Position numbers and translations under genes: made by a program. This document shows, in pieces, positions 1 to 64,000 of a stretch of 64,000 nt of DNA. Numbering within the stretch: the stretch's first letter is position 1; each line of letters opens with the position of its first letter. Below the pieces are notes generated by a model, which worked only from the letters and a program-made list of their open reading frames with translations, was not told the DNA's origin and searched no databases. The stretch is taken from assembly GCA_005217565.1 (NCBI GenBank), contig SJCO01000002.1, positions 404,192 to 468,191 on the forward strand, read 5' to 3'. The DNA is from Puteibacter caeruleilacunae. GTDB taxonomy: Bacteria; Bacteroidota; Bacteroidia; Bacteroidales; Prolixibacteraceae.

Positions 1-2909
1 TGCTAGAAGGAAAAGTAGCAGGTGTTTCGGTACAGAATGTATCAGGCTCCTTTGGTGCAGCGCCTAAAATTCGTGTTCGCGGAGCCTCATCTATTTATGG
101 CGACACTAAGCCGCTCTGGGTTGTTGATGGTGTTGTACTTGAAGATGTGGTTGATGTCTCGCCTGACGAACTATCATCGGGTGATGCTGAGACATTGATC
201 AGTAGTTCGGTTGCCGGATTAAATGCAGAAGATATTGCCGAGTATCAGATTTTGAAAGATGCATCTGCAACAGCTCTTTATGGTGCACGTGCCATGAATG
301 GAGTTATTGTTATCCGCACCAAACGTGGTAAGTCTGGAAAAGTATCGGTTTCTTTTTCAAGTGAAACGACCATCCGACAGAAACCTTCATACGACGATTA
401 TGATATCCTGAATTCTAAAGATCAGATGTCGATATTCCAGGAGCTCGATCGTAAAGGATGGCTAACCTATGCCGACATGAAGACTGTTGCTCATGGTGGA
501 GTATACTATAAGATGTACGATGAAATTTCAACGTATAATACAGAAACGGGACAGTTCAATCTGGCCAATACACCAGAAGCAAAACTGGATTATTTGAGAT
601 ACTATGAAATGGCAAATACCGATTGGTTTGATTTGCTATTTACCAATAATATCATGCAAAATAACAGCTTTAGTGTATCTGGGGGTAGTGAAACTTCTCG
701 TTTTTACGTTTCGGCTTCTTACATTACAGACGGTGGTTGGACTATCGCTGACAATGTAGATAGATATACGCTTAAGATGAATGGCGATTTCGATTTAAGT
801 GAGAAACTTTCATTGGGTATTCAAAGTAATATATCCATTAGAAATCAAAAAGCTCCGGGAACATTTAGTCGTCAAAATAATGTCACAAATGGTGAGGTTA
901 GTCGTGATTTCGACATCAACCCATTTAGTTTTGCGTTGAACACATCTCGAACCATTACTCCATATGACCGTAATGGCAACTTAGACTATTTCAAGTTAAA
1001 TCATGCTGATATCAATATCCTTGAAGAATATAAGAACAACTATTTGAATATTCAATTGATGGATTTGAGTACGCAATTCAACCTGAAGTATCAATTCAAT
1101 AAACATTTGGATTACCGTGTTGATGGAGCCATTCGCTATGTCCACAACGAGAACGTTCACAAAATCAAGGAAAACAGTAATGTTGCGGGTGCATATAGAG
1201 CTGCCGATGATGCTACCATCAAAATGTTGAATAAGTTCTTATATAATGATCCTGATCACCCTAATCAAGAGAAACAAGTTGTATTACCTTATGGTGGATT
1301 TTACCTGCAAGACAATAACAAGCTTCGCAACTACTACTTTAAGCACCTGCTAAGTTACAACAAAACCTTCGATGGCATTCATAGTGTGAATGTATTATTG
1401 GGACAGGAGTATAAATCAACAGTAAGAGAGAATACCTACTTTAATGGTTATGGCTACCAGTATGACAAGGGAGGATCGGTTTTTACAGACTATCGTATAA
1501 TGAAGCAGTTGACCGAAGCAAATTTCCCTTATTTTGGTAACTATAAGTCTTATAATCGCCATTTTGCTGTATTTTCCAATGCAGGATATAGCTATCAGGG
1601 AAAATACATCATCAATGGTACCCTTCGTATTGATGGTAGTAACCAATTGGGCAAATCACGTTCAGCACGCTACTTGCCTACCTGGAACGTATCAGGTAAA
1701 TACAATATGACTGAGTCGGACTTCATGAAAGATATTCCATGGCTATCATATGCATCTGTACGTGGAACCTATGGACTAACGGCAATCATGGGACCAGCAC
1801 CTAACTCTACAGTGATTCTCTATAACGACATTGCTATTCGTCAGTTTGGCCATGATAAAGAACCAGAATTGAAAATGTCGGCTGTAGCCAATGATGATCT
1901 TACCTGGGAAAAACAATACGAAACCAATGTTGGTTTAGATGTTGGCTTTCTAAAAAACAGAGTCAGTCTTTCTACAGATGTTTACTTTAGAAAAGCCTTT
2001 GATCTGATTGCTCCAATCAAGACTTCCGCAGTGGGAGGAATGTACTGGAAGCTGGCCAACTATGCCGATATGAAGAGTCATGGTGTTGAGTTTAGCTTGA
2101 ATACAGTAAACATCCAAAAAGAAAATTTTAGCTGGAACACAAATGTAACGTTCGCTTACACGCACAACGAGGTAACCACCTTAAACAATAGTCCGCTATT
2201 ATTTGACATGGTAAGACATGATGGAGGACCAAAACAAGGCTACCCTGTACGTAGTTTGTTCTCAATACCTTTTGCAGGATTAAACGAACAGGGATTACCT
2301 ACTTTCTACAATAAAGACGGAGATGTGGTAGTTGGTGATATCAACTTCCAAAGTGGAAATGTTGACTACCTGAAATACGAGGGACAAATTGATCCTAAGA
2401 TAACTGGTGGATTAAGCAATGTATTCAAATACAAGGGGCTTACCTTAAAGGTATTTACCAGTTACAGCTTTGGTAATGTTGTGAGATTAAATCCAACCTA
2501 CCGTGCTGTTCATGATGATTGGCGATCAGTATCGAAGGATATGAAAAACCGTTGGGTACTTCCGGGAGATGAAGAGAAGACCAATATTCCAACAATTCCA
2601 AGTAGCAGACTATATGCCAGCACACCTAGATTGGGAATTGCCTACAGTGCTTATAACTACTCTGATCAATGTGTTGCGAAGGGTGACTTTGTTCGTTTAA
2701 AAGAGGTGAGCTTATCTTATAGCATTCCTAAAAAGATAACAGAAAAGATGGGGCTTTCAAAACTTTCAGTAAAAGGACAGGCTACCAACCCTCTATTGCT
2801 GTATAGCGATAAGAAGTTGAACGGACAAGATCCGGAATTCTTTGGTACAGGTGGTGTTGCATTACCAGTCTCACGCCAATACACATTTACCATTAGAATG
2901 ACCATTTAA
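1..2909 (+). CDS. SusC/RagA-family TonB-linked outer membrane receptor (5' partial)
   Basis: The open frame runs from base 3 of the window, so the N-terminus lies outside; the first internal ATG at 147 is not the start. The first residues (LEGKVAGVSVQ, then a stretch ending WVVDGVVL) are the TonB plug domain of SusC proteins, followed by the family hallmark ILKDASATALYGARAMNGV at about bases 250-305. The rest is a long beta-barrel that ends in an aromatic strand (YTFTIRMTI), as expected for BAM-inserted porins. It would form the energy-dependent channel below the SusD lid encoded 11 bp downstream. The next genes are a metallohydrolase and small lipoproteins rather than glycan enzymes, so the substrate may be a peptide or another non-glycan; that part is inference. 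Confidence 0.95.
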   Translation, partial: LEGKVAGVSVQNVSGSFGAAPKIRVRGASSIYGDTKPLWVVDGVVLEDVVDVSPDELSSGDAETLISSSVAGLNAEDIAEYQILKDASATALYGARAMNGVIVIRTKRGKSGKVSVSFSSETTIRQKPSYDDYDILNSKDQMSIFQELDRKGWLTYADMKTVAHGGVYYKMYDEISTYNTETGQFNLANTPEAKLDYLRYYEMANTDWFDLLFTNNIMQNNSFSVSGGSETSRFYVSASYITDGGWTIADNVDRYTLKMNGDFDLSEKLSLGIQSNISIRNQKAPGTFSRQNNVTNGEVSRDFDINPFSFALNTSRTITPYDRNGNLDYFKLNHADINILEEYKNNYLNIQLMDLSTQFNLKYQFNKHLDYRVDGAIRYVHNENVHKIKENSNVAGAYRAADDATIKMLNKFLYNDPDHPNQEKQVVLPYGGFYLQDNNKLRNYYFKHLLSYNKTFDGIHSVNVLLGQEYKSTVRENTYFNGYGYQYDKGGSVFTDYRIMKQLTEANFPYFGNYKSYNRHFAVFSNAGYSYQGKYIINGTLRIDGSNQLGKSRSARYLPTWNVSGKYNMTESDFMKDIPWLSYASVRGTYGLTAIMGPAPNSTVILYNDIAIRQFGHDKEPELKMSAVANDDLTWEKQYETNVGLDVGFLKNRVSLSTDVYFRKAFDLIAPIKTSAVGGMYWKLANYADMKSHGVEFSLNTVNIQKENFSWNTNVTFAYTHNEVTTLNNSPLLFDMVRHDGGPKQGYPVRSLFSIPFAGLNEQGLPTFYNKDGDVVVGDINFQSGNVDYLKYEGQIDPKITGGLSNVFKYKGLTLKVFTSYSFGNVVRLNPTYRAVHDDWRSVSKDMKNRWVLPGDEEKTNIPTIPSSRLYASTPRLGIAYSAYNYSDQCVAKGDFVRLKEVSLSYSIPKKITEKMGLSKLSVKGQATNPLLLYSDKKLNGQDPEFFGTGGVALPVSRQYTFTIRMTI

Positions 2910-2920
2910 AAGGCTTAAAA

Positions 2921-4444
2921 ATGAAGAAATTTACAATATATATCAAATACTTAAGTTTATCGTGCCTGCTGGCATTCAATAGCTGTGATGATGCACTGGA
3001 TAAGCTTCCAGATAACCGGGTTGAACTTTCATCTGTAAGTGATATTGAAGGATTAATGGCCAATGCTTTACCTGATGCCTGCTTTTATTCTTTCACCCAC
3101 AGTATGAGTGATAATGCAGGAGACGGGGGTATATCTGGGATAAATATCCTAACAAACGAAGAAGCTTATAAATTCATGGACTCAACCACAGAGGGACAAG
3201 ATACACCTCTATTTTACTGGATCTCATGTTACGAGGCAATCGCATTAAATAACCTGGCCATTGAATTTATTGAGAAAATTAAAGATGATGAACAGGAATA
3301 TAAAAAGTACAAGCACCTGTATGGAGAAGCGCTGGTAGCCCGAGCATACAACCACTTTATGTTGGTAAACCTGTATTGCAACCATTATGATCCGGAATCA
3401 TCAAAAACAGATCTAGGAATTCCATATGTTACAGAACCCGAAACAAAAGTGTTGGTAGACTATAAACGTGGTACTGTTGCAGAGGTATATGATAAAATAA
3501 AAAAGGATCTGGAAAAAGGAATGCCATTGCTCAATGATGAGTTGCAGGACAATCCACAATTTCACTTCACCACAAAATCCGCTCATGCTTTTGCTTCTCG
3601 TTTTTACCTGTATCTGGGAGAATGGCAAAAAGTTGTAGAACACTGTAAGCCAGTACTGGGAAGTAATGTTACCACAAAATTACGCGACTGGAATGGAGAG
3701 TACAAGCAATTCACCAGAAGTGAACTTTTGGCACACTATACCAGTAGCAATGAACCTGCCAACCTATTAATTCGTGTGGGCATGTCAACGTACCCTTATT
3801 ACTACGCAAAATTGAGACACGGACTAACTGAAACTATTAGGGATTACATTTATAGTAGTGATTTACCTTCAAAGGGGCGATATTCCTATTCTACAGTTGG
3901 TTGGGATGAGCCAGATCGCATATTCATTAACAAATATAATTCCCTATTTAAACGTACAAGTATTAATGCAGAAATCGGTCATGTATATATCAATAATCCC
4001 TTGTTTTCTATTGAAGAAGTATTGTTCAATTTTTTGGAGGCAAAAGTGATGCAGGAGAAGTACTTCACTGTTGTTAGAGAATTGAATAAATTCTACAGTA
4101 AGCGTGTGGATAACTTCATGGTGGGATATGACCCTAACTATAATATAGTAACCGAAGAGAACATACTGGGAATATATACAAACAGAGGAGAAAACTTAGA
4201 AAGCTGGTATCCAATCAACCAGAAACAAAAAGTGTATCTGCGCTGCCTGCTTCATGCTCGTCGTGCTGAGTTTATGTTTGAAGGACTTCGCTGGTTCGAC
4301 ATTAAGCGATTTAGACTACCAGTGATTCACTATGATGCTGATCGCAATAAGTATCAACTAACAGCACAGGATTCACGAAAAGCGATTCAAATTCCTGAAA
4401 GTGCAATTGCACTAGGCATGAAACCAAACCCAAGAAACAAGTAA
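2921..4444 (+). CDS. SusD/RagB-family nutrient-binding outer membrane lipoprotein
   Basis: This 507-residue protein has a signal sequence with lipobox ending at Cys23 (AFNSC), so it is a lipoprotein. The helical TPR-like N-terminal half and the C-terminal stretch RRAEFMFEGLRWFDIKRF (about residues 446-465) are typical of the RagB/SusD family. It should cap the SusC channel encoded just upstream and bind the imported substrate. It starts 11 bp after the receptor gene, and the next gene begins 2 bp after its stop, so the genes are co-transcribed. The SusD assignment is firm; the ligand cannot be read from the sequence. Confidence 0.95.
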   Translation: MKKFTIYIKYLSLSCLLAFNSCDDALDKLPDNRVELSSVSDIEGLMANALPDACFYSFTHSMSDNAGDGGISGINILTNEEAYKFMDSTTEGQDTPLFYWISCYEAIALNNLAIEFIEKIKDDEQEYKKYKHLYGEALVARAYNHFMLVNLYCNHYDPESSKTDLGIPYVTEPETKVLVDYKRGTVAEVYDKIKKDLEKGMPLLNDELQDNPQFHFTTKSAHAFASRFYLYLGEWQKVVEHCKPVLGSNVTTKLRDWNGEYKQFTRSELLAHYTSSNEPANLLIRVGMSTYPYYYAKLRHGLTETIRDYIYSSDLPSKGRYSYSTVGWDEPDRIFINKYNSLFKRTSINAEIGHVYINNPLFSIEEVLFNFLEAKVMQEKYFTVVRELNKFYSKRVDNFMVGYDPNYNIVTEENILGIYTNRGENLESWYPINQKQKVYLRCLLHARRAEFMFEGLRWFDIKRFRLPVIHYDADRNKYQLTAQDSRKAIQIPESAIALGMKPNPRNK

Positions 4445-4446
4445 CA

Positions 4447-5274
4447 ATGAAACAAATAATAATATTTCTAACATTAGCAGTAAGTCTGCTAGGTTGTTCA
4501 GATGACGAAAACCTTGGAGAAAGCGGATTACTTCCTCCAAACGTTGAAAAAAACGAAATTGATGACTACATCAAAGCTACATTTACAGATCCATACAACA
4601 TGGTGATTGACTATAAATGGCCAAGTAATGAAGTAGACAACAGTAAAATCATATTACCTATAAAATACGAGTTGGTAAAGCCATTCTGTGAATTGCTTAA
4701 AAATCTATGGATCAATCCTTATGTTAAACACATAAACGATGAATTTGTTAAGAAGTATATTCCAAAGCAGGTCATCCTTGTGGGTACTCCAAACTATAAT
4801 GCCGACGGTACTGTAACTGAAGGTATCGCTGAGGGCGGTCGTAAAATCACTATTTTCTCGATTAATAGTTTGAACTTTAAGGATAAGAATATGGTACGTA
4901 AACAATTTGGAACCATGCACCATGAATTTGCCCACATCCTCCACCAAACAATTAATTATGATGAGACCTATCAGCAAATAACACCTCGCAATTATACCTT
5001 GTCATGGTATGACTTCAATCATCAGCAAGCCTGGGAACGTGGATATGTAACTCCATATTCTATGGAGAGTCCGGATGAAGATTTTGTGGAGATGTATGCC
5101 CATATGCTCATCCTCACAGATGAGGAATGGAATGATATGCTAAGCTATCCTAAAACAGATGTGGAGGCGATCAAGCGAAAAGAGGCCATTGTAGCCGACT
5201 ACATGCTTGAAAACTGGAACATTGATGTTTATGAACTAAAAAAACTAATTCAAAAACAACTTGATGAATTATAG
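4447..5274 (+). CDS. Zinc metallohydrolase lipoprotein associated with SusCD import (HExxH)
   Basis: This 275-residue protein has a lipobox at Cys17 (SLLGC). Residues 159-163 read HEFAH, a zinc-binding HExxH motif with Glu160 as the likely catalytic base. A second acidic motif (DEDFVEMYAH, about residues 209-218) fits the third ligand of gluzincin-type peptidases. Length, lipoprotein nature and position after susCD match the family known as substrate import-associated zinc metallohydrolase lipoprotein (related to putative zinc-binding metallopeptidases). It probably acts on the outer membrane surface or periplasmic face, trimming a substrate for the receptor. Peptide cleavage is inferred from the fold only. 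The gene lies 2 bp after susD and is followed by a DUF4302 gene that starts within a few bases of its stop. Confidence 0.88.
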   Translation: MKQIIIFLTLAVSLLGCSDDENLGESGLLPPNVEKNEIDDYIKATFTDPYNMVIDYKWPSNEVDNSKIILPIKYELVKPFCELLKNLWINPYVKHINDEFVKKYIPKQVILVGTPNYNADGTVTEGIAEGGRKITIFSINSLNFKDKNMVRKQFGTMHHEFAHILHQTINYDETYQQITPRNYTLSWYDFNHQQAWERGYVTPYSMESPDEDFVEMYAHMLILTDEEWNDMLSYPKTDVEAIKRKEAIVADYMLENWNIDVYELKKLIQKQLDEL

Positions 5275-5278
5275 AAGA

Positions 5279-6613
5279 ATGATGAGACAACTATATACAT
5301 TGATTATCGCATCCCTACTATTGGGAGCCTGCAATAGCGATTCATTCGAGGATGCATTCGACAAGACTCCCAATGAGCGTATTCAGGAGAATATCGACCA
5401 TTACTCCAAAGTATTAACGGAAGCACAGCATGGCTGGAAAATGGCCTATTATATCAATGATGAGGCCATGGGAGCTTTTCATTTCATGATGCAATTCAAT
5501 AAGGATAATAAGGTAATCAGTCAATTTGAGCTCTCCGATAACAACACAACATCAACATATAGCTTAAGAGCAGAAGATGAAATTGCTTTGTCATTTGATA
5601 CCTATACCTTCTTTTCTGTTCTTGCTGATCCTGGAGTGGAGGGAGGACAAGGTTTTGGTGGTGAGTTTGAATTCTATATTCACTCTGCATGTGCCGACAG
5701 TATAGTAATGATAGGAAAGATCAATAGAAGAAAAGCAGTGATGTATCCAGCAACTGATTTCGACTGGAATGATCGTTTCGCAAGCATTCACAAAAACCAA
5801 GAGTTCCTGAAAATTCAAGAACAACCTTCAATGGAAGCTGGTGATTATGCAATACGGAAACTACTTTTTAATTCGGGACTTAAAGATTCTGAGACAGTTG
5901 ACTTTACCTATAACGCAAACAATCGCCGTGTTAAAGTTGCACACAAAGATAATAGTGGAAAGATCCATGTTTTCGATCGTTCTGTAGAATTTAACAACTC
6001 TGGTTTTAAATTGCATAAGTCGATTGAGATAAACGATATGTCCATTTCTGAATTTACTTACAACGATGATCAAAAGCATTTTGTGGCAAATAATGAGCTT
6101 TGTGTGATTGACTATGAAATAAATGGAGAGGCACTAATTAGTACTACGGCTCCATTGTGGGAACACACTTGGAAGATGACAGAGAACTGGGAATGTAGTG
6201 AAAGTCTGAAACCTTACATTGAAGAATCCATTAAGGTATTGGGTGAGGACAATGCGGGATTGTTTCTGTTTTTACACAATAATGCACTAATCACCTGGAG
6301 TTTTCGATATCGTGGCATCAGCGGGTCAGGAGATAGCTGGAGCGATTTCTTCCTTCGCCAGTTGTATGTCGACGAACTCAACAATATGTGTTTTCTAATG
6401 CCTGACAACGAGGATCAGCGTTATGATCAAAACAGGGAAAAAAGTCGCGAGCTATATACCAACCCAAAGGTACGAGAGTTCATAGAAATTCTTCATGATC
6501 CTAAAGGATGGCTTTTTATTGAATTAGAATATCAGAATAAATATCGCTTGGTATCAAAGAGTAATAGTAATCATTGGATGATCCTTGAAAATTGGGATCC
6601 AAGCAAAAATTAA
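5279..6613 (+). CDS. DUF4302-family lipoprotein
   Basis: This secreted lipoprotein of about 444 residues has the lipobox LLGAC near residue 18, followed by the family-like opening FDKTPNERIQENIDHYSKVL and a GWKMAYYIND stretch, as in DUF4302 proteins. The open frame extends back to 5261 and would overlap the previous gene; the ATG at 5279 (or 5282) places the signal peptide directly at the N-terminus and is preferred. DUF4302 genes commonly sit in susCD operons with the zinc metallohydrolase, as here. The molecular function is unknown. A surface substrate-binding role like SusE/F is possible but is not shown by any motif. Confidence 0.8.
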   Translation: MMRQLYTLIIASLLLGACNSDSFEDAFDKTPNERIQENIDHYSKVLTEAQHGWKMAYYINDEAMGAFHFMMQFNKDNKVISQFELSDNNTTSTYSLRAEDEIALSFDTYTFFSVLADPGVEGGQGFGGEFEFYIHSACADSIVMIGKINRRKAVMYPATDFDWNDRFASIHKNQEFLKIQEQPSMEAGDYAIRKLLFNSGLKDSETVDFTYNANNRRVKVAHKDNSGKIHVFDRSVEFNNSGFKLHKSIEINDMSISEFTYNDDQKHFVANNELCVIDYEINGEALISTTAPLWEHTWKMTENWECSESLKPYIEESIKVLGEDNAGLFLFLHNNALITWSFRYRGISGSGDSWSDFFLRQLYVDELNNMCFLMPDNEDQRYDQNREKSRELYTNPKVREFIEILHDPKGWLFIELEYQNKYRLVSKSNSNHWMILENWDPSKN

Positions 6614-6624
6614 AACAAGTACAA

Positions 6625-7476
6625 ATGAAAACAATTAAACTATTAATGGCTATCATGGTATTTGCTGCATTTTCGTGCAGTGATGATAGTCCGAAGTTGG
6701 CGTCATTGTCGTTCGACAATGCATCAGAGGAGATGTTACTAGAGCAAACTAAAACCTTTGCTTACAAGTGGGGACCTGATGATGTAGAAAAACCAGTGGT
6801 TAACTGGACTTCTTCTGATTCGGACGTAGCTACTGTAAACGCTCAAGGAGAAGTAAAAGCCTTAACTGTTGGAACAACAACCATCAAAGTAGATGCTGTT
6901 AACAATCCGGCAATCACTGCAAGCTTCACCCTTACTGTTAAGCCTATTGCGGTTTCTGGAATTACTTTTGCTACAGCAAAATCAGAAGTTATCATTGGTG
7001 AGGATATTACCTTAACTCCAACTGTTAAGCCTGACAATGCAACAGACAAAACATTAGCATGGACTAGCTCTGATGAAGCTATTGCTGTTGTTGATGATGG
7101 TGTAGTTACAGGAGTAACCGTTGGTACAGTAACAATCACCGCTTCAAAAGATGGTGTATCAGCTACTCATGAAGTAGAGGTAAAGCCTATCGAAGTAACA
7201 GCTGTTAATATCGATCCAGAGCCTCAAGCGATTATGATTGGACAGACTAAACAGCTTGTCTTCTCTGTTCTTCCTGATAATGCGACAGATAAGACTCTTA
7301 CCTGGGCTAGCAACAATGAAGCCCTTGTTTCTGTTGACGAAAACGGGGTAATTACGATTAAAGGAATTGGTGCCGCTGAAATTACAGCAACAGCTGTAAA
7401 TGGTGTTTCTGCAACTATTTCAGTTTCAGGTATGCCTGTACCTCCACCGCCACCACCACCACCTGCATTTAACTAA
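6625..7476 (+). CDS. Bacterial Ig-like (BIG2) lipoprotein with polyproline tail
   Basis: The likely start is the ATG at 6625, which gives MKTIKLLMAIMVFAAFSC with a lipobox Cys near residue 18; the frame is open to 6592, overlapping the previous gene. After the lipobox come three BIG2-type Ig-like repeats, each with the pattern TxxxWTSSDxxVAxVxxxGxVxxxxxGTxTIxA. The last 12 residues contain eight consecutive prolines followed by AFN. It is the last gene of the susCD operon and precedes a terminator. BIG2 domains mediate surface binding, so it may be a surface-exposed accessory or binding protein. The function of the proline tail is not known. Confidence 0.85.
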   Translation: MKTIKLLMAIMVFAAFSCSDDSPKLASLSFDNASEEMLLEQTKTFAYKWGPDDVEKPVVNWTSSDSDVATVNAQGEVKALTVGTTTIKVDAVNNPAITASFTLTVKPIAVSGITFATAKSEVIIGEDITLTPTVKPDNATDKTLAWTSSDEAIAVVDDGVVTGVTVGTVTITASKDGVSATHEVEVKPIEVTAVNIDPEPQAIMIGQTKQLVFSVLPDNATDKTLTWASNNEALVSVDENGVITIKGIGAAEITATAVNGVSATISVSGMPVPPPPPPPPAFN

Positions 7477-7503
7477 ATCAGAATAATCCAATGAAATTAT
7501 AAA

Positions 7504-7536
7504 AGAGATTGCCTGTAGCGGGTAGTCTCTTTTTTT
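7504..7536 (+). terminator. Rho-independent terminator of the first susCD operon
   Basis: A 10-bp stem (AGAGATTGCC with GGTAGTCTCT, including two G-U pairs) with a 7-base loop is followed by seven T residues. It lies 28 bp after the stop of the Ig-like gene. Confidence 0.85.
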
Positions 7537-7570
7537 ATCCACTATTCTAAGTGAATCATCCAAACAACAT

Positions 7571-7602
7571 TCTGTGACATTCATTTAAAAACTTTAAATT
7601 TG
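7571..7602 (+). promoter_or_regulatory. Bacteroidota-type promoter of the HEAT-repeat gene
   Basis: TAAATTTG at 7595-7602 matches the -7 consensus TAnnTTTG. The -33 element is weak (TCTG at 7571, spacing 20). Transcription would start near 7609, leaving a leader of about 77 bases. Confidence 0.45.
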
Positions 7603-7685
7603 CACTTTCATCTGGAGCGTAGGTAATTTATTGAATGTATCATTTCTTGATGAGTAAATTACTAACTCCCATAGAAAGTTAGGAT

Positions 7686-8201
7686 ATGACTAAAAAAACA
7701 AATAAAGATTTAATAGCTCAATTGCAGGCAAGCGACACTTCGATTGTACTGGCAACTATTAAAAAGATAAGTGAGTCGGGTAATAGTGCTTACTTAACAG
7801 CTCTACTTGATCTTTTGAGCAAAACAAGTTCGGAAGAAGTTAGGAAGCGTTTAATTCTTCTATTGGCTGAACTAAAACATACAGATGCGATACCTGTTAT
7901 TATTGATGCAATTCAGGATGAGAAATATAAAAGCATTCTAAAAGAGTTAGTTTCTTCTTGTTGGGAAAATGGACTTGATTTCAGTAATCACATTTCTGTA
8001 TTTGTTGATCTTGTAATCAATGAAGAATTTGAAGTTGCTTTTGAAGCGCTAACTGTAATCGAAAATTTAGAAGGGAAAGTTTCACCTACATCCAAGGAAT
8101 GTGAGCTTGCAAAAATTAAGCTAGCTATACCTACTGCAGATGAGGTTAACGCAAGCTTTCTAAATTCATTATTGGAGATTATTCCTCAATTACCACAATA
8201 A
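7686..8201 (+). CDS. Small HEAT-repeat protein
   Basis: This 171-residue soluble protein has no signal sequence. It is almost entirely helical, with repeated helix pairs such as AYLTALLDLLSKTSSEEVRKRLILLLAELKHTDAIPVIIDAI, a HEAT-repeat pattern, in the first 100 residues. Similar small proteins occur next to housekeeping genes in many Bacteroidota. It is single-copy, with its own promoter and terminator, between a susCD operon and a dihydroorotate-dehydrogenase-like gene. HEAT solenoids act as protein-binding scaffolds; its partner is unknown. Confidence 0.7.
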   Translation: MTKKTNKDLIAQLQASDTSIVLATIKKISESGNSAYLTALLDLLSKTSSEEVRKRLILLLAELKHTDAIPVIIDAIQDEKYKSILKELVSSCWENGLDFSNHISVFVDLVINEEFEVAFEALTVIENLEGKVSPTSKECELAKIKLAIPTADEVNASFLNSLLEIIPQLPQ

Positions 8202-8202
8202 A

Positions 8203-8225
8203 AAAAGCCCCTTTTCGGGGCTTTT
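8203..8225. terminator. Bidirectional terminator between convergent genes
   Basis: AAAAGCCCC pairs perfectly with GGGGCTTTT around a 5-base loop. A-rich and T-rich flanks on both sides allow termination of the plus-strand HEAT gene and of the minus-strand gene ending at 8229. Confidence 0.9.
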
Positions 8226-8228
8226 CTT

Positions 8229-9215
8229 TTATTTTCTGTTTGAAAAGTATTTCATAAACTGTGCACGCTCATAAAGCATAGGATCTTTCAATCGTTTATA
8301 ACTAAGCTTCCCTCTAAAATCATCGATAGAAGAATAATCCCACTTATCCATAAATGCGTCAAGATCACCAATAATTTCAGGTACTTTAGCTACACCATTA
8401 ATGTAGATAGTAGAACAAAGCTGAACAGTTTGAGCTCCTGCTAGTAGTTGCTTCAACACTCCATTTCCATCGTGGATACCTGTGGTTGAAGAAATCTCAA
8501 TATTTGGAACCTCAGACGTAATCATACCAGTCCAGCGCAACGAACGACGGATGTCTGTTGCTGAACTAAACACTTCAGAAGAAGTCATCTTCAAATTCTC
8601 AACATCAATGTCTGGTTCATAGAAACGATTAAACATTACAACAGCATTAGCACCATTAGCATATAACTTATTCACCAATGCAACCAGGTTTGTAAAATAG
8701 AATCCAATCTTAACAGCGATAGGTATAGAAACCTGCTTTTTTACTTCCTTAATAAGATCAACATAAACCATCTCCAACTCCTCTGCAGATGTATGCACAT
8801 CGGTAGGAACCATGAATACGTTTAGCTCCAAAGCGTCCGCACCAGCTGCTTCAATTTCTTTTGCGAAAGAGATCCATTCACTAGCATCAATACAGTTAAT
8901 ACTAGCAATAATTGGAATATTTACAGCCTCTTTAGCTTCTTTAATTAAATTCAGATAATTCTGAAGAGAGTTATCACGGGTATACGCAGAAATATAATCT
9001 TCTGCTTCTGGATAACTGGTATTGTGCTGATTATATAGAATATGATTGATCTCGTTATTGATTTGTTCCTCAAATAGCGACTTCAATACAACTGCACCCA
9101 CACCTGCCGCTTCAAGCTCTTTAATTTTACTTACTGATTGTGTTAAGCCCGAACTTGCAGCAATAAGAGGATTTTTCAAAGGAATCCCCATGTATGTAGT
9201 TTGTAAATTTGCCAT
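8229..9215 (-). CDS. Dihydroorotate dehydrogenase-like flavoprotein
   Basis: This 328-residue TIM-barrel protein has class-1 dihydroorotate dehydrogenase features: NPLIAASSGLT near residues 15-25, GVGAVVLKSLFEEQI, PIIASINC, and C-terminal strands with phosphate-binding glycines (STTGIHDG, GAQTVQLCST). The segment that in class-1A enzymes reads ELNxSCPN and carries the catalytic cysteine is here ELNVFMVP, so the usual base is missing. It is therefore probably a paralog and not the pyrimidine-pathway enzyme. It belongs to the widespread Bacteroidota group annotated as dihydroorotate dehydrogenase-like, whose substrate is unknown. Flavin binding is likely by homology. Confidence 0.85.
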   Translation of the reverse strand: MANLQTTYMGIPLKNPLIAASSGLTQSVSKIKELEAAGVGAVVLKSLFEEQINNEINHILYNQHNTSYPEAEDYISAYTRDNSLQNYLNLIKEAKEAVNIPIIASINCIDASEWISFAKEIEAAGADALELNVFMVPTDVHTSAEELEMVYVDLIKEVKKQVSIPIAVKIGFYFTNLVALVNKLYANGANAVVMFNRFYEPDIDVENLKMTSSEVFSSATDIRRSLRWTGMITSEVPNIEISSTTGIHDGNGVLKQLLAGAQTVQLCSTIYINGVAKVPEIIGDLDAFMDKWDYSSIDDFRGKLSYKRLKDPMLYERAQFMKYFSNRK

Positions 9216-9238
9216 AACTTAAGTTTTTTCGTTTTCAT

Positions 9239-9270
9239 CAAAAATATCGGTTTTATTCCGAAATCCCAAT
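9239..9270 (-). promoter_or_regulatory. Promoter of the dihydroorotate dehydrogenase-like gene
   Basis: Read on the minus strand, ATTG at 9270-9267 is followed after 20 bp by TATTTTTG at 9246-9239, a full match to TAnnTTTG. The start site would be near 9232, 17 bases before the ATG. Confidence 0.6.
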
Positions 9271-9397
9271 GATAAGGTTCTTTTTGTGATATCGATTGCC
9301 CGACTTCAAATGATTTCACACAATAATCCCCTTTAATCTCATTTTTTTAAGCATTTACCGTTTAATAATTTACCTATACCGTTCAATAAATAACTAT

Positions 9398-9427
9398 TTT
9401 CAATGTCCTGAAATCTCCTCACCTTTG
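9398..9427 (+). promoter_or_regulatory. Possible promoter of the LytS-type kinase gene
   Basis: TTTC at 9398-9401, 18 bp, then CACCTTTG at 9420-9427, one mismatch from TAnnTTTG. The position, about 22 bp before the ATG, is right for this phylum, but the match is imperfect. Confidence 0.35.
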
Positions 9428-9449
9428 AGGAAACATCAATCCAAAACAA

Positions 9450-12400
9450 ATGAAACGACAACTCATATTAACAATAATGCTTGCATTCACATGCATAATC
9501 TTGCATGCTGAGGAAAGTCAAATTCCCCTAAAATTAAAAGTAGGCCAGGAAATCGTGTTTAGTGTAACGGACAAAGCATTCAACGATACTACTCATAATA
9601 GGTTCAACAATGAATTTGAAAAATTCTACCATAAACAGCCAACAGATGCTGATTATAATAAACATGTTCAAAAAACAAGATACCAATCGGATCAATCTGA
9701 ATATAAAGAAATCAGTGTATCTGTCCTTGAAAAAAAAGGTGATGATAGATTTATTCTAGAAGCCAAAATTAAAAGACATATTATCCGTAAAAATCGTTCT
9801 TTTAGTTATGATTACTTCTACGACAACTTATTTCCCCCTACATACTATGATTACAGTCAATTTCGAGGCAAAGGACTTCGACTAATGGTATTTGATCAGT
9901 TAAAAGTTAAGTTAGGACTTAATCTTTCGACAAAAGAACTTATTATTCTTAGAGTAGAAGAATTAAGAGAACAAATTGATAGTTTGATCAAAGAAAAACA
10001 AGGCAAAGACCAAAAAAAGAGCATTAGTGTCGAAGCTATCCAATATGAAGAAGTTAAAGAGCTCAAAGAACAGATTGAAGCGTATCTATTAGACATGCAA
10101 ATACCAAACATTCAGAAAAACAAAGTAAGCCTAATTGAAAAATGCAATATAATAGAGACCAAAGACACAAATACAAATGTGATTAATCTGCATCTATCAA
10201 AAATACAACCTTTAGGTGAAGTAATGAATACCTCTACAATTCGAGAAATAGCGATCAATAAACATTCTGGTTTAATAGAGGATGAATTTACTGAGTATAA
10301 AACAGAAGCCAGTGACACAACTAAATTTGATTTCTCTATCAACCGTCGAACAAAAAGAATTCATCTCATAACTCAAGACAATTCTAATACCGTCAAACAT
10401 GTATCAATCAATGGGAAGTTTCGAAATAAACCTGTTAATGGTAAAATTTATATCGGATTCTTAAATCACCCTTTTGGAACAGAGCTTACACGACTAACGA
10501 TTAGACCAGATAGTGACAATCGCTTTTATACCACCATACCAATGTCCCACAGAGGAATTATTCTATTATACACAATTGCTAATGACAATAGTATAAGTAA
10601 TTATCACTTTATATATGCTAAACCTGGAGATAATATTGAATTCAACGAAATAGAGACTAATAATAATTTCCCAGAACTTCAATTCAATGGTAGTTCTGAT
10701 ATTGCCAACAATGTTCTGAACAAGATCCAGAGAAAATATCCAAATTTACAAGGTATACATCCTAAGGGTACTCACAAAATAGAAGTTAATGGTCTAGCAT
10801 ATTTTAGACCATCCTATGGTGATATAAAAACAATTCTTTTACTACTAAACAATATAGAATCGGAATTTAATCAAATTATCTCATTGACGAACCATTACGA
10901 TCTTTCCTTTATTCACAGCGAATTAAAAATGCTCCAGTATAATAACTTAATAAAGCTTGCAAATAGTATTAACACTCCCTTAAAATCAGAGCAGCAGCAT
11001 GAATTCACATCGCGCTTAAAAAAACAAAATGATCTAATAAACTCAATCGATCCAATGAAAAGCTACAACGAATACGGCTATTTTTCTCGCTTGGCTCTAC
11101 ATAACTATCTCCTCTGGAAATATGATGCAACATGTATTTATTCAGAAGAAAGTTGGATTACATTTAACCGCGCATATGATTTCCCTGATAAAACATTCAA
11201 CTTCGCTAGACTAATATTAGCTGGATCTGCTCTCAACAGAGAACAAGCCCTTATCATAGAAGAACAACTTCGATTTCCCATTTTTAGACATTTCAGAACT
11301 GAATATACCAATTTATCAACCATCAAACCTTTAGTAGAAAAACTAAATCAAACGAGTAAGGATACATTATTGACCAACAAATTAAACGAACTCTTTGAGC
11401 GAAAGAAAAAGATAAATGATGGAGAACTTTTTGATGGGCCTGTATTTCTCAACAAAGAAGGAGATACAATTTCAATAGCAAATTTTTTAAATGGTAAACC
11501 ACTGGTAATACATGCCACTCAAAATTGGTCTGCCCAAAGATACAAGTTCGAATCAATTGCTGCCAAACATACAGATGCAACATTTTTAAATATCTCTGAA
11601 GGGACAAATTATACTGAATGGTTAAACTATATAAAAAGAGCAGATTCAAAAGTCAATGAAATTTTCTTATCATCTGACACCGCAACTATAAATGATCTAT
11701 TCCTTTCATCGCATCAAGGTATCTTTATTGTCCTTGATAAAAACGGAAAAATCGTAAAATATGGCGCCAATATTGATAAACTTAAATACAATATCGACGA
11801 AGCCAAACAAAATAAAGCCCTAAAAACAAATCTCGACAAATCAACCTTGAATATTATTATCATCGTATTGAGTAGCATGTTGCTCCTTATAGGGGGCAGC
11901 TTTCAATTCTGGCGGATCCGTGCCCGGCGTAAATTACGGCGGGAATCCATGGACCGCCGGATGCGGGAGCTGGAACTAACAGCTATTCGGTCTCAGATGA
12001 ATCCCCATTTTTTATATAACAGTTTAAATTCCGTACAGAACTTAGTTCAACAGCAAAGGGCCGATGAGGCCCATTTGTATTTATCACACTTTGCTAGTTT
12101 AATACGGAAAACCCTCCGAAATTCAGAGAAGGAAGAAATAACCCTCACTGAAGAATTAGAATCATTGCAGGAATACATCAACCTTGAGCAACTCAGAACA
12201 ACATTCTCGTATAGAGTCAGTATCGACAATCAGGTTGATGCCTTCAACACCATGGTTCCCCCAATGTTACTGCAACCGTTCGTAGAAAATGCAATATTCC
12301 ATGGATTATCACCCAAAGCTGACAATAGACAACTGCTACTTGAAATAAAAAAAATAGACGATTATATTCACTTTATCATACAAGACAATGGTGTAGGCAG

Positions 12401-12578
12401 AAGTAAAAAAGCAAACAATACAACAGGGAATGGCAAAGGAATAAATCTCAACAAAGAACGCTTAGCTTATCTTCAGGATAAATATGGCGATACTTATCAG
12501 CTTTCAATCTCTGACTTATACGAAGGAGATACTCCTGCAGGAACTAAAGTAGAAATCATCATTCCTGACGAAGAATAA
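9450..12578 (+). CDS. LytS-type sensor histidine kinase with a TlpA/DUF4369-like periplasmic region
   Basis: This 1042-residue protein has a signal peptide (residues 1-20), a periplasmic part of about 780 residues, a membrane span near 800-821 (LNIIIIVLSSMLLLIGG), and a LytS/His_kinase cytoplasmic module. Phospho-acceptor His853 lies in RSQMNPHFLYNSLN. The ATP-binding domain follows, with PPMLLQPFVENAIFHGL near 938-955 and GKGINLNKERL later. In the periplasmic part, YAKPGDNIEF and FNGSSDIANNVLNKI resemble the DUF4369 region that precedes thioredoxins in Bacteroidota TlpA proteins. Residues about 655-795 resemble a thioredoxin-like fold, but the CxxC site is replaced (NWSAQRY). It should phosphorylate the LytTR regulator encoded 49 bp downstream. 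The sensed signal is unknown. Confidence 0.88.
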   Translation: MKRQLILTIMLAFTCIILHAEESQIPLKLKVGQEIVFSVTDKAFNDTTHNRFNNEFEKFYHKQPTDADYNKHVQKTRYQSDQSEYKEISVSVLEKKGDDRFILEAKIKRHIIRKNRSFSYDYFYDNLFPPTYYDYSQFRGKGLRLMVFDQLKVKLGLNLSTKELIILRVEELREQIDSLIKEKQGKDQKKSISVEAIQYEEVKELKEQIEAYLLDMQIPNIQKNKVSLIEKCNIIETKDTNTNVINLHLSKIQPLGEVMNTSTIREIAINKHSGLIEDEFTEYKTEASDTTKFDFSINRRTKRIHLITQDNSNTVKHVSINGKFRNKPVNGKIYIGFLNHPFGTELTRLTIRPDSDNRFYTTIPMSHRGIILLYTIANDNSISNYHFIYAKPGDNIEFNEIETNNNFPELQFNGSSDIANNVLNKIQRKYPNLQGIHPKGTHKIEVNGLAYFRPSYGDIKTILLLLNNIESEFNQIISLTNHYDLSFIHSELKMLQYNNLIKLANSINTPLKSEQQHEFTSRLKKQNDLINSIDPMKSYNEYGYFSRLALHNYLLWKYDATCIYSEESWITFNRAYDFPDKTFNFARLILAGSALNREQALIIEEQLRFPIFRHFRTEYTNLSTIKPLVEKLNQTSKDTLLTNKLNELFERKKKINDGELFDGPVFLNKEGDTISIANFLNGKPLVIHATQNWSAQRYKFESIAAKHTDATFLNISEGTNYTEWLNYIKRADSKVNEIFLSSDTATINDLFLSSHQGIFIVLDKNGKIVKYGANIDKLKYNIDEAKQNKALKTNLDKSTLNIIIIVLSSMLLLIGGSFQFWRIRARRKLRRESMDRRMRELELTAIRSQMNPHFLYNSLNSVQNLVQQQRADEAHLYLSHFASLIRKTLRNSEKEEITLTEELESLQEYINLEQLRTTFSYRVSIDNQVDAFNTMVPPMLLQPFVENAIFHGLSPKADNRQLLLEIKKIDDYIHFIIQDNGVGRSKKANNTTGNGKGINLNKERLAYLQDKYGDTYQLSISDLYEGDTPAGTKVEIIIPDEE

Positions 12579-12591
12579 CAACCAATCCCAT

Positions 12592-12599
12592 TATCTTTG
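12592..12599 (+). promoter_or_regulatory. Possible internal promoter (-7 box) before the LytTR gene
   Basis: TATCTTTG matches TAnnTTTG exactly and lies 28 bp before the ATG of the response regulator. No clear -33 element is visible, so read-through from the kinase gene may be the main source of transcript. Confidence 0.3.
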
Positions 12600-12627
12600 T
12601 ATAAATACAGCTAAACAAACAACTACC

Positions 12628-13389
12628 ATGAGTATACGGGCAATAATTGTTGATGATGAAAAAAACGCAAGAGAAAATCTCGCATTTGCGCTAAAGAAAC
12701 ATTGTAGTGATGTAGAAATCGTTGGTGAAGCTGCATCTGTAGAACAAGCCATTGAAGTTATCAATAATACTGATCCCAACCTTGTATTCTTAGATATTCA
12801 AATGCCCGGAGGTAATGGTTTCCAATTATTGGAATATTTTGAAACCTATAATTTCAATGTAATTTTTGTCACGGCATTTGATCAGTACGCAATAAAAGCC
12901 ATACGTTTCTCTGCTATCGATTATCTACTAAAACCCATCAATGTAGTAGAATTAAAAGAAGCTGTTCAACGATTTTCCAGAAGAACGAAGTTTGCAGATC
13001 ATGGATTACATTTAAAACAACTAAACAGCAACTTAAATAGTCCAGAGCAAGCCAAGATTGCACTTCCCACTCAAGATCGTATCGAATTTATACCTGTAAA
13101 AGAGATTATCCACTGCAAAGGAGAAAGTAATTATACAAAAATACATTTTCAAAACCGTCCTCCTCTGCTAGTAGCAAAGACACTTGTAGAATTCGAGGAG
13201 CTGCTTTCTGAGTATCAGTTCATACGGGTACATAAAACTCACCTTGTAAACCTCAACCAGGTAAAAGCATACATCAAAAATGATGGAGGTTATTTACTTA
13301 TGGAAAACGAGGATAATATTGCCATATCGAGAAGACGTAAAGAAAGTGTTCTTCACGCCTTAAGTCTTTTAAAAATGATCAGTTCTTAA
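12628..13389 (+). CDS. LytTR-family response regulator
   Basis: This 253-residue regulator starts with a receiver domain (residues 3-115): the acidic pair VDDEKNA is near the N-terminus, the phospho-acceptor is Asp56 in LVFLDIQMPGG, and the Lys is in YLLKPIN near 108. The C-terminal LytTR DNA-binding domain (about 145-245) contains IEFIPVKEIIHCKGESNYTKI and RVHKTHLVNLNQV. It follows the LytS-type kinase gene by 49 bp and is almost certainly its partner. Its stop lies 2 bp from the stop of convergent recN. The targets are not evident in this window. Confidence 0.93.
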   Translation: MSIRAIIVDDEKNARENLAFALKKHCSDVEIVGEAASVEQAIEVINNTDPNLVFLDIQMPGGNGFQLLEYFETYNFNVIFVTAFDQYAIKAIRFSAIDYLLKPINVVELKEAVQRFSRRTKFADHGLHLKQLNSNLNSPEQAKIALPTQDRIEFIPVKEIIHCKGESNYTKIHFQNRPPLLVAKTLVEFEELLSEYQFIRVHKTHLVNLNQVKAYIKNDGGYLLMENEDNIAISRRRKESVLHALSLLKMISS

Positions 13390-13391
13390 TA

Positions 13392-15044
13392 CTAGTTAAG
13401 CAGCTCTCGAGCATTTGTTAGAGCAGCCTCTGTAACCTTCTCTCCACTTAACATCTTTGCCAATTCATTAATCCGCTCTTCCCTTTCTAGATGACGAATG
13501 CTACTTTGAGTACTATCTTCATTATCTTTTTTATATACAAAATAATGATAGTCCCCTTTTGCGGCAACCTGTGGTAGATGGGTTATATTAATCACCTGCA
13601 TTCCCTTCGACATCTTCTTCAGAATACCCCCCATTTTATCAGCAACATCTCCTGAAATACCAGTATCAATCTCATCAAAAATAATCGTTGGTAATGTCTT
13701 TGAAGAAGTCAGCTGTGCCTTAACAGCAAGCATCAAACGAGATATCTCACCTCCCGATGCAACTTTCGAGATTTCATGAAGTGTAGCATTTTTATTAGCC
13801 GAAAATAAAAAGTTCGCTCTATCAATCCCCTGAGGTCCTAACTGCTCTAAACGTTCAAGATCTACTTTAAAGTGTGCATTAGGCATTCCAAGATGACCTA
13901 ACATCTCTTCAACATTCTGCTGAATATTCTCAACACACTTCATCCTATTTTCTGAAAGCTTTTCTGCTTTTACAAAAATAACTTCTCTTTGCGCTTCAAG
14001 TTCTTTCTCCAGACTAGCAATTTCATCATCATAACCAGTCACGCACTCAACTTTTTCTCTCAAGTCATTTTCAATGACTAGCAATTCCTCAACCGTAGCC
14101 ACGCGATGCTTTTGTTGAAGATCATATATTAAATCGAGACGTTCTCTTACAATAGCTAACCTTTGTGGATCATATTCCAGACTCTCACCTAAGCTACCTA
14201 TTTCTGAAACAACATCCTGCAACTCATAGTAATTACTTTCCAATCGCTCTGATAGTTGCTGAATGTCTTTATTATAATCTGCTAGTTTTCGTAATGAATT
14301 CCCCGCATCTTTAAGCATATTCAAAACGTTCAATTCACTTTCACCAAGCATATTGTAAGCTTCAACAAGACCAGCTTTAATATCCTCCGCATGATTCAAC
14401 GTTTCCATTTCCTGCTCCAAATCCTCTTGCACAGTACCTTCCAACTGCGCCTCTTCCAATTGCTTTAACTGAAACTGATGATAATCTAAATCACTCTTCG
14501 CTTGAGCAGCCTGATCTTTTACCTTCTGCAGTTTTATTTTCAGATCAATCCAATGCTTATATCCTTTACAGTAATCGTCAAGTAAAGTCTTATGAGAAGC
14601 AACAACATCTAGAACTTTCAACTGAAAAAAGTGATCACTCAATTCAAGATTCTGATGCTGCGAATGAATATCTATCAACTGAACGCCAAGGCTTCTTAGC
14701 ACACTAAGATTTACAGGAGTATCGTTAATAAATGCTCTTGATTTTCCAGCAGGACTAATCTCTCTACGTAAAATCACCTGCTCATCATAGTCAAGATCAT
14801 TCTGTTCGAAAAACGATTTTAAACCATATCTTGTAACGTCGAAAACACCTTCAACAAAGCACTTTTTATCATTATCCTTCAATGCTGCAGAATCAGCACG
14901 ATTACCTAGAATCAAGGATAAAGCGCCTAATAAAATTGACTTACCGGCACCCGTTTCTCCGGTTATGATACTAAAACCTTCGTGAAAATTTATTTTCAGA
15001 GCTTTGATTAAAGCATAATTACGAATTTCAAGACTGGATAACAT
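13392..15044 (-). CDS. recN: DNA repair protein RecN
   Basis: This 550-residue SMC-like ATPase has Walker A GETGAGKS at residues 29-36, a long coiled-coil middle (about 160-360), and C-terminal signature and Walker B segments (VASGGEISRLMLA, TIIFDEIDTGISG). Length and order match RecN, which acts in recombinational repair of double-strand breaks in the cytoplasm. It is the last gene of the run bamD-rpoZ-coaBC-porD-like-recN, a gene order often seen in Bacteroidota. Confidence 0.97.
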   Translation of the reverse strand: MLSSLEIRNYALIKALKINFHEGFSIITGETGAGKSILLGALSLILGNRADSAALKDNDKKCFVEGVFDVTRYGLKSFFEQNDLDYDEQVILRREISPAGKSRAFINDTPVNLSVLRSLGVQLIDIHSQHQNLELSDHFFQLKVLDVVASHKTLLDDYCKGYKHWIDLKIKLQKVKDQAAQAKSDLDYHQFQLKQLEEAQLEGTVQEDLEQEMETLNHAEDIKAGLVEAYNMLGESELNVLNMLKDAGNSLRKLADYNKDIQQLSERLESNYYELQDVVSEIGSLGESLEYDPQRLAIVRERLDLIYDLQQKHRVATVEELLVIENDLREKVECVTGYDDEIASLEKELEAQREVIFVKAEKLSENRMKCVENIQQNVEEMLGHLGMPNAHFKVDLERLEQLGPQGIDRANFLFSANKNATLHEISKVASGGEISRLMLAVKAQLTSSKTLPTIIFDEIDTGISGDVADKMGGILKKMSKGMQVINITHLPQVAAKGDYHYFVYKKDNEDSTQSSIRHLEREERINELAKMLSGEKVTEAALTNARELLN

Positions 15045-15059
15045 CTGCTATTGGTTTAA

Positions 15060-15965
15060 CTAAAATCCGTTCGACTCTTTAATCTTCTCGTATTTTGTAG
15101 AATTCGACGGATCTATTTCATTCAACACTGCCAATACCCTGTTTACTTCATCAGGAAATGAGCGAGAAAAAATTTGTACCAGCTCATCGGTTTTGGCGTC
15201 AAAAAACATGCGTGTAATATACAAATTAGATCTTGTTCTAAAAACTCTTTGCATTAAACGTAATGATTCTGCAATATTAGCTCTACCCTCCTCTGTTTTT
15301 TCGGCCATTAAATCCAATCCAGTACGGTGGTATTTATATATACATTCACGATATGATCGGTATGATTTATTCAAGATATTTTCCACCAACCAATATCTAT
15401 TACGTTCATTTTCGAAAGATTTCCATCCCTGCTCAATAGAACTCTGTGAACGATTCACAATAGCCTGAGCTTTCTGAAAGTATTCGGTTCCGCCTTCTGG
15501 AGAGTATGTATCATAGTCAAATCCTAAAATCACATATGCATAATAGGCAATGATATTAACCAAACTCCCCTTACTAGAATTCTCATCAAAATTTAATGGC
15601 TGAAACTCCACATACTTTACATGAAAATCTTTGTCTTTGATATTTAAAACGGTTGATTTGTAAGAAGAATTAAAAATAGGCCTTTTCAATTGAACCTGTA
15701 CACTCCCTTTGAATTCATCAACACCCAATTGCTCAGTAATACGAATATAGATATTGCACTCAATTCTCTCGTCATAAGTATAGGTATGATTCGTCCATTT
15801 TCGGTTATTTACAAATTCGTAAATATCCTTTTGCATGGTGCGAAAAACATTCTGATTCACCCCTTTCAGCCCTTGCCCTGAGACACTAACACTACATCGT
15901 AGTTCCTGAGCAACAGCAACATTACCTATCACAAAAAATAAAATGAGTACAATTATCTTATTCAT
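15060..15965 (-). CDS. DUF4835 family protein, PorD-like (type IX secretion associated)
   Basis: This 301-residue secreted protein has a signal peptide (MNKIIVLILFFVIGNVAVA). The body matches DUF4835: an early FVNNRKWTNHTYTYDERIECNIYIRIT stretch, then FSSYKS-type beta strands, then a helical C-terminus. Members of this family are named PorD in type IX secretion annotations, because they are needed for or linked with that system; its exact role there is not read from the sequence. It lies between coaBC and recN, 15 bp upstream of recN, as in many relatives. No type IX cargo C-terminal domain was seen in this window. Confidence 0.82.
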   Translation of the reverse strand: MNKIIVLILFFVIGNVAVAQELRCSVSVSGQGLKGVNQNVFRTMQKDIYEFVNNRKWTNHTYTYDERIECNIYIRITEQLGVDEFKGSVQVQLKRPIFNSSYKSTVLNIKDKDFHVKYVEFQPLNFDENSSKGSLVNIIAYYAYVILGFDYDTYSPEGGTEYFQKAQAIVNRSQSSIEQGWKSFENERNRYWLVENILNKSYRSYRECIYKYHRTGLDLMAEKTEEGRANIAESLRLMQRVFRTRSNLYITRMFFDAKTDELVQIFSRSFPDEVNRVLAVLNEIDPSNSTKYEKIKESNGF

Positions 15966-16018
15966 AAACCGTCAGTTTAATAAGCACATTAAAGATACAA
16001 CGAAATCCGATTGCAAGA

Positions 16019-17217
16019 CTATTTTACGGTATCAATAATTTTATTGACAATATCAATTGCAACTTCTTTCTTAGTCTTTAACTCAAATTCTTGCTTATTA
16101 TTGTTTCTGTCGATAATCGTTATCTTATTCGTGTCAACTTGGAAACCTGCACCTTTATCATTCATTGAATTTAAAACGATAAAATCAAGGTTCTTTTTCG
16201 CCAACTTCTTGGTCGCGTTATACTCTTCATCATTAGTTTCAAGAGCAAATCCTACCAATACCTGATTATCCTTTTTTATTGCTCCAAGACTAGCAGCAAT
16301 ATCCTGAGTTGGTGTCAACTCAATATGGTAATTCTCTTTTTCACGCTTCACCTTCTTATCGGCTACTACAACAGGAGTAAAATCAGCTACAGCAGCCGAC
16401 ATCACTGCACCATCGCAATCTTTAAACGCATTATGTGCTGCCTCATACATTTCGTTTGCTGAGGTAACATCAATGCGTTTAATGTTTTCGTGAGAAATTT
16501 TCAGGGCAGTAGGTCCTGATACAAGTATCACCTTCGCCCCTTGTTCTGCTAATCTTTCGGCAATAGCATAGCCCATTTTACCGGAAGAGTAGTTTCCAAT
16601 AAAACGAACAGGATCTATTTTTTCATGAGTTGGACCAGCAGTTACAAGAAAAGTCTTAGACTCTAGTTTTTTTTTTCACTAAAGTAATCCTTCAATACTT
16701 CAACAATTTGTTCAGGCTCTTCCATTCGACCTTTTCCATGAAGACCGCTGGCAAGAACACCACTACCTGGTTCAATGATATGATTTCCGTAAGATTTTAA
16801 AGTCTCCAAATTACGCTGTGTTGATGGATGCGCAAACATATCCAAGTCCATAGCTGGAGCAATAAATACAGGACACTTAACTGACATATAAGTTGTCACC
16901 AACATATTATCTGCTATACCTGTAACCATCTTACCTAATGTTGCGGCAGTAATTGGAGCAATCAACATGATATCTGCCCATAAGCCAAGATCAACATGAC
17001 TATGCCATGTTCCATCGTTAGCGGCAAAAAATTCACTAACTACCGGTTTCCCCGATAATGCTGATAGTGTAACAGGAGTAATAAACTCTTTCCCTGCTGG
17101 TGTAATCACCACTTGCACTTCAGCGCCTTCTTTTACCAACAACCGTAAAAGATAAGCTGCCTTGTAGGCAGCTATACTTCCGGTTATTCCTAGTATAATC
17201 TTTTTTCCTTTCAGCAT
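16019..17217 (-). pseudogene. coaBC: coaBC, phosphopantothenoylcysteine decarboxylase / phosphopantothenate-cysteine ligase, frameshifted in A10
   Basis: Two frames together encode one bifunctional coenzyme A enzyme. The N-terminal part (17217-16663) is the flavin-dependent decarboxylase CoaC: GSIAAYKA near the start, SHVDLGLWADIMLIAPITAATLGKM and PAMDLDMF. It reads into TAG directly after a run of ten A on the coding strand (T10 at 16667-16676). Reading one base more in that run (A11) continues LESKTFLVTAGPTHEK and then the ligase CoaB (AAVADF, KKDNQVLVGFALET), giving about 399 residues, the normal length. CoaBC is needed for CoA synthesis, so the break is probably a homopolymer sequencing error or is bypassed by slippage. 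The usual CoaC cysteine (ACG) reads ASG here. Confidence 0.93.
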
Positions 17218-17241
17218 GTGAAAAAACAGTTATTGTCTTTT

Positions 17242-17568
17242 CTACTTCTTCTCCTTAGCAGGATTTCTGAAGTAAATATTATCCTCTTCATACTCCTGAG
17301 TCGCAATCAAAGTTGGCTTAGGCAATCTCTCATAGTAGCGAGAAATTTCAATTTGCTCTCTATTTTCGAAAACCTCTTCTAGGTTATCGGTATAAGAAGC
17401 AAACTCCTGCAACTTCTGATTTAGTTCTTCTTTCATTTCAGAACCAATCTGATTAGCTCTTTTCGCTAATACCATTACTGATTCGTAAATGTTATCAGTT
17501 CCACTATTCAACATTCCCAAATCTCGTGGAATAGTACTTCCTGGAGCCTTTGTCTTTTTGTAATCCAT
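17242..17568 (-). CDS. rpoZ: DNA-directed RNA polymerase omega subunit (Bacteroidota form)
   Basis: This 108-residue protein matches the RpoZ/Rpb6-like proteins of Bacteroidota, with NIYESVMVLAKRANQIGSEMKEEL (about residues 27-50), the helix that clamps the beta-prime C-terminus, and a lineage-specific acidic and aromatic tail. It lies between bamD and coaBC, the usual order in this phylum. It has 9 bp spacing from bamD and 24 bp to coaBC, so it is co-transcribed. Confidence 0.88.
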   Translation of the reverse strand: MDYKKTKAPGSTIPRDLGMLNSGTDNIYESVMVLAKRANQIGSEMKEELNQKLQEFASYTDNLEEVFENREQIEISRYYERLPKPTLIATQEYEEDNIYFRNPAKEKK

Positions 17569-17577
17569 ATTTAATAA

Positions 17578-18384
17578 TTAATTTGAATCTTCTTTAATTC
17601 CTAAATATTTAGCAACATCATTATGGAAATCTGTTACTTCCTTTTTGTATTCACTATCTGGATATTCATCTACAAATGCAAAATATTCATCAAGAGCATC
17701 ATTCATTCGTTGCTTTTTCAAGCTAGGAATACTTCGTATAGCTAGCCAATATTTTGATTCAAGCAATAAATATTTCAACTCTAGTCTATACTTTGTATCC
17801 GGATAGTCCTCTAAACTATTACCTAAAGCAACAACCGAAGCTTTAAAGTGCCCGAGATCAAAATACAGTTTTGCACTAAGATAAGACTTATATACCAGTT
17901 TATCCTGCAATTCATCAATTAATCGATTCGCCTCTTCAACACGCTCACTCATTGGATACAAGTTAATAAATAGCTGCAACGACTCAATTGATTGAGCTGA
18001 TACAGTCTGATCCAATCTTGGCTTAGGAGAATCAAGATAGTAACAGTACCCTACCATGTACTGAGCCTCCTCGGCATACTCACTTCTAGGGTACTCCTTT
18101 GTCAAGGTGTTGAAATAGTGACCTGCCAACACATAATCATGCTGACCCATAAAACTCTTTGCGTAGTAGTAATATATATCATCGGCCTTACTGGTACCTC
18201 GATAAATTCTTACTAGATCACCATACAATGCAATTGCCTTGTTGTAATCCTTACTTTCGTAATACTCTAACGCTTTCTTGTACTTAAACTCTGAATCAGA
18301 GCTTTGCATGATCTTATTAAAGTTTCCACACGAGCTCAACACAGCAACTAAGGCTGCTAAAATGAATATTTTTCCAACTTTCAT
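17578..18384 (-). CDS. bamD: Outer membrane assembly lipoprotein BamD
   Basis: This lipoprotein of about 268 residues has the signal MKVGKIFILAALVAVLSSC and several TPR-like repeats (KALEYYESKDYNKAIALYGDL, DDIYYYYAKSFMGQHDYVLAGHYF), matching BamD/YfiO. It is part of the BAM complex that inserts beta-barrels such as the SusC proteins here. The frame extends to an ATG at 18393, but the promoter's -7 box at 18405-18398 puts the transcript start near 18392. The ATG at 18384, directly before the signal peptide, is therefore preferred. It is the first gene of the bamD-rpoZ-coaBC-porD-like-recN run. Confidence 0.93.
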   Translation of the reverse strand: MKVGKIFILAALVAVLSSCGNFNKIMQSSDSEFKYKKALEYYESKDYNKAIALYGDLVRIYRGTSKADDIYYYYAKSFMGQHDYVLAGHYFNTLTKEYPRSEYAEEAQYMVGYCYYLDSPKPRLDQTVSAQSIESLQLFINLYPMSERVEEANRLIDELQDKLVYKSYLSAKLYFDLGHFKASVVALGNSLEDYPDTKYRLELKYLLLESKYWLAIRSIPSLKKQRMNDALDEYFAFVDEYPDSEYKKEVTDFHNDVAKYLGIKEDSN

Positions 18385-18397
18385 CTCAAACATTTTG

Positions 18398-18427
18398 CAA
18401 AGATAAACTTTTTTGAATTCTTAGAAA
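18398..18427 (-). promoter_or_regulatory. Promoter of the bamD operon
   Basis: On the minus strand TTTC (18427-18424), 18 bp, then TATCTTTG (18405-18398), an exact TAnnTTTG match. It is divergent from the promoter at 18485. Confidence 0.6.
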
Positions 18428-18484
18428 CCCGAAAATAACAGTTTTATGCTCTACTTTGCAACCACTTTAATATAAATTAACAAA

Positions 18485-18515
18485 TTTGTTGGAAAAGTAA
18501 AAAAGATTACTTTTG
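18485..18515 (+). promoter_or_regulatory. Promoter of the alpha-oxoamine synthase family gene
   Basis: TTTG at 18485-18488, 19 bp, then TACTTTTG at 18508-18515: a perfect fit to the Bacteroidota consensus. It leaves a leader of about 22 bases before the GTG start. Confidence 0.82.
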
Positions 18516-18543
18516 CATTGGTTAAAATTTAAAACTTAAAATC

Positions 18544-19794
18544 GTGGATGTTTTTAATAAAATAAAGACCGATAAAGGAAATATCGGACAATATGCAAAA
18601 CAAGCACATGGATATTTTGCATTCCCTAAATTAGAAGGAGAAATTGCCGCACGAATGATGTTCCGAGGTAAAGAAGTTCTAACGTGGAGTTTGAATAACT
18701 ATCTTGGGCTTGCAAATCATCCAGAAGTAAGAAAGGCTGATGCCGATGCTGCTGCTGAATGGGGTCTTGCTTACCCTATGGGAGCAAGAATGATGTCGGG
18801 ACAAACTAACAAACATGAGGAATTAGAAAAAGCGCTTGCTGATTTCGTTGGAAAACCAGATGCATTCTTATTGAACTTCGGATACCAGGGAATGGTTTCT
18901 ATCATCGATGCATTAGTTAATCGTAACGACGTAATCGTTTATGATTCTGAATCACATGCATGTATCCTTGACGGCGTTAGATTGCATATGGGTAAACGCT
19001 ATGTGTACCCACACAACAATATTGAAAACCTAAAAATCCAGTTAAAGAGAGCAACTAAACTTGCTGAGCAAACTGGAGGAGGTATCCTTGTTATTACTGA
19101 AGGTGTATTCGGTATGTCTGGTGACCTTGGTAAGTTGGACGAGATCGTTAAATTAAAAGAAGAATTTAACTTCCGTTTGTTAGTTGACGATGCTCACGGA
19201 TTCGGTACAATGGGTAAAACTGGTGCTGGTACTCCTGAGGAATTAGGCGTAACTGAAGGTGTTGACGTATTATTCGGAACATTTGCTAAAGCGATGGCTG
19301 GAATTGGAGCTTTCGTTGCAGCAGAAGAGGAGGTATGTGATTACTTACGTTACAACATGCGTTCACAAACATTTGCGAAGTCACTTCCAATGCCTATGGT
19401 AGTTGGTGCATTGAAGCGATTAGAAATGTTGCGTAACGAACCAGAGCACAAAGAAAAACTTTGGACTATTGTTAATGCACTTCAAAAAGGATTAAAAGAG
19501 CAAGGATTTAACTTAGGTGTTACTGAATCACCTGTTACTCCTGTTTATCTTTCAGGTAGTGTAAACGAAGGAACAAACGTTGTTATGGACCTAAGAGAAA
19601 ACTACAACATTTTCTGTTCTATCGTTGTATATCCTGTAATACCTAAAGGAGAATTGCTTCTTCGTTTGATTCCAACTGCAATGCACAGCTTGGAAGATGT
19701 TGAATACACTATTAAGGCATTTGCTGATGTACGTCAGAAGCTTGAGGATGGTAAATATTCAACAACTCAATTTGCAAATGTATTTGGAGAATAA
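18544..19794 (+). CDS. PLP-dependent alpha-oxoamine synthase family enzyme (KBL/serine palmitoyltransferase-like)
   Basis: This 416-residue fold-type I PLP enzyme starts at GTG; the nearby ATG is out of frame. The Schiff-base lysine is Lys249 in GTFAKAMAGIG, with DDAHGFG upstream for the cofactor ring and SESHACILDG for stacking. The overall order matches 2-amino-3-ketobutyrate CoA ligase, AONS and serine palmitoyltransferase. Such an enzyme joins an amino acid to an acyl-CoA; in Bacteroidota relatives serve sphingolipid or sulfonolipid synthesis or glycine/threonine metabolism. The exact substrate is not decided by the sequence, and no sphingolipid gene lies nearby. It has its own strong promoter and a bidirectional terminator. 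Confidence 0.85.
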   Translation: MDVFNKIKTDKGNIGQYAKQAHGYFAFPKLEGEIAARMMFRGKEVLTWSLNNYLGLANHPEVRKADADAAAEWGLAYPMGARMMSGQTNKHEELEKALADFVGKPDAFLLNFGYQGMVSIIDALVNRNDVIVYDSESHACILDGVRLHMGKRYVYPHNNIENLKIQLKRATKLAEQTGGGILVITEGVFGMSGDLGKLDEIVKLKEEFNFRLLVDDAHGFGTMGKTGAGTPEELGVTEGVDVLFGTFAKAMAGIGAFVAAEEEVCDYLRYNMRSQTFAKSLPMPMVVGALKRLEMLRNEPEHKEKLWTIVNALQKGLKEQGFNLGVTESPVTPVYLSGSVNEGTNVVMDLRENYNIFCSIVVYPVIPKGELLLRLIPTAMHSLEDVEYTIKAFADVRQKLEDGKYSTTQFANVFGE

Positions 19795-19812
19795 TTCCAA
19801 ACATTACCATAT

Positions 19813-19846
19813 AAAAAAACCACCTGCAAATGTAGGTGGTTTTTTT
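19813..19846. terminator. Bidirectional terminator between convergent genes
   Basis: AAAAAAACCACCT pairs with AGGTGGTTTTTTT around an 8-base loop. It terminates the plus-strand gene ending at 19794 and trxB, which ends at 19865 on the minus strand. Confidence 0.93.
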
Positions 19847-19864
19847 ATATCTAAACTTTAAGTC

Positions 19865-20866
19865 TTAGCTTCTTTCCGACAACCATCTTTCAGCATCGAT
19901 AGCAGCCATACAACCAGATCCAGCAGCAGTCACAGCTTGACGGTAATGAGAATCTTGCACATCACCACAAGCAAATACACCTTCTACATTAGTTTTTGCC
20001 GATCCTGGCACAGTTTGAATATACCCTACTTCATCAGTATCGATATAATCAGCGAAGATATCTGAATTAGGTTTGTGTCCAATTGCAAGGAAGAATCCAT
20101 CAATTTTGATATTTACCTCTTCTTGCTCCTCAGTACCTTTATTTTTATAAAGAACAGCACCTTCAACAACACCATCTCCAGTCAATCCTTTAGTCTGATG
20201 TTTCCAAAGAACTTCGATATTAGGAGTATTTTTCACACGCTCAGCCATCACTTTTGATGCACGTAAAACATCACGACGAACGATCATGTAAACTTTGTTA
20301 CAAAGTCCAGCTAAATACAACGCTTCCTCAGCAGCAGTATCACCACCACCAACAACAGCAACATCTTTTCCTCTATAGAAGAAACCGTCGCAAGTTGCAC
20401 AAGCTGAGACTCCAGATCCTGCATATTTTTGCTCATCTTCCAATCCCAAATACTTAGCAGTAGCACCAGTAGCAATGATTACAGTCTCCGCCTCAATCAC
20501 TTTGTTACCATCTACAGTAACCTTATGAGGATAACCAGAGAAATCAGCTGCAGTAGCATATCCGAAACGAATATCAGTTCCAAAACGAGCTGCTTGACCT
20601 TTCAAATCTTCCATCATAACAGGTCCAGTTACACCTTCAGGATAACCTGGAAAGTTTTCAACCTCGGTAGTTGTAGTCAACTGACCACCAGGCTGTAATC
20701 CTTCGTACATTACTGGGCTTAGGTTAGCTCTTGCTGCATAAATTGCTGCAGTATATCCAGCAGGTCCAGATCCAATGATTAAACATTTTACTTTCTCAAC
20801 CTCAGCATTATCAGCTGCTTTTTTTTGTGGCTCCTCACCTAAATCCATTGATTTAAATAGTTCCAT
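19865..20866 (-). CDS. trxB: Thioredoxin reductase
   Basis: This 333-residue flavoprotein has the FAD-binding GSGPAG at residues 32-37, the redox-active CATC at 156-159, NADPH-binding GGGDTAAEEALYL, and the C-terminal FAD motif FACGDV. It reduces thioredoxin with NADPH in the cytoplasm. The N-terminus carries about 25 charged residues ahead of the usual start. No other in-frame ATG before the FAD motif fits better than Met7, so a shorter start is possible. It is convergent with the alpha-oxoamine synthase gene. Confidence 0.97.
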   Translation of the reverse strand: MELFKSMDLGEEPQKKAADNAEVEKVKCLIIGSGPAGYTAAIYAARANLSPVMYEGLQPGGQLTTTTEVENFPGYPEGVTGPVMMEDLKGQAARFGTDIRFGYATAADFSGYPHKVTVDGNKVIEAETVIIATGATAKYLGLEDEQKYAGSGVSACATCDGFFYRGKDVAVVGGGDTAAEEALYLAGLCNKVYMIVRRDVLRASKVMAERVKNTPNIEVLWKHQTKGLTGDGVVEGAVLYKNKGTEEQEEVNIKIDGFFLAIGHKPNSDIFADYIDTDEVGYIQTVPGSAKTNVEGVFACGDVQDSHYRQAVTAAGSGCMAAIDAERWLSERS

Positions 20867-20914
20867 AATTGTGTTAAGTTATATACGTTTTTATTTATTC
20901 AAATTTTCTCGATT

Positions 20915-20944
20915 CAAAATTAAGAAATCCACAGGGAATACAAG
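20915..20944 (-). promoter_or_regulatory. Possible trxB promoter
   Basis: Minus strand CTTG (20944-20941), 18 bp, TAATTTTG (20922-20915), which matches TAnnTTTG. The spacing to the gene leaves a leader of about 40 bases. Confidence 0.45.
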
Positions 20945-21046
20945 CTGATATAAATTACTTTTAACAACCGATAATTTTTTTCTATCAACTTGTAGTCTGT
21001 ATTGCAGAAGTATAGCCGATTTCGGCGTACAATAAGACATTTTATA

Positions 21047-21078
21047 TTTGCATAATATTGGATTCTTACATACTTTTG
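21047..21078 (+). promoter_or_regulatory. tRNA-Pro promoter
   Basis: TTTG at 21047-21050, 20 bp, TACTTTTG at 21071-21078, 13 bp before the tRNA. The -7 box is identical to that at 18508. Confidence 0.75.
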
Positions 21079-21091
21079 CAGCCATATCAAT

Positions 21092-21166
21092 CGGGGTGTA
21101 GCTCAGCCAGGTTAGAGTACACGTCTGGGGGGCGTGGGGTCGGAAGTTCGAATCTTCTCACCCCGA
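21092..21166 (+). tRNA. tRNA-Pro (anticodon GGG)
   Basis: A full cloverleaf is visible: acceptor CGGGGTG with CACCCCG, D arm GCTC/GAGT, anticodon arm CACGT/GCGTG with loop CTGGGGG (anticodon GGG), and T arm with TTCGAAT. The discriminator base is A and CCA is not encoded. A promoter lies directly upstream and a strong terminator 15 bp downstream. Confidence 0.96.
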
Positions 21167-21180
21167 CATTGATTAACAGA

Positions 21181-21212
21181 GGGTTAGCAAGAAGTTGCTA
21201 ACCCTTTTTTTT
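21181..21212 (+). terminator. Terminator of tRNA-Pro
   Basis: A perfect 10-bp stem GGGTTAGCAA / TTGCTAACCC with a 4-base loop is followed by eight T residues. Confidence 0.95.
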
Positions 21213-21572
21213 GTGCGGTTTAAACATTTACTACATTAAAACCACGTTTTTTACACCAATTAGCACAGCACAACACACGCATGTTGGGAGGGTGAAAATG
21301 CAGTTCCATCTTCTGAAGAGAAAAAAACATATACATTTTGTTTTAAGCAAGAAGCTTAAATCTTATAGCCGGGAAAGGATAATAGGAGATATCAGACCAA
21401 TGTAAAGACATTTGTTATGTCTTGTATTCAATCAAAACAAATTAATTCAGAAAGCAAACAGAAGGAAACAATCAGGGAAAAAACACTTTAATAATCCTAT
21501 TTACAAGTAGGATGCGCAAATATCTTCATGGCGCGCCTAATTCATTCAATTAAAATAAGTGGAAATCCGCTT
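21213..21572. other. Non-coding gap between tRNA-Pro and the polysaccharide locus
   Basis: AT-rich with a few short frames lacking any recognizable protein pattern. A small inverted repeat (ATCCTA/TAGGAT, about 21494-21513) is the only structure seen. No copy of the tRNA 3' end, integrase or transposase was found, so there is no direct sign of a tRNA-targeted insertion. Confidence 0.6.
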
Positions 21573-21578
21573 TTTTTT

Positions 21579-21621
21579 GAAAAAGAAGCAAGAAACAACC
21601 AGAAACAAGGCTGTTTCTTGC
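21579..21621 (-). terminator. Terminator of the susCDsusCD operon
   Basis: On the minus strand GCAAGAAACA pairs perfectly with TGTTTCTTGC across a 14-base loop and is followed by TTCTTTTTC. It lies about 40 bp after the stop of the last susD gene. Confidence 0.8.
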
Positions 21622-21658
21622 TAATCTTATAATACAGAATGGAATAAAAGTAAGATCA

Positions 21659-23329
21659 TTAATCCCAACCTTTATTTTGTTTTAAATTCTCATTTATAAA
21701 CAATTCCTCTTCAGGGAAAGGATATAAGTACATCTTATCATTCCAATAACGCTCCTGAAGACGAAGTTTTTCATATGAGAATCCTTCACCTTTAGTGATT
21801 TTCACCCCATAAATATTCTTTACATCTTCACTATCCGCAATTTTCCATCTACGAATATCCCAAAAACGGTGCCCCTCAAAAGCCAATTCAACACGTCTCT
21901 CATTACGAACTTTTTGAGTAAAGTCATCTCCTGTTTCTTCTACAGCTGGCATAGTTGCACTTGATCGAATAATATTTAATGCCTCACGTGCACTCATCGG
22001 ACACCCCTCTCCTGCGGCATCAGGACCAACCCATTCATTCATTGCTTCCGCATAATTCAACAGAATTTCTGCATAACGAAAAATCACATAATGGTGCTCA
22101 ATTTTGTTTGGTTTAGTCGGACTCAAAGAAACATTAGGATTTACATTTTTTCTCAGGTAATATCCAGTTGTCGTTGAGCCTTCCAGAATTTTATGTTTAC
22201 CACCTTCTTCTATCTTAATTCTCTTCCCCCATTTCGAGCGATTCACAATAACATTGATATAAAGTCTAGGATCTCTCGTTTCCTTCTTGCTACTGTTAAA
22301 ATAAATATTCTGAACATGCTCAGGATTATTCCAATCAAAGGCTTCACCATTCTTCATTTCATATGCATCCACCAAATTTTGAGTAGGAGTATTCCCTCCT
22401 TTAGCTCCTTCTACACCCATCGGTTGATTTTGTGCTTCAAATGAATTTGTTTTTGATTCATCAAGCTTTGCAAATATTAATTGAGATGAATTAAGAATTG
22501 TATTTCCTCCCAATTGATCAAACAATGGATCTGAAGTGACAAGAGGTAAATTATACCAACCTTTTTCAATGATAGCATAAGCAGCTTTAGCTGCCTCTGC
22601 CCACTTACCTTTATCATTAGCTGCATTATGCAGCGGACTTGCACCATAAAGTAAAGCTCGCGATTTTAGCGCCATTACAGTTCCTCGTGTTGCTCTTCCA
22701 ACATCACCCCAAAAATCCTCCTGATTTACAGGAAGCGATGAAGCAATCTCGTCACATTCTTTTACAACAAAAGCTAATACATCATCGAATGGTGTCATGG
22801 AAACTCTATTGATTTCTTCAGAATCATAGGTTCTTGTTAATAGAGGTATATCTCCATACCTTTTAGCCAGCTCAAACACATAAAACGCCCGTAAAAATCT
22901 TACTTCATAAACAAATTTAGATGCCTTTCCTGAGATCTCATCAAAATTGTCGTTATACTCAAAGCGATCTAATGCTGTTGGATCGTAGTTTTCCAGAAAA
23001 GAGTTCGCTGCTCGTATTGCATCGAAATATTTCCATCCATCATCAATTCTATTAGAGGGACTCCATAATCCATTACAGATATGATAGATATTATTATCCT
23101 CCCATGTAAACACTGAATTATCAGTTGCAGATTCTAACAAAGCTCCATTTACGTTTCCAAAATCGGAAGGCAAAAATGTATACATATAAGACACAAGTCC
23201 GTTTAGATTATCAAAATATGAGTAAGCTTCCTCCTGATTTTTTCCTGCCGTTTTGTCATAATCTAAATAGTCACATCCACTTAGAAACACAACCATTCCT
23301 ATTATAAAAATATATTTTGCCATTTTCAT
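21659..23329 (-). CDS. SusD/RagB-family lipoprotein (second pair)
   Basis: This 556-residue lipoprotein has lipobox FLSGC near residue 19. Features of SusD are the N-terminal helical binding region (NNIYHICNGLW, RAANSFLENYD, KFVYEVRFLRAFYVFELAKRYGDIPL) and the C-terminal RRVELAFEGHRFWDIRRWKIA. Asn/Trp-rich loops in the first 130 residues would contact the ligand. It starts 7 bp after its SusC partner and ends the four-gene operon before a terminator. It likely caps the 993-residue receptor. Confidence 0.95.
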   Translation of the reverse strand: MKMAKYIFIIGMVVFLSGCDYLDYDKTAGKNQEEAYSYFDNLNGLVSYMYTFLPSDFGNVNGALLESATDNSVFTWEDNNIYHICNGLWSPSNRIDDGWKYFDAIRAANSFLENYDPTALDRFEYNDNFDEISGKASKFVYEVRFLRAFYVFELAKRYGDIPLLTRTYDSEEINRVSMTPFDDVLAFVVKECDEIASSLPVNQEDFWGDVGRATRGTVMALKSRALLYGASPLHNAANDKGKWAEAAKAAYAIIEKGWYNLPLVTSDPLFDQLGGNTILNSSQLIFAKLDESKTNSFEAQNQPMGVEGAKGGNTPTQNLVDAYEMKNGEAFDWNNPEHVQNIYFNSSKKETRDPRLYINVIVNRSKWGKRIKIEEGGKHKILEGSTTTGYYLRKNVNPNVSLSPTKPNKIEHHYVIFRYAEILLNYAEAMNEWVGPDAAGEGCPMSAREALNIIRSSATMPAVEETGDDFTQKVRNERRVELAFEGHRFWDIRRWKIADSEDVKNIYGVKITKGEGFSYEKLRLQERYWNDKMYLYPFPEEELFINENLKQNKGWD

Positions 23330-23336
23330 TGATTTC

Positions 23337-26318
23337 TTATTTTAGTTTGATATTTAGTCCGACATAGCATGAAAACATGTCAGGATACCCCATAGTGACA
23401 TCTTCACAATTGAAGTATTTAATTTTATCAATAGAGAATACATTTTGCGCTCTGGCATAAATCTGTAAATTCTTGACTTTTAGCTTTTGTGCTAAATTTT
23501 CAGGAAAATTATAATAGACATTTAGGTTTCTTAGCTTTATGAAAGAACCATCTTTAATCCATTGTGTACTTCCTTGATAATTATTGGCATTTTCTAACGT
23601 CGAAAGACGAGGAGCATTTGCGATATCTTTTGTCTCTTCTGTCCAGCGAACTTTATCTTCCAGGTACCAGGTAGATATATTTGATTTTCCCTTTTTTAAC
23701 GGCTGATGTATACTACTCACATTTAAAACCTTAGTAATTCCACTTACACCTTGAAAAACCGCATCTACACCGAAACCTTTATATTCAACTCCAAAATTCA
23801 ATGCAAATAACATCTCAGGAACTGTCGTTGATTTGCCAATAGCGATTCTATCTTTCGAGTCAATCTTCCCATCGTTGTTCTGATCCTTATACTTTACATC
23901 TCCCGGTCGAACTACAGAAAAGGTCTGCTCTGGACTATTTTCAATATCGGCTTGATCATTAAAATATCCAATGGCCTCCAGACCGAAATATTGCCCTACT
24001 TTGTGACCTTTCCTATACAAATAGTCATAAGGCATGAATGCTTCCCCATTTTCGTCAATCTTACTATCATTTAAAGCCAGGTTCGCATTAATTTTATAAC
24101 GGAAATCTTTCTTCTGTTGGTACCAGCCTAAGTTCATCTCAACACCACTTCGGCTAACTTCACCAATATCACTTTTTGACAGATTAACACCTAGCATATC
24201 TGAAGTCTTATGATTGGTCACCAAAATATCGGTACGTCGATCATGATAGGCATCAATACTAAATGTCAAGTTCTTAAACATATCTAGGTCAATACCAACA
24301 TTTACCATTTGTGACGTTTCAGGATCCAGTCCATTCAAAGGAAGTCTACTTTCTTTGATACCCCTAACAACTGTTAAACTTTCGCCAAATGGATAACCTG
24401 AAGCTCCTGACCAATAATATTTTCCCAATCCATAAACTAAATTGTTATCAAGTGCTGATTTTCCCCATGACATCCTTAGCTTAAGTAAGTCAATTGCATT
24501 AGCATCCTCCATAAAGGATTCTTTGGCAATATTCCATGCAGCAGAAACAGCGGGATAAAATCGGAAACGATCTCCGTCTAAAAGTTTGCTAACACCAAAA
24601 TAGTTAGCAACTACATCAAGCATATATTTTCCTTTGTAATTATACCCTGCACTGGATAATATACTTTGACGATAGTTGGCCATATTTCGCCCAAATTCCT
24701 CATCCATCCATTGTCGATATCCCACCTTTCCAGTAATATGATGATCATTGAAAATTCGATCATATCCTAGTTGTGCCTGGAAATTTGCTCGGATTTGCTG
24801 TGCATATAATCCACTATCGGTTATCTGAAGTGTACTGTTGGTCCCAAATTGTTCACTTTCTTTATTACCTTCACCTGAAAGATAATTTATCTCATAAACG
24901 TAAGATTTACTCCCAACTTCTCTAAAAATCGCAAAATTATCATAGGCAACAGCAACCTCTGCATTTAATCCATTGATGAAGGATGAAAGGTCTTGTGTTA
25001 ACTTAAGATCAGCTGTTAAAAATCGACTATTATCTTTAACAAATCCAACATCTGCGATTTCAGCAATTGGATTCATTTTAAATAGATTGTTACTTCCCCA
25101 TTCCCCTGATGCTGTCTTAATAGGAAATGCTATAGCTGGAACTTTGTAGAGATTCTTGAATATTTTTTCAATTTCAGTATTAGGTCTATTATCCTCTTCA
25201 ATACGACCAAAAACGCCAAATTTTAACTGTGTCCCAGGATGAATATCTACATCTAAATTCATTCTCAAGTTCAACTTATAATTATGCAACTGAGAATCAT
25301 ATCTATCAGAATATTCTGTATACGTTTCGTTCAAAATTCCAAAACTGTTTTGATATTCAACCATTGAATAATAACGAGTCTTTTTTCCACCACCTCTTAA
25401 ACTCAGATTAAACTGATTGCTATGGCTGATATTACGTGTAGCTTCTTTTACCCATTCTACATTTGGATAAAGGTCTTGATCACCAGTTGCTGCAACATTT
25501 TTCCATTCTTCAATATCATATTGCGAAGGTAAACCATCATAATATAATGCCTCTTCCTGAGCCTCAATATAAGTTAAGCCATCCGCCATCTCTGGCTCAT
25601 TTATTGCAAAATTAATTCCATGTCGATAGTTAACATCAATATTAAAAGAGGTGTAATCCCCCCGTTTAGTATTGATTAGTATTACACCGTTAGCACCATT
25701 AGCTCCCCAAAGAGCTGTTCCTGCAGCATCTTTCAGGATCTGCACTGACTCAACCTCTTCTAACGATACGGTAGATAATTCTCGAGGAAAACCATCAACA
25801 ATAACCAATGGTTCCCCAGTACCTAGACCTCCGTTTCCTCGTATATTAAGACTCGCTGTTTCTTGCCATCCGACATTCTGTTTTGCATACAAACCCGCCA
25901 CAAGTCCATATAAAGCATTATCCAACTGCATGGTTGCGCTCTTAGCAATTAAATCTTTATCAATTGTAGATACTGCTTGAGTCATATCACCTCGTGATTT
26001 TCCCAATAATCCCATATCAATAAATGCATCATCTTGCTTATCTAAAACAACCTCCATTGTTGTATTTAGGGCTTTAACCTGTTTTCTAATTCCTCCAGCC
26101 GTTTGTATTTGAATATAGGCTCCTGGCTCAACATCCAATACAAAGATTCCATCTTCATTTGAGATACAGTTATTGCTGCTCTTGCCGACTTCCAAAACTT
26201 TTATACCTGCTAATGGCTTGCCTTGTGAATTTTTTATTACACCATTCAATGCCTCCTGCCCTATTGCATTAAGAGCAAGCATTAAAAAAGCTGTAATTGC
26301 ATATAATATTTTGTTCAT
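23337..26318 (-). CDS. SusC-type TonB-linked receptor (second pair)
   Basis: This 993-residue outer membrane receptor has a signal peptide (to about residue 20), a carboxypeptidase-regulatory-like domain (LNGVIKNSQGKPLAGIKVLEVG), then a plug domain with DNALYGLVAGLYAKQNVG and ILKDAAGTALWGANGANGV, and a barrel. The box usually reading LYG is LWG here. The N-terminal Ig-like domain is shorter and less like the usual DGxPLPGAxV form, so this receptor differs clearly from the 1090-residue one in the same operon. The two pairs may take different products of the same glycan. Confidence 0.95.
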   Translation of the reverse strand: MNKILYAITAFLMLALNAIGQEALNGVIKNSQGKPLAGIKVLEVGKSSNNCISNEDGIFVLDVEPGAYIQIQTAGGIRKQVKALNTTMEVVLDKQDDAFIDMGLLGKSRGDMTQAVSTIDKDLIAKSATMQLDNALYGLVAGLYAKQNVGWQETASLNIRGNGGLGTGEPLVIVDGFPRELSTVSLEEVESVQILKDAAGTALWGANGANGVILINTKRGDYTSFNIDVNYRHGINFAINEPEMADGLTYIEAQEEALYYDGLPSQYDIEEWKNVAATGDQDLYPNVEWVKEATRNISHSNQFNLSLRGGGKKTRYYSMVEYQNSFGILNETYTEYSDRYDSQLHNYKLNLRMNLDVDIHPGTQLKFGVFGRIEEDNRPNTEIEKIFKNLYKVPAIAFPIKTASGEWGSNNLFKMNPIAEIADVGFVKDNSRFLTADLKLTQDLSSFINGLNAEVAVAYDNFAIFREVGSKSYVYEINYLSGEGNKESEQFGTNSTLQITDSGLYAQQIRANFQAQLGYDRIFNDHHITGKVGYRQWMDEEFGRNMANYRQSILSSAGYNYKGKYMLDVVANYFGVSKLLDGDRFRFYPAVSAAWNIAKESFMEDANAIDLLKLRMSWGKSALDNNLVYGLGKYYWSGASGYPFGESLTVVRGIKESRLPLNGLDPETSQMVNVGIDLDMFKNLTFSIDAYHDRRTDILVTNHKTSDMLGVNLSKSDIGEVSRSGVEMNLGWYQQKKDFRYKINANLALNDSKIDENGEAFMPYDYLYRKGHKVGQYFGLEAIGYFNDQADIENSPEQTFSVVRPGDVKYKDQNNDGKIDSKDRIAIGKSTTVPEMLFALNFGVEYKGFGVDAVFQGVSGITKVLNVSSIHQPLKKGKSNISTWYLEDKVRWTEETKDIANAPRLSTLENANNYQGSTQWIKDGSFIKLRNLNVYYNFPENLAQKLKVKNLQIYARAQNVFSIDKIKYFNCEDVTMGYPDMFSCYVGLNIKLK

Positions 26319-26344
26319 AACTAAGTTTTAAAATCTGTTAATCG

Positions 26345-28114
26345 TTACCATCCTGGATTCTGAACAAGTCCATACTTTTTATTTACTTCACTCATTGGGA
26401 AAGGAAGTAAGTACCAATTGTCTTTCCACAGATACTTTATGTCATCACGTACACTAACATTGTAGTTGAATTTCAATGGAGACTGTCCTGCTATGGTTGT
26501 TTCTAACATCTCCATCGGACGGCTTACCCAATCCCCTCGTTTATTTCTGACAATATCAAAATAACGGACTTCCTCCTGACCAAACTCTCTAGCACGTTCA
26601 TCCATTAGAAATTGCCACAAATCTTCACCAGGACTAACATCATTTGAGGTTACATCTGGAAGACCTGCACGATTTCGAACAATGTTCAAATAGTCGTAAG
26701 CATCTCTACCCTGTTGATCCTTTACAGTAGCTTTTCCAAGCTGATTCATTACTTCAGCCATCCCTAAATAGATTTCAGGAATTCGAATAAGTGGACAGGA
26801 ATATGGTTTATTATGCACTTCATTAGACTTATCACGAACAAACTTTCGGAATCCATATCCATATTGAGTTTTCTTACCCACTTTTGATCCAGAGCCATAG
26901 CCTTCACGGCCACCATTGTATACCTCGGACTTTCTTCCTTGCCACTTATCTCGATTCACCAGTAATGTTTCATACAATCGTGCATCACGAGTTGGATTAC
27001 CGTTATCATCAAAAAACGGATTTGCAGCATGAACAGGATTATTCCAATCAAAATCAGTTCCATCTTTCCATTGAAACATATCAGCATAATTTCCTCGAGG
27101 AGCTCCGTATCCACCTTCATACATACGAAATGGCTTATACCATCTTAAATAAATCGCCCATCTAAATGATACCATTATTGCTTCATGTGAACCTTTCACA
27201 AAATAACCTTTCACATAATCCTCTTGAGGATCTCCAGAATTCTCAATCTGATAGTAGTTCCCATTCTGATTGTTTAGCTCCAGGAATTCAATACCTGCCT
27301 TCATTGCAGTTTCCCATCGCTCCTGCTGGAAGTCTCCATACCAGGTCAATTTTAAATCAGCAGCTTCACCTGCCATATAAGGCTGAGTGCTATTAAACAG
27401 AGGACTTGCAGCAAAATGTAGCAATCTAAATTTTAAAGCCTTAGCAACAGCTGCTGTCATATGACCAAATTCCTCGTTAGTGGTTGTCCAAGGTAAATCT
27501 TTTGCAGCCTCGTCTAGCAATAATACTGTTGAATCAACAGTTTCCTCAACCGTCATTCGTGGCAGATTAAAATCTTCCTCTGCTGTATATGCATGATCAA
27601 TCAAAGGAACACCACCAAAGAATCTTAGCATCTGAATGTAATGCATGGCTATTATCACTTTGACTTCTGCTTTTCTGATTTTCTTCTCCTCTGCACTCAT
27701 ATCCGGAACTTTATCAACATTTTCCAAATAGATATGAGCCTTACGTATCCCAAAAGTTGGATCCCCCAGAATCTCTTTATGCGATATTTGATAAGGGAAA
27801 CAATGTCTTCCACTACTCGCAGTTACAGCTCCAGTTACCCATGATAACCTTTCTGTATAACCAATATCAGAGAAAACATCCAAAATAAATCCTTCAGGAT
27901 TATAGCCCCCCAGTGTAGGCATAAAATCTGGTAATGATTTATAAACTTGGTTTAATGCCTGATCTGCATATGCTTTCTGTGCAAAAACAGAATCAACAGA
28001 TAATTCATCACTTACCGGTTTTTCAAGAAAATCTTCTCCAAACTTTAAATCTTCACAGGCAATACTGCCAAACAAGATTATAAGTAACGCTATTATATTA
28101 TAATATCTTTTCAT
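26345..28114 (-). CDS. SusD/RagB-family lipoprotein (first pair)
   Basis: This 589-residue lipoprotein has lipobox Cys20 (FGSIAC), followed by SusD features: HYIQMLRFFGGVPLIDHAYTAEEDFNLPRMTVEE and a C-terminal ERAREFGQEEVRYFDIVRNKRGDW. It is encoded 11 bp after the 1090-residue SusC and should cap it. Much of its surface is rich in Trp/Tyr (RWAIYLRWYKPFRMYEGGYGAPRGNY), as expected for carbohydrate stacking. Confidence 0.95.
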   Translation of the reverse strand: MKRYYNIIALLIILFGSIACEDLKFGEDFLEKPVSDELSVDSVFAQKAYADQALNQVYKSLPDFMPTLGGYNPEGFILDVFSDIGYTERLSWVTGAVTASSGRHCFPYQISHKEILGDPTFGIRKAHIYLENVDKVPDMSAEEKKIRKAEVKVIIAMHYIQMLRFFGGVPLIDHAYTAEEDFNLPRMTVEETVDSTVLLLDEAAKDLPWTTTNEEFGHMTAAVAKALKFRLLHFAASPLFNSTQPYMAGEAADLKLTWYGDFQQERWETAMKAGIEFLELNNQNGNYYQIENSGDPQEDYVKGYFVKGSHEAIMVSFRWAIYLRWYKPFRMYEGGYGAPRGNYADMFQWKDGTDFDWNNPVHAANPFFDDNGNPTRDARLYETLLVNRDKWQGRKSEVYNGGREGYGSGSKVGKKTQYGYGFRKFVRDKSNEVHNKPYSCPLIRIPEIYLGMAEVMNQLGKATVKDQQGRDAYDYLNIVRNRAGLPDVTSNDVSPGEDLWQFLMDERAREFGQEEVRYFDIVRNKRGDWVSRPMEMLETTIAGQSPLKFNYNVSVRDDIKYLWKDNWYLLPFPMSEVNKKYGLVQNPGW

Positions 28115-28125
28115 TCTTTCTTAGT

Positions 28126-31100
28126 TTAAAAGGTGACCTGTACGCCCATACTATAGATTTTCATAACAGGATATGTATTGGTATCCCTTGTCAGTTCTCC
28201 TTCTGGATCAAATATTTTCAGATTGTCGATAGTCAGCAGGTTGTACCCCGTTAGTTTTACAGATAATTTTTTGGCACCAATTGCTTTAAGAATCCTCTTG
28301 TTGGATATATTATAGCCTAAAACCACATTTTTCAGTTTAATATATGATGCATCCTTTAACCAAACTCTTGATAAGGCCGTATTAGGACTACCCGTTGCAT
28401 TCGTGATACGTGGAAACTCAGCAGTTGCAGCAGTTGCTTCTGTCCATCTATTATCAGCTTGATATTGATACAAAGACTGTCCCTGGTAAAATGGACGCAT
28501 AAATGCATGCCCCATACGAATATCACACTCAGAAGCACCAGTCCAGCTCATTGATCCAAAAAATCCTTTATAATCGGCTCCTAAATTAAGACCAAAAGTA
28601 TATGCTGGTCTTTTGGGATTACCGATCTTCGTCACATCGTCACTATCAATAAGACCATCATCATTTAAGTCTCGATATTTAATATCTCCAGGATAAACCT
28701 GCCCCAATGTTGTCGGTAAGGTTTCCACTAAGTTACCTTCCGCATCAAAATCTTCGTTTGAATAAAATCCATCAGCAACATAACCAAAACGATCACCCAC
28801 CGAATGTCCGGTCCTTCTCATATATGGCTCATTAGGAGTAACCTCATCCATAAAGACTATCTCATTCTTTGTATATGAGATATTACCATCAACATAGTAT
28901 TTTACCTTATTAATTTGATCATTCCATTTCAAACTAATTTCATATCCTCGGTTATTCACTTTTCCCATGTTAACTGCAGGAAGTAGATTTGTTCCCAAAG
29001 CAAGCAAGGATGGAATAGTTGATCTTCGAATCAAAATATCCTTACGTTTTTCAATGAAATAGTCGGCGATTAATTTCAAACGATTATCGAAGAAAGTAGC
29101 ATCAAGACCGTAATTCTGCTTCAATGCCTTCTCCCACGTTACATTAGGATTACCCAGTCTAAGTTCATAGGCAGCTTTCTCATACTTTGTATTGGTCAGT
29201 CCAAACACATATCCATTATAATCGGCATAAGAAGAAGACAACGCATTTTTAGAATTGATTGCGTATGAATCAGGTAAGTATAAGAAACGATTCCCAGACA
29301 TATTGTCATTTCCAACCAAACCGACAGAAGCTCGCAATTTTAAATATGAGAGAACATCAGTTTTTGGAAAGAAAGATTCATCGGAGATGATGTATCCTAC
29401 AGAACCTGCAGGAAAGGTACCAAAGCGTTTACCTGGAGCAAAGTTTTCAGATCCATTATATCCAATATTAAATTCTGCCATATAACGTGTTTTGTAGTTA
29501 TATGTCGCTCGTCCAACAAGTCCAATATACCCAGTTGGCACATCACTATAATGAGAAGGGTAATATTTCTTAGTTTGGTTATATAAAACAAGTCCGCCAA
29601 TATTATGATCCCCGAAATCACGATTATAGCGTAAACTTCCCTCAACATACCAGTTACGTCCTCGACCTTTTCCTGCCTCTCCATAGGTACGTTCAAGGTT
29701 TTGTCCGCTAACGCGGTATACTACAGTCTTATCATACCCCTCATCTCCAACTTCCAATCCGGGATCTTTTAATTCTGAATAATAAAACGGAGTATAAGTC
29801 TCAACATGACCATTAACTTGTTGAGTATAATTATAGGTTGTATTGTAAGCACCCTTTACATTTGCCGACAATCCTTTAGTTAAGGCATCCAACTTCTGAA
29901 CCAAGTTCAAATCAAAATTCATCTTATTAGATAGGTTTCTGCGAGTTCCAGATCCATAATATCGATCTAGCACTGTATTGGCCATCTCAATACCAGGGAA
30001 TCGAGTAGGAAACGTTAAGATCTTTTTACCATCAATAATTCCAGGAGAAGCAAAAGGAGGAGACCAGGTAAACTGTTTCCAAATCTGCGATACTGGTTCC
30101 TTTCTGATCCCCACAATTCCACCAATATTCATCTTTAACTCAGTCGTAGGAGTCAAATTTACATCGAGATTCATCCGGTAGTTATAACGCTTATAAGAAT
30201 GGTTATTATCATAATCAAGTCCATCCAATTCTTTGAATAAACCATCCTGAAAAAGATATCCTACAGAAGTAAAATAGCGTACATTCTTTGTCCCTCCCGA
30301 GATATTGACATTGTGCTGTGTTTGAACAGCTGCCTTTTTAAGCAAATAATCCATCCAATCAATACTTGGGTAAATAATCGGATCATCACCTAATCTAAAT
30401 CTTTCTATATCATAAGGAGTAAATGTGAGCATATCTTCCGGGATCCCATCATTTCTTTGCATCTCATTATAAACAGTCGCATATGTATAACTATCAGCGT
30501 ACTTCAGCAAGCGTGTAGGCGCCTGTAAACCAACAGAAGAAGAGACTGAAATCTGAGCTTTCCCTTCAGTTCCACGCTTGGTAGTTACCAAAATAACTCC
30601 GTTTGCTCCACGAACTCCAAAAACAGCAGTTGCAGAAGCATCCTTTAACACATTAATAGATTCTATTTCGTTAGGATCCATTTGAGTGAAACTTCGTTCT
30701 ACTCCATCGACCAAGATTAGTGGAGCCGCTCCTCCTTCTGATAAAGAACCTACACCTCGTACAAAAATCTGAGCGTCATCAGCACCTGGCTGACCACTAC
30801 GCTGAATACTAGAGATTCCCGGGATCTGACCAGCTAACGCATTAGCGACACTTCCACTTGGAGACTTCAATAAAGTTTTGTTTTCAATTCTGGAAATAGC
30901 ACCGGTAAGTGTAGCCTTCTTTTGAACACCATAAGCAACTACGGTAACATCGTCAAGCTCTTCTGCTATTACCTTAAGTACAATATTTATTGTTCCCTGA
31001 CTATTAACAGCAATTTCTTTAGTCTCATAACCAATAAAGGAGACAACTATAATGTCATCTGATTTTACATTAATCGTAAACTCTCCATTACCATTGGTTG

Positions 31101-31398
31101 CTGTCCCCATGGAAGTTCCTTTGATAAATATTGTAGCTCCAGGAATAGGATTTCCGTCTTCATCATTTACCGTACCAGTCAATTTCTTTTGATCGGTAAC
31201 AAAGGAAACTACTTGTTTAACATCTTCCTTTGCTAGATATTGATCTTGCTTATCCGGAAGCATTACTTTCTCATTCGCAGCCGAAGCTTGAATACTCATG
31301 TGCCCAATAAAAAGAGCAAAAACAATGAGCTTCATTACAGAAGTAACCTTTCTGTCGCTACTTAGAAAGCACCGTAAGTAAAATATTGATTTCTTCAT
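28126..31398 (-). CDS. SusC-type TonB-linked receptor (first pair)
   Basis: This 1090-residue receptor starts the operon. A long N-terminal signal region (membrane segment near residues 21-40) precedes a carboxypeptidase-D regulatory-like domain (KLTGTVNDEDGNPIPGATIFIKG, about 72-95), the TonB-box-like region (EELDDVTVVAYGVQKKATLTGA), a plug with VLKDASATAVFGVRGANGV, and the barrel ending in an aromatic strand (SMGVQVTF). It forms the import channel for the glycan. Expression is probably controlled from the promoter and paired repeats at 31455-31522. Confidence 0.96.
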   Translation of the reverse strand: MKKSIFYLRCFLSSDRKVTSVMKLIVFALFIGHMSIQASAANEKVMLPDKQDQYLAKEDVKQVVSFVTDQKKLTGTVNDEDGNPIPGATIFIKGTSMGTATNGNGEFTINVKSDDIIVVSFIGYETKEIAVNSQGTINIVLKVIAEELDDVTVVAYGVQKKATLTGAISRIENKTLLKSPSGSVANALAGQIPGISSIQRSGQPGADDAQIFVRGVGSLSEGGAAPLILVDGVERSFTQMDPNEIESINVLKDASATAVFGVRGANGVILVTTKRGTEGKAQISVSSSVGLQAPTRLLKYADSYTYATVYNEMQRNDGIPEDMLTFTPYDIERFRLGDDPIIYPSIDWMDYLLKKAAVQTQHNVNISGGTKNVRYFTSVGYLFQDGLFKELDGLDYDNNHSYKRYNYRMNLDVNLTPTTELKMNIGGIVGIRKEPVSQIWKQFTWSPPFASPGIIDGKKILTFPTRFPGIEMANTVLDRYYGSGTRRNLSNKMNFDLNLVQKLDALTKGLSANVKGAYNTTYNYTQQVNGHVETYTPFYYSELKDPGLEVGDEGYDKTVVYRVSGQNLERTYGEAGKGRGRNWYVEGSLRYNRDFGDHNIGGLVLYNQTKKYYPSHYSDVPTGYIGLVGRATYNYKTRYMAEFNIGYNGSENFAPGKRFGTFPAGSVGYIISDESFFPKTDVLSYLKLRASVGLVGNDNMSGNRFLYLPDSYAINSKNALSSSYADYNGYVFGLTNTKYEKAAYELRLGNPNVTWEKALKQNYGLDATFFDNRLKLIADYFIEKRKDILIRRSTIPSLLALGTNLLPAVNMGKVNNRGYEISLKWNDQINKVKYYVDGNISYTKNEIVFMDEVTPNEPYMRRTGHSVGDRFGYVADGFYSNEDFDAEGNLVETLPTTLGQVYPGDIKYRDLNDDGLIDSDDVTKIGNPKRPAYTFGLNLGADYKGFFGSMSWTGASECDIRMGHAFMRPFYQGQSLYQYQADNRWTEATAATAEFPRITNATGSPNTALSRVWLKDASYIKLKNVVLGYNISNKRILKAIGAKKLSVKLTGYNLLTIDNLKIFDPEGELTRDTNTYPVMKIYSMGVQVTF

Positions 31399-31454
31399 AA
31401 ATTATTTAGTTTGTTTATCGAAAACTTCATTCATTTCATTGTAAAAACTACTGT

Positions 31455-31522
31455 CAAATCTAAGCCGATACGTCAAAAAATGACATAGGTATTTGATCCA
31501 AACAACCAATACATTTGGTTCA
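31455..31522 (-). promoter_or_regulatory. Promoter and paired direct-repeat operator of the susCDsusCD operon
   Basis: Minus-strand -7 box TAGATTTG (31462-31455) matches TAnnTTTG, but no good -33 element is present, as at activator-dependent promoters. After exactly 28 bp upstream lie two 10-bp direct repeats, ATTTGATCCA (31491-31500) and ATTTGGTTCA (31513-31522), written on the plus strand with starts 22 bp apart. The same layout with the same distances occurs at 35303-35370. The AraC-type domain of the hybrid regulator encoded nearby is the likely ligand (inference). The leader to the ATG is about 50 bases. Confidence 0.75.
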
Positions 31523-31579
31523 AAATCAACTTTATTTAACTGATTATAAGCATCAATCAAGAAAACTCATCTCGAATTA

Positions 31580-31603
31580 ACTCCCTTGTATCACCAAGGG
31601 AGT
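31580..31603. terminator. Hairpin downstream of the heparinase-like gene
   Basis: ACTCCCTTG pairs perfectly with CAAGGGAGT around a 6-base loop, but only a weak T tract follows on the minus strand. It could end the lyase transcript or insulate the susC promoter. Confidence 0.45.
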
Positions 31604-31763
31604 ATTCCTAGTTTTTTAAAAGTAGAAGCGCTACAATACGAATATTGAATATCGGGTAATCATTAATCTTTCTCCATTATCTCGTGAGTATATTTCACAA
31701 CACAATCAATTCATCAAGCTATACTGAATTCCAGCATGCTATTCTGTATCCTTTGATCAATAT

Positions 31764-33890
31764 TTACAGGATATTCATCCGCACAACACCTTTTTTAGCA
31801 TTAAGTAGAATCTTATATGTTTTATCATTGATGATTAAAGTGAAACTTAATTCTCCATTGTTTTTCGTAACAGATGCTTCAATGTTATCCGGTTTCTGGT
31901 TCTTCTTGTAAGGAACTAGTGCCGTTAGAAAAGTTAATTCAGGATCTGACGATTTCTTTTCGGAACAATAACTCCAGGCTGGACGCTGTTCCTTTCGCAA
32001 AATATCATATGATATCCAACCTTCTTCTTTTTCCAATTTAATGTTATTCTCAGTCGAAAAATTCCTGATAATCAAGTTAGCCCCTTTATCAAACTCGGTT
32101 GCAACTGTTAAAGTCTTCTCATCCATTCTATGCTTGCAAGGGACTAAGTGAAAATGACTACGAACTTGACCTTCGGCATTACCAATTGCCTGATCATAGA
32201 TTAAGAAATACTTTTTATCAATAAACAGAGTAGTTCGGCGATGTACCAGATTGTCATAGCTCTGATTTTCATTTACAAGACAGGTAAGATTTGTAGTATC
32301 TTTCCATAAAATGTGCTTTGAAGCGATTTTTATATTCTCATTATTTAACGTAATTGTCTGATGTGCAACTGTACTTTTGAACCATTCTCTCCATTTGGCT
32401 TCCTTAGGATCATCACTTTCATAAATATAAGAGCCTGAATCAATCATAAAATTTCTACCATAAGCATATAACTCAAAACTCTGATTATCAATCTGTGAAT
32501 GCCATGAATAATTAGGATTATTCTTCATCGATAGAAATACAGCATCCGGAGTCCATGCAGACCTAAAGAAATAGAAACCACTCAATGGATAATCAACAGA
32601 TGTTTTAGCTGGTGGATTTCCGTATTTCCCTTGAGATGCAATAAAGTCAAAATAAGGCAATTCAGGTGCATACTTCGATACCTGTTTTCTAAATATTTCT
32701 GCTGCATTTCTGTGTTTCCATGAATCTCCAAACTGACTTATGGTATTATCAGGGAACATCTGATACACATACACTTCGGCCATCTTCACCAATCGCTCAT
32801 AAAAATCCGTTGGAAGATACTTTTCGTATCCATATTCTTTAAATTTGACATACGCATCTGCAAAAATACTTAAGTACATGCTGTGGTAACTAAAGATCAG
32901 CTCGTTGTTCATTCCATCCGGATAAATTTCAATAAACATCCTTTTGGGGATCACCGTTAAAGCATCATTAGTCCATTCTTTCGACTTTTTAAATTCAGGA
33001 AAGTTAATTCCATTTTCAAAAACAGTAACTAATTCGCCCAACAGATGATTTCCCTTCTCGGAATAAACAGTTCTGACGTGCTCTGCGTTCAAATAAAAAC
33101 TACTTAGGAAATAAACCAATGTTTTCGCATCAAACAACTCTTCCTTAATAAAATAAGGAAGTACATTGGTTAATCGTTGACATCTGAAATAGGTTTCCAT
33201 CCCACGAACCAAATACCATGGATCATCATCTTCTACAGGTAAGATATCTTCAGCCAAATCAACCAATTCATATTGCCATTCATAAAAATACTTGTCATCT
33301 CCTGATAGATGGTAGGCCTTAGCAAGTGCTTCCCACCAAAGCAAACGCTGAAACTGAAATGCCCATTCCCGATCCTTTATTTCTTTCCCATCATGAAATG
33401 CAGGTCCTATCCAATCAATGTTACCTCCCCTAAAAACAAGAGGATGTGCATCCTTATTCCCCCTAAAGTAATGGTTTAACGCACTTTCTGATGCTTCCTT
33501 TTCTTTCTCTGATAGCTTTGTTACTGTTGGAACCTGATATTTTTTTACATGCTTAAAGTAATAAAGAAGTTCTTGTTCTACGGTATCCCAATCTTCTGCT
33601 TCGACTGCAATCTTAACCTTTTCGAATCCAGTATATTCAAGATTCAACCATTTTGATAGTTGTTTTATATCAAAATTCGAGTCTGCAGGTAATTTATGTT
33701 GCCAATCTTTTTTAAAGCGCTTTAATTCCTTCTGAACAGATTTAATTTGCTTATCTGTTGCTGTTTGAGCAAATCCCAAATCTACATTCAGAAAAAAGCA
33801 TATAACCAGCAAAACTAACGATACATTTATACCAGTTATTTTACATATCTGATTGCTGGATCCTCTTCTATTATCATTTATAAAATTCAT
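31764..33890 (-). CDS. Heparinase II/III-family polysaccharide lyase
   Basis: This 708-residue secreted enzyme has a membrane/signal segment near residues 22-42. The N-terminal (alpha/alpha) toroid carries REWAFQFQRLLWWEALAKAYHLSGDDKY and EKGNHLLGEL, and a Tyr/His pair in ELIFSYHSMYLSIFADAY that may hold catalytic residues. The C-terminal beta-sandwich shows the family pattern FMIDSGSYIYESD followed by WFKSTVAHQTITLNN. Such enzymes cut uronic-acid polymers (heparin, heparan, hyaluronan-type or alginate) by beta-elimination. PL12 or a related family fits best, but the exact family and substrate are not decided. GH88 lies 71 bp upstream on the same strand and would process the unsaturated ends. 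Confidence 0.88.
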   Translation of the reverse strand: MNFINDNRRGSSNQICKITGINVSLVLLVICFFLNVDLGFAQTATDKQIKSVQKELKRFKKDWQHKLPADSNFDIKQLSKWLNLEYTGFEKVKIAVEAEDWDTVEQELLYYFKHVKKYQVPTVTKLSEKEKEASESALNHYFRGNKDAHPLVFRGGNIDWIGPAFHDGKEIKDREWAFQFQRLLWWEALAKAYHLSGDDKYFYEWQYELVDLAEDILPVEDDDPWYLVRGMETYFRCQRLTNVLPYFIKEELFDAKTLVYFLSSFYLNAEHVRTVYSEKGNHLLGELVTVFENGINFPEFKKSKEWTNDALTVIPKRMFIEIYPDGMNNELIFSYHSMYLSIFADAYVKFKEYGYEKYLPTDFYERLVKMAEVYVYQMFPDNTISQFGDSWKHRNAAEIFRKQVSKYAPELPYFDFIASQGKYGNPPAKTSVDYPLSGFYFFRSAWTPDAVFLSMKNNPNYSWHSQIDNQSFELYAYGRNFMIDSGSYIYESDDPKEAKWREWFKSTVAHQTITLNNENIKIASKHILWKDTTNLTCLVNENQSYDNLVHRRTTLFIDKKYFLIYDQAIGNAEGQVRSHFHLVPCKHRMDEKTLTVATEFDKGANLIIRNFSTENNIKLEKEEGWISYDILRKEQRPAWSYCSEKKSSDPELTFLTALVPYKKNQKPDNIEASVTKNNGELSFTLIINDKTYKILLNAKKGVVRMNIL

Positions 33891-33961
33891 TGCTGTAATA
33901 AATTTAGAAATTAACAGGTTAGCATTCTTTAGTCTTCTCTTTAAAAATGCGGAAAGTACCC

Positions 33962-35134
33962 CTAAAATTTTCTTAGCTCACCATATCTCCTCATTGCCTC
34001 TAAATAATAATAATCAGCATAAACCAGAGGGACATCTACTTCTGAATTGTGTGGATAGCTTCCTGTACTATGCTTCAGTATAAAGTAATTGTTACTCCCC
34101 TCTTCTGCAAGGTATTTCGGTGAGGATAGACTAATTAATATCTTTTCAGCAATATTCATATAGTTCTCTGAATTATCAACATAATTCTGAAGTTCCAATA
34201 ATGCAGAAGCAATAATTGCTGCTGCTGAAGCATCTCGAGGAACATCTGGAATACCTGGTGCATCAAAATCCCAATAAGGGATACAATCATCACATCTCGA
34301 TATTTGGGGCAATACAAAACCTGCCACCTCTTTTGCCCTCTTTAGAAAAGCTTTATTCCCTGTCTCTCTGTAACACATCGTATATCCATATAAAGCCCAA
34401 GCCTGTCCACGTGCCCAAGAAGAACTATTGGAGAATCCCTGATAAGTTCCTTTCGAAACAGGGGCACCGCTAATCGTATCGTAACTTACAACATGGTATG
34501 TACTAAAATTATCACGAAAGTGATTTTTTAAGGTAGTATTAGCATGTCTAACTGCAATATTGCTGTATAAAGAATTTCCAGTTTCTTTTGAAGCCCAAAA
34601 AAGCATCTCAAGATTCATCATATTATCAATAATTACAGGAAACTCCCACTCTCCAAAATCCCATGATCGAATTGCACCCACCTTAGGATTATATCGTGAG
34701 ATTAAAGATTGCGCACCTTTAAGCAATAATTCCCTATAGTCTTTGCCTGAAGTTTCATCAAGTCCATTTCCAAAGCTGCAATAAAGCATGAATCCAAGGT
34801 CATGGGTACCTGTGTTATATTCCTGTCCTTTCAATAAAGAATTATAGCTACTCGCCAATTGCTTGAGTTCTTCATCGCCAGTCATTTTATACATTAACCA
34901 TAGATTCCCAGGATAAAAACCACTCGTCCAATTGGCTGGCTTACCCAAATGAACTTTACCTGTTGGAGTTGTACTTCGTGGAAGTAATCCAGATTGCTCG
35001 TATTCTTTGGCACCTTCTAGCAATTGAACATGTGCTGTTCGCAAACCATTTTCGTACCACTCTGGCACACCATTCTGACAAGCTGTTAAAACTGCTATTC
35101 CCACCAATAAAACCAATAGTTTTATTCTATTCAT
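33962..35134 (-). CDS. GH88 unsaturated glucuronyl hydrolase lipoprotein
   Basis: This lipoprotein has about 390 residues from the preferred ATG at 35134, which gives MNRIKLLVLLVGIAVLTAC directly; the frame is open to 35194. The two family aspartates are in TGTHDLGF (Asp112) and PVIIDNMMNLEML (Asp170). WTSGFYPGNLWLMY and SWARGQAWALYGYTM are further GH88 markers. The enzyme hydrates the 4,5-double bond left by the lyase and releases the terminal unsaturated uronate from oligosaccharides in the periplasm. It heads a two-gene operon with the lyase, driven from the promoter at 35303-35370. Confidence 0.93.
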   Translation of the reverse strand: MNRIKLLVLLVGIAVLTACQNGVPEWYENGLRTAHVQLLEGAKEYEQSGLLPRSTTPTGKVHLGKPANWTSGFYPGNLWLMYKMTGDEELKQLASSYNSLLKGQEYNTGTHDLGFMLYCSFGNGLDETSGKDYRELLLKGAQSLISRYNPKVGAIRSWDFGEWEFPVIIDNMMNLEMLFWASKETGNSLYSNIAVRHANTTLKNHFRDNFSTYHVVSYDTISGAPVSKGTYQGFSNSSSWARGQAWALYGYTMCYRETGNKAFLKRAKEVAGFVLPQISRCDDCIPYWDFDAPGIPDVPRDASAAAIIASALLELQNYVDNSENYMNIAEKILISLSSPKYLAEEGSNNYFILKHSTGSYPHNSEVDVPLVYADYYYLEAMRRYGELRKF

Positions 35135-35302
35135 TTTTGCATCATTTTTACGAACCATTTTCTTCTTCATTACAACATCATAGCAATAATTCAAGCTATG
35201 AGTTAATGAAACATTTCTATTCTGGCCCTAATTACTACTTGGTGCTGAAAGGCACCGAATACTATAATAAAAGCTTTCTCACATTACCTTAAAAGCCTAA
35301 TA

Positions 35303-35370
35303 CAAAAGTATTTTTAATAGTAATTCTAGAGAGTGGACATTTGGTTCATACATGAATGACAATTGGTTCA
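35303..35370 (-). promoter_or_regulatory. Promoter and paired direct-repeat operator of the GH88-lyase operon
   Basis: Minus-strand -7 box TACTTTTG (35310-35303) is followed upstream, after exactly 28 bp, by direct repeats ATTTGGTTCA (35339-35348) and AATTGGTTCA (35361-35370), starts 22 bp apart as written on the plus strand. The distances are the same as at the susC promoter at 31455-31522. No -33 match is seen. The leader is about 163 bases to the preferred ATG. The rest of 35135-35485 holds nothing else recognizable. Confidence 0.78.
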
Positions 35371-35485
35371 AACCCGCATTATTAAAAGGTTTTATGCCAT
35401 AACAACGATTCTATTTTTCGAACACTCTAAATCTCTTTAATTCTTAAATACAAATCATAAAAGGTAGCTAATTCTCATTGTCAAA

Positions 35486-38400
35486 CTATTGTTTGGGATT
35501 TAGGTATTCCGAAGGCAACATTCCTATTTCCTCTTTAAAACATTTTCTAAAATAAGCTACATCCTGAAAACCTACTTTATCTGCGACTTCTGATATCGAT
35601 AGTTTCTTTTCTTCAAGATATTTTGCAGCGGTTTTAACTTTCATATAGCGTAAAAATTCTACTGGAGTTTTGCTAGTAGTTTCTTTTATCTTCCGATACA
35701 TTTTCGATTTACTAAGACCAACCTGTGTATAGATCTCTTCTACTGTCAAATTGGGATTGCTAATATTCTCTTCAATATAGGTAACAATCTTTCGAAGTAA
35801 TTTTTCATCAGCTGGCAACATTCCTCTATCCTGAGCAGGAAGTTTTATTTCTTCACTATACTTATCTCTTAGGAGTCTGGAATGACGAATTAGGTTATCA
35901 ATTTTTATTTTAAGAATTTCAAGACTAAAAGGCTTTGTCATGTAGTCTTCTGCCCCTGTTGATAGACCTTTTTTAATATCTTCCTCCGCTATCTTTGCCG
36001 TTAGAAGAATGATGGGAATATCCTTAAACTCGTCACTACTTTTTACGTTATTACAGAAACTTATTCCATCCATTACCGGCATCATTACATCGGAGATTAT
36101 AAGGTCTGGACGATGCTTCGAAATTAATTCCAGGGCTTGCTTTCCATGATATGCACTAGTCACATTAAAATGCGGTGATAGATAATTTTTAATAAACATG
36201 GAAAGCTCTTTATTATCCTCCACTAAAAGAATATGCCCATTTTTCTGTCCTTTTTCATTAGCCGGAGTAACTTTCTTTGCCTCCTCTTTTTCATCCTCAT
36301 GAGAGATCTGCTGTCTATTTTTTGTCGACTCAATTATCTTAACATCACTCCGACCCTGAAAATGTTCATTCCCTTTTTTCAGCCACGTTTTAAAGACTGT
36401 GCCCTGATCTATCTGACTTTCCACTCCAATACGTCCATTATGCTGTTCCAAAATTGCTTTAGAAAAAGAAAGACCTATCCCCATACCTCCAGAAGTCCAT
36501 TGTACCTTTGAATCTGTCTGGTAATAACGATCAAATATTCTACCTGTCTGTTCAGCTGTCATTCCTGTACCCGAATCCTTAACAGAAATACATATCTGTT
36601 CGGGAGATTCAGAAATTTCAAGTGTTATTTCACCGTCTTCTGGCGTATACTTAAATGCATTGGAAAGTAGATTATAATAAACATGTTCTAATTGGGTTGG
36701 ATCAGCCCAAATAGCGATATCTTCATTCTTATACACAAATGATAAATTGATTCCATGCCGTTTTGCTAACTGTTTAAACGACTTATGGATTGGGGTGAGA
36801 TATTGAACCATATTAATAGGCTGCACCAATAACTGCAAATAACCATTTTCCATTTTTTGAAAGGTCAAAAGCTGTTTTACTAACCGAACAAGGCGTTGCG
36901 TATTTTGCCTCACATATTCCAGATTGGTCGACAAAAAGAGATCTGTCTGAGTCTTTTCAATCATACTTTCCAAAGGAGCAGTGATCAATGACAATGGAGT
37001 GAAAAATTCGTGAGATACATTTGCATATAACTTATTTCTCATCTCACTGAATTCCTTTGCTTTTTCAACTTCTATCGTTTTAATTTTGAGTTTATTTCTC
37101 ATACTCTGTCGATAGAGAAAGTATGCAAAAATTAAACTGATTATCATCAGACCGAACAATACATATAACAATATAGCCCACCAAGTAAGCCACCAAGGAG
37201 GAAGAATCCTCACTCTAACATGTTTATCCTGATGATTCCATATTCCATCATTATTCAAAGCCTTAACTCGAAATACGTACTCACCTGCTGGGAGTGATGA
37301 ATATGAAGCATATCGTTTGTTTTGAACGTCATGCCACTCTTCGTCAAATCCCTCTAAAATGTACGTATACTTATTGTGTTCCGGATCAATATAGTTTAAT
37401 GCAACAAATTCAAATGTAAAACGTGACTGATCATGATTTAACACTATTTCCTCTGTTTCATCAAGAGGTTTTGAAAGAATATTCGTTCCATCATTGGGTA
37501 AGACTCTATCATTATGAACCTTTAATCCCTGAAATATTACTGATGGAACAAAAGTGTTAATTCTAATATTAGCAGGGTAAAATGAGATGAATCCATCAAT
37601 ACCACCAACACAAATCTCGTTATTATGGCGGAGAATTAAACTATTGAGTGTAAATTCACGAATAGGAATACCTGAAAAATAGTCGTAATTGTTTATTTCA
37701 TAGGTCTCCTTATTAAAAGAACACACACCTTGAGGATGTGAAATCCATAAATTTCCAATCTTATCCTTGACAATCTTATTAAATGTATTGGAAGGAAAAC
37801 CGTCATTAGTGAGGTATTGTTTCAACTTTTGCATTTCGGGATTATACTGAATAAGTCCACCGCCTTTACTTGCTAACCAAAGATCTCCGTTTTTATCTTC
37901 ATATATTCCATTAATAGCCATCGGCTTGACAAAATCTTCGCTCAAATTTGTAAGATGATGTTTAAAACTATTTGTATTGGGACAAAATTCATCAAGAATT
38001 CCACTACGAGTCCCTATCCACATACGATCTTTTCTATCCTTAAATAGTGTTATTATCATATTCTCTGACAGACTGCTTGAGTCATCAGCATTACTCTTAT
38101 ATGAAACAAAGGTTTCTTCTTTTGGATTATAGACTATAATTCCATCATTGTTTGTTCCAATCCACAACTGCTTATCCTTATCAAAGCATAAATATTCTAA
38201 GTTATTAACAGGTAATTCTTTTCCTAGCTTAGAGCTACTCTGAACAATCGTCAATTTTTTTGTTTTAGGATCGAACACCCTCACTCCATTAAACGAAGTT
38301 GCGACCCAAAGCCTTTCTTCATCATCAAAAATCATTGATTTTATGGGAGGAATCATGCCATCGGTCTCATTTCCAATTTTAAAATGACAAAAGACATTAG

Positions 38401-39565
38401 TTTTCCTCTCCAGCATATTCAAATCACCGTCTTCACTTCCAATCCATAAATTTCCATTCTTATCTTCAGCAAAGGCACTTATCAGGTTACTTGCTAATCC
38501 TGATAAGTTTTTTGAGTAATGTTTAAAGCCTTTATGATTTTCATATAGTTGAAGTACACCATCAAAATAGGTTCCAATCCATACATTATTATTTTCATCG
38601 ATACATAAAGACCGAATAGATTTATTATCTGGTGTAACTCCTGTTGTTTGGGCAATATTTACTTGAGAAAATCTCTTCGTCTTTGTTGAAAGTAAGTAGA
38701 GTCCATTATACGTGCCCAACCAAATATTCCTATTATCATCGTACCATCCACAACGCACCTTTTTGATTTGTTCTGTATATATTTTTCTAATTTGGACATT
38801 CTCTTCGGAAAGTTTATAAAAACCTTCCAGGCAAAACATCCCATACCCATCTGTTCCAAGCCACAAATTATCGTTTTCATCTTCAACTATAAGAGTCACT
38901 GAGTTTAATGGCGTAGAAATGTTTGGTAATGAAAAATTCTCCAAACATGTTTTTGACTCATTAAATAACTTAAGTCCATTATTTTGTGTGCCTACCCAAA
39001 TTGTACCTTTATGATCCTCATAGATCGAAGTAATAAAGTAATTTTCGTCCTCTGTTGTTTTACAATTACTTACAGGAATAAATCCACCAGATTTTTCATC
39101 ATATAAATTCAGACCTTGAACTGTTCCCACCCATATTCTATTTCTACTATCGCAAAAAAGCTTAACTACTGAATTATGGGAAATAGTATTCTTTTCATTC
39201 TGATCTCTTCCAAACCTGATGAATGAGTTCGTCAGCTCGTTATATAGACAAAGTCCACCTTCAGTTCCTACCCATATGCGATTATTTCGATCTTCAATGA
39301 TTGAATAGATAAAATTGTTAGATAATGAGGTTGTATCATTAGGTTTATTGACGAATTTCTCAAAGTTATGTCCATCGAATCGATTTAATCCATTTCTTGT
39401 TCCAAACCACATATATCCTTTGTGGTCTTTCAAAGATGTCAATACAGAAACCTGACTTAATCCTTCTTTAATCGAGAACTGTTTTATTAGGAAATCGTTG
39501 GCTAGTACCATTTTGGATACAACCACAATCGTTAAAATAAAAATTACACACACAAGCCTTCTCAT
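35486..39565 (-). CDS. Hybrid two-component system regulator (one-piece sensor kinase and AraC regulator)
   Basis: This protein of about 1359 residues starts at the preferred ATG 39565 (MRRLVCVIFILTIVVVS); the frame is open to 39595. Residue numbers below count from 39595. The periplasmic sensor holds two beta-propellers of reg_prop repeats (WFGTRNGLNRFDG, WVGTEGGLCLYN and similar), then a Y_Y_Y domain (about 720-800). A membrane span near 803-828 leads to a kinase (His about 862 in NVSHEFFTPLSLI), the ATPase (GGMGIGLSFSKAILEQHNG), a receiver (Asp about 1167 in IISDVMMPVMDG) and an AraC helix-turn-helix domain (1260-1365). This class controls glycan loci by binding a released oligosaccharide in the periplasm. 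It sits between the GH88-lyase operon and GH172, both likely targets. Confidence 0.96.
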   Translation of the reverse strand: MRRLVCVIFILTIVVVSKMVLANDFLIKQFSIKEGLSQVSVLTSLKDHKGYMWFGTRNGLNRFDGHNFEKFVNKPNDTTSLSNNFIYSIIEDRNNRIWVGTEGGLCLYNELTNSFIRFGRDQNEKNTISHNSVVKLFCDSRNRIWVGTVQGLNLYDEKSGGFIPVSNCKTTEDENYFITSIYEDHKGTIWVGTQNNGLKLFNESKTCLENFSLPNISTPLNSVTLIVEDENDNLWLGTDGYGMFCLEGFYKLSEENVQIRKIYTEQIKKVRCGWYDDNRNIWLGTYNGLYLLSTKTKRFSQVNIAQTTGVTPDNKSIRSLCIDENNNVWIGTYFDGVLQLYENHKGFKHYSKNLSGLASNLISAFAEDKNGNLWIGSEDGDLNMLERKTNVFCHFKIGNETDGMIPPIKSMIFDDEERLWVATSFNGVRVFDPKTKKLTIVQSSSKLGKELPVNNLEYLCFDKDKQLWIGTNNDGIIVYNPKEETFVSYKSNADDSSSLSENMIITLFKDRKDRMWIGTRSGILDEFCPNTNSFKHHLTNLSEDFVKPMAINGIYEDKNGDLWLASKGGGLIQYNPEMQKLKQYLTNDGFPSNTFNKIVKDKIGNLWISHPQGVCSFNKETYEINNYDYFSGIPIREFTLNSLILRHNNEICVGGIDGFISFYPANIRINTFVPSVIFQGLKVHNDRVLPNDGTNILSKPLDETEEIVLNHDQSRFTFEFVALNYIDPEHNKYTYILEGFDEEWHDVQNKRYASYSSLPAGEYVFRVKALNNDGIWNHQDKHVRVRILPPWWLTWWAILLYVLFGLMIISLIFAYFLYRQSMRNKLKIKTIEVEKAKEFSEMRNKLYANVSHEFFTPLSLITAPLESMIEKTQTDLFLSTNLEYVRQNTQRLVRLVKQLLTFQKMENGYLQLLVQPINMVQYLTPIHKSFKQLAKRHGINLSFVYKNEDIAIWADPTQLEHVYYNLLSNAFKYTPEDGEITLEISESPEQICISVKDSGTGMTAEQTGRIFDRYYQTDSKVQWTSGGMGIGLSFSKAILEQHNGRIGVESQIDQGTVFKTWLKKGNEHFQGRSDVKIIESTKNRQQISHEDEKEEAKKVTPANEKGQKNGHILLVEDNKELSMFIKNYLSPHFNVTSAYHGKQALELISKHRPDLIISDVMMPVMDGISFCNNVKSSDEFKDIPIILLTAKIAEEDIKKGLSTGAEDYMTKPFSLEILKIKIDNLIRHSRLLRDKYSEEIKLPAQDRGMLPADEKLLRKIVTYIEENISNPNLTVEEIYTQVGLSKSKMYRKIKETTSKTPVEFLRYMKVKTAAKYLEEKKLSISEVADKVGFQDVAYFRKCFKEEIGMLPSEYLNPKQ

Positions 39566-39624
39566 GGTAACAAATATAGAAATCTTTGTTATCAATCTGC
39601 ATTAATAGTTTCTATATGTATAAA

Positions 39625-39664
39625 CAAAAGCAATCCTGACAAGGTATATCTCCTGTCAGGATTG
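39625..39664 (-). terminator. Terminator of the GH172-type gene
   Basis: A perfect 11-bp stem (CAATCCTGACA / TGTCAGGATTG) at 39631-39664 is followed on the minus strand by CTTTTGT. It separates the GH172-type gene from the hybrid regulator. Confidence 0.78.
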
Positions 39665-39700
39665 TCACATTGCAGCTATCTCATATAGCTTAATAAAAAC

Positions 39701-41848
39701 TTACGACTTATCAGCTGCACTTTTTAAAACAACACAATCTAGTCCAAATAAATTTCCAACAGCATCTTCGCTCTTACCTACAACTTCTACCTTTATCTTA
39801 AAAACATTTCCATCAGGTGTATGAACACCAAGATCGATAGCAGATGCAGGCTTTAAAGATTTGCCATAACCATCCCAAGCCTTTTTCACTAGTTTTCCAT
39901 TTACAAAAATATTGAGTTTTCCATAGTTTGGTGATACAGCCGGATAAAGGAAGATCCTTCTATCCTCATATTGTTCGTTAAAAGTAAAGACAGCAGAATC
40001 TCCTATCTTTGCCGAATTAACGCCAAAAACATGAGCATTACTGAATTTACTATCTTCCTTTAAATTTCGCGTCTTTAACGACTTCCACTTAAGCGTAGGT
40101 GACACCGAAACTCCATTTAAGCTTTCCAATTCAATAGCATCTTTAATGTAAAAAACATTTCCCTTTTGTTCCAACTGAGTCTTAGCAAAAGCCTCTACAT
40201 CCTCAGGTTGCGGAACAGGAGCTGCGGCTTGCTCTGACATTGGTACCCTGTTATGTTTTACTCCCGGTTCACCATACCAAAATGTAACCAATGCATACTG
40301 AAGAAAAGCATCAGGAGATGAAACCATATTATATGCCTCCATGTCAAACTTAAAACGACTACGGAAAGGAGTAGCGTCTAGTGAGCGCGTTCGTGTACAT
40401 ATATTATACCCTCTGGTAAACGGTCCTGAGCGACCTGCATGATCTCGTTCCTTTGGATGATGCTGTCCTCCAACCCTAATATTTCCTAAAAAAGGAGCAG
40501 AGAACTCATCTTCACGCTTAGGAACCTGTCCTCCAGCCCATCCATAATAATCTTCCGATCCCGTTCCAAAATGAGAAGGAAATCTTCGATCAATATCTTC
40601 ATCAACATAAATCTTCTCATCACCTTCTCCCCACCATGACCAATGAGGATTTAGCACGATAAGGTTATCTCCAACATGAATCCCACGACCTTTAATATCT
40701 ATGAAATTCATATCAAAAACAGGTCTGGGAGCATACGGCAAATCAGTCCACCAATTTGCATGAAAATGAAGTGACGTATCATCCCATTTCCAGCTTGATG
40801 TATTCACTTTTGCCTTAACCACAACAGGATGCTTGGCCAAATTAATAATACGAAGCTCCCCCTTCTCTTTGTAAGGCATAATCCAACGACATACCATTGT
40901 TCCATCCGACTTCACTTCACGTTCCCACATTTTATAGGGATCTATGGCATTCACGTTCGCGAAAAAATCTCCCAGCGGACACCAAACAGTTTGCTCTCCG
41001 TCAAATGACATTTCCAAGACTGTTGAACGTAAAGCCTGAGGAATATTAGCTGCATCTAAATGAAATTCAAGATGTCGCACTGCATTATTACCGTCAGGTA
41101 ATCTTAGAGAAGCACTCTTACCACTCTGAATAGCTTCGCTTATAGTAAAAGCCTCGCCATCATCAAAGTTTTCTGGCTCTAATATACTATTACCAACCTT
41201 TGCTAAATCATCCTTATATTTCGATAGCAACTCAGGCTTAAATGTTTCCACTGTAGTCCCCTCGTCATAAGCTCTATAGTTGATAATATAGAAAAATGAG
41301 GCATCACTCATCGTTATTTTACAACTCTTAGCGTAGGAAATAGGCAAATACAAATCTCCTGCTCTATTTGTATATTGAGCAAAAGGCTCTTTTACCTCAC
41401 CCTTACCTGTTACCAATTCAATTAGATTCGTTTTAATGGTTGGTACTGTATCTCCATCCAGATAGAACATTATATCCTTTCCAACCCGATTTTTAAGGGA
41501 GCGAAAGAAATATGGCGACCAGATTCTCGTAATCACACCTGGTCCGTTATGGTCTAAAAGAACAACTTCCTTTCTTCCATTTTTCTCCTCAACACCAAGA
41601 CCATAGCCACAGTCGCCATTTGCAAACCAACCTTTTCGATCATCCGGAGTTTTTGCAGCTCTGTTATAGCTACTTGTCTGCAATGATTTATACTCATTCT
41701 TCGGCCAATGAGTTATAACTGAGCGATCAGCCATTTCATACAAAAGAGATTTAAATGTTACATCTGGTTTTGTTCCAACAGAGCACTGCGAGGCAATAAG
41801 TATTATCAAAATACTCACACCTACATACCCTAAAATCGATTTTCTCAT
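39701..41848 (-). CDS. DUF2961-family (GH172-type) secreted glycoside hydrolase
   Basis: This 715-residue protein has an N-terminal signal (residues 1-22, ending near SQC). The DUF2961/GH172 jelly-roll regions are NGPGVITRIWSPYF (about residues 100-113) and FGTGSEDYYGWAGGQ (about 424-438), the latter carrying an acidic residue important in this family, plus a C-terminal domain with VFTFNEQYEDRRIFLYPAVSPNYG. Characterized members act on fructofuranosides or arabinofuranosides. Here it lies upstream of the regulator of a uronic-acid polymer locus and could remove a furanose side chain. The substrate is inference. Confidence 0.85.
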   Translation of the reverse strand: MRKSILGYVGVSILIILIASQCSVGTKPDVTFKSLLYEMADRSVITHWPKNEYKSLQTSSYNRAAKTPDDRKGWFANGDCGYGLGVEEKNGRKEVVLLDHNGPGVITRIWSPYFFRSLKNRVGKDIMFYLDGDTVPTIKTNLIELVTGKGEVKEPFAQYTNRAGDLYLPISYAKSCKITMSDASFFYIINYRAYDEGTTVETFKPELLSKYKDDLAKVGNSILEPENFDDGEAFTISEAIQSGKSASLRLPDGNNAVRHLEFHLDAANIPQALRSTVLEMSFDGEQTVWCPLGDFFANVNAIDPYKMWEREVKSDGTMVCRWIMPYKEKGELRIINLAKHPVVVKAKVNTSSWKWDDTSLHFHANWWTDLPYAPRPVFDMNFIDIKGRGIHVGDNLIVLNPHWSWWGEGDEKIYVDEDIDRRFPSHFGTGSEDYYGWAGGQVPKREDEFSAPFLGNIRVGGQHHPKERDHAGRSGPFTRGYNICTRTRSLDATPFRSRFKFDMEAYNMVSSPDAFLQYALVTFWYGEPGVKHNRVPMSEQAAAPVPQPEDVEAFAKTQLEQKGNVFYIKDAIELESLNGVSVSPTLKWKSLKTRNLKEDSKFSNAHVFGVNSAKIGDSAVFTFNEQYEDRRIFLYPAVSPNYGKLNIFVNGKLVKKAWDGYGKSLKPASAIDLGVHTPDGNVFKIKVEVVGKSEDAVGNLFGLDCVVLKSAADKS

Positions 41849-42235
41849 AACAATGTTTTAGTTTATTCTACTCTACAGTAAATGTTATACTTGCGGTTAT
41901 ATTTCTGAAATCAGCTTAATCTCACATTCTATATCTACCAGCCATAAAGCCATAGATCGTTACTTTTAATACCCATCACATGTAACTTTATTATAAGGAG
42001 TGTAGATCTGTGATTTTTCCCTATAACGAATTAAGATTTTTTCGAAAAAATGAATTAAGCAAGGCATCTGCAGATTGGTTCCTTATTGTGTATACAACTA
42101 AGGTTACAATTAATCGTGCCATGACTTTTGTATCAAAATTTGGTAGAGATCAAGTCAGCCATCATTATAAATGACTGATTTAAAAACATTGTAGAACTAA
42201 ATAGAAGTATCGATTATCTTACTTAGGTTTTAGTT
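41849..42235. other. Non-coding region upstream of the GH172-type gene
   Basis: It must contain the GH172 promoter, but no clear -7 box was found. Single half-sites like the operator repeats occur (GATTGGTTCC at 42073, ATTTGGTAGA at 42138), but not in the paired 22-bp layout. An imperfect hairpin at 42152-42180 could terminate the minus-strand gene ending at 42236; it lacks a T tract. Confidence 0.5.
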
Positions 42236-43024
42236 TCAATTTACAGTTTTAATAATGACCTTATCTTTTTTCATCCAAAACTTCAGTATTACAATCCATA
42301 GAGCCACAGAAATCCCCAAAATCAAAAGCTTTGACGAACCAGTTAATCCCAATGTCATCGCTTTATTGAACATCGCAATATTGATAATCATATGGAAACA
42401 TGTTGCTGCCACTATTGATTTTGTTGAATCAATAACCTTACCAATTCCCCAACTTCCTAAAATCATCCATCCCAAAAACTGAACATTGTCAATTAAGTCT
42501 TGATTTGAAATGAATGACAAGTGCCAAAAGTACCATAAGAATCCTATTAACAATACCCTTTGCCATTCTTTAACTGACTTCAACTCATCTTGCAAATACC
42601 CCCGCCATCCTATTTCCTCACAAAAGCAATAGATAAGAGTCCCAACACCACCTATTACTCCATAATATCCGCTGCTTACACTATTCTCATTCTCCACACC
42701 AAACACACCTAATAGAATTACAGGAATACTCATCATTAATAAACTCCATTTTCGAGAAGTACCAAACAAACTATATTGCAAGCTTCGTTCTTTCTTCAGG
42801 AGATAACATGAAATAAGCGCACCAACAAACAAGCCTATTGCACCAAGAGGAGAAGTTATAAGTAACTGCCACGGAGTCGCTCCCTCTGACAGAACTCTTA
42901 AATCAAGTAAGTCAAATCGAAAAACATTAGATAATGTTATACCGATTATATAGAAGACTAATATTCTGTATATCGTTTTATTTTTTGCTCTCCTCACTAT
43001 TTTGGCACAACTATACCGACTCAT
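42236..43024 (-). CDS. CPBP-family intramembrane glutamic protease (CAAX protease-like)
   Basis: This 262-residue polytopic membrane protein has about seven hydrophobic segments. Family motifs are present: CEEIGWRGYLQDEL (about 134-147; EExxxRG glutamates), WHLSFI near 168, and HMIINIAMFN near 211. These build the active site of CPBP glutamic proteases such as Rce1. In bacteria these enzymes often process or give immunity to peptides. Here it starts a run of small genes of unknown role. It is 6 bp from the preceding regulatory-like domain gene and probably co-transcribed with it. Confidence 0.85.
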   Translation of the reverse strand: MSRYSCAKIVRRAKNKTIYRILVFYIIGITLSNVFRFDLLDLRVLSEGATPWQLLITSPLGAIGLFVGALISCYLLKKERSLQYSLFGTSRKWSLLMMSIPVILLGVFGVENENSVSSGYYGVIGGVGTLIYCFCEEIGWRGYLQDELKSVKEWQRVLLIGFLWYFWHLSFISNQDLIDNVQFLGWMILGSWGIGKVIDSTKSIVAATCFHMIINIAMFNKAMTLGLTGSSKLLILGISVALWIVILKFWMKKDKVIIKTVN

Positions 43025-43030
43025 TATTTA

Positions 43031-43525
43031 TTACCCTTCTTTACTGAAATCAAACACCAGCTCACTTCTATCAAAATAAGGCTTTGGTGCTTTCCCCTGG
43101 ATTTTAATTCGATAACTTTTAAGTACTTCCCTTTTCAATCTTTCGTCATCCTTCTTCTGCTCATCCGTTAGCTCAGGGCTAGGTCCTCCTATACGAATAT
43201 TATCATCATGGTGATTGGGTACCATTTTAATATTTCCAAAATCAATATCTTTTCCTCCTTCTGGAATATTAATAAGCTTTATTCGATAACAGCCTGCATA
43301 ACGAATGTATAGGTTTTTAATCTCCTTCTTACCCTCAAACTTAATGTTTCCATCCAAATCAGAAATAGCAACATCTTTATTACCATTCATATCTACAATC
43401 CTCGCCCCCACGAGTAACTCATTAGTATCGAAATCTACCACCTTGCCTTTAAACTTGATGCTTTGACTAAAAGTTTGATTACTTAAAAAGATCAGAATTG
43501 CGAATAAAAAAATCTTTGTATTCAT
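43031..43525 (-). CDS. Secreted carboxypeptidase-regulatory-like domain protein, copy 1
   Basis: This 164-residue secreted protein has a signal peptide ending NQTFSQ at about residue 21. A single CarboxypepD_reg-like Ig fold follows (KFKGKVVDFDTNELLVGARIVDMNG to about residue 100), then a charged helix (ELTDEQKKDDERLKREVLKSYRIK) and a C-terminal strand. It is clearly related to the protein at 46275-46784 in all three parts, including the end pattern LVFDF/MVFDF, so the two are duplicates. It has no TonB receptor attached, and its function is unknown. Confidence 0.7.
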   Translation of the reverse strand: MNTKIFLFAILIFLSNQTFSQSIKFKGKVVDFDTNELLVGARIVDMNGNKDVAISDLDGNIKFEGKKEIKNLYIRYAGCYRIKLINIPEGGKDIDFGNIKMVPNHHDDNIRIGGPSPELTDEQKKDDERLKREVLKSYRIKIQGKAPKPYFDRSELVFDFSKEG

Positions 43526-43653
43526 ATTTATTGGTTTTGGTTATCGTTCTATACTAGCTATGAAAACTTATCGTATATTCCCTTGGAAAAACAAGTACTT
43601 TAAAATTAATAATAATATATTAAACATAAGCCAACTATACAAGAAAACAATTC

Positions 43654-44316
43654 TCACATATCGCCTATCTTCCCCTCAACCGCCTCACAATAATCCTCAA
43701 TCCTTCCATTGACAACCGTAAAATTCTCAGGATCTGGATAGTTAACACTACTTAACAACTCCCATTTCTTTTGTCTCGTAATTTTCTTTTTCGGTTGTAT
43801 CTTCTTCCCTTTCACATATTTCTTCAGCAGTAACAGCTCTCCTTTTTCATCATGAATCAACACGATTTCGAAATCATTACTTGGAAATTTCCTTGTAGGA
43901 TAAAAATCTTGTCCTCCAAAAGAAAGGACCTTGTTGTCATCAAGCTGAAATAAATAATAAACACCTTCATCTTCGACCTCCGACAGCTGCATGTATTCTT
44001 CAGAAACCACCTTTATCACTTTAGCTTTATTCGATACTAATGCAAAATCAATATCTTTCCTTTGTTTCTTAGCTTGCACATAATTCTCCAAGTAAACCCA
44101 AATCCCAATTAGAATATACACTAAAACAGTTCCGTAAAGCAAATACACCTCCATTCTTGAGTCTAGTCGATGGTAGACAATGGTCCCAACAATCAATGCT
44201 ACCAATGTATAACCTACCAGAAACCGCTTTTGATAGGCATCTCTTTGGTCAAGGTTTCTCAAATCTTTCTTCAGATCCTTTATTTCCTTATCATTTAATT
44301 GTCTCTCTTTTTCCAC
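43654..44316 (-). CDS. Hypothetical two-span membrane protein
   Basis: This 220-residue protein has an N-terminal charged helix, two membrane spans near 34-50 and 57-76, then a cytoplasmic beta-rich domain (VYYLFQLDDNKVLSFGGQDFYPTRKF) and a basic linker KKKITRQKK. No known family was recognized. It lies in a minus-strand run of small secreted and membrane genes with no obvious shared pathway. The long frame with consistent codon use supports a real gene. Confidence 0.6.
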   Translation of the reverse strand: MEKERQLNDKEIKDLKKDLRNLDQRDAYQKRFLVGYTLVALIVGTIVYHRLDSRMEVYLLYGTVLVYILIGIWVYLENYVQAKKQRKDIDFALVSNKAKVIKVVSEEYMQLSEVEDEGVYYLFQLDDNKVLSFGGQDFYPTRKFPSNDFEIVLIHDEKGELLLLKKYVKGKKIQPKKKITRQKKWELLSSVNYPDPENFTVVNGRIEDYCEAVEGKIGDM

Positions 44317-44390
44317 AATATCAATGTGATTTATTATTTTATGATCAAATGATTAACATTCAAATAGTATCAACTTATTATTTTCACTAG

Positions 44391-45749
44391 TCACTGCTTT
44401 ATTGTAAAGGAGTACCCCTTCCTAATTAACTTCACTAATGATATCAAATCCGTAAGATCCAACCTTTTCATATAGTTAATTTCGAATGGTAAATCCGGTT
44501 CAAATCCTCCTTTGGGAGTATTATAATTCCAATGTATCGCAGATACAGAAAACTGCAACTTACTATTAGGAAGCTTAAAAACAATAGGAGAACAGATATC
44601 ACTCCTTTGTGCTCCGGTTTCCTGTCCGACTACTATACCTAGATTATTACGAATAAAGGTATCAACAAAATCACCCGCCGCAGAGAAGCTTTTTGGACCA
44701 GTTATCAAGTAGACATTATATGCGTAATACTTATCCTTACATCCTGGACTAACAATCCACTCATAATCAATAGAATCTATTCGTCCTATATTTTCTTCAT
44801 TGTAGCGATGCGCATAATTTGATTTACTAAGCTCTTTGCTATTTTTTAAGAAACCCATAGATTTTACAGTAAGAGTATCAGCAAGAAGATGCTTAAATAT
44901 GAGATTATTTACTCCGGAACGTCCTCCCATATTATTAGAAATATCGATAAACAAGTGACGAACATTTGACTGGGCAAGACTATGAAAAAAAGTATCTGCA
45001 AATTGGGTAAACTCTTTTAATAAACCTCCATAAAAATCGCACGAATTATATTCCAACAATGCAATGGAATCTTTTTCTAAAATAGAGCCATAAAAATAAT
45101 GACGATGATAATTATTAGCATACCTCGCAGCCCCCCAGTTCCCTCCATCAATTTGTAACGTAGTTCTTTCATTATTGGATTTGGAGATGGACACATTAAA
45201 CGGACTATGTACGCCTAGATAATATAAAAGATCCTGAAAATTACATTTCACCTCAAGATCCGTAAGTGCAGCACTTTCATAATGAAAGTATTTCCTCCCT
45301 GATAAAATAATATGTTGGGCACTCATACCATTTATCGCATGGATCTCCCCAGCAATACTTCCATCTTTTTTCAGCAACCAAAGTTTATCATTGGTTATCT
45401 TTATCCCTTTATTAAAAAACAGCCCTCCACTTTTTACATACTTTCGATCTTTCGTTATAATCCACCCAAAATTTGTATGTGAATCGAAACAAGGTCTAAA
45501 ATTATGCAGAATATCAAGAAACTCATCTTTTGTTTTCGGAGTACTGATCTCTTTGTAAATGGAGTTTTTTATTATCTCGAAACTATCTTTAGAAATATAA
45601 TAATACATGTCGGGGTGAACATTTTCAACCGTTTCGATAAAGAAATTAACATCTTCTTCCACCTTCTTGGGAGAAATTCTTGATTGCGCTGAAAGCGCAA
45701 CTGTGATTACAAGCAACGTTACACTAAAAAATATCTTTCGTTTTCCCAT
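44391..45749 (-). CDS. S41-family (C-terminal processing-like) peptidase
   Basis: This 452-residue secreted protein has a signal peptide to about residue 20. The S41 pattern includes the strand with NMGGRSGVN near 275-285 and the nucleophile segment GPKSFSAAGDFVDTF (about 352-366), where a Ser in FSAAGD is the likely catalytic residue, followed by GQETGAQ. No PDZ domain is evident, and the N-terminal half (LDILHNFRPCFDSHTNFGW) fits the helical cap of tricorn-core type S41 proteins. It probably cleaves peptides in the periplasm. The next upstream gene is a truncated retropepsin-like protein. Confidence 0.82.
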   Translation of the reverse strand: MGKRKIFFSVTLLVITVALSAQSRISPKKVEEDVNFFIETVENVHPDMYYYISKDSFEIIKNSIYKEISTPKTKDEFLDILHNFRPCFDSHTNFGWIITKDRKYVKSGGLFFNKGIKITNDKLWLLKKDGSIAGEIHAINGMSAQHIILSGRKYFHYESAALTDLEVKCNFQDLLYYLGVHSPFNVSISKSNNERTTLQIDGGNWGAARYANNYHRHYFYGSILEKDSIALLEYNSCDFYGGLLKEFTQFADTFFHSLAQSNVRHLFIDISNNMGGRSGVNNLIFKHLLADTLTVKSMGFLKNSKELSKSNYAHRYNEENIGRIDSIDYEWIVSPGCKDKYYAYNVYLITGPKSFSAAGDFVDTFIRNNLGIVVGQETGAQRSDICSPIVFKLPNSKLQFSVSAIHWNYNTPKGGFEPDLPFEINYMKRLDLTDLISLVKLIRKGYSFTIKQ

Positions 45750-45803
45750 TCTCGAAGTTTATTGGCTGTTTTTATTTATTAAGCGATAAAGCCTAATTTG
45801 AAA

Positions 45804-46124
45804 TTAATTTATCCTTCCCAATTTACCTTGATGAACTACTCCGTAGCTATCGTGAAAGTTCATAACAGTGGTGGAAACACGACCTTTAACTCCTGTCGTT
45901 AGAACCGTCATATCCGCCCCTGTATCAAACAGAAGATTTAAAGAATCATCATGAACCACCATTTGAGTTACGATATGCCCTTGAGAAGTATACTTAAACG
46001 GAATACACACAACGTCTTTATCATCCGGAAATACAACTTCAAATTGTTTTTTACATCCAACTGCAATAAGCAAAAACAGCACTACGCTCAACCTCTTGAA
46101 TAACGAAGAATTCATACAATCCAT
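45804..46124 (-). CDS. Truncated retropepsin-like aspartyl protease lipoprotein
   Basis: This 106-residue lipoprotein has a lipobox near residue 24 (LLIAVGC). It carries the first half of a retropepsin-like aspartyl protease domain, with the active-site motif LLFDTGADMTVLT near 68-80. The frame stops soon afterwards (HDSYGVVHQGKLGRIN), where relatives continue for a further 200 residues or more. The downstream 54 bp before the S41 gene holds no continuation in another frame. It is therefore a remnant or a minimal domain that would need to dimerize, as viral retropepsins do. Confidence 0.6.
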   Translation of the reverse strand: MDCMNSSLFKRLSVVLFLLIAVGCKKQFEVVFPDDKDVVCIPFKYTSQGHIVTQMVVHDDSLNLLFDTGADMTVLTTGVKGRVSTTVMNFHDSYGVVHQGKLGRIN

Positions 46125-46274
46125 ATTATATTCTTTGGCAATAAACTTGCAATTACCTTATTAAATTGATCTATTGCATAGCGGCTGCAATCACGCTTCA
46201 TATTAGCATTCTGTAAATTCATATTTACTCGTCATGAGATAAATCTTCTTCTCCTTATCCTAAAACAAGTATTC

Positions 46275-46784
46275 TTATCTATTATCGAAATCAAATACCA
46301 TACATTTCCTTTTAAAAGAAGGCTTTAATTCTTTCCCTAGAATTTTAAATCGATAGTTCTTTAAATAATCTTTTCTCAACTGCTTATCTTGCTCTTTTTG
46401 CTCATCTGTTATATCCTGCCAAGTTCCCCCAACAACCATATTATCTAAAAGGTGATTTGCTGCAAGCCTTATTGCTCCTAAATCAACACCGCGGTCTTCT
46501 TCGGGAATATTGAGCAGTTTAATCTGATAATATCCCACAAAACCAATCTCAATATTTCTTTTTCCCCGTTTTATTTCTATTTCAAAGTATCCATCAAAAT
46601 CAGAAATAGTCCCATTCAAAGAGTTATCTGCATCAACAATAGTTGCTCCAGCTATTGCATTTTTACTTTCATAGTCGATAACTTTACCAGTAAAATTAGA
46701 ACTTTGGCTAAAAGTTTGGTTGCATAAAAAAATCAGAAGTACAAATAATAAATACTTTAAATTCCAGCTCTCAAATCCCATCAT
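46275..46784 (-). CDS. Secreted carboxypeptidase-regulatory-like domain protein, copy 2
   Basis: This 169-residue paralog of the protein at 43031-43525 has the signal ending NQTFSQ, the regulatory-like Ig fold (NFTGKVIDYESKNAIAGATIVDADNS, GTISDFDGYFEIE), the helix DITDEQKEQDKQLRKDYLKNYRFKI, and the ending KCMVFDFDNR. The signal region is similar even at the DNA level. It is encoded 13 bp after a TonB-C protein gene, so they are co-transcribed. The function is unknown. Confidence 0.7.
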   Translation of the reverse strand: MMGFESWNLKYLLFVLLIFLCNQTFSQSSNFTGKVIDYESKNAIAGATIVDADNSLNGTISDFDGYFEIEIKRGKRNIEIGFVGYYQIKLLNIPEEDRGVDLGAIRLAANHLLDNMVVGGTWQDITDEQKEQDKQLRKDYLKNYRFKILGKELKPSFKRKCMVFDFDNR

Positions 46785-46797
46785 TTCGCAACATTAA

Positions 46798-47424
46798 TCA
46801 TTTAACCTCGCCATATAACCACTTAATATTTACGGGAAAGATATTACGATACCTTACACCCTCATTTTTTATTTTGGCAGGAATCCAAGGTGGCATTTTT
46901 TCAACAATAAAGGTCTTAACTGACTCATCTAGTGTTTTATCAATACCTCTATTGACAATAACTTCGGAAAGACTACCATCTCGCTCAACAATACACTTTA
47001 TATAGATCCTTCCGCTATATCCATTGCCTTTCAATTCTTTAGGCATTTGATAATTCTGTCTGAAAAAATCCTCAAGAGCATCAGCGGTCATTTTTTTATC
47101 ATCATACTCAAACTCAGGAAAGCTCTCCACCGTTTTGAAAATTAAACTTTCTGATTCATTCTTCGCTATTAGCAATGCCTTATCTGAAAATTCTTTCTTT
47201 ATATACATCAACATTATAGAGCTCTTACCTGCTTCTTTACTATTCGAAATTTCAACCCGCTCAATCCAGCCAGGATCTAGCTTTGCCAGCATAGTTGGAT
47301 CCACAGGGTATTTGGTTGTATCAATAACAAGCATCGATTTTGGTGCATTATTCTGTGCTTGTACTCCCTGATTAGAAATAAGAATCGACAAACTAAAAAT
47401 TACAATAGAGAAAAATAACTTCAT
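46798..47424 (-). CDS. Secreted TonB C-terminal domain protein with plug-like N-terminus
   Basis: This 208-residue protein has a signal peptide (to about residue 23) and no membrane anchor. The C-terminal half (about 120-205) is a TonB_C domain: GYSGRIYIKCIVERDGSLSEVIVNRGIDKTLDESVKTFIVEKMPPWIPAK. The part before it (DPTMLAKLDPGWIERVEISNSKEAGKSSIMLMYIKK) resembles the short plug-like motif found before TonB_C in other Bacteroidota proteins. The protein would be periplasmic, where TonB_C could contact receptors or itself. It is not a normal energy-transducing TonB, which needs an inner-membrane helix. Confidence 0.75.
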   Translation of the reverse strand: MKLFFSIVIFSLSILISNQGVQAQNNAPKSMLVIDTTKYPVDPTMLAKLDPGWIERVEISNSKEAGKSSIMLMYIKKEFSDKALLIAKNESESLIFKTVESFPEFEYDDKKMTADALEDFFRQNYQMPKELKGNGYSGRIYIKCIVERDGSLSEVIVNRGIDKTLDESVKTFIVEKMPPWIPAKIKNEGVRYRNIFPVNIKWLYGEVK

Positions 47425-47472
47425 GTTCCTTTTTATTAGTTGTTATGTTTTGAATATGGGGTATTCCTAATT

Positions 47473-47928
47473 TTATTTACCTGCATTAGTTTTTTGGCTT
47501 AACGGACCATGTACTGAGCTTCCTGATTTGATCATATCTGGGGTAACAAAAGTAAAACCAACCGGACATTTTAAATCTTCGTACTCATAACCATTTAGGT
47601 AAAGAGTTACAGTCTTCCCTCCTTCATAGCTAAGTTGATAAGCATCAAGAAATCCTTTACCAAATGCTGCGGACTTGCATCTAAACGGACAACAACTTCC
47701 CTGTCTCACATATTTTACCTTTTCACCGTTAGGTCCCCGCAGCGCATTTAAGAAATGATATTCCTTTTCGATACTACCTGTCTTTATTGGCTTCTTTTTG
47801 GAGTAACCGTACTTCTTATTGGTTGAAATTTCAGACAACTTAATAATATCCTTTTGCAAATATTCTTGTGAGAATCCAATGAGGTATAATCCAAATACTA
47901 ATCCTAAAGTCGTAATCAGTTTTTTCAT
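47473..47928 (-). CDS. Small secreted protein of unknown function (GSCCPF motif)
   Basis: This 151-residue protein has a signal peptide to about residue 20. Features are YGYSKKKPIKTGS, FLNALRGPNGEKVKYVRQGSCCPFRC and LYLNGYEYEDLKCPVGFTFVTP. A similar small secreted family in Bacteroidota is sometimes labelled 2-dehydro-3-deoxyphosphooctonate aldolase; no aldolase residues are visible and that name is probably wrong (from memory, not searched). The paired Cys may form a disulfide or bind a metal. Confidence 0.55.
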   Translation of the reverse strand: MKKLITTLGLVFGLYLIGFSQEYLQKDIIKLSEISTNKKYGYSKKKPIKTGSIEKEYHFLNALRGPNGEKVKYVRQGSCCPFRCKSAAFGKGFLDAYQLSYEGGKTVTLYLNGYEYEDLKCPVGFTFVTPDMIKSGSSVHGPLSQKTNAGK

Positions 47929-48024
47929 TTTATTGAGTTTTAATTAATAGATATCCTATTCTTTATTGTTGTAAACAGCAAATTTCCATCACAATAAAGC
48001 ATTTGACTAAACGTACTACGCAAG

Positions 48025-48561
48025 TCAATAAATTCGATCTATCTCGACCTTTATTCCTCTATTTTTGTAATCATATAATACTTCCATTAGAGCTATTTGG
48101 TCTTTATCGATTAAACACTCCAGTCGAAATTTTCGTCTTGGAAACTTCTGTTTTATGGTAATCCAATGTTCTTCATTATCGAATCCTTCAGACTCAACGG
48201 GAACATCAGTAAAAACATAGCTCAGATATACTATATGATCGATTCTAATCGTAGTTACTTTGTCCTTCCACATCTCAACAATCTCATCCTCTTTAAAAAT
48301 CAATTTTCCATAGATATTCTCTCTGTTTAAATACTTCAAGATAAGGCCAAACACAAAGAAAAACAAAACAGTTAAAACTCCCCACTTCCATTCTACAATA
48401 AAGTCATATCCCCAGTGTTCCAAACTAAATCTCGATGGAATCAGTAGCAAGATAATTATAACGATAATAATCGACGAAACACCCAATAATGTTAATGCAC
48501 ATCCTCCAACACTTTTATTTTTTTCGCCTCTGTGTACTATGGTTATTGGTAAGTCAGTCAT
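48025..48561 (-). CDS. Hypothetical membrane protein with PH-like cytoplasmic region
   Basis: This 178-residue protein has two membrane spans, about residues 20-43 and 58-80, then a beta-rich soluble domain (GKLIFKEDEIVEMWKDKVTTIRIDHIVYLSY) that resembles bacterial PH-like domains in order of strands, ending in a short helix. No specific family is recognized. Its architecture is similar in outline, but not in sequence, to the two-span protein at 43654-44316. Confidence 0.55.
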   Translation of the reverse strand: MTDLPITIVHRGEKNKSVGGCALTLLGVSSIIIVIIILLLIPSRFSLEHWGYDFIVEWKWGVLTVLFFFVFGLILKYLNRENIYGKLIFKEDEIVEMWKDKVTTIRIDHIVYLSYVFTDVPVESEGFDNEEHWITIKQKFPRRKFRLECLIDKDQIALMEVLYDYKNRGIKVEIDRIY

Positions 48562-48600
48562 TTATTGCTCTATTATTAAGTTACCTCTTCATCAATATCA

Positions 48601-49449
48601 TTATTCCAACACCGTTAGATACATGCTTGGACTTAGTTTATTATTCTTTTTCCACTTCGCCTCTGTTCCCCAGCGATATAAGCCACAAAAATTCTTGCTG
48701 TTTTTAAACAAGATATAGGCATCGGTCATTTGCTTATTAATCTTGATTGCACGATCAGGATTATTTCCAGCAACCTCTAACCATTCCAATGTAATACCTA
48801 CCTTTCCGTTAAGGACAATATCATATGGAGTCAAGTCCATTGTAGCCCAACCAGATTCTTCAGTAATAGTTAAGATAATGTTCTCTGTTAATAATTCGTC
48901 AGCGACCTTGGTCCCTTCTATTGACCTTATGTGCAACCGGAACAAACTCTTATCAAAGGACTGCCCTTTAAGCAGTACATTTAGATCTTTAACTTTTACA
49001 GGCTTATCTTCCAGGTCTAGTATCAAACCAATTTCATAACCTCGTCTTGTTTTTTGTCCACCCCAACCACTCCAGCCAGAAGACTTACTTGGCTTTATTG
49101 CTCCTACCTTTATCTCAGAGGAAGGAGTTATTGTTACTTCAGGGAGTTCAACAACTGATGCATTAAGCTTAATATCTCCTTCAATATCGAGCAATTCCTG
49201 TGTCGTGAATTTCTGAGGATCATAACCTATCATTGAAATCCGTACTACAGATGTAGCTTCACTTTTCGCTTTAAACCGAAAATTCCCATCACTATCAGTG
49301 ATTGTACCATAATTGGAATCGATAATCCCAATGCTTACGTATTTCAAAGGTTCATTTGTTTTTGAATCAACTACCCTACCTTCCAAAACCTGCCCCATAA
49401 GGGTAGTTTGAACTAATAGAAGTAACATGATTATTGAAGTTGTTTTCAT
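48601..49449 (-). CDS. Secreted carboxypeptidase-regulatory-like domain protein, 285-residue type
   Basis: The start at 49449 (MKTTSIIMLLLLVQTTLMGQ) is preferred; the frame extends 3 codons further. A CarboxypepD_reg-like domain (LEGRVVDSKTNEPLKYVSIGI, GTITDSDGNFRFKAKSE, about 22-100) is followed by a jelly-roll-like C-terminal region (KVKDLNVLLKGQSFDKSLFRLHIRSIEG). This resembles the N-terminus of TonB receptors but lacks a plug and barrel. It is probably periplasmic or surface-exposed. The function is unknown. Confidence 0.72.
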   Translation of the reverse strand: MKTTSIIMLLLLVQTTLMGQVLEGRVVDSKTNEPLKYVSIGIIDSNYGTITDSDGNFRFKAKSEATSVVRISMIGYDPQKFTTQELLDIEGDIKLNASVVELPEVTITPSSEIKVGAIKPSKSSGWSGWGGQKTRRGYEIGLILDLEDKPVKVKDLNVLLKGQSFDKSLFRLHIRSIEGTKVADELLTENIILTITEESGWATMDLTPYDIVLNGKVGITLEWLEVAGNNPDRAIKINKQMTDAYILFKNSKNFCGLYRWGTEAKWKKNNKLSPSMYLTVLE

Positions 49450-49574
49450 TTTAATCACATTTTATTGGTCTTCCGAATTTAACTATATATTACCAAACAT
49501 CAAAACATCTGTTAAACAAATGCTTTAAAGTTAGTCAAGCAAAACCTCCTCCGTACCCCCTTAAAATCAATCAA

Positions 49575-49910
49575 TTTTGCTACCTTTACACATGAGGTAA
49601 TCAACCATCGTTCTTACTGTAGTGTTTTCCATGTCGGTGCGTTTCTGGGGAGTAATGTTTCTAAAAACACGACATTTCCGAAGTAAAATGTTTCTAAAAA
49701 TGCTACATTTTAGTCAACCTACCGAATCGGGACCGAATGAGAAGCAAATCACTACTGAATAACAGTAAAATGAGAGGTTCATTTAATCTCCATTGATTCC
49801 CCCACCTTTCCTTGAACACTTAATTCCCAAATAACATTAATCAAACATCAGGTTTTAATCAAATTTTACTCCTATTCTTACATCCTTTTACACTATGCTA
49901 TTGTTGAAAT
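49575..49910 (+). repeat. Diverged 0.3-kb non-coding element, copy A
   Basis: Both ends match copy B at 50961-51264: the left end is an identical 16-base stretch TTTTGCTACCTTTACA followed by ATCAAC and CGTTCTT, and the right end shares TTTACTC, CATTC-like and ATCCTTTTAC blocks in the same order. The middle is poorly conserved. The left block looks like a -7 region on the plus strand. No protein is encoded. The two copies flank the DUF1080 gene. The rest of 49450-50045 holds only a terminator. Confidence 0.5.
49656..49710 (+). repeat. Tandem 22-bp repeats resembling insertion-sequence ends
   Basis: TGTTTCTAAAAACACG at 49656 and TGTTTCTAAAAATGCT at 49689 begin two 22-base units, 33 bp apart, that each end in ACATTT and differ at three positions. 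A related unit begins TGTCCCCAAAATGG at 51010 and also ends ACATTTTAG. Multiple short terminal repeats of this kind are typical of IS21-family ends (from memory); no transposase is present. Confidence 0.35.
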
Positions 49911-49941
49911 CAATCAGGTCTTAAAGGACTGATACGTCCAT

Positions 49942-49980
49942 AAAAAAACAGTCCGGCTAAATAATTACTTAGTCGGACTG
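49942..49980 (-). terminator. Terminator of the DUF1080 gene
   Basis: A 12-bp stem (CAGTCCGACTAA / TTAGCCGGACTG on the minus strand, one G-U pair) is followed by seven T residues. Confidence 0.9.
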
Positions 49981-50045
49981 CAATGGTTTAAGCACAAATT
50001 ACAACCGTAACATCAATGCCGTAACCAATATAAATTCTGAATATT

Positions 50046-50846
50046 TTATTTAAGTAGTTCCGCTGGAATCTCCTTTATCGCTTTAATCTTTACGCTTTTA
50101 ATAAAAAGCTCTCCACCTTCAGATTGGAATTGGATTTTTCCTTTAGATAATGGTTCTGTTGTACCATCCTCTAAGTATTTCGCCGAATTGTAGTTTACCA
50201 TGTTCACCTTTCCATTTACTACATGAACAGAGGTTCTTCCAAAACAATAAAGTTCAACAGTATTCCATTCTCCCGATGCTTTTTCATAGTCTCCATCTTT
50301 CGAAACAATACGAGTATCGGTACCTGGTACAGAAGGAGTTTTCTCTCCATCTTTTGAATATACAAATTTACCCTCGGCGTTTTTCTCCATAGGTATTTCA
50401 CAGTATGACTTCCCCATGCGATATGAATCTCCGATGTGACCAGTCCATAGCTGAAGTTCATGGGAGCTCATCCAAACACCAAGTCCAACGCCAAAATCAC
50501 CATAACTATGATACAGCAGACCTGAATTGTATTTAGTAAACACCTCATCACCCCACTTAAACTCCATCACCAAATGGTAATTCTCAAACTCTTCTTGCGT
50601 AGCCAGTGATGCATTGATTTCTCCAGAAATACGAATTACTTTCTCGCCATCCAGATCAACAACGGAAAAAAGATTCATCGGATCTTTATTTAATCCAATT
50701 GGTTCTCCACCTTTTTCTTTTGGTCCTACCCAAGTATCCCAACCATTCAGGTTCTCTCCATTAAAAAGTGGTCTCCAAGGTTCTTCACAAGAATTGAATA
50801 ATGTTGCAGCTATTGCAAACAATAACAAAAAAGTATAACTCTTCAT
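50046..50846 (-). CDS. DUF1080 (3-keto-disaccharide hydrolase-like) lipoprotein
   Basis: This 266-residue lipoprotein has a lipobox near Cys20 (LFNSC). The DUF1080 jelly-roll markers are PLFNGENLNGWDTWVG near 27-42, NYHLVMEFKWGDE (about 87-99), HELQLWTG (about 130) and GKIQFQSEGGELFIKSVKI at the end. Members bind or hydrolyse sugars or keto-sugars. The catalytic mechanism is not clear from this sequence alone. It stands alone with its own terminator, flanked by two copies of a diverged non-coding element. Confidence 0.88.
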   Translation of the reverse strand: MKSYTFLLLFAIAATLFNSCEEPWRPLFNGENLNGWDTWVGPKEKGGEPIGLNKDPMNLFSVVDLDGEKVIRISGEINASLATQEEFENYHLVMEFKWGDEVFTKYNSGLLYHSYGDFGVGLGVWMSSHELQLWTGHIGDSYRMGKSYCEIPMEKNAEGKFVYSKDGEKTPSVPGTDTRIVSKDGDYEKASGEWNTVELYCFGRTSVHVVNGKVNMVNYNSAKYLEDGTTEPLSKGKIQFQSEGGELFIKSVKIKAIKEIPAELLK

Positions 50847-50960
50847 AATATTAAATGGTTAATATGTGGTATAGATAAAATTTCTAAATAAAACGGCTCC
50901 ATAAATATAGGATAGTTTCATTAATATTCTCAATAATATTTTCTTTTATTCCACCTCCAT

Positions 50961-51264
50961 TTTTGCTACCTTTACAATCACGATAACCGATCAACGTTCT
51001 TCTCACAGATGTCCCCAAAATGGGTACATTTTAGAGTAAAAAGGCTTTATTCAAGAAGAATTCTCCTACAGACTCCCGGAAAATATCGAAGACAATCGAA
51101 GAAAAGTAAAATTTGGTATTAATTTGGTAGGACCCCGAGTTGACTCAGGTTACTATCCAAGTACCCCACATCCATATCCAATGTCACATAGATCTATAAA
51201 CAGACTTTAGTCAAAGTTTACTCTCATTCGTATATCCTTTTACCCATAGCCAATGTTGTGGTTA
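50961..51264 (+). repeat. Diverged 0.3-kb non-coding element, copy B
   Basis: This is the partner of the copy at 49575-49910, in the same orientation, with the identical left block at 50961-50976 and a right block ending ATCCTTTTAC near 51242. It lies upstream of the DUF1080 gene and downstream of the amidase gene, filling most of the 442-bp gap. Confidence 0.5.
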
Positions 51265-51288
51265 ATTTGATACTACAATTAGAATAAA

Positions 51289-52347
51289 TCATTTAAATAT
51301 ACCCCAAAAACGCATTACCCACTTCAGTGTAACACCGTCCTTCTCATTTGTAAGATAATATGCGAAAAGCCATCTGACAAAAAAAGGTACCGGAAGCCTC
51401 AACTGTTTAAAGGCTTCTTTTAATAAACGATCATTGGTCCCAACGCTCACTTTCTTAAAATCACTCACATGAAGGTCAGCAGATGTATTCAACTCTATAT
51501 AACATGCCACTTTATTCTCACAATCAAAATCACTCATGCGAATCTTCTTCACCTCCATACTCTCACAGGTTCTAAAGCATACCTCTCTTCTCCCGAGATC
51601 ATATCCAATTTGCCATTTCGTTCCACGAGTCTTCACTTTATCTAAGACATTAAATCCAGACATCAATGTTTGCGACTTATCTACTCTCGAAAAAACGTTT
51701 AGGGATTTACAAATGCTATTAAAACGACCACAACCTGCAGCATCGGTCTCAAATCCTCTCTTTGAATATCCATAGGTGGAGTTCGTAATTGCAGCGTATG
51801 GCAGTCCCTTTCCGCGATGCACAATCCGTTTTCCATCGATATATTCAACAACTGCACTATTGCCCATCCTGTCTGTAATGAAGTAATGAACCTTTGCATA
51901 AAGTGGAGCAATTACAATATTTGATGTTTGTTGAATAAGTTCATCAACACTTTTAAAGTTATCCAATCCATACTGGATCCATTGTAACTCAATCAGCGCT
52001 TTCTGCCCTTTTAATTTTGGATAAACCGAGCAATTCAACCATAATATTTCAATTGCCAATCCAGCTTCATTCATTCCTCCATTGGGCAGTGATTGTCCGT
52101 ATTGATTAAAGGTAAGACTGGCATATTTTGATCGCCATCTCAGTTTCTGATAGGCTCCTGGTGCGGGAAAAGAAATCTTGGCAACTGCCTTTGGATTATA
52201 CATTAAAACTCCGTTTCCAAAATGCCAGTCATAGCTTTTGTACATAAAAACATCAGTTCTTCCCTTAATTGTAAATGCACTACACCCTAGAGCCACCCCA
52301 TAGAATCCGAATAATACCAAGATAATTACAACAACTTTCAATTTCAT
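51289..52347 (-). CDS. Linear amide C-N hydrolase (Ntn family, choloylglycine hydrolase-like)
   Basis: This 352-residue secreted protein has an N-terminal signal that ends just before Cys22 (GCSAFTIKG), the expected N-terminal nucleophile of Ntn hydrolases after processing. Further family features are YKSYDWHFG (about 36-44), GGMNEAGLAIEILWLN and AAITNSTYG. Such enzymes cleave linear amides (bile-salt conjugates, penicillin V, N-acyl homoserine lactones, other N-acyl amides). The substrate is unknown. The promoter at 52376-52406 drives it alone. Confidence 0.85.
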   Translation of the reverse strand: MKLKVVVIILVLFGFYGVALGCSAFTIKGRTDVFMYKSYDWHFGNGVLMYNPKAVAKISFPAPGAYQKLRWRSKYASLTFNQYGQSLPNGGMNEAGLAIEILWLNCSVYPKLKGQKALIELQWIQYGLDNFKSVDELIQQTSNIVIAPLYAKVHYFITDRMGNSAVVEYIDGKRIVHRGKGLPYAAITNSTYGYSKRGFETDAAGCGRFNSICKSLNVFSRVDKSQTLMSGFNVLDKVKTRGTKWQIGYDLGRREVCFRTCESMEVKKIRMSDFDCENKVACYIELNTSADLHVSDFKKVSVGTNDRLLKEAFKQLRLPVPFFVRWLFAYYLTNEKDGVTLKWVMRFWGIFK

Positions 52348-52375
52348 AGTCTTAAACTTTAATGTTCTAAAGTCT

Positions 52376-52406
52376 CAAAACTATGCCTCCACTTAATAAC
52401 CTGAAA
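52376..52406 (-). promoter_or_regulatory. Promoter of the Ntn amidase gene
   Basis: Minus strand TTTC (52406-52403), 19 bp, TAGTTTTG (52383-52376), an exact TAnnTTTG match. The leader is about 22 bases. Confidence 0.6.
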
Positions 52407-52511
52407 ATAAAAGGGAATACCAACAACATTCAGGGATATCTATCAGTGCTCAGGGGTAGTTAGTAGTCATTTAGGGATAAATAACAAAGGATAGCGCAGA
52501 CCAAGATATAC

Positions 52512-53435
52512 TCAGGATTCATTCTCTTCTGCTGAAATCTGTTCAAGATAAGCTTTCATTATTGGGACATATTTTCTTGATACGGGAACTATGCCTGCCG
52601 ACAAGTGCAATTTATATCCCGATGCGTTGCCCTCAACTTTTGCCACCTTCTGCATATTCACAATGTAACTGTTATGACATCGGAATATACCTGTTGTATT
52701 TTCATTGATCTGTTTGTCGGCACTACTGAGCGTTGTTCTAATCAGGACATCACTTTTGTCTGTATTGGTGACCACTTTGATATAGTTATCTTGTGATTGG
52801 ATATAATCAATTTCCGCAAACTGAAAGCTGTACTTTTTGTTGTGCTCCTGAGAGTAGATCTCAACAAGTTCATCAAGATGATTAGAAGACTTCGTTATAC
52901 CTGCATTCATTTTCCCAGCTTCACGTAATCGTTTCATCAATATATAATTAGAATGCAAAACCAATATCATAAGCAAAGGCATAAATCCAACAGAAATGGC
53001 CATGACCTGAAACTGCATGAGTATTCTCCAGGAAAATGAGTTGTAGTCAAAATAGTCGGCCCAAATAAAATAGCTGGTAGCAGCACCTATTACTATCAAC
53101 ACCAACATCAATATCATCGTGCTAAGAATTGTGTATGGTTTCTTAACTACGAGTGATAATAAATTAACCAGCCCATACCACAGTATTATAGGATATCCAG
53201 CATACTTAAAGATGATAATATAGCGCTCCAGGCGCGGAAAGGAATGCAATCCAAAAGGCGTTAAGATAGCCAGCAAACTAGCTGTAGAAACAAACAATAT
53301 AGCAACAAAAAATAAGAGTTGTTTTCTGTTTCTCAATAATTCATATTCCCTCTGTAATAGTGTTATTACACGCTCAATCGACGTTGTTACATTTCCCTTT
53401 GGTTGTTTCCTATTCATTGCACTAAGATAAACCAA
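52512..53435 (-). CDS. Membrane-anchored LytTR-domain regulator
   Basis: This 307-residue protein has four membrane spans, about residues 40-62, 72-95, 101-124 and 137-160, then a LytTR DNA-binding domain (about 205-300): FQFAEIDYIQSQDNYIKVV and IFRCHNSYIVNMQKVAKV. It has no receiver domain. It would act at promoters while fixed in the inner membrane, without a phosphorelay. Met7 (53417) is an alternative start. The targets are unknown; the divergent PD40-TPR gene at 53903 and the amidase gene are neighbours. Confidence 0.85.
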   Translation of the reverse strand: MVYLSAMNRKQPKGNVTTSIERVITLLQREYELLRNRKQLLFFVAILFVSTASLLAILTPFGLHSFPRLERYIIIFKYAGYPIILWYGLVNLLSLVVKKPYTILSTMILMLVLIVIGAATSYFIWADYFDYNSFSWRILMQFQVMAISVGFMPLLMILVLHSNYILMKRLREAGKMNAGITKSSNHLDELVEIYSQEHNKKYSFQFAEIDYIQSQDNYIKVVTNTDKSDVLIRTTLSSADKQINENTTGIFRCHNSYIVNMQKVAKVEGNASGYKLHLSAGIVPVSRKYVPIMKAYLEQISAEENES

Positions 53436-53902
53436 TTGAACCTAGAGCGCAACCTTCTGGGCCAAGAAGCTCGTCAATACCCTCTTGATAAGCCCCTGTT
53501 CGTCTAGCATTATGCTCAAATTGCATACAATGTTCTACGAAAGTCAGCCAAATCCCCAGGGAACTCTATAGGTTTTCATATGTTGGTGTAAGGAAGAGGT
53601 TAACCGGGTATAAGGCCAACCTCTTGCCATCACACCACTATCCGATTGTGGTATAATTTCTGATTTTCATGGCAATTGTTTTTTCAAAAATGATAGTCCG
53701 AAATACTTAACGCAAAGGATGATGTAACCTCCTTATTCTTTAGCAATCATCCCAATAGAGATCATTCATATGTATTATGATTGTACGAACTTCAGAAGCA
53801 TTAGTTTTCCAAGGTCAGACTACTAATCATTAAAAAATATTTCTATTTTTAATGTCCAATTAACCAGACTAACAGGAGGCTATCTCCAAAACTAATTTAA
53901 CC
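53436..53902. other. Non-coding region between divergent LytTR and PD40-TPR genes
   Basis: Contains an inverted repeat AAGAGGTT / AACCTCTT (about 53606-53637) without a T tract. AGGAGG at 53874 is 23 bases before the ATG, too far to be a normal ribosome site. No gene was recognized. Confidence 0.5.
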
Positions 53903-56179
53903 ATGAGAAAAACATTACTACCAGGTATTGCACTTGTAGTATTTGCTGCAATATTCTATTCTATCCCTCTGAAGGAAAATATTGAAATTACCAATACACT
54001 AACAATCACTTATCCCATTAATAATGTGGTTTTTCCGGCTGACATAACTGCACCTACATTGGTATGGCAGGAGAACAATAAAGAGATCAACAAATGGCAG
54101 GTATCCTGTTATATTGCTGATTCATTGGCGGTAAAAAACGTGGAAACCTCCAAACCGAACTGGCGACCAACTAGCGATCTGTGGGAAATGTTGATTCAAA
54201 AAGCAGCAGGAAAAACAATTACTGTTAAGATCGATGGTGTTAGCAAGAATGCTACCTCACAAGCTGAAGTCTCTCTGAAGATATCGGAAGACAAAGTAGA
54301 AGCTCCTATTTTCTACCGAGCTGTACCCCTTCCATTTAAATTTGCCAGAGAGAATTTGAAGAAGGTGCGTTGGCATCTGGGTGATGTTAGTAATGAAACA
54401 AAACCACACACAGTGCTTGATCATGTACCTGTTTGCATCAACTGCCACTCCTTTACTCCAGATGGAAAAACAGCCGCAATGGATGTTGATGCTCACGATG
54501 ATAAAGGAGCTTATGCTATTGCTGAACTAGAGAGAAAGACCATGTTTGCCGAGGATAGTATCATTCATTGGAGTGAGTTTCAAGATGGTAAATTTACCTA
54601 CGGATTACTGTCGCGCATTTCTCCAGATGGTAGATATGTGGTAAGTACATTAGAAGACTGTGAGATTTTTACCGATCGTAAGGAATTGGAATATTCACAG
54701 CTTTTCTTCCCTTTCAAGGGTATCCTGGTAGTATATGACCGATTGAAGAAACAGTATTTTGAATTGGAAGGAGCCAACAATAAGGACCTGGTACAAAGTA
54801 ATCCTTGCTGGTCGCCTGATGGAAAGTCTATCTATTTCACCCGTACTAAAGCCAAACATTATGCTGAGAGTGGAATCAAGAATGGTTCCGTACCCCGACC
54901 AGAAGATGCAGATACTTACCGGAAATTTGAAAATAGCTACATGCAGCGTGACTCGCTAATGAAGTTTGATATATATAAAATCCCATTTAACGAAGGCAAA
55001 GGAGGAGTAGCAAAGCCTGTTCCAGGCGCTTCGAACAATGGATATAGCAACTACTTTCCTAAGATCTCACCCGATGGGAAATGGTTAGTATTTTGTCGCG
55101 CTGAAAGCTTCATGCTACTTCAGAAAGACAGCAAACTGTTTATTACTCCTGCTGAAGGAGGAGAAGCTCGACAATTGACTTGTAATACCAATAACATGAA
55201 TTCGTGGCATTCATGGTCACCCAACAGTAAATGGCTGGTTTTTGCCACTAAGGCATTTGGTCCTTATACCCAGTTATTCCTGACGCACATCAATGATGAT
55301 GGTACAGATTCGCCTCCTGTGTATCTGGAAAAATTTTCATTTGATAAGCATGCCAACAATATCCCAGAGTTCGTGAATATCAAATACAATAAGGATATTA
55401 AAATCGTACCTGAATTTTTATCCGACGATGAATTTATTGTCCGCAATGGTGAAATAAAGCAGAAAGAGGGTGACCTAAAAGGGGCTTTTATGGCTTTCGA
55501 TAAAGCAGTAAAAAAGTTTCCCGAAAAATCAGAACCATACTACAAGAGAGGTCGGATTTACTTAAAGCAACAGCAATACGCGTTGGCTCTAAAAGATTTT
55601 AATCAGGCTATAAAAATCGATCGAGAATGCAACTATTTCATCTCTCGAGGTATTACCAGAATGAGGCTGAATGAAACCAATGAAGCGTTACGAGACCTGA
55701 CCAAAGCATCAATAATTGATCCATCGAATTATAAATCTTACACCTACATGGGGGTGATTTACCAAAATAAAGAGCAATACAGCAAAGCATTGCTGAACCT
55801 GGAGAAGGCAGTCAAGTTGTTTGAAGGCGATTCATACTCGCAGTATTACCTCGGCCTAGCCAGTTATTCGTCGAACCAATGGAACAAGGCCAATGAAGCA
55901 TTCTCAAAAGCATTACAGCTCAACCCGAAGAAGTCGCTAATGCCACTGTTATACGAAATGAGAGGTACCACAAGACTTAAGCTAGGTAATTTCTCGGCTG
56001 CTATTGATGACTTCAATAATACCATCAAGCTATCGCCTAATGATCCGGCTCCTCATTATTTGAAGGGGAAAGCACAATTGGAATTAGGCGATCGGGAATC
56101 AGCCTTCCAGAGTCTGAAACAAGCCAGCAGCATGGGATCTCAAAAAGCAAGAGCATTGCTAAGACAACACTCGAGCTAG
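53903..56179 (+). CDS. PD40 beta-propeller and TPR protein with a heme-c type CxxCH motif
   Basis: This 758-residue exported protein has an N-terminal hydrophobic signal or anchor (about residues 5-22). An N-terminal beta domain leads to CINCH at residues 178-182 in VPVCINCHSFTPDGK, a sequence that fits covalent heme c attachment. It is followed by TolB/PD40 propeller repeats (SPDGRYVVSTL, NPCWSPDGKSIYFTR, KISPDGKWLVFCR, WSPNSKWLVFATK). From about 515 to the end run TPR repeats (EPYYKRGRIYLKQQQYALALKDFNQAIKI and four or more others). Function unknown; the propeller and TPRs suggest a periplasmic assembly or binding role. It may instead bind zinc through the same cysteines. Confidence 0.85.
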   Translation: MRKTLLPGIALVVFAAIFYSIPLKENIEITNTLTITYPINNVVFPADITAPTLVWQENNKEINKWQVSCYIADSLAVKNVETSKPNWRPTSDLWEMLIQKAAGKTITVKIDGVSKNATSQAEVSLKISEDKVEAPIFYRAVPLPFKFARENLKKVRWHLGDVSNETKPHTVLDHVPVCINCHSFTPDGKTAAMDVDAHDDKGAYAIAELERKTMFAEDSIIHWSEFQDGKFTYGLLSRISPDGRYVVSTLEDCEIFTDRKELEYSQLFFPFKGILVVYDRLKKQYFELEGANNKDLVQSNPCWSPDGKSIYFTRTKAKHYAESGIKNGSVPRPEDADTYRKFENSYMQRDSLMKFDIYKIPFNEGKGGVAKPVPGASNNGYSNYFPKISPDGKWLVFCRAESFMLLQKDSKLFITPAEGGEARQLTCNTNNMNSWHSWSPNSKWLVFATKAFGPYTQLFLTHINDDGTDSPPVYLEKFSFDKHANNIPEFVNIKYNKDIKIVPEFLSDDEFIVRNGEIKQKEGDLKGAFMAFDKAVKKFPEKSEPYYKRGRIYLKQQQYALALKDFNQAIKIDRECNYFISRGITRMRLNETNEALRDLTKASIIDPSNYKSYTYMGVIYQNKEQYSKALLNLEKAVKLFEGDSYSQYYLGLASYSSNQWNKANEAFSKALQLNPKKSLMPLLYEMRGTTRLKLGNFSAAIDDFNNTIKLSPNDPAPHYLKGKAQLELGDRESAFQSLKQASSMGSQKARALLRQHSS

Positions 56180-56205
56180 TCTGGTCCTCTGGTAATATAT
56201 TACAC

Positions 56206-56228
56206 GAGGTCTAACGACGCTGACAGGT
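56206..56228 (+). repeat. 23-bp direct repeat, left of the GH78 gene
   Basis: It begins AGGTCTAACGACG and ends CTGACAGGTG, and is identical to 58782-58804. A similar ATATTACAC tract precedes both copies. It lies 26 bp after the PD40-TPR stop. Confidence 0.8.
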
Positions 56229-56258
56229 GTTCAGTGCTGCAAAAAATCACCTTTCAGC
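56217..56258 (+). terminator. Hairpin downstream of the PD40-TPR gene
   Basis: CGCTGACAGGTG pairs with CACCTTTCAGCG (one mismatch) around an 18-base loop that holds an A6 run. No T tract follows, so it may be a repeat-associated hairpin rather than an intrinsic terminator. Confidence 0.4.
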
Positions 56259-56325
56259 GTACACTGTACCTGGAAACATATTTCTGGGCGGCATGCTGTC
56301 AGGTGTATCTGTAGGTTGGGATGGC

Positions 56326-58641
56326 TTATTGAGCGCTTAGCTCAAATGTATGCCTCCCGCTACCTACATTACTAACAACTAAAAAATTTCGTACTCTTTT
56401 GGCGTCAATGAGCTCTCCATTCAAGGAAAGTTCATAGGCCTTCATTCCAGATATGGGCACCCAAACCTCTCCTACGGTATTGGCAGGAAGATTCAAAATC
56501 ATGACAAATTGTTTCCCCACTTTGTTTCGGAAACTCATCTTCACATCACCCTTTATGGTAGGGCTAATGATTCTTGCCCATTCAAGATTCGCGGGTTGCG
56601 GCTTTACCCTTATCTTTTTAAATCCAGGTTCCAATGGTTCTATCCCCATCAAACGCATAGGAATGATATTAGCAGGAGCTGCACCCCATGCATGATTCCA
56701 ATCCTGATTAGGCTTGTATTTATTATCCCAAGCCTCAAGCGTAATTGTTGTTCCGATATCATAAATAGCATGTGCCCATCCTCGATCCTCTCTTGAAGTA
56801 AGCAGTTGCAGTCCATAATCGGCATACTCCCCCTCATAAACGGCATCGAGCAAATGTTGTGAACCATAAACACTGCAAGCCATGCCACGCGACTTTACAA
56901 AGTCGGTTACCTTATCTATATGTTGCTCAGGAACCAATCCAAAGGTTAGTGCAAACATATTAGAGTGCAACGCATGGTGATCAGTATGAACACCATCCCT
57001 GTAGTATCCTTTATTCTTGTCGAACAGTAACTTATTAAAAGCCTTTTTGTGGGCTATTGCCCGATCGGCATAATACACACTATCCTCAATCTCTCCAATG
57101 ATACCCGCCATTACGCTCATCACCTGCAACGCTTTATTGTGATAGGCATTAACAACAGCATTGTAATCGGTAAACACAAAGCCATCTGTCTCACCCGAAT
57201 CGTCATTACTCAATCCCAGAATCCCTTTATGAGGCCAATCCACAATATCCCTTAGACTCTTTCCCTTAAAATGGACTGTTTCTTGCACATCTACGGAAAG
57301 TCGACCAGTACGTGTACTAATCAAGCCATTATCATCGGTGAGTTCGGTTAACGACTTATATTTCAAATCGCTGTAATACTGACGAATAAAATCTTCATTA
57401 CCGGTATACTGGTAATCTTTCCAAGCCATTAATACTGATGACAATATCCACTCAGTAGGCCACGTAGGATGAAATAGCATGTACTCCTGACTTCTTCTTG
57501 CCAGCGTAAATTCATCATCAACACCGTAATGACATAACTGATTGATATATGCATCCGCTTCATAAGGAATTCTTTCCCTATCGCCATCAACATAAATACC
57601 AGTAAAACTAGTCGCCTTAATCGAATATTTACAAAATTCCCAAATATCGTTTAATACCTGATCAGAGCATTCAAAAACAGCGCCGTAATCATTAAACGGA
57701 TAAGTTACAGTCTCACGCGACACATTGCGTACATCAGCCTTCCCTTCAACTTCGCAATATCGGAATGGATAAACATCTCCGATATAGTCAGGCATTTTGA
57801 TTGCTGCAGCACCTGTATTACGTTTATCTTTAGTGATGCTAACCGTATAGGTATGATATCCCTGAAGTAGCGGCACCTCAACTTGTCGGTAACGCCTGGA
57901 ACCTCCTGGATTCCGATTGATCCTCCCTTGAGATGTGATAACTTCTCCAAATCGCACGATAAGGGTATCATCTCTTTCCTGAGAGTCAATTGTCATCTTC
58001 ATGCGCCCGAAAGCCGCTTTACCAAAGTCGACAAACTGCAAGCCCGGCGTAATGTCTTTTACCTGTGTTGGATATTCGTCAACCTGTTGAAGAGGATAAG
58101 CAGCACTACTGTATGCTTTTAATACTTTAGCTGTTCTGAAACCTTTAACGGCAGACCAGTCACTTTCTTCACCTTTATTGTTCCATATTTTTACACGCCA
58201 GTAATAATTGGTCTCTGGATTTAATGGAGCTCCTGAATATTTCACCATCGACTGATCTGTATTATTCTCTTTTGTATCCCACAGGAGCTTTTGTTGATCT
58301 TCCCATTCATTACGAGAAGTACTCAACTGAACACGAAAAGCTGTCTGCATAATGCTGTGTCTACTATCATCAATGCTCCATGAGAGAACAGGCTGCCGAC
58401 TTCCAATTAAAACCAGCTGTGGTTTCTCTACAACCTTACTAATCTCGTCGAATGGTATTTGTGAAATCTCTCCATTGATAAACACTCGCTCGGTATGTTC
58501 AATCAGATCGCTCCTCAATCTTACAGGAGAAGCCGTCTGTTGGGCATACCCATGATATCCCCCAAGAAGGACTACTAACATCGTGAAGATCATCAGGCGA
58601 CGTAAAATGATGTGCATAATAGTAGGTTCGTTACGTTTCAT
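56326..58641 (-). CDS. GH78 alpha-L-rhamnosidase family enzyme
   Basis: This 771-residue secreted protein has a signal near residues 15-34. N-terminal Ig-like domains (LSWSIDDSRHSIMQTAFRVQLSTS, NYYWRVKIWNNKGEESDWS) are followed by a rhamnosidase N domain and the (alpha/alpha)6 catalytic domain, with DGDRERIPYEADAYIN (about 355-370; acid and binding residues) and TITLEAWDNKYKPNQDWNHAWGAAPANII (about 658-688). The C-terminal beta domain is LEPGFKKIRVKPQP. It should release terminal alpha-L-rhamnose in the periplasm. It lies alone, outside the glycan locus, between identical 23-bp repeats. Confidence 0.93.
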   Translation of the reverse strand: MKRNEPTIMHIILRRLMIFTMLVVLLGGYHGYAQQTASPVRLRSDLIEHTERVFINGEISQIPFDEISKVVEKPQLVLIGSRQPVLSWSIDDSRHSIMQTAFRVQLSTSRNEWEDQQKLLWDTKENNTDQSMVKYSGAPLNPETNYYWRVKIWNNKGEESDWSAVKGFRTAKVLKAYSSAAYPLQQVDEYPTQVKDITPGLQFVDFGKAAFGRMKMTIDSQERDDTLIVRFGEVITSQGRINRNPGGSRRYRQVEVPLLQGYHTYTVSITKDKRNTGAAAIKMPDYIGDVYPFRYCEVEGKADVRNVSRETVTYPFNDYGAVFECSDQVLNDIWEFCKYSIKATSFTGIYVDGDRERIPYEADAYINQLCHYGVDDEFTLARRSQEYMLFHPTWPTEWILSSVLMAWKDYQYTGNEDFIRQYYSDLKYKSLTELTDDNGLISTRTGRLSVDVQETVHFKGKSLRDIVDWPHKGILGLSNDDSGETDGFVFTDYNAVVNAYHNKALQVMSVMAGIIGEIEDSVYYADRAIAHKKAFNKLLFDKNKGYYRDGVHTDHHALHSNMFALTFGLVPEQHIDKVTDFVKSRGMACSVYGSQHLLDAVYEGEYADYGLQLLTSREDRGWAHAIYDIGTTITLEAWDNKYKPNQDWNHAWGAAPANIIPMRLMGIEPLEPGFKKIRVKPQPANLEWARIISPTIKGDVKMSFRNKVGKQFVMILNLPANTVGEVWVPISGMKAYELSLNGELIDAKRVRNFLVVSNVGSGRHTFELSAQ

Positions 58642-58781
58642 CTATGCTTGCTTTTAAGTGCTTATTTTATCTTGACATTCAGACAATAAGCGTCATAAAG
58701 TTAACGCAGCTTGAGTTCCTATGCAATACACAATCTGACAAATGTGTTGCATTTTCTGCAGATTAGATATTACACACTGAC

Positions 58782-58804
58782 AGGTCTAACGACGCTGACA
58801 GGTG
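58782..58804 (+). repeat. 23-bp direct repeat, right of the GH78 gene
   Basis: It is identical to 56206-56228, 2576 bp away, in the same orientation. It is preceded by a partial second unit (CTGACAGGT at 58777). An imperfect hairpin (TGCAATACACA with TGTGTTGCA, about 58721-58752) lies between it and the GH78 start. Confidence 0.8.
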
Positions 58805-58812
58805 ATTTTGCA

Positions 58813-59931
58813 CTACGCTACCTTCCTGTATCTGTTTACAGCAAATGAGATAGCACAAACAGCATAAACCAGCAAGACTCCAATATATTGCTTAATATCA
58901 TGGAAACCTGATCCCTTCATCATGATCATTCTGATTACCTTGATAAAGTACGCCACAGGATTGATAATATTCAACTTTTGGCCCCACTCCGGCATACTCT
59001 CAACAGGCGTAAACAGTCCGCTCATCATAATGAAAATCACCATGATAAACCATGCAATAAACATGGCCTGTTGCTGCGTTTCTGTCTGTGTTGAAATAAA
59101 TAATCCCAATCCCAGGATAGTCAATAAATAAACTGACGCCACCAAGTAGATTAACCACGCCGAGCCAAGAAAAGGAATCTTGAAGATAAATCCAGCGACC
59201 AGCAGTCCCACTCCCAACTCAAAGAAACCAATTACAATAAATGGGATCAGTTTACCGATAAGGAACTGGTATTTCTTAATCGGAGTAACGTTGATCTGTT
59301 CAATGGTACCAATTTCGCGCTCCCTTACCACATTCATCGCCGATAAAAACAATCCTATTACCGTCACCAGAATCACCAGTATTCCCGGCAACATATAGGA
59401 GATATAATCCATTTCAGGATTATAAAAGTGATTATAGCTTGTGGTTATTCGCTGAGACAGGGCACTTTTCCCAACTGGGGAATTGGTGGTAATTACTTTT
59501 GTATTGTACTCTTGGAGCACCTCAACGATATACATTCCAAACAGACTGGCTGCCCGGGCATCGATTGAGTTGACCAGCAATTGAACGGGAGCATCCTCTC
59601 TTTTATCCAGATTATTCCCAAATCCTTTATTAAAAACAAGAATAGCATCAGTCCTGTCTTTTAAAAACTCATCTTCAGCAATAGCTTCAGAAAAACCAAT
59701 ACCTGTAATGGTAAAAAATGAAGAATTCTCGAACTTCCCAATGATCTCCTGAGTGTGTTTCGAGACATCCTTATCTACGATATAAATATTGGTATTCTTC
59801 ATATCATAAGTTGCCGCAAATGTCAACACACAAAGCTGAATAACAGGCAAAATAAAAATGATAGGAAGCATCCCTTTGTTCCTAAAAATCTGAAGAAATT
59901 CCTTCTGTAATATATATCTGATTGTACGCAT
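58813..59931 (-). CDS. ABC-2 type exporter permease (second)
   Basis: This 372-residue inner membrane protein has the YbhS/YbhR-like layout: one span near 22-40, a large periplasmic domain (about 45-180), then five spans (LPGILVILVTVIGLFLSAM, FIVIGFFELGVGLLVAGFIF, WLIYLVASVYLLTILGLGLFIS, MFIAWFIMVIFIMMSGLFTPV and a last one). The motif VVREREIGTIEQINVTPIKKYQF is the ABC-2 coupling region. It pairs with the permease upstream. Hydrophobic drugs or lipids are typical substrates; the substrate here is unknown. Confidence 0.93.
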   Translation of the reverse strand: MRTIRYILQKEFLQIFRNKGMLPIIFILPVIQLCVLTFAATYDMKNTNIYIVDKDVSKHTQEIIGKFENSSFFTITGIGFSEAIAEDEFLKDRTDAILVFNKGFGNNLDKREDAPVQLLVNSIDARAASLFGMYIVEVLQEYNTKVITTNSPVGKSALSQRITTSYNHFYNPEMDYISYMLPGILVILVTVIGLFLSAMNVVREREIGTIEQINVTPIKKYQFLIGKLIPFIVIGFFELGVGLLVAGFIFKIPFLGSAWLIYLVASVYLLTILGLGLFISTQTETQQQAMFIAWFIMVIFIMMSGLFTPVESMPEWGQKLNIINPVAYFIKVIRMIMMKGSGFHDIKQYIGVLLVYAVCAISFAVNRYRKVA

Positions 59932-59981
59932 ATGATCTACTTTTTAATGTGCTCAACGTTAGTCTATAATACAACTAATAC

Positions 59982-61088
59982 TTACTCTAAGCGTATCTTA
60001 AACTTCCGAACACTTAATCCGATAAACGCCAGTGTCATCCCTATTAATATTAAGGTTTCCTTCCATACATAGGCAACTCCTACTCCTTTCAACATGATGT
60101 TTTTGAGTATAACAATATACCATTTAGGGGGCATAATATTTGAGAGTACCTGAAGTGGCAAAGGCATATTTCGAATAGGAAAAATGAATCCTGACAACAA
60201 GATGGTTGGTAACATCAGGGCAAACATCGATATCATCATGGCCACCTGCTGACTATCAGCAACAGTAGAGATGAGTATCCCTAATGATAACGCCAACAGG
60301 ATAAATAGAATACTTTCAACCATCAAGAACACCAGACTTCCGAGTACCGGAACATGGAAAACAAAGTAGCCCATGGATATAATTACAATCGCATTGATTA
60401 CTGATAACACCAGATAGGGAGTAACCTTTCCAAGGATAATCTGCACTGGTCGTAATGGAGATACCAGCAATATTTCCATGGTTCCTAATTCTTTTTCTCT
60501 TGCAATCGAGATGGAGGTCATCATTGCTGATACCAACATCAGTATGGTTGCCATAATACCCGGTACATACATGTAAACACTCTCAAGTGCCGGATTGAAA
60601 ACCATACGCATCTCGGGCTTTATTCCCACTGTATTAAGTGTTGTGCGATTCAATGTAATTTGATAATTCTGCACAATCCCCTCAAGGTATTTCACAACAA
60701 GATTGGCAACATTGGGATCTGATGCATCGGTAATCAACTGAATCTTACCGGGAAAACCATTGACAACGTCTCTTTCAAGACTTCGATCAAATACAATCAC
60801 CGCATTGGCCTTGCCTGCTCTGAAAATTTCCTCAATCTCTTTCTCTGATTGTAGATTCTCTGTCAGATTAAAATATCCTGATGAGGTGATCTTGTTGGTG
60901 ATCTCAAGACTATAATTATCTTTTGCATGATCTAAAATGGCGATATTGACATTCCTCAATTCGGTAGTGATCATGAAACCAAACAGCAACAACTGCACAA
61001 TAGGCATCCCAAACAATATCAGCATTGAACGTTTGTCACGCAGAATGTGAAAAAATTCCTTCTTAATAAATCCTATAAATCGATTCAT
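59982..61088 (-). CDS. ABC-2 type exporter permease (first)
   Basis: This 368-residue protein has the same fold as the next gene: a first span near residues 24-42, a periplasmic domain, then five spans. SIAREKELGTMEILLVSPLRPVQIILGKV (about 195-223) is the coupling segment that meets the ATPases. It lies 53 bp after the second ATPase gene. The two permeases likely form a heterodimer. Confidence 0.93.
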   Translation of the reverse strand: MNRFIGFIKKEFFHILRDKRSMLILFGMPIVQLLLFGFMITTELRNVNIAILDHAKDNYSLEITNKITSSGYFNLTENLQSEKEIEEIFRAGKANAVIVFDRSLERDVVNGFPGKIQLITDASDPNVANLVVKYLEGIVQNYQITLNRTTLNTVGIKPEMRMVFNPALESVYMYVPGIMATILMLVSAMMTSISIAREKELGTMEILLVSPLRPVQIILGKVTPYLVLSVINAIVIISMGYFVFHVPVLGSLVFLMVESILFILLALSLGILISTVADSQQVAMMISMFALMLPTILLSGFIFPIRNMPLPLQVLSNIMPPKWYIVILKNIMLKGVGVAYVWKETLILIGMTLAFIGLSVRKFKIRLE

Positions 61089-61141
61089 ATTGATCTTGAC
61101 TAAACTTTTAATACAAATGCATTCTCGGCATATTACTCCTG

Positions 61142-61870
61142 TTAGCGCGCCAAACGCAGAAATACATCATTCATTGTTTCTGCATTAAACTGTTCTTTTA
61201 AATGATCTGGCGTATCTAAGGCTTCGATCTTTCCATCTACCATAATTGATATTCGATCGCAATATTCCGCTTCATCCATATAATGTGTGGTAACAAAAAT
61301 GGTTACTCCCGATTTGGCTGCTTCATAGATTAAATCCCAAAACTGTCGCCTTGTTATTGGGTCAACACCTCCGGTTGGTTCATCCAGAAAGATGATTTCA
61401 GGCTCATGAATCAACGCCACAGAGAAAGCCAATTTCTGCTTCCAGCCCAAAGGCAATTCACCAATTCTAGTATCTCTTACAGCCTCCAGATTCAACCGTT
61501 GAAGCAGATCGGTTGCTTTACGCTTGATCTCTTTAAGTGGCAGTCCATATATACCCCCATAAAAACGGATGTTCTCATAAACAGTAAGATCTTCATAAAG
61601 CGAGAACTTTTGACTCATATACCCAATTTTACGCTTCAACAACTCTCGCTGTTTGTATACATTGAATCCCGCCACCTCAATCTCTCCAGAGGTAGGATAT
61701 GAAAGTCCGCATAGTATTCTAATAGCAGTAGTCTTTCCAGCACCATTAGCTCCAAGAAAACCAAATATTTCACCTTTGAAGACATCAAATGACAAGTCGT
61801 CATTGGCGATAAAGTCTCCAAACTTTTTGTACATATTGCGTACTTTAATCACTTTTGTTTCCTGGTCCAT
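61142..61870 (-). CDS. ABC exporter ATPase (second)
   Basis: This 242-residue nucleotide-binding protein has Walker A GANGAGKTTA near 42-51, a Q-loop in YMSQKFSLYEDL, a signature region ELPLGWKQKLAFSVALIHEPE that departs from LSGGQ in the way seen in YbhF-type exporters, and Walker B IIFLDEPTGGVD with the H-loop TTHYMDEAE. It starts directly after the stop of the previous ATPase gene, so the two are translationally coupled. Confidence 0.95.
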   Translation of the reverse strand: MDQETKVIKVRNMYKKFGDFIANDDLSFDVFKGEIFGFLGANGAGKTTAIRILCGLSYPTSGEIEVAGFNVYKQRELLKRKIGYMSQKFSLYEDLTVYENIRFYGGIYGLPLKEIKRKATDLLQRLNLEAVRDTRIGELPLGWKQKLAFSVALIHEPEIIFLDEPTGGVDPITRRQFWDLIYEAAKSGVTIFVTTHYMDEAEYCDRISIMVDGKIEALDTPDHLKEQFNAETMNDVFLRLAR

Positions 61871-62791
61871 TTACTTATTCTTTTGAATGCTTAATGCCAT
61901 AAAACAATCTTCGATATTCGGATTTATTGATCTCACAAGCACATCTTGCTGCAACGCCTCCTTGAGGTAATGCTGCAATTGATTAGTATCAAACTCATCA
62001 CGTTTATCAGTATAGTGTAACTCCTGTCCGAAAGCAAATACCGATTCGGTAAATTCATACTTCCTCAACAAAAGCATCATGTCGTAGATATTAGCACCAG
62101 TAATGGCATACAGTGCTTTCCTATATGTTGACACAACACCTTGAGGCGTATCAACCTGCAGGATCGCTCCTTTATCCAACAATGCTACCCTATCGCACAA
62201 TGTCGCTTCATCCATATAAGGAGTAGCAACCACGATAGTAATTCCATATTGCTGAATCTTTTTCAGAATCTGCCAGAACTCGCTTCTCGAAACAGCATCA
62301 ACACCTGTTGTAGGTTCGTCTAACAGCAAAACCTTTGGTTTATGAATCAAAGCACAGCACAAAGCCAGCTTTTGCTTCATACCTCCTGATAGTTTTCCTG
62401 CTTTACGATCTTTAAATGGTTCTATTTGCTTCCATATATCTTCTATCAGATCAATATTCTCTTCAATCTTAGTATTGAATACCGTTGCGAAAAAGTTCAG
62501 ATTCTCCATCACACTCAAGTCCTGATACAGCGAAAATCTTCCAGGCATATAACCTAGTAGATTACGAATCTTCTTATAAGAATTCACCACATCGTAACCT
62601 TCCATATCAATGCTTCCTGCATCAGGTAAAAGCAGCGTAGCCAGTAACCGAAACAAAGTGGTTTTACCTGCACCGTCAGCACCAATAAGTCCGAATAATT
62701 CGCCTTGATTAATATCCAGACTAATATCGTTAAGCGCCTTCACGCTATCGTAACTCTTGAATATCCCTTTTATGTTGATCGAAGTGCTCAT
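61871..62791 (-). CDS. ABC exporter ATPase (first)
   Basis: This 306-residue ATPase has Walker A GADGAGKTTL near 37-46, signature LSGGMKQKLALCCAL, and Walker B VLLLDEPTTGVD. The switch residue that is usually His is replaced: the region reads VVATPYMDEA. The C-terminal 80 residues form an accessory domain after the fold. Together with the 242-residue protein it corresponds to the two halves of YbhF, here as separate genes. Confidence 0.94.
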   Translation of the reverse strand: MSTSINIKGIFKSYDSVKALNDISLDINQGELFGLIGADGAGKTTLFRLLATLLLPDAGSIDMEGYDVVNSYKKIRNLLGYMPGRFSLYQDLSVMENLNFFATVFNTKIEENIDLIEDIWKQIEPFKDRKAGKLSGGMKQKLALCCALIHKPKVLLLDEPTTGVDAVSRSEFWQILKKIQQYGITIVVATPYMDEATLCDRVALLDKGAILQVDTPQGVVSTYRKALYAITGANIYDMMLLLRKYEFTESVFAFGQELHYTDKRDEFDTNQLQHYLKEALQQDVLVRSINPNIEDCFMALSIQKNK

Positions 62792-62794
62792 GGA

Positions 62795-63691
62795 CTATTT
62801 GAATCTGATCTCTCCTGGCATTCCAATCTTTAGTCTGCCATCATTCTTAACCCTTACTTTTACTGCATAAACCAGTTTTACCCGTTCCTTTTTAGTCTGA
62901 ATAATCTTAGGAGTGAATTCCGACTGCGATGATACCCATGTTACTTCACCTTCAAGACTTTGGTTCTCTTCAACATTCTTGTCAATCAATACCTCTACTG
63001 TTTGACCTATCTTTACCTCAGCAAGCTGATCACCACTCACATATACCCTTAAATCGAGATACTCCATATTTGCCAACTTAAATAAAGGCATACCTGCGGT
63101 TACCATCTCGTATGGTTCTTTATATTTTTCCAAAACCATAGCAGACTGCGGAACAACAATCTTACTCTTTATCAGCTGATCAGTCAATGCCTGAATTTGA
63201 AACTCCATAGCATCAAGCTCTCCTAACACCTTAGCATTTTCTGTCTTCACCGATTGAATTTGCCTCTTTAAGATTGCTATCTGACCATCTATATCATCTA
63301 CTGATTTTTCAGAAACAGCACCATCCTCATACATCTTTTTAATTCGATTCTGATCTTTTTCTGCGACCTGCTTTTGTTCTTCCAATACCTTTATTCTCGA
63401 CAGGATATTCTTCACGCCAGCTGCGATTGCAGTCTTTTGAGCCTTTAGCTGTTCTCGCTTTAGGTAAAGCTGAACGGTATCAATCACACCAACAATAGTG
63501 TGACCACCAAATACAGTACCTTCCTCTAAATCAAGTTGCAAAATCTTACCGGAGGCTTCTGCTGAGATGATATAATCAACAGCTTCAAAGTTTCCATATG
63601 CATCAGATGTTTCCACTGTTGGATTGCAGCTACACATAATCACAGTAGCGCATAATATCATAGCTCCTATTATTGACTTAGTCTTTTTCAT
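62795..63691 (-). CDS. HlyD-family periplasmic adaptor lipoprotein
   Basis: This 298-residue protein has a lipobox near Cys22 (IMCSC). The membrane-fusion layout is split biotinyl-lipoyl halves (YIISAEASGKILQLDLEEGTVFGGHTIVGVID, and SKIVVPQSAMVLEKYKEPYEMVTAGMPLFKL), a coiled-coil hairpin between them (about 80-170), and a beta-barrel (LDLRVYVSGDQLAEVKIGQTVEVLID). It connects the inner-membrane ABC part to the outer-membrane channel encoded 12 bp upstream. Confidence 0.94.
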   Translation of the reverse strand: MKKTKSIIGAMILCATVIMCSCNPTVETSDAYGNFEAVDYIISAEASGKILQLDLEEGTVFGGHTIVGVIDTVQLYLKREQLKAQKTAIAAGVKNILSRIKVLEEQKQVAEKDQNRIKKMYEDGAVSEKSVDDIDGQIAILKRQIQSVKTENAKVLGELDAMEFQIQALTDQLIKSKIVVPQSAMVLEKYKEPYEMVTAGMPLFKLANMEYLDLRVYVSGDQLAEVKIGQTVEVLIDKNVEENQSLEGEVTWVSSQSEFTPKIIQTKKERVKLVYAVKVRVKNDGRLKIGMPGEIRFK

Positions 63692-63703
63692 TTTTTTAAT
63701 TTC

Positions 63704-64000
63704 TTAGTAATCGCCTAATATTCTTTTGTATTCCTGAATCGCCTGATTGAGTTGAATACGATGATACTCCCTGTTCAATCTAGACTGAACTTCTTTATTT
63801 AGTTCTTCCAGATAATCACTTGAGGTGATGATGCCATTTTCAAGTCTTGAGGAAGCACTCTTCGTAATCTCAATCTTTAAACGAACGATTTCATCATCTT
63901 TAAGTAAGAGGTCCTTGTACTTTTGAATATTTGATCCTTCCGAACCTAATTCAACTTTTTGATTCCGAATAAAGCTGTCTTCCTGAGTGGTAACCAGATC
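63704..64000 (-). CDS. TolC-family outer membrane efflux protein (3' end only)
   Basis: Ninety-eight C-terminal residues are in the window and the gene continues past the right edge. The frame reads SNIQKYKDLLLKDDEIVRLK, then ITKSASSRLENGIITSSDYL and EYHRIQLNQAIQEYKRILGDY. This is the typical TolC/OEP end: a helix with LENGIITSSDYLE, then a final helix ending in a stop at 63706-63704. It is the first visible gene of the exporter operon and would form the outer-membrane tunnel. Confidence 0.9.
   Translation of the reverse strand, partial: DLVTTQEDSFIRNQKVELGSEGSNIQKYKDLLLKDDEIVRLKIEITKSASSRLENGIITSSDYLEELNKEVQSRLNREYHRIQLNQAIQEYKRILGDY

Follow-up and report, generated by a model that had tools for sequence, protein, structure and literature searches.

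Two promoters of a glycan locus and their shared layout

The window (the whole stretch of Puteibacter caeruleilacunae DNA analysed here, 64,000 nucleotides) contains a glycan locus in which two operons begin with the same promoter layout. All genes of the locus described here lie on the reverse strand. According to Pfam, one of the operons starts with a SusC-like transporter (28126-31398) and a SusD-like protein (26345-28114), and a second SusC-like/SusD-like pair is found at 23337-26318 and 21659-23329. The other operon starts with a GH88 family protein (33962-35194; first ATG at 35170) and includes a heparinase III-like lyase (31764-33890), whose score of 402 bits is under the 700-bit cut-off of NCBIfam HepC; no sulfatase was seen among the locus genes scanned with Pfam. 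A perfect 9-bp inverted repeat with a 6-base loop (31580-31603), located between the lyase gene and the susC operator, is possibly the end of the GH88-lyase transcript; it has no T-run directly after it and is missing from the output of a terminator scan, whose one terminator-like site lies within the lyase gene.

Upstream of both susC and GH88, a TAnnTTTG -7 box is followed by exactly 28 bp and then by a pair of WTTGRTYCA sites whose period is 22 bp, all on the reverse strand. At the susC operon, the box at 31455-31462 (CAAATCTA, coding strand TAGATTTG) precedes a promoter-proximal half-site at 31491-31500 (ATTTGATCCA, coding strand TGGATCAAAT) and a distal one, 22 bp further, at 31513-31522 (ATTTGGTTCA, coding strand TGAACCAAAT). 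At the GH88-lyase operon, the corresponding elements are the box at 35303-35310 (CAAAAGTA, coding strand TACTTTTG), the proximal half-site at 35339-35348 (ATTTGGTTCA, coding strand TGAACCAAAT) and, again 22 bp away, the distal half-site at 35361-35370 (AATTGGTTCA, coding strand TGAACCAATT). Boxes and half-sites were identified from the sequence, the half-sites also by the shuffle search described below; at the two promoters, the centre of the proximal copy lies 34 and 33 bp upstream of the box. By eye, neither TTTG nor TTG is present ~19-21 bp upstream of either box. The coordinates and order of these elements, the 22-bp start-to-start period, the equal distance to the box and the lack of a good -33 element had all been described in a sequence-only reading of this DNA, which we could reproduce to the base. 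The same reading proposed TTTGRTYCAAA as the half-site: the four copies do fit WTTGRTYCA, but the two GH88 copies agree at 14 of 18 bases, so that the repeat unit may exceed the proposed 11-mer. Moreover, the core TTTGnnnCAAA is partly palindromic and thus does not by itself fix the orientation of the half-site.

The shared layout exceeds chance

The two upstream regions were searched for four alike 10-mers arranged as two equally spaced pairs, with spacings of 18-26 allowed. This search selects exactly the sites listed above (51 of 60 identities, with an equal gap to the box in both regions), a score reached by none of 1500 dinucleotide-preserving shuffles (mean 40.2, sd 1.7, maximum 49); the equal gap to a box (~0.001 per position) is outside this score. 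The pair pattern, itself derived from the susC and GH88 sites, has no mismatch-free match in the 8.0-Mb genome other than these two. Allowing 1-2 mismatches adds 15 places, and the nine of these that were opened all fall within open reading frames (ORFs) of 227-802 aa; at up to three mismatches the pattern is not rare, with 112 places compared to 69 for the reversed control. When the pair was combined with a box at 27-33 bp (counted in the register of the core, in which the gap at the glycan locus is 30), 140 genomes of the family yielded two matches, both at the glycan locus, and the reversed control yielded none. The shared layout is thus more than chance produces. Taken singly, half-sites show no enrichment across the window (55 against 53 expected, at most one mismatch allowed), as would suit a chance match; with 0/1500 shuffles and both matches from 140 genomes at the glycan locus, however, such a match is extremely improbable.

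A putative sugar-sensing regulator encoded beside the proposed operators

The gene adjoining the GH88 operator, not flanked by other regulators, encodes a hybrid two-component system (HTCS; 35486-39565, reverse strand), the proposed activator. Its single chain combines a periplasmic propeller/Y_Y_Y sensor, a histidine kinase (HisKA and HATPase), a receiver and an AraC-type HTH, as defines an HTCS (Pfam Reg_prop, Y_Y_Y, HisKA, HATPase_c, Response_reg and HTH_18). The His box and the receiver Asp are retained, but the receiver loop (KDIP) and the His-box sequence (HEFFTP) differ from the usual HTCS residues, suggesting that phosphorylation control may differ; in particular, the α3-β4 loop of the receiver does not carry the S/C-H-I-P motif (S/CHIP) of the autoinhibited S/CHIP-DK class of HTCS described in the excerpted text of PMC11253607.

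The paired repeats are most likely the predicted docking sites of this sugar-sensing activator. As expected of an HTCS-type operator, i.e. two direct repeats ~21 bp apart that precede operons with susC/susD or linked enzymes and have an HTCS gene nearby, they are spaced by 22 bp at both promoters and occupy such positions. The two regions are thus probably operators of the local HTCS, and both operons would be activated in the following way. A glycan fragment bound by the periplasmic sensor would cause the HTCS to phosphorylate its own receiver; a dimer would then place one AraC-type domain on each half-site, the sites being on the same DNA face at a distance of two helical turns, and would sit directly upstream of RNA polymerase. 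At these promoters, which offer a -7 box but no -33 element, GH88-lyase and susCD-susCD would thereby be turned on jointly. Position, architecture and uniqueness make this regulator assignment the best available, and control by the HTCS through the paired repeats is the best reading because of its domains, the 21-22-bp rule, the recurring distance to the box and the location of the opened near matches (9/15) within ORFs. We infer that the sites serve activation rather than repression, as well as the binding protein, its phosphorylation and the transcript starts.

Comparison with homologous regulators

No close orthologue of the HTCS was found among 140 genomes of the family and 393 of the order, in which the relatives found reach at most 53% identity in the DNA-binding domain. 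Enrichment of the half-site near 28 full-length homologues (including locus L252, whose HTCS passes the cut-off) relative to 159 other HTCS loci was not significant (p = 0.09; p = 0.05 upon adding the own-genome paralogue L124 (n=29), p = 0.15 upon omitting L248, and p = 0.13 for the forward versus the reverse strand). We accordingly do not count the homologues as support for a half-site conserved along with the regulator: L248, a full-length homologue, ranks first of 165 other HTCS loci, with a TTTGAACCAAAT pair (20/24) and three TGAAC repeats ahead of its SusC, but the homologue set overall is not significant; homologues closer than L248 turned up in wider searches. L207-L209, the loci whose DNA-binding domains come closest (54-55 of 108 residues identical), bear other repeats, spaced by 22 bp in two of these loci, and the HTCS-GH88-lyase gene order is also present in L249 and L250. 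The proposal of the sequence-only reading that this HTCS is the activator stands as the best reading on domains, repeat rule and box distance, although the comparison gives no tie to the half-site.

Repeats and box distance beside HTCS genes

The stretches examined contain at least 51 HTCS genes in this genome, and the peak repeat spacing beside such genes is 21-22 bp, both here and in other Bacteroidia. Around the HTCS genes of this genome, including the glycan locus itself, 100 and 26 overlapping windows hold repeats at 21 and 22 bp, respectively (4.6 and 4.4 upon shuffling); the corresponding intergenic counts are 24 and 12 (2.2 and 2.4), and the intergenic excess extends to spacings of 16 and 24 bp (21 and 20 vs ~2). 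Across HTCS loci of this genome and of other Bacteroidia, with the glycan locus omitted, a position 20-39 bp upstream of a TAnnTTTG box is seen for 26 of 66 repeats spaced by 21-22 bp, compared to 11 of 78 at control spacings from which 16, 20, 23 and 24 were left out (Fisher p = 5e-4, an optimistic value since some repeats are counted repeatedly through several boxes, divergent regions or related loci). A directional half-site consensus for HTCS was considered but not adopted: CCAT is shared by the two copies in 7 of 63 HTCS repeats on the coding strand and in 0 of 63 on the opposite strand, the patterns having been picked post hoc. 

The layout is therefore not special to the glycan locus: it is a general HTCS arrangement of a kind already known, whose ~21-bp direct-repeat spacing was predicted in 2013 (excerpted text of PMC3878776), and what is particular to the locus is the sequence of the half-site. 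In the literature searched, neither the half-site nor an HTCS repeat-to--7-box distance was found; PMC12125979, in its available portion, does not concern HTCS sites. Tentatively, HTCS promoters across Bacteroidia might obey one geometric rule, with a 21/22-bp repeat whose proximal copy is centred ~24-38 bp upstream of TAnnTTTG and a half-site that varies freely with the DNA-binding domain; the glycan locus would then be a 22-bp case whose HTCS lacks the usual inhibitory contact.

Alternative readings of the repeats

The pairs could instead be operators of a regulator encoded elsewhere, another HTCS or an AraC-type protein acting in trans. At least 50 other HTCS genes in the stretches of the genome examined could supply one, and the half-site has no comparative tie to the local HTCS; yet HTCS genes are mostly co-located with their targets (excerpted text of PMC3878776) and the pair is at no further promoter among the places opened, so that a distant regulator would target the glycan locus only, which we consider unlikely. 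It is less probable still that each TTTGnnnCAAA 11-mer is a palindrome for the dimer of a non-AraC regulator, perhaps a repressor, with the 22-bp period putting two dimers on one face. The TTTG and CAAA arms are complementary and, by eye, four of five paired positions are kept in two of the four copies and three of five in the other two; three of the four copies, however, show the asymmetric extension TGAACCAAWTGT, the 14/18 agreement of the GH88 copies is more like the footprint of a two-helix AraC-type domain, and both box distance and spacing match those of HTCS repeats. Finally, the HTCS itself might bind as a repressor or a phosphorylation-independent switch, as would agree with a KDIP loop in place of S/CHIP and with the excerpted text of PMC11253607, in which deviating HTCS are less inhibited and BT2391 is a repressor. 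Because the sites lie upstream of the -7 box and not over it, in an activator position at promoters without a -33 element, and both the His and the receiver Asp are retained, we give this the smallest chance of the three; activation by the local HTCS remains our preferred reading.

Other candidates were rejected. A half-site-like sequence at 42074-42082, considered as a third operator for DUF2961 (39701-41848), has one mismatch and, by eye, no partner 22 bp off, and the repeat search lists no repeat for that gene. A structured GH88 leader RNA is not favoured (z = -1.4, with equally good folds in 13 of 200 shuffles), and Rfam gave zero matches within 31000-42300. Sigma-70-type promoters are not in excess over shuffles.

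Likeness to known systems

The closest solved structure to the HTCS sensor is 4a2l, which we take to be BT4663, and BT4658 is presumably a GH88 protein. The sensor piece of locus L242 is 82% identical to 4a2l; its DNA-binding domain, however, shares 33 of 108 residues with that of the glycan-locus HTCS, and its repeat is different (TTCAACAA, 21 bp apart), so that the HTCS does not have the DNA-binding domain and motif of a BT4663 orthologue. The sensor similarity to 4a2l is what bears on a possible sensing of heparin or heparan sulfate fragments. The nearest precedent is nevertheless the HTCS_Hep (BT4663) regulon of Bacteroides thetaiotaomicron, consisting of operons BT4662-59 and BT4658-52; as far as the excerpted text of PMC3878776 goes, in both cases a single locus has two operons that share a direct repeat, together with an HTCS whose sensor is a propeller. 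Both also encode a GH88 protein along with a heparinase III-like lyase, but no sulfatase is among the genes scanned at the glycan locus. A receiver-DBD fragment of BT4663 binds the bt4662 promoter, more strongly if phosphorylated (excerpted text of PMC11253607). The direct repeats predicted for HTCS_Man (16+5 bp), HTCS_Rgu-1 (12+9 bp) and HTCS_Rgu-2 (14+6 bp) in the excerpted text of PMC3878776 likewise place tandem sites at a distance of two helical turns ahead of operons that include susC; compared by spacing, their period is 20-21 bp versus 22 bp here.

The repeats share their two-turn period with LytTR-type operators, which consist of consensus direct repeats of similar period. The repeat sequence of the LytTR type is different (ACCGTTYAATAA), and the regulator adjoining the two promoters is of AraC type. 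A LytTR-type candidate is present elsewhere in the window (9352-9390), ahead of paired genes for a histidine kinase and a LytTR protein.

If the geometric rule were true, regulator-operon pairs would be readable from sequence without orthologues. In summary, the locus provides a concrete and testable candidate operator for one HTCS gene among at least 51 in a single genome, with orthologues not required, and the many-locus counts supplement the published repeat spacing with a distance-to-promoter tendency, which would aid in matching regulators with the glycan loci of little-studied Bacteroidia.

Layout of the two proposed operator regions

The polysaccharide utilization locus, part of an 8.0-Mb host genome in 220 contigs, lies on the minus strand, with genes ordered from high to low coordinates: a DUF2961 protein (39701-41848, −), the hybrid two-component system (HTCS; 35486-39565, −, counted from the first ATG), GH88 (33962-35194, −), a heparinase III-like lyase (31764-33890, −) and a SusC, SusD, SusC, SusD series (31398 down to 21659, −). 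Repeat-pair regions are located ahead of the first SusC gene (half-sites at 31491 and 31513, box at 31455-31462) and ahead of GH88 (half-sites at 35339 and 35361, box at 35303-35310); for both promoters the coordinates, 28-bp gaps, 22-bp periods and TAnnTTTG −7 boxes described in the sequence-only reading are correct.

A search of both regions for four alike 10-mers forming two equally spaced pairs picks precisely these sites (51/60 identities, equal box distance in both), the best score from shuffled regions (n=1500) being 49 vs 51, and the shared layout exceeds chance. The proposed genome scan for pair plus box returns, in 140 family genomes, only the two window sites, so that a single genome, the host itself, is hit; the reversed control gives 0. 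With 1-2 mismatches the pair pattern alone has 15 further places in the host genome, nine of which were examined and all lie within ORFs; loose matches carry little meaning, because at ≤3 mismatches 112 places compare with 69 for the reversed control. Single half-sites are not enriched within the window, and the information therefore resides in their arrangement.

The stretch separating the lyase gene from the susC operator contains an inverted repeat with perfect 9-bp arms (31580-31603), which could be the end of the GH88-lyase transcript; no T-run directly follows it, and it is absent from the terminator scan output. Immediately past the lyase stop codon is a 20-bp-period repeat, ATACAGAATAGCATGCTG / ATTCAGTATAGCTTGATG (14/18 alike, ~31712-31749), with no −7 box nearby. 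Elsewhere in the window is a 21-bp direct repeat at 9352-9390, CATTTACCGTTTAATAAT / CCTATACCGTTCAATAAA (14/18 alike), which resembles a LytTR operator. It has a dihydroorotate dehydrogenase-like gene on one side (8229-9215, −) and, on the other, a gene pair for a histidine kinase and a LytTR response regulator (9450-13389, +).

The local regulator as candidate binder

The HTCS adjoins both operons and is complete, with a sensor, HisKA with VSHEFFTPL, HATPase, a receiver with its Asp and an AraC-type HTH. The closest solved chain to its sensor is 4a2l (E 2.9e-108), presumably the heparin sensor BT4663, and that to the lyase is heparinase III (E 3.8e-95). On position, architecture and uniqueness, its assignment as putative binder of the predicted sites stands. 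The core TTTGnnnCAAA is partly palindromic; its extension to TGAACCAAWTGT in three of the four copies, together with the agreement of the GH88 copies at 14/18 positions, would better suit an AraC-type two-helix monomer. The His box reads HEFFTP; 48/51 host-genome HTCS match HE/D-x-R/K-T/N-P, the window protein being among the three that do not.

No close relative was found: the top identity of the DNA-binding domain (DBD) is 53% among the 140 genomes of the family, falling to 50% among 393 of the order, and full-length identity peaks at 35-36% across 393 order and 395 class genomes. At 28 distant homologue loci, enrichment of the motif pair is not significant (p = 0.09; variants 0.05 to 0.15). 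One pectin-type locus (L248; GH88, GH43, GH28), adjoining a distant homologue, carries at ~10747-10810 the repeats TGAACAAAA, TGAACAAAA and TGAACGAAA, spaced 21 and 22 bp, ahead of its SusC gene.

Comparison with HTCS_Hep and proposed mechanism

According to a comparative study (PMC3878776), the HTCS_Hep (BT4663) regulon pairs a susCD operon with a second operon that begins at BT4658, the direct repeats of the two being related, an arrangement like that of the window locus. Two other loci (L249, L250) have the same HTCS-GH88-lyase order. Orthology of the window HTCS to HTCS_Hep was rejected, as its DBD shares 33/108 residues with that of L242, a locus whose sensor piece is 82% identical to 4a2l and where a repeat reads TTCAACAA. 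The bt4662 promoter is bound by a fragment of BT4663 made up of receiver and DBD, and phosphorylation strengthens binding (PMC11253607).

We infer binding, activation and transcript starts in proposing that, most likely, both operons are activated by a ligand-triggered, phosphorylated HTCS dimer, which would occupy both half-sites from one face, above the polymerase, and switch on together two promoters without a −33 element. A minority reading, still live, is that the regulator binds without phosphorylation, or represses: its receiver loop is KDIP where most HTCS have S/CHIP (S/C in 84%, H in 91%; PMC11253607), and loop deviations are described in the same paper as likely relieving DBD inhibition. 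KDIP occurs once among the 51 host-genome HTCS, the two loop patterns used leaving 10 and 13 unread.

Direct repeats and their distance to the −7 box

For Bacteroides thetaiotaomicron, PMC3878776 predicts motifs for 16/36 HTCS, all direct repeats with a mean spacing of 21 bp, explained by a dimer with monomers two turns apart on the same DNA face. The idea that the HTCS acts through direct repeats is right in substance and belongs to this known kind, of which the half-site is a candidate new member. The host's 8-Mb genome has at least 51 HTCS genes (51 fetched stretches plus the window, own HTCS counted); 36 are reported for B. thetaiotaomicron (PMC3878776).

Upstream regions of these genes with a TAnnTTTG box hold 100 overlapping windows at 21 bp and 26 at 22 bp (shuffles 4.6 and 4.4), merging into 21 and 7 repeats, respectively, two of the seven from the window locus. 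Upstream of SusC genes, 21 bp is foremost in the host genome (8/25), where 22 bp is confined to the window locus; both spacings are found in family genomes (8/17 and 6/17) and named Bacteroidia loci (9/41 and 8/41). Spacings 16 and 24 are also over-represented in host intergenic sequence near HTCS genes (21 and 20 vs ~2 shuffled), perhaps an 8-bp-period element. At L149 (G000:C70:15300-35200), two HTCS genes with alike DBDs have alike 21-bp repeats (TTAGATATTG..., CTTTCGATATTACGGCA), repeat and regulator seemingly duplicated together.

With the window locus excluded, 26/66 repeats spaced 21-22 bp lie 20-39 bp above a box vs 11/78 at control spacings, with a p = 5e-4 that is optimistic because some repeats are counted repeatedly and the control omits spacings 16, 20, 23 and 24. 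For the window locus, the proximal copies have their centres 34 and 33 bp above the respective boxes. This repeat-spacing excess and box distance beside HTCS genes argue that the two window regions form a regular, predicted HTCS operator pair, and the repeat-to-box distance for HTCS is the most useful by-product of the analysis.
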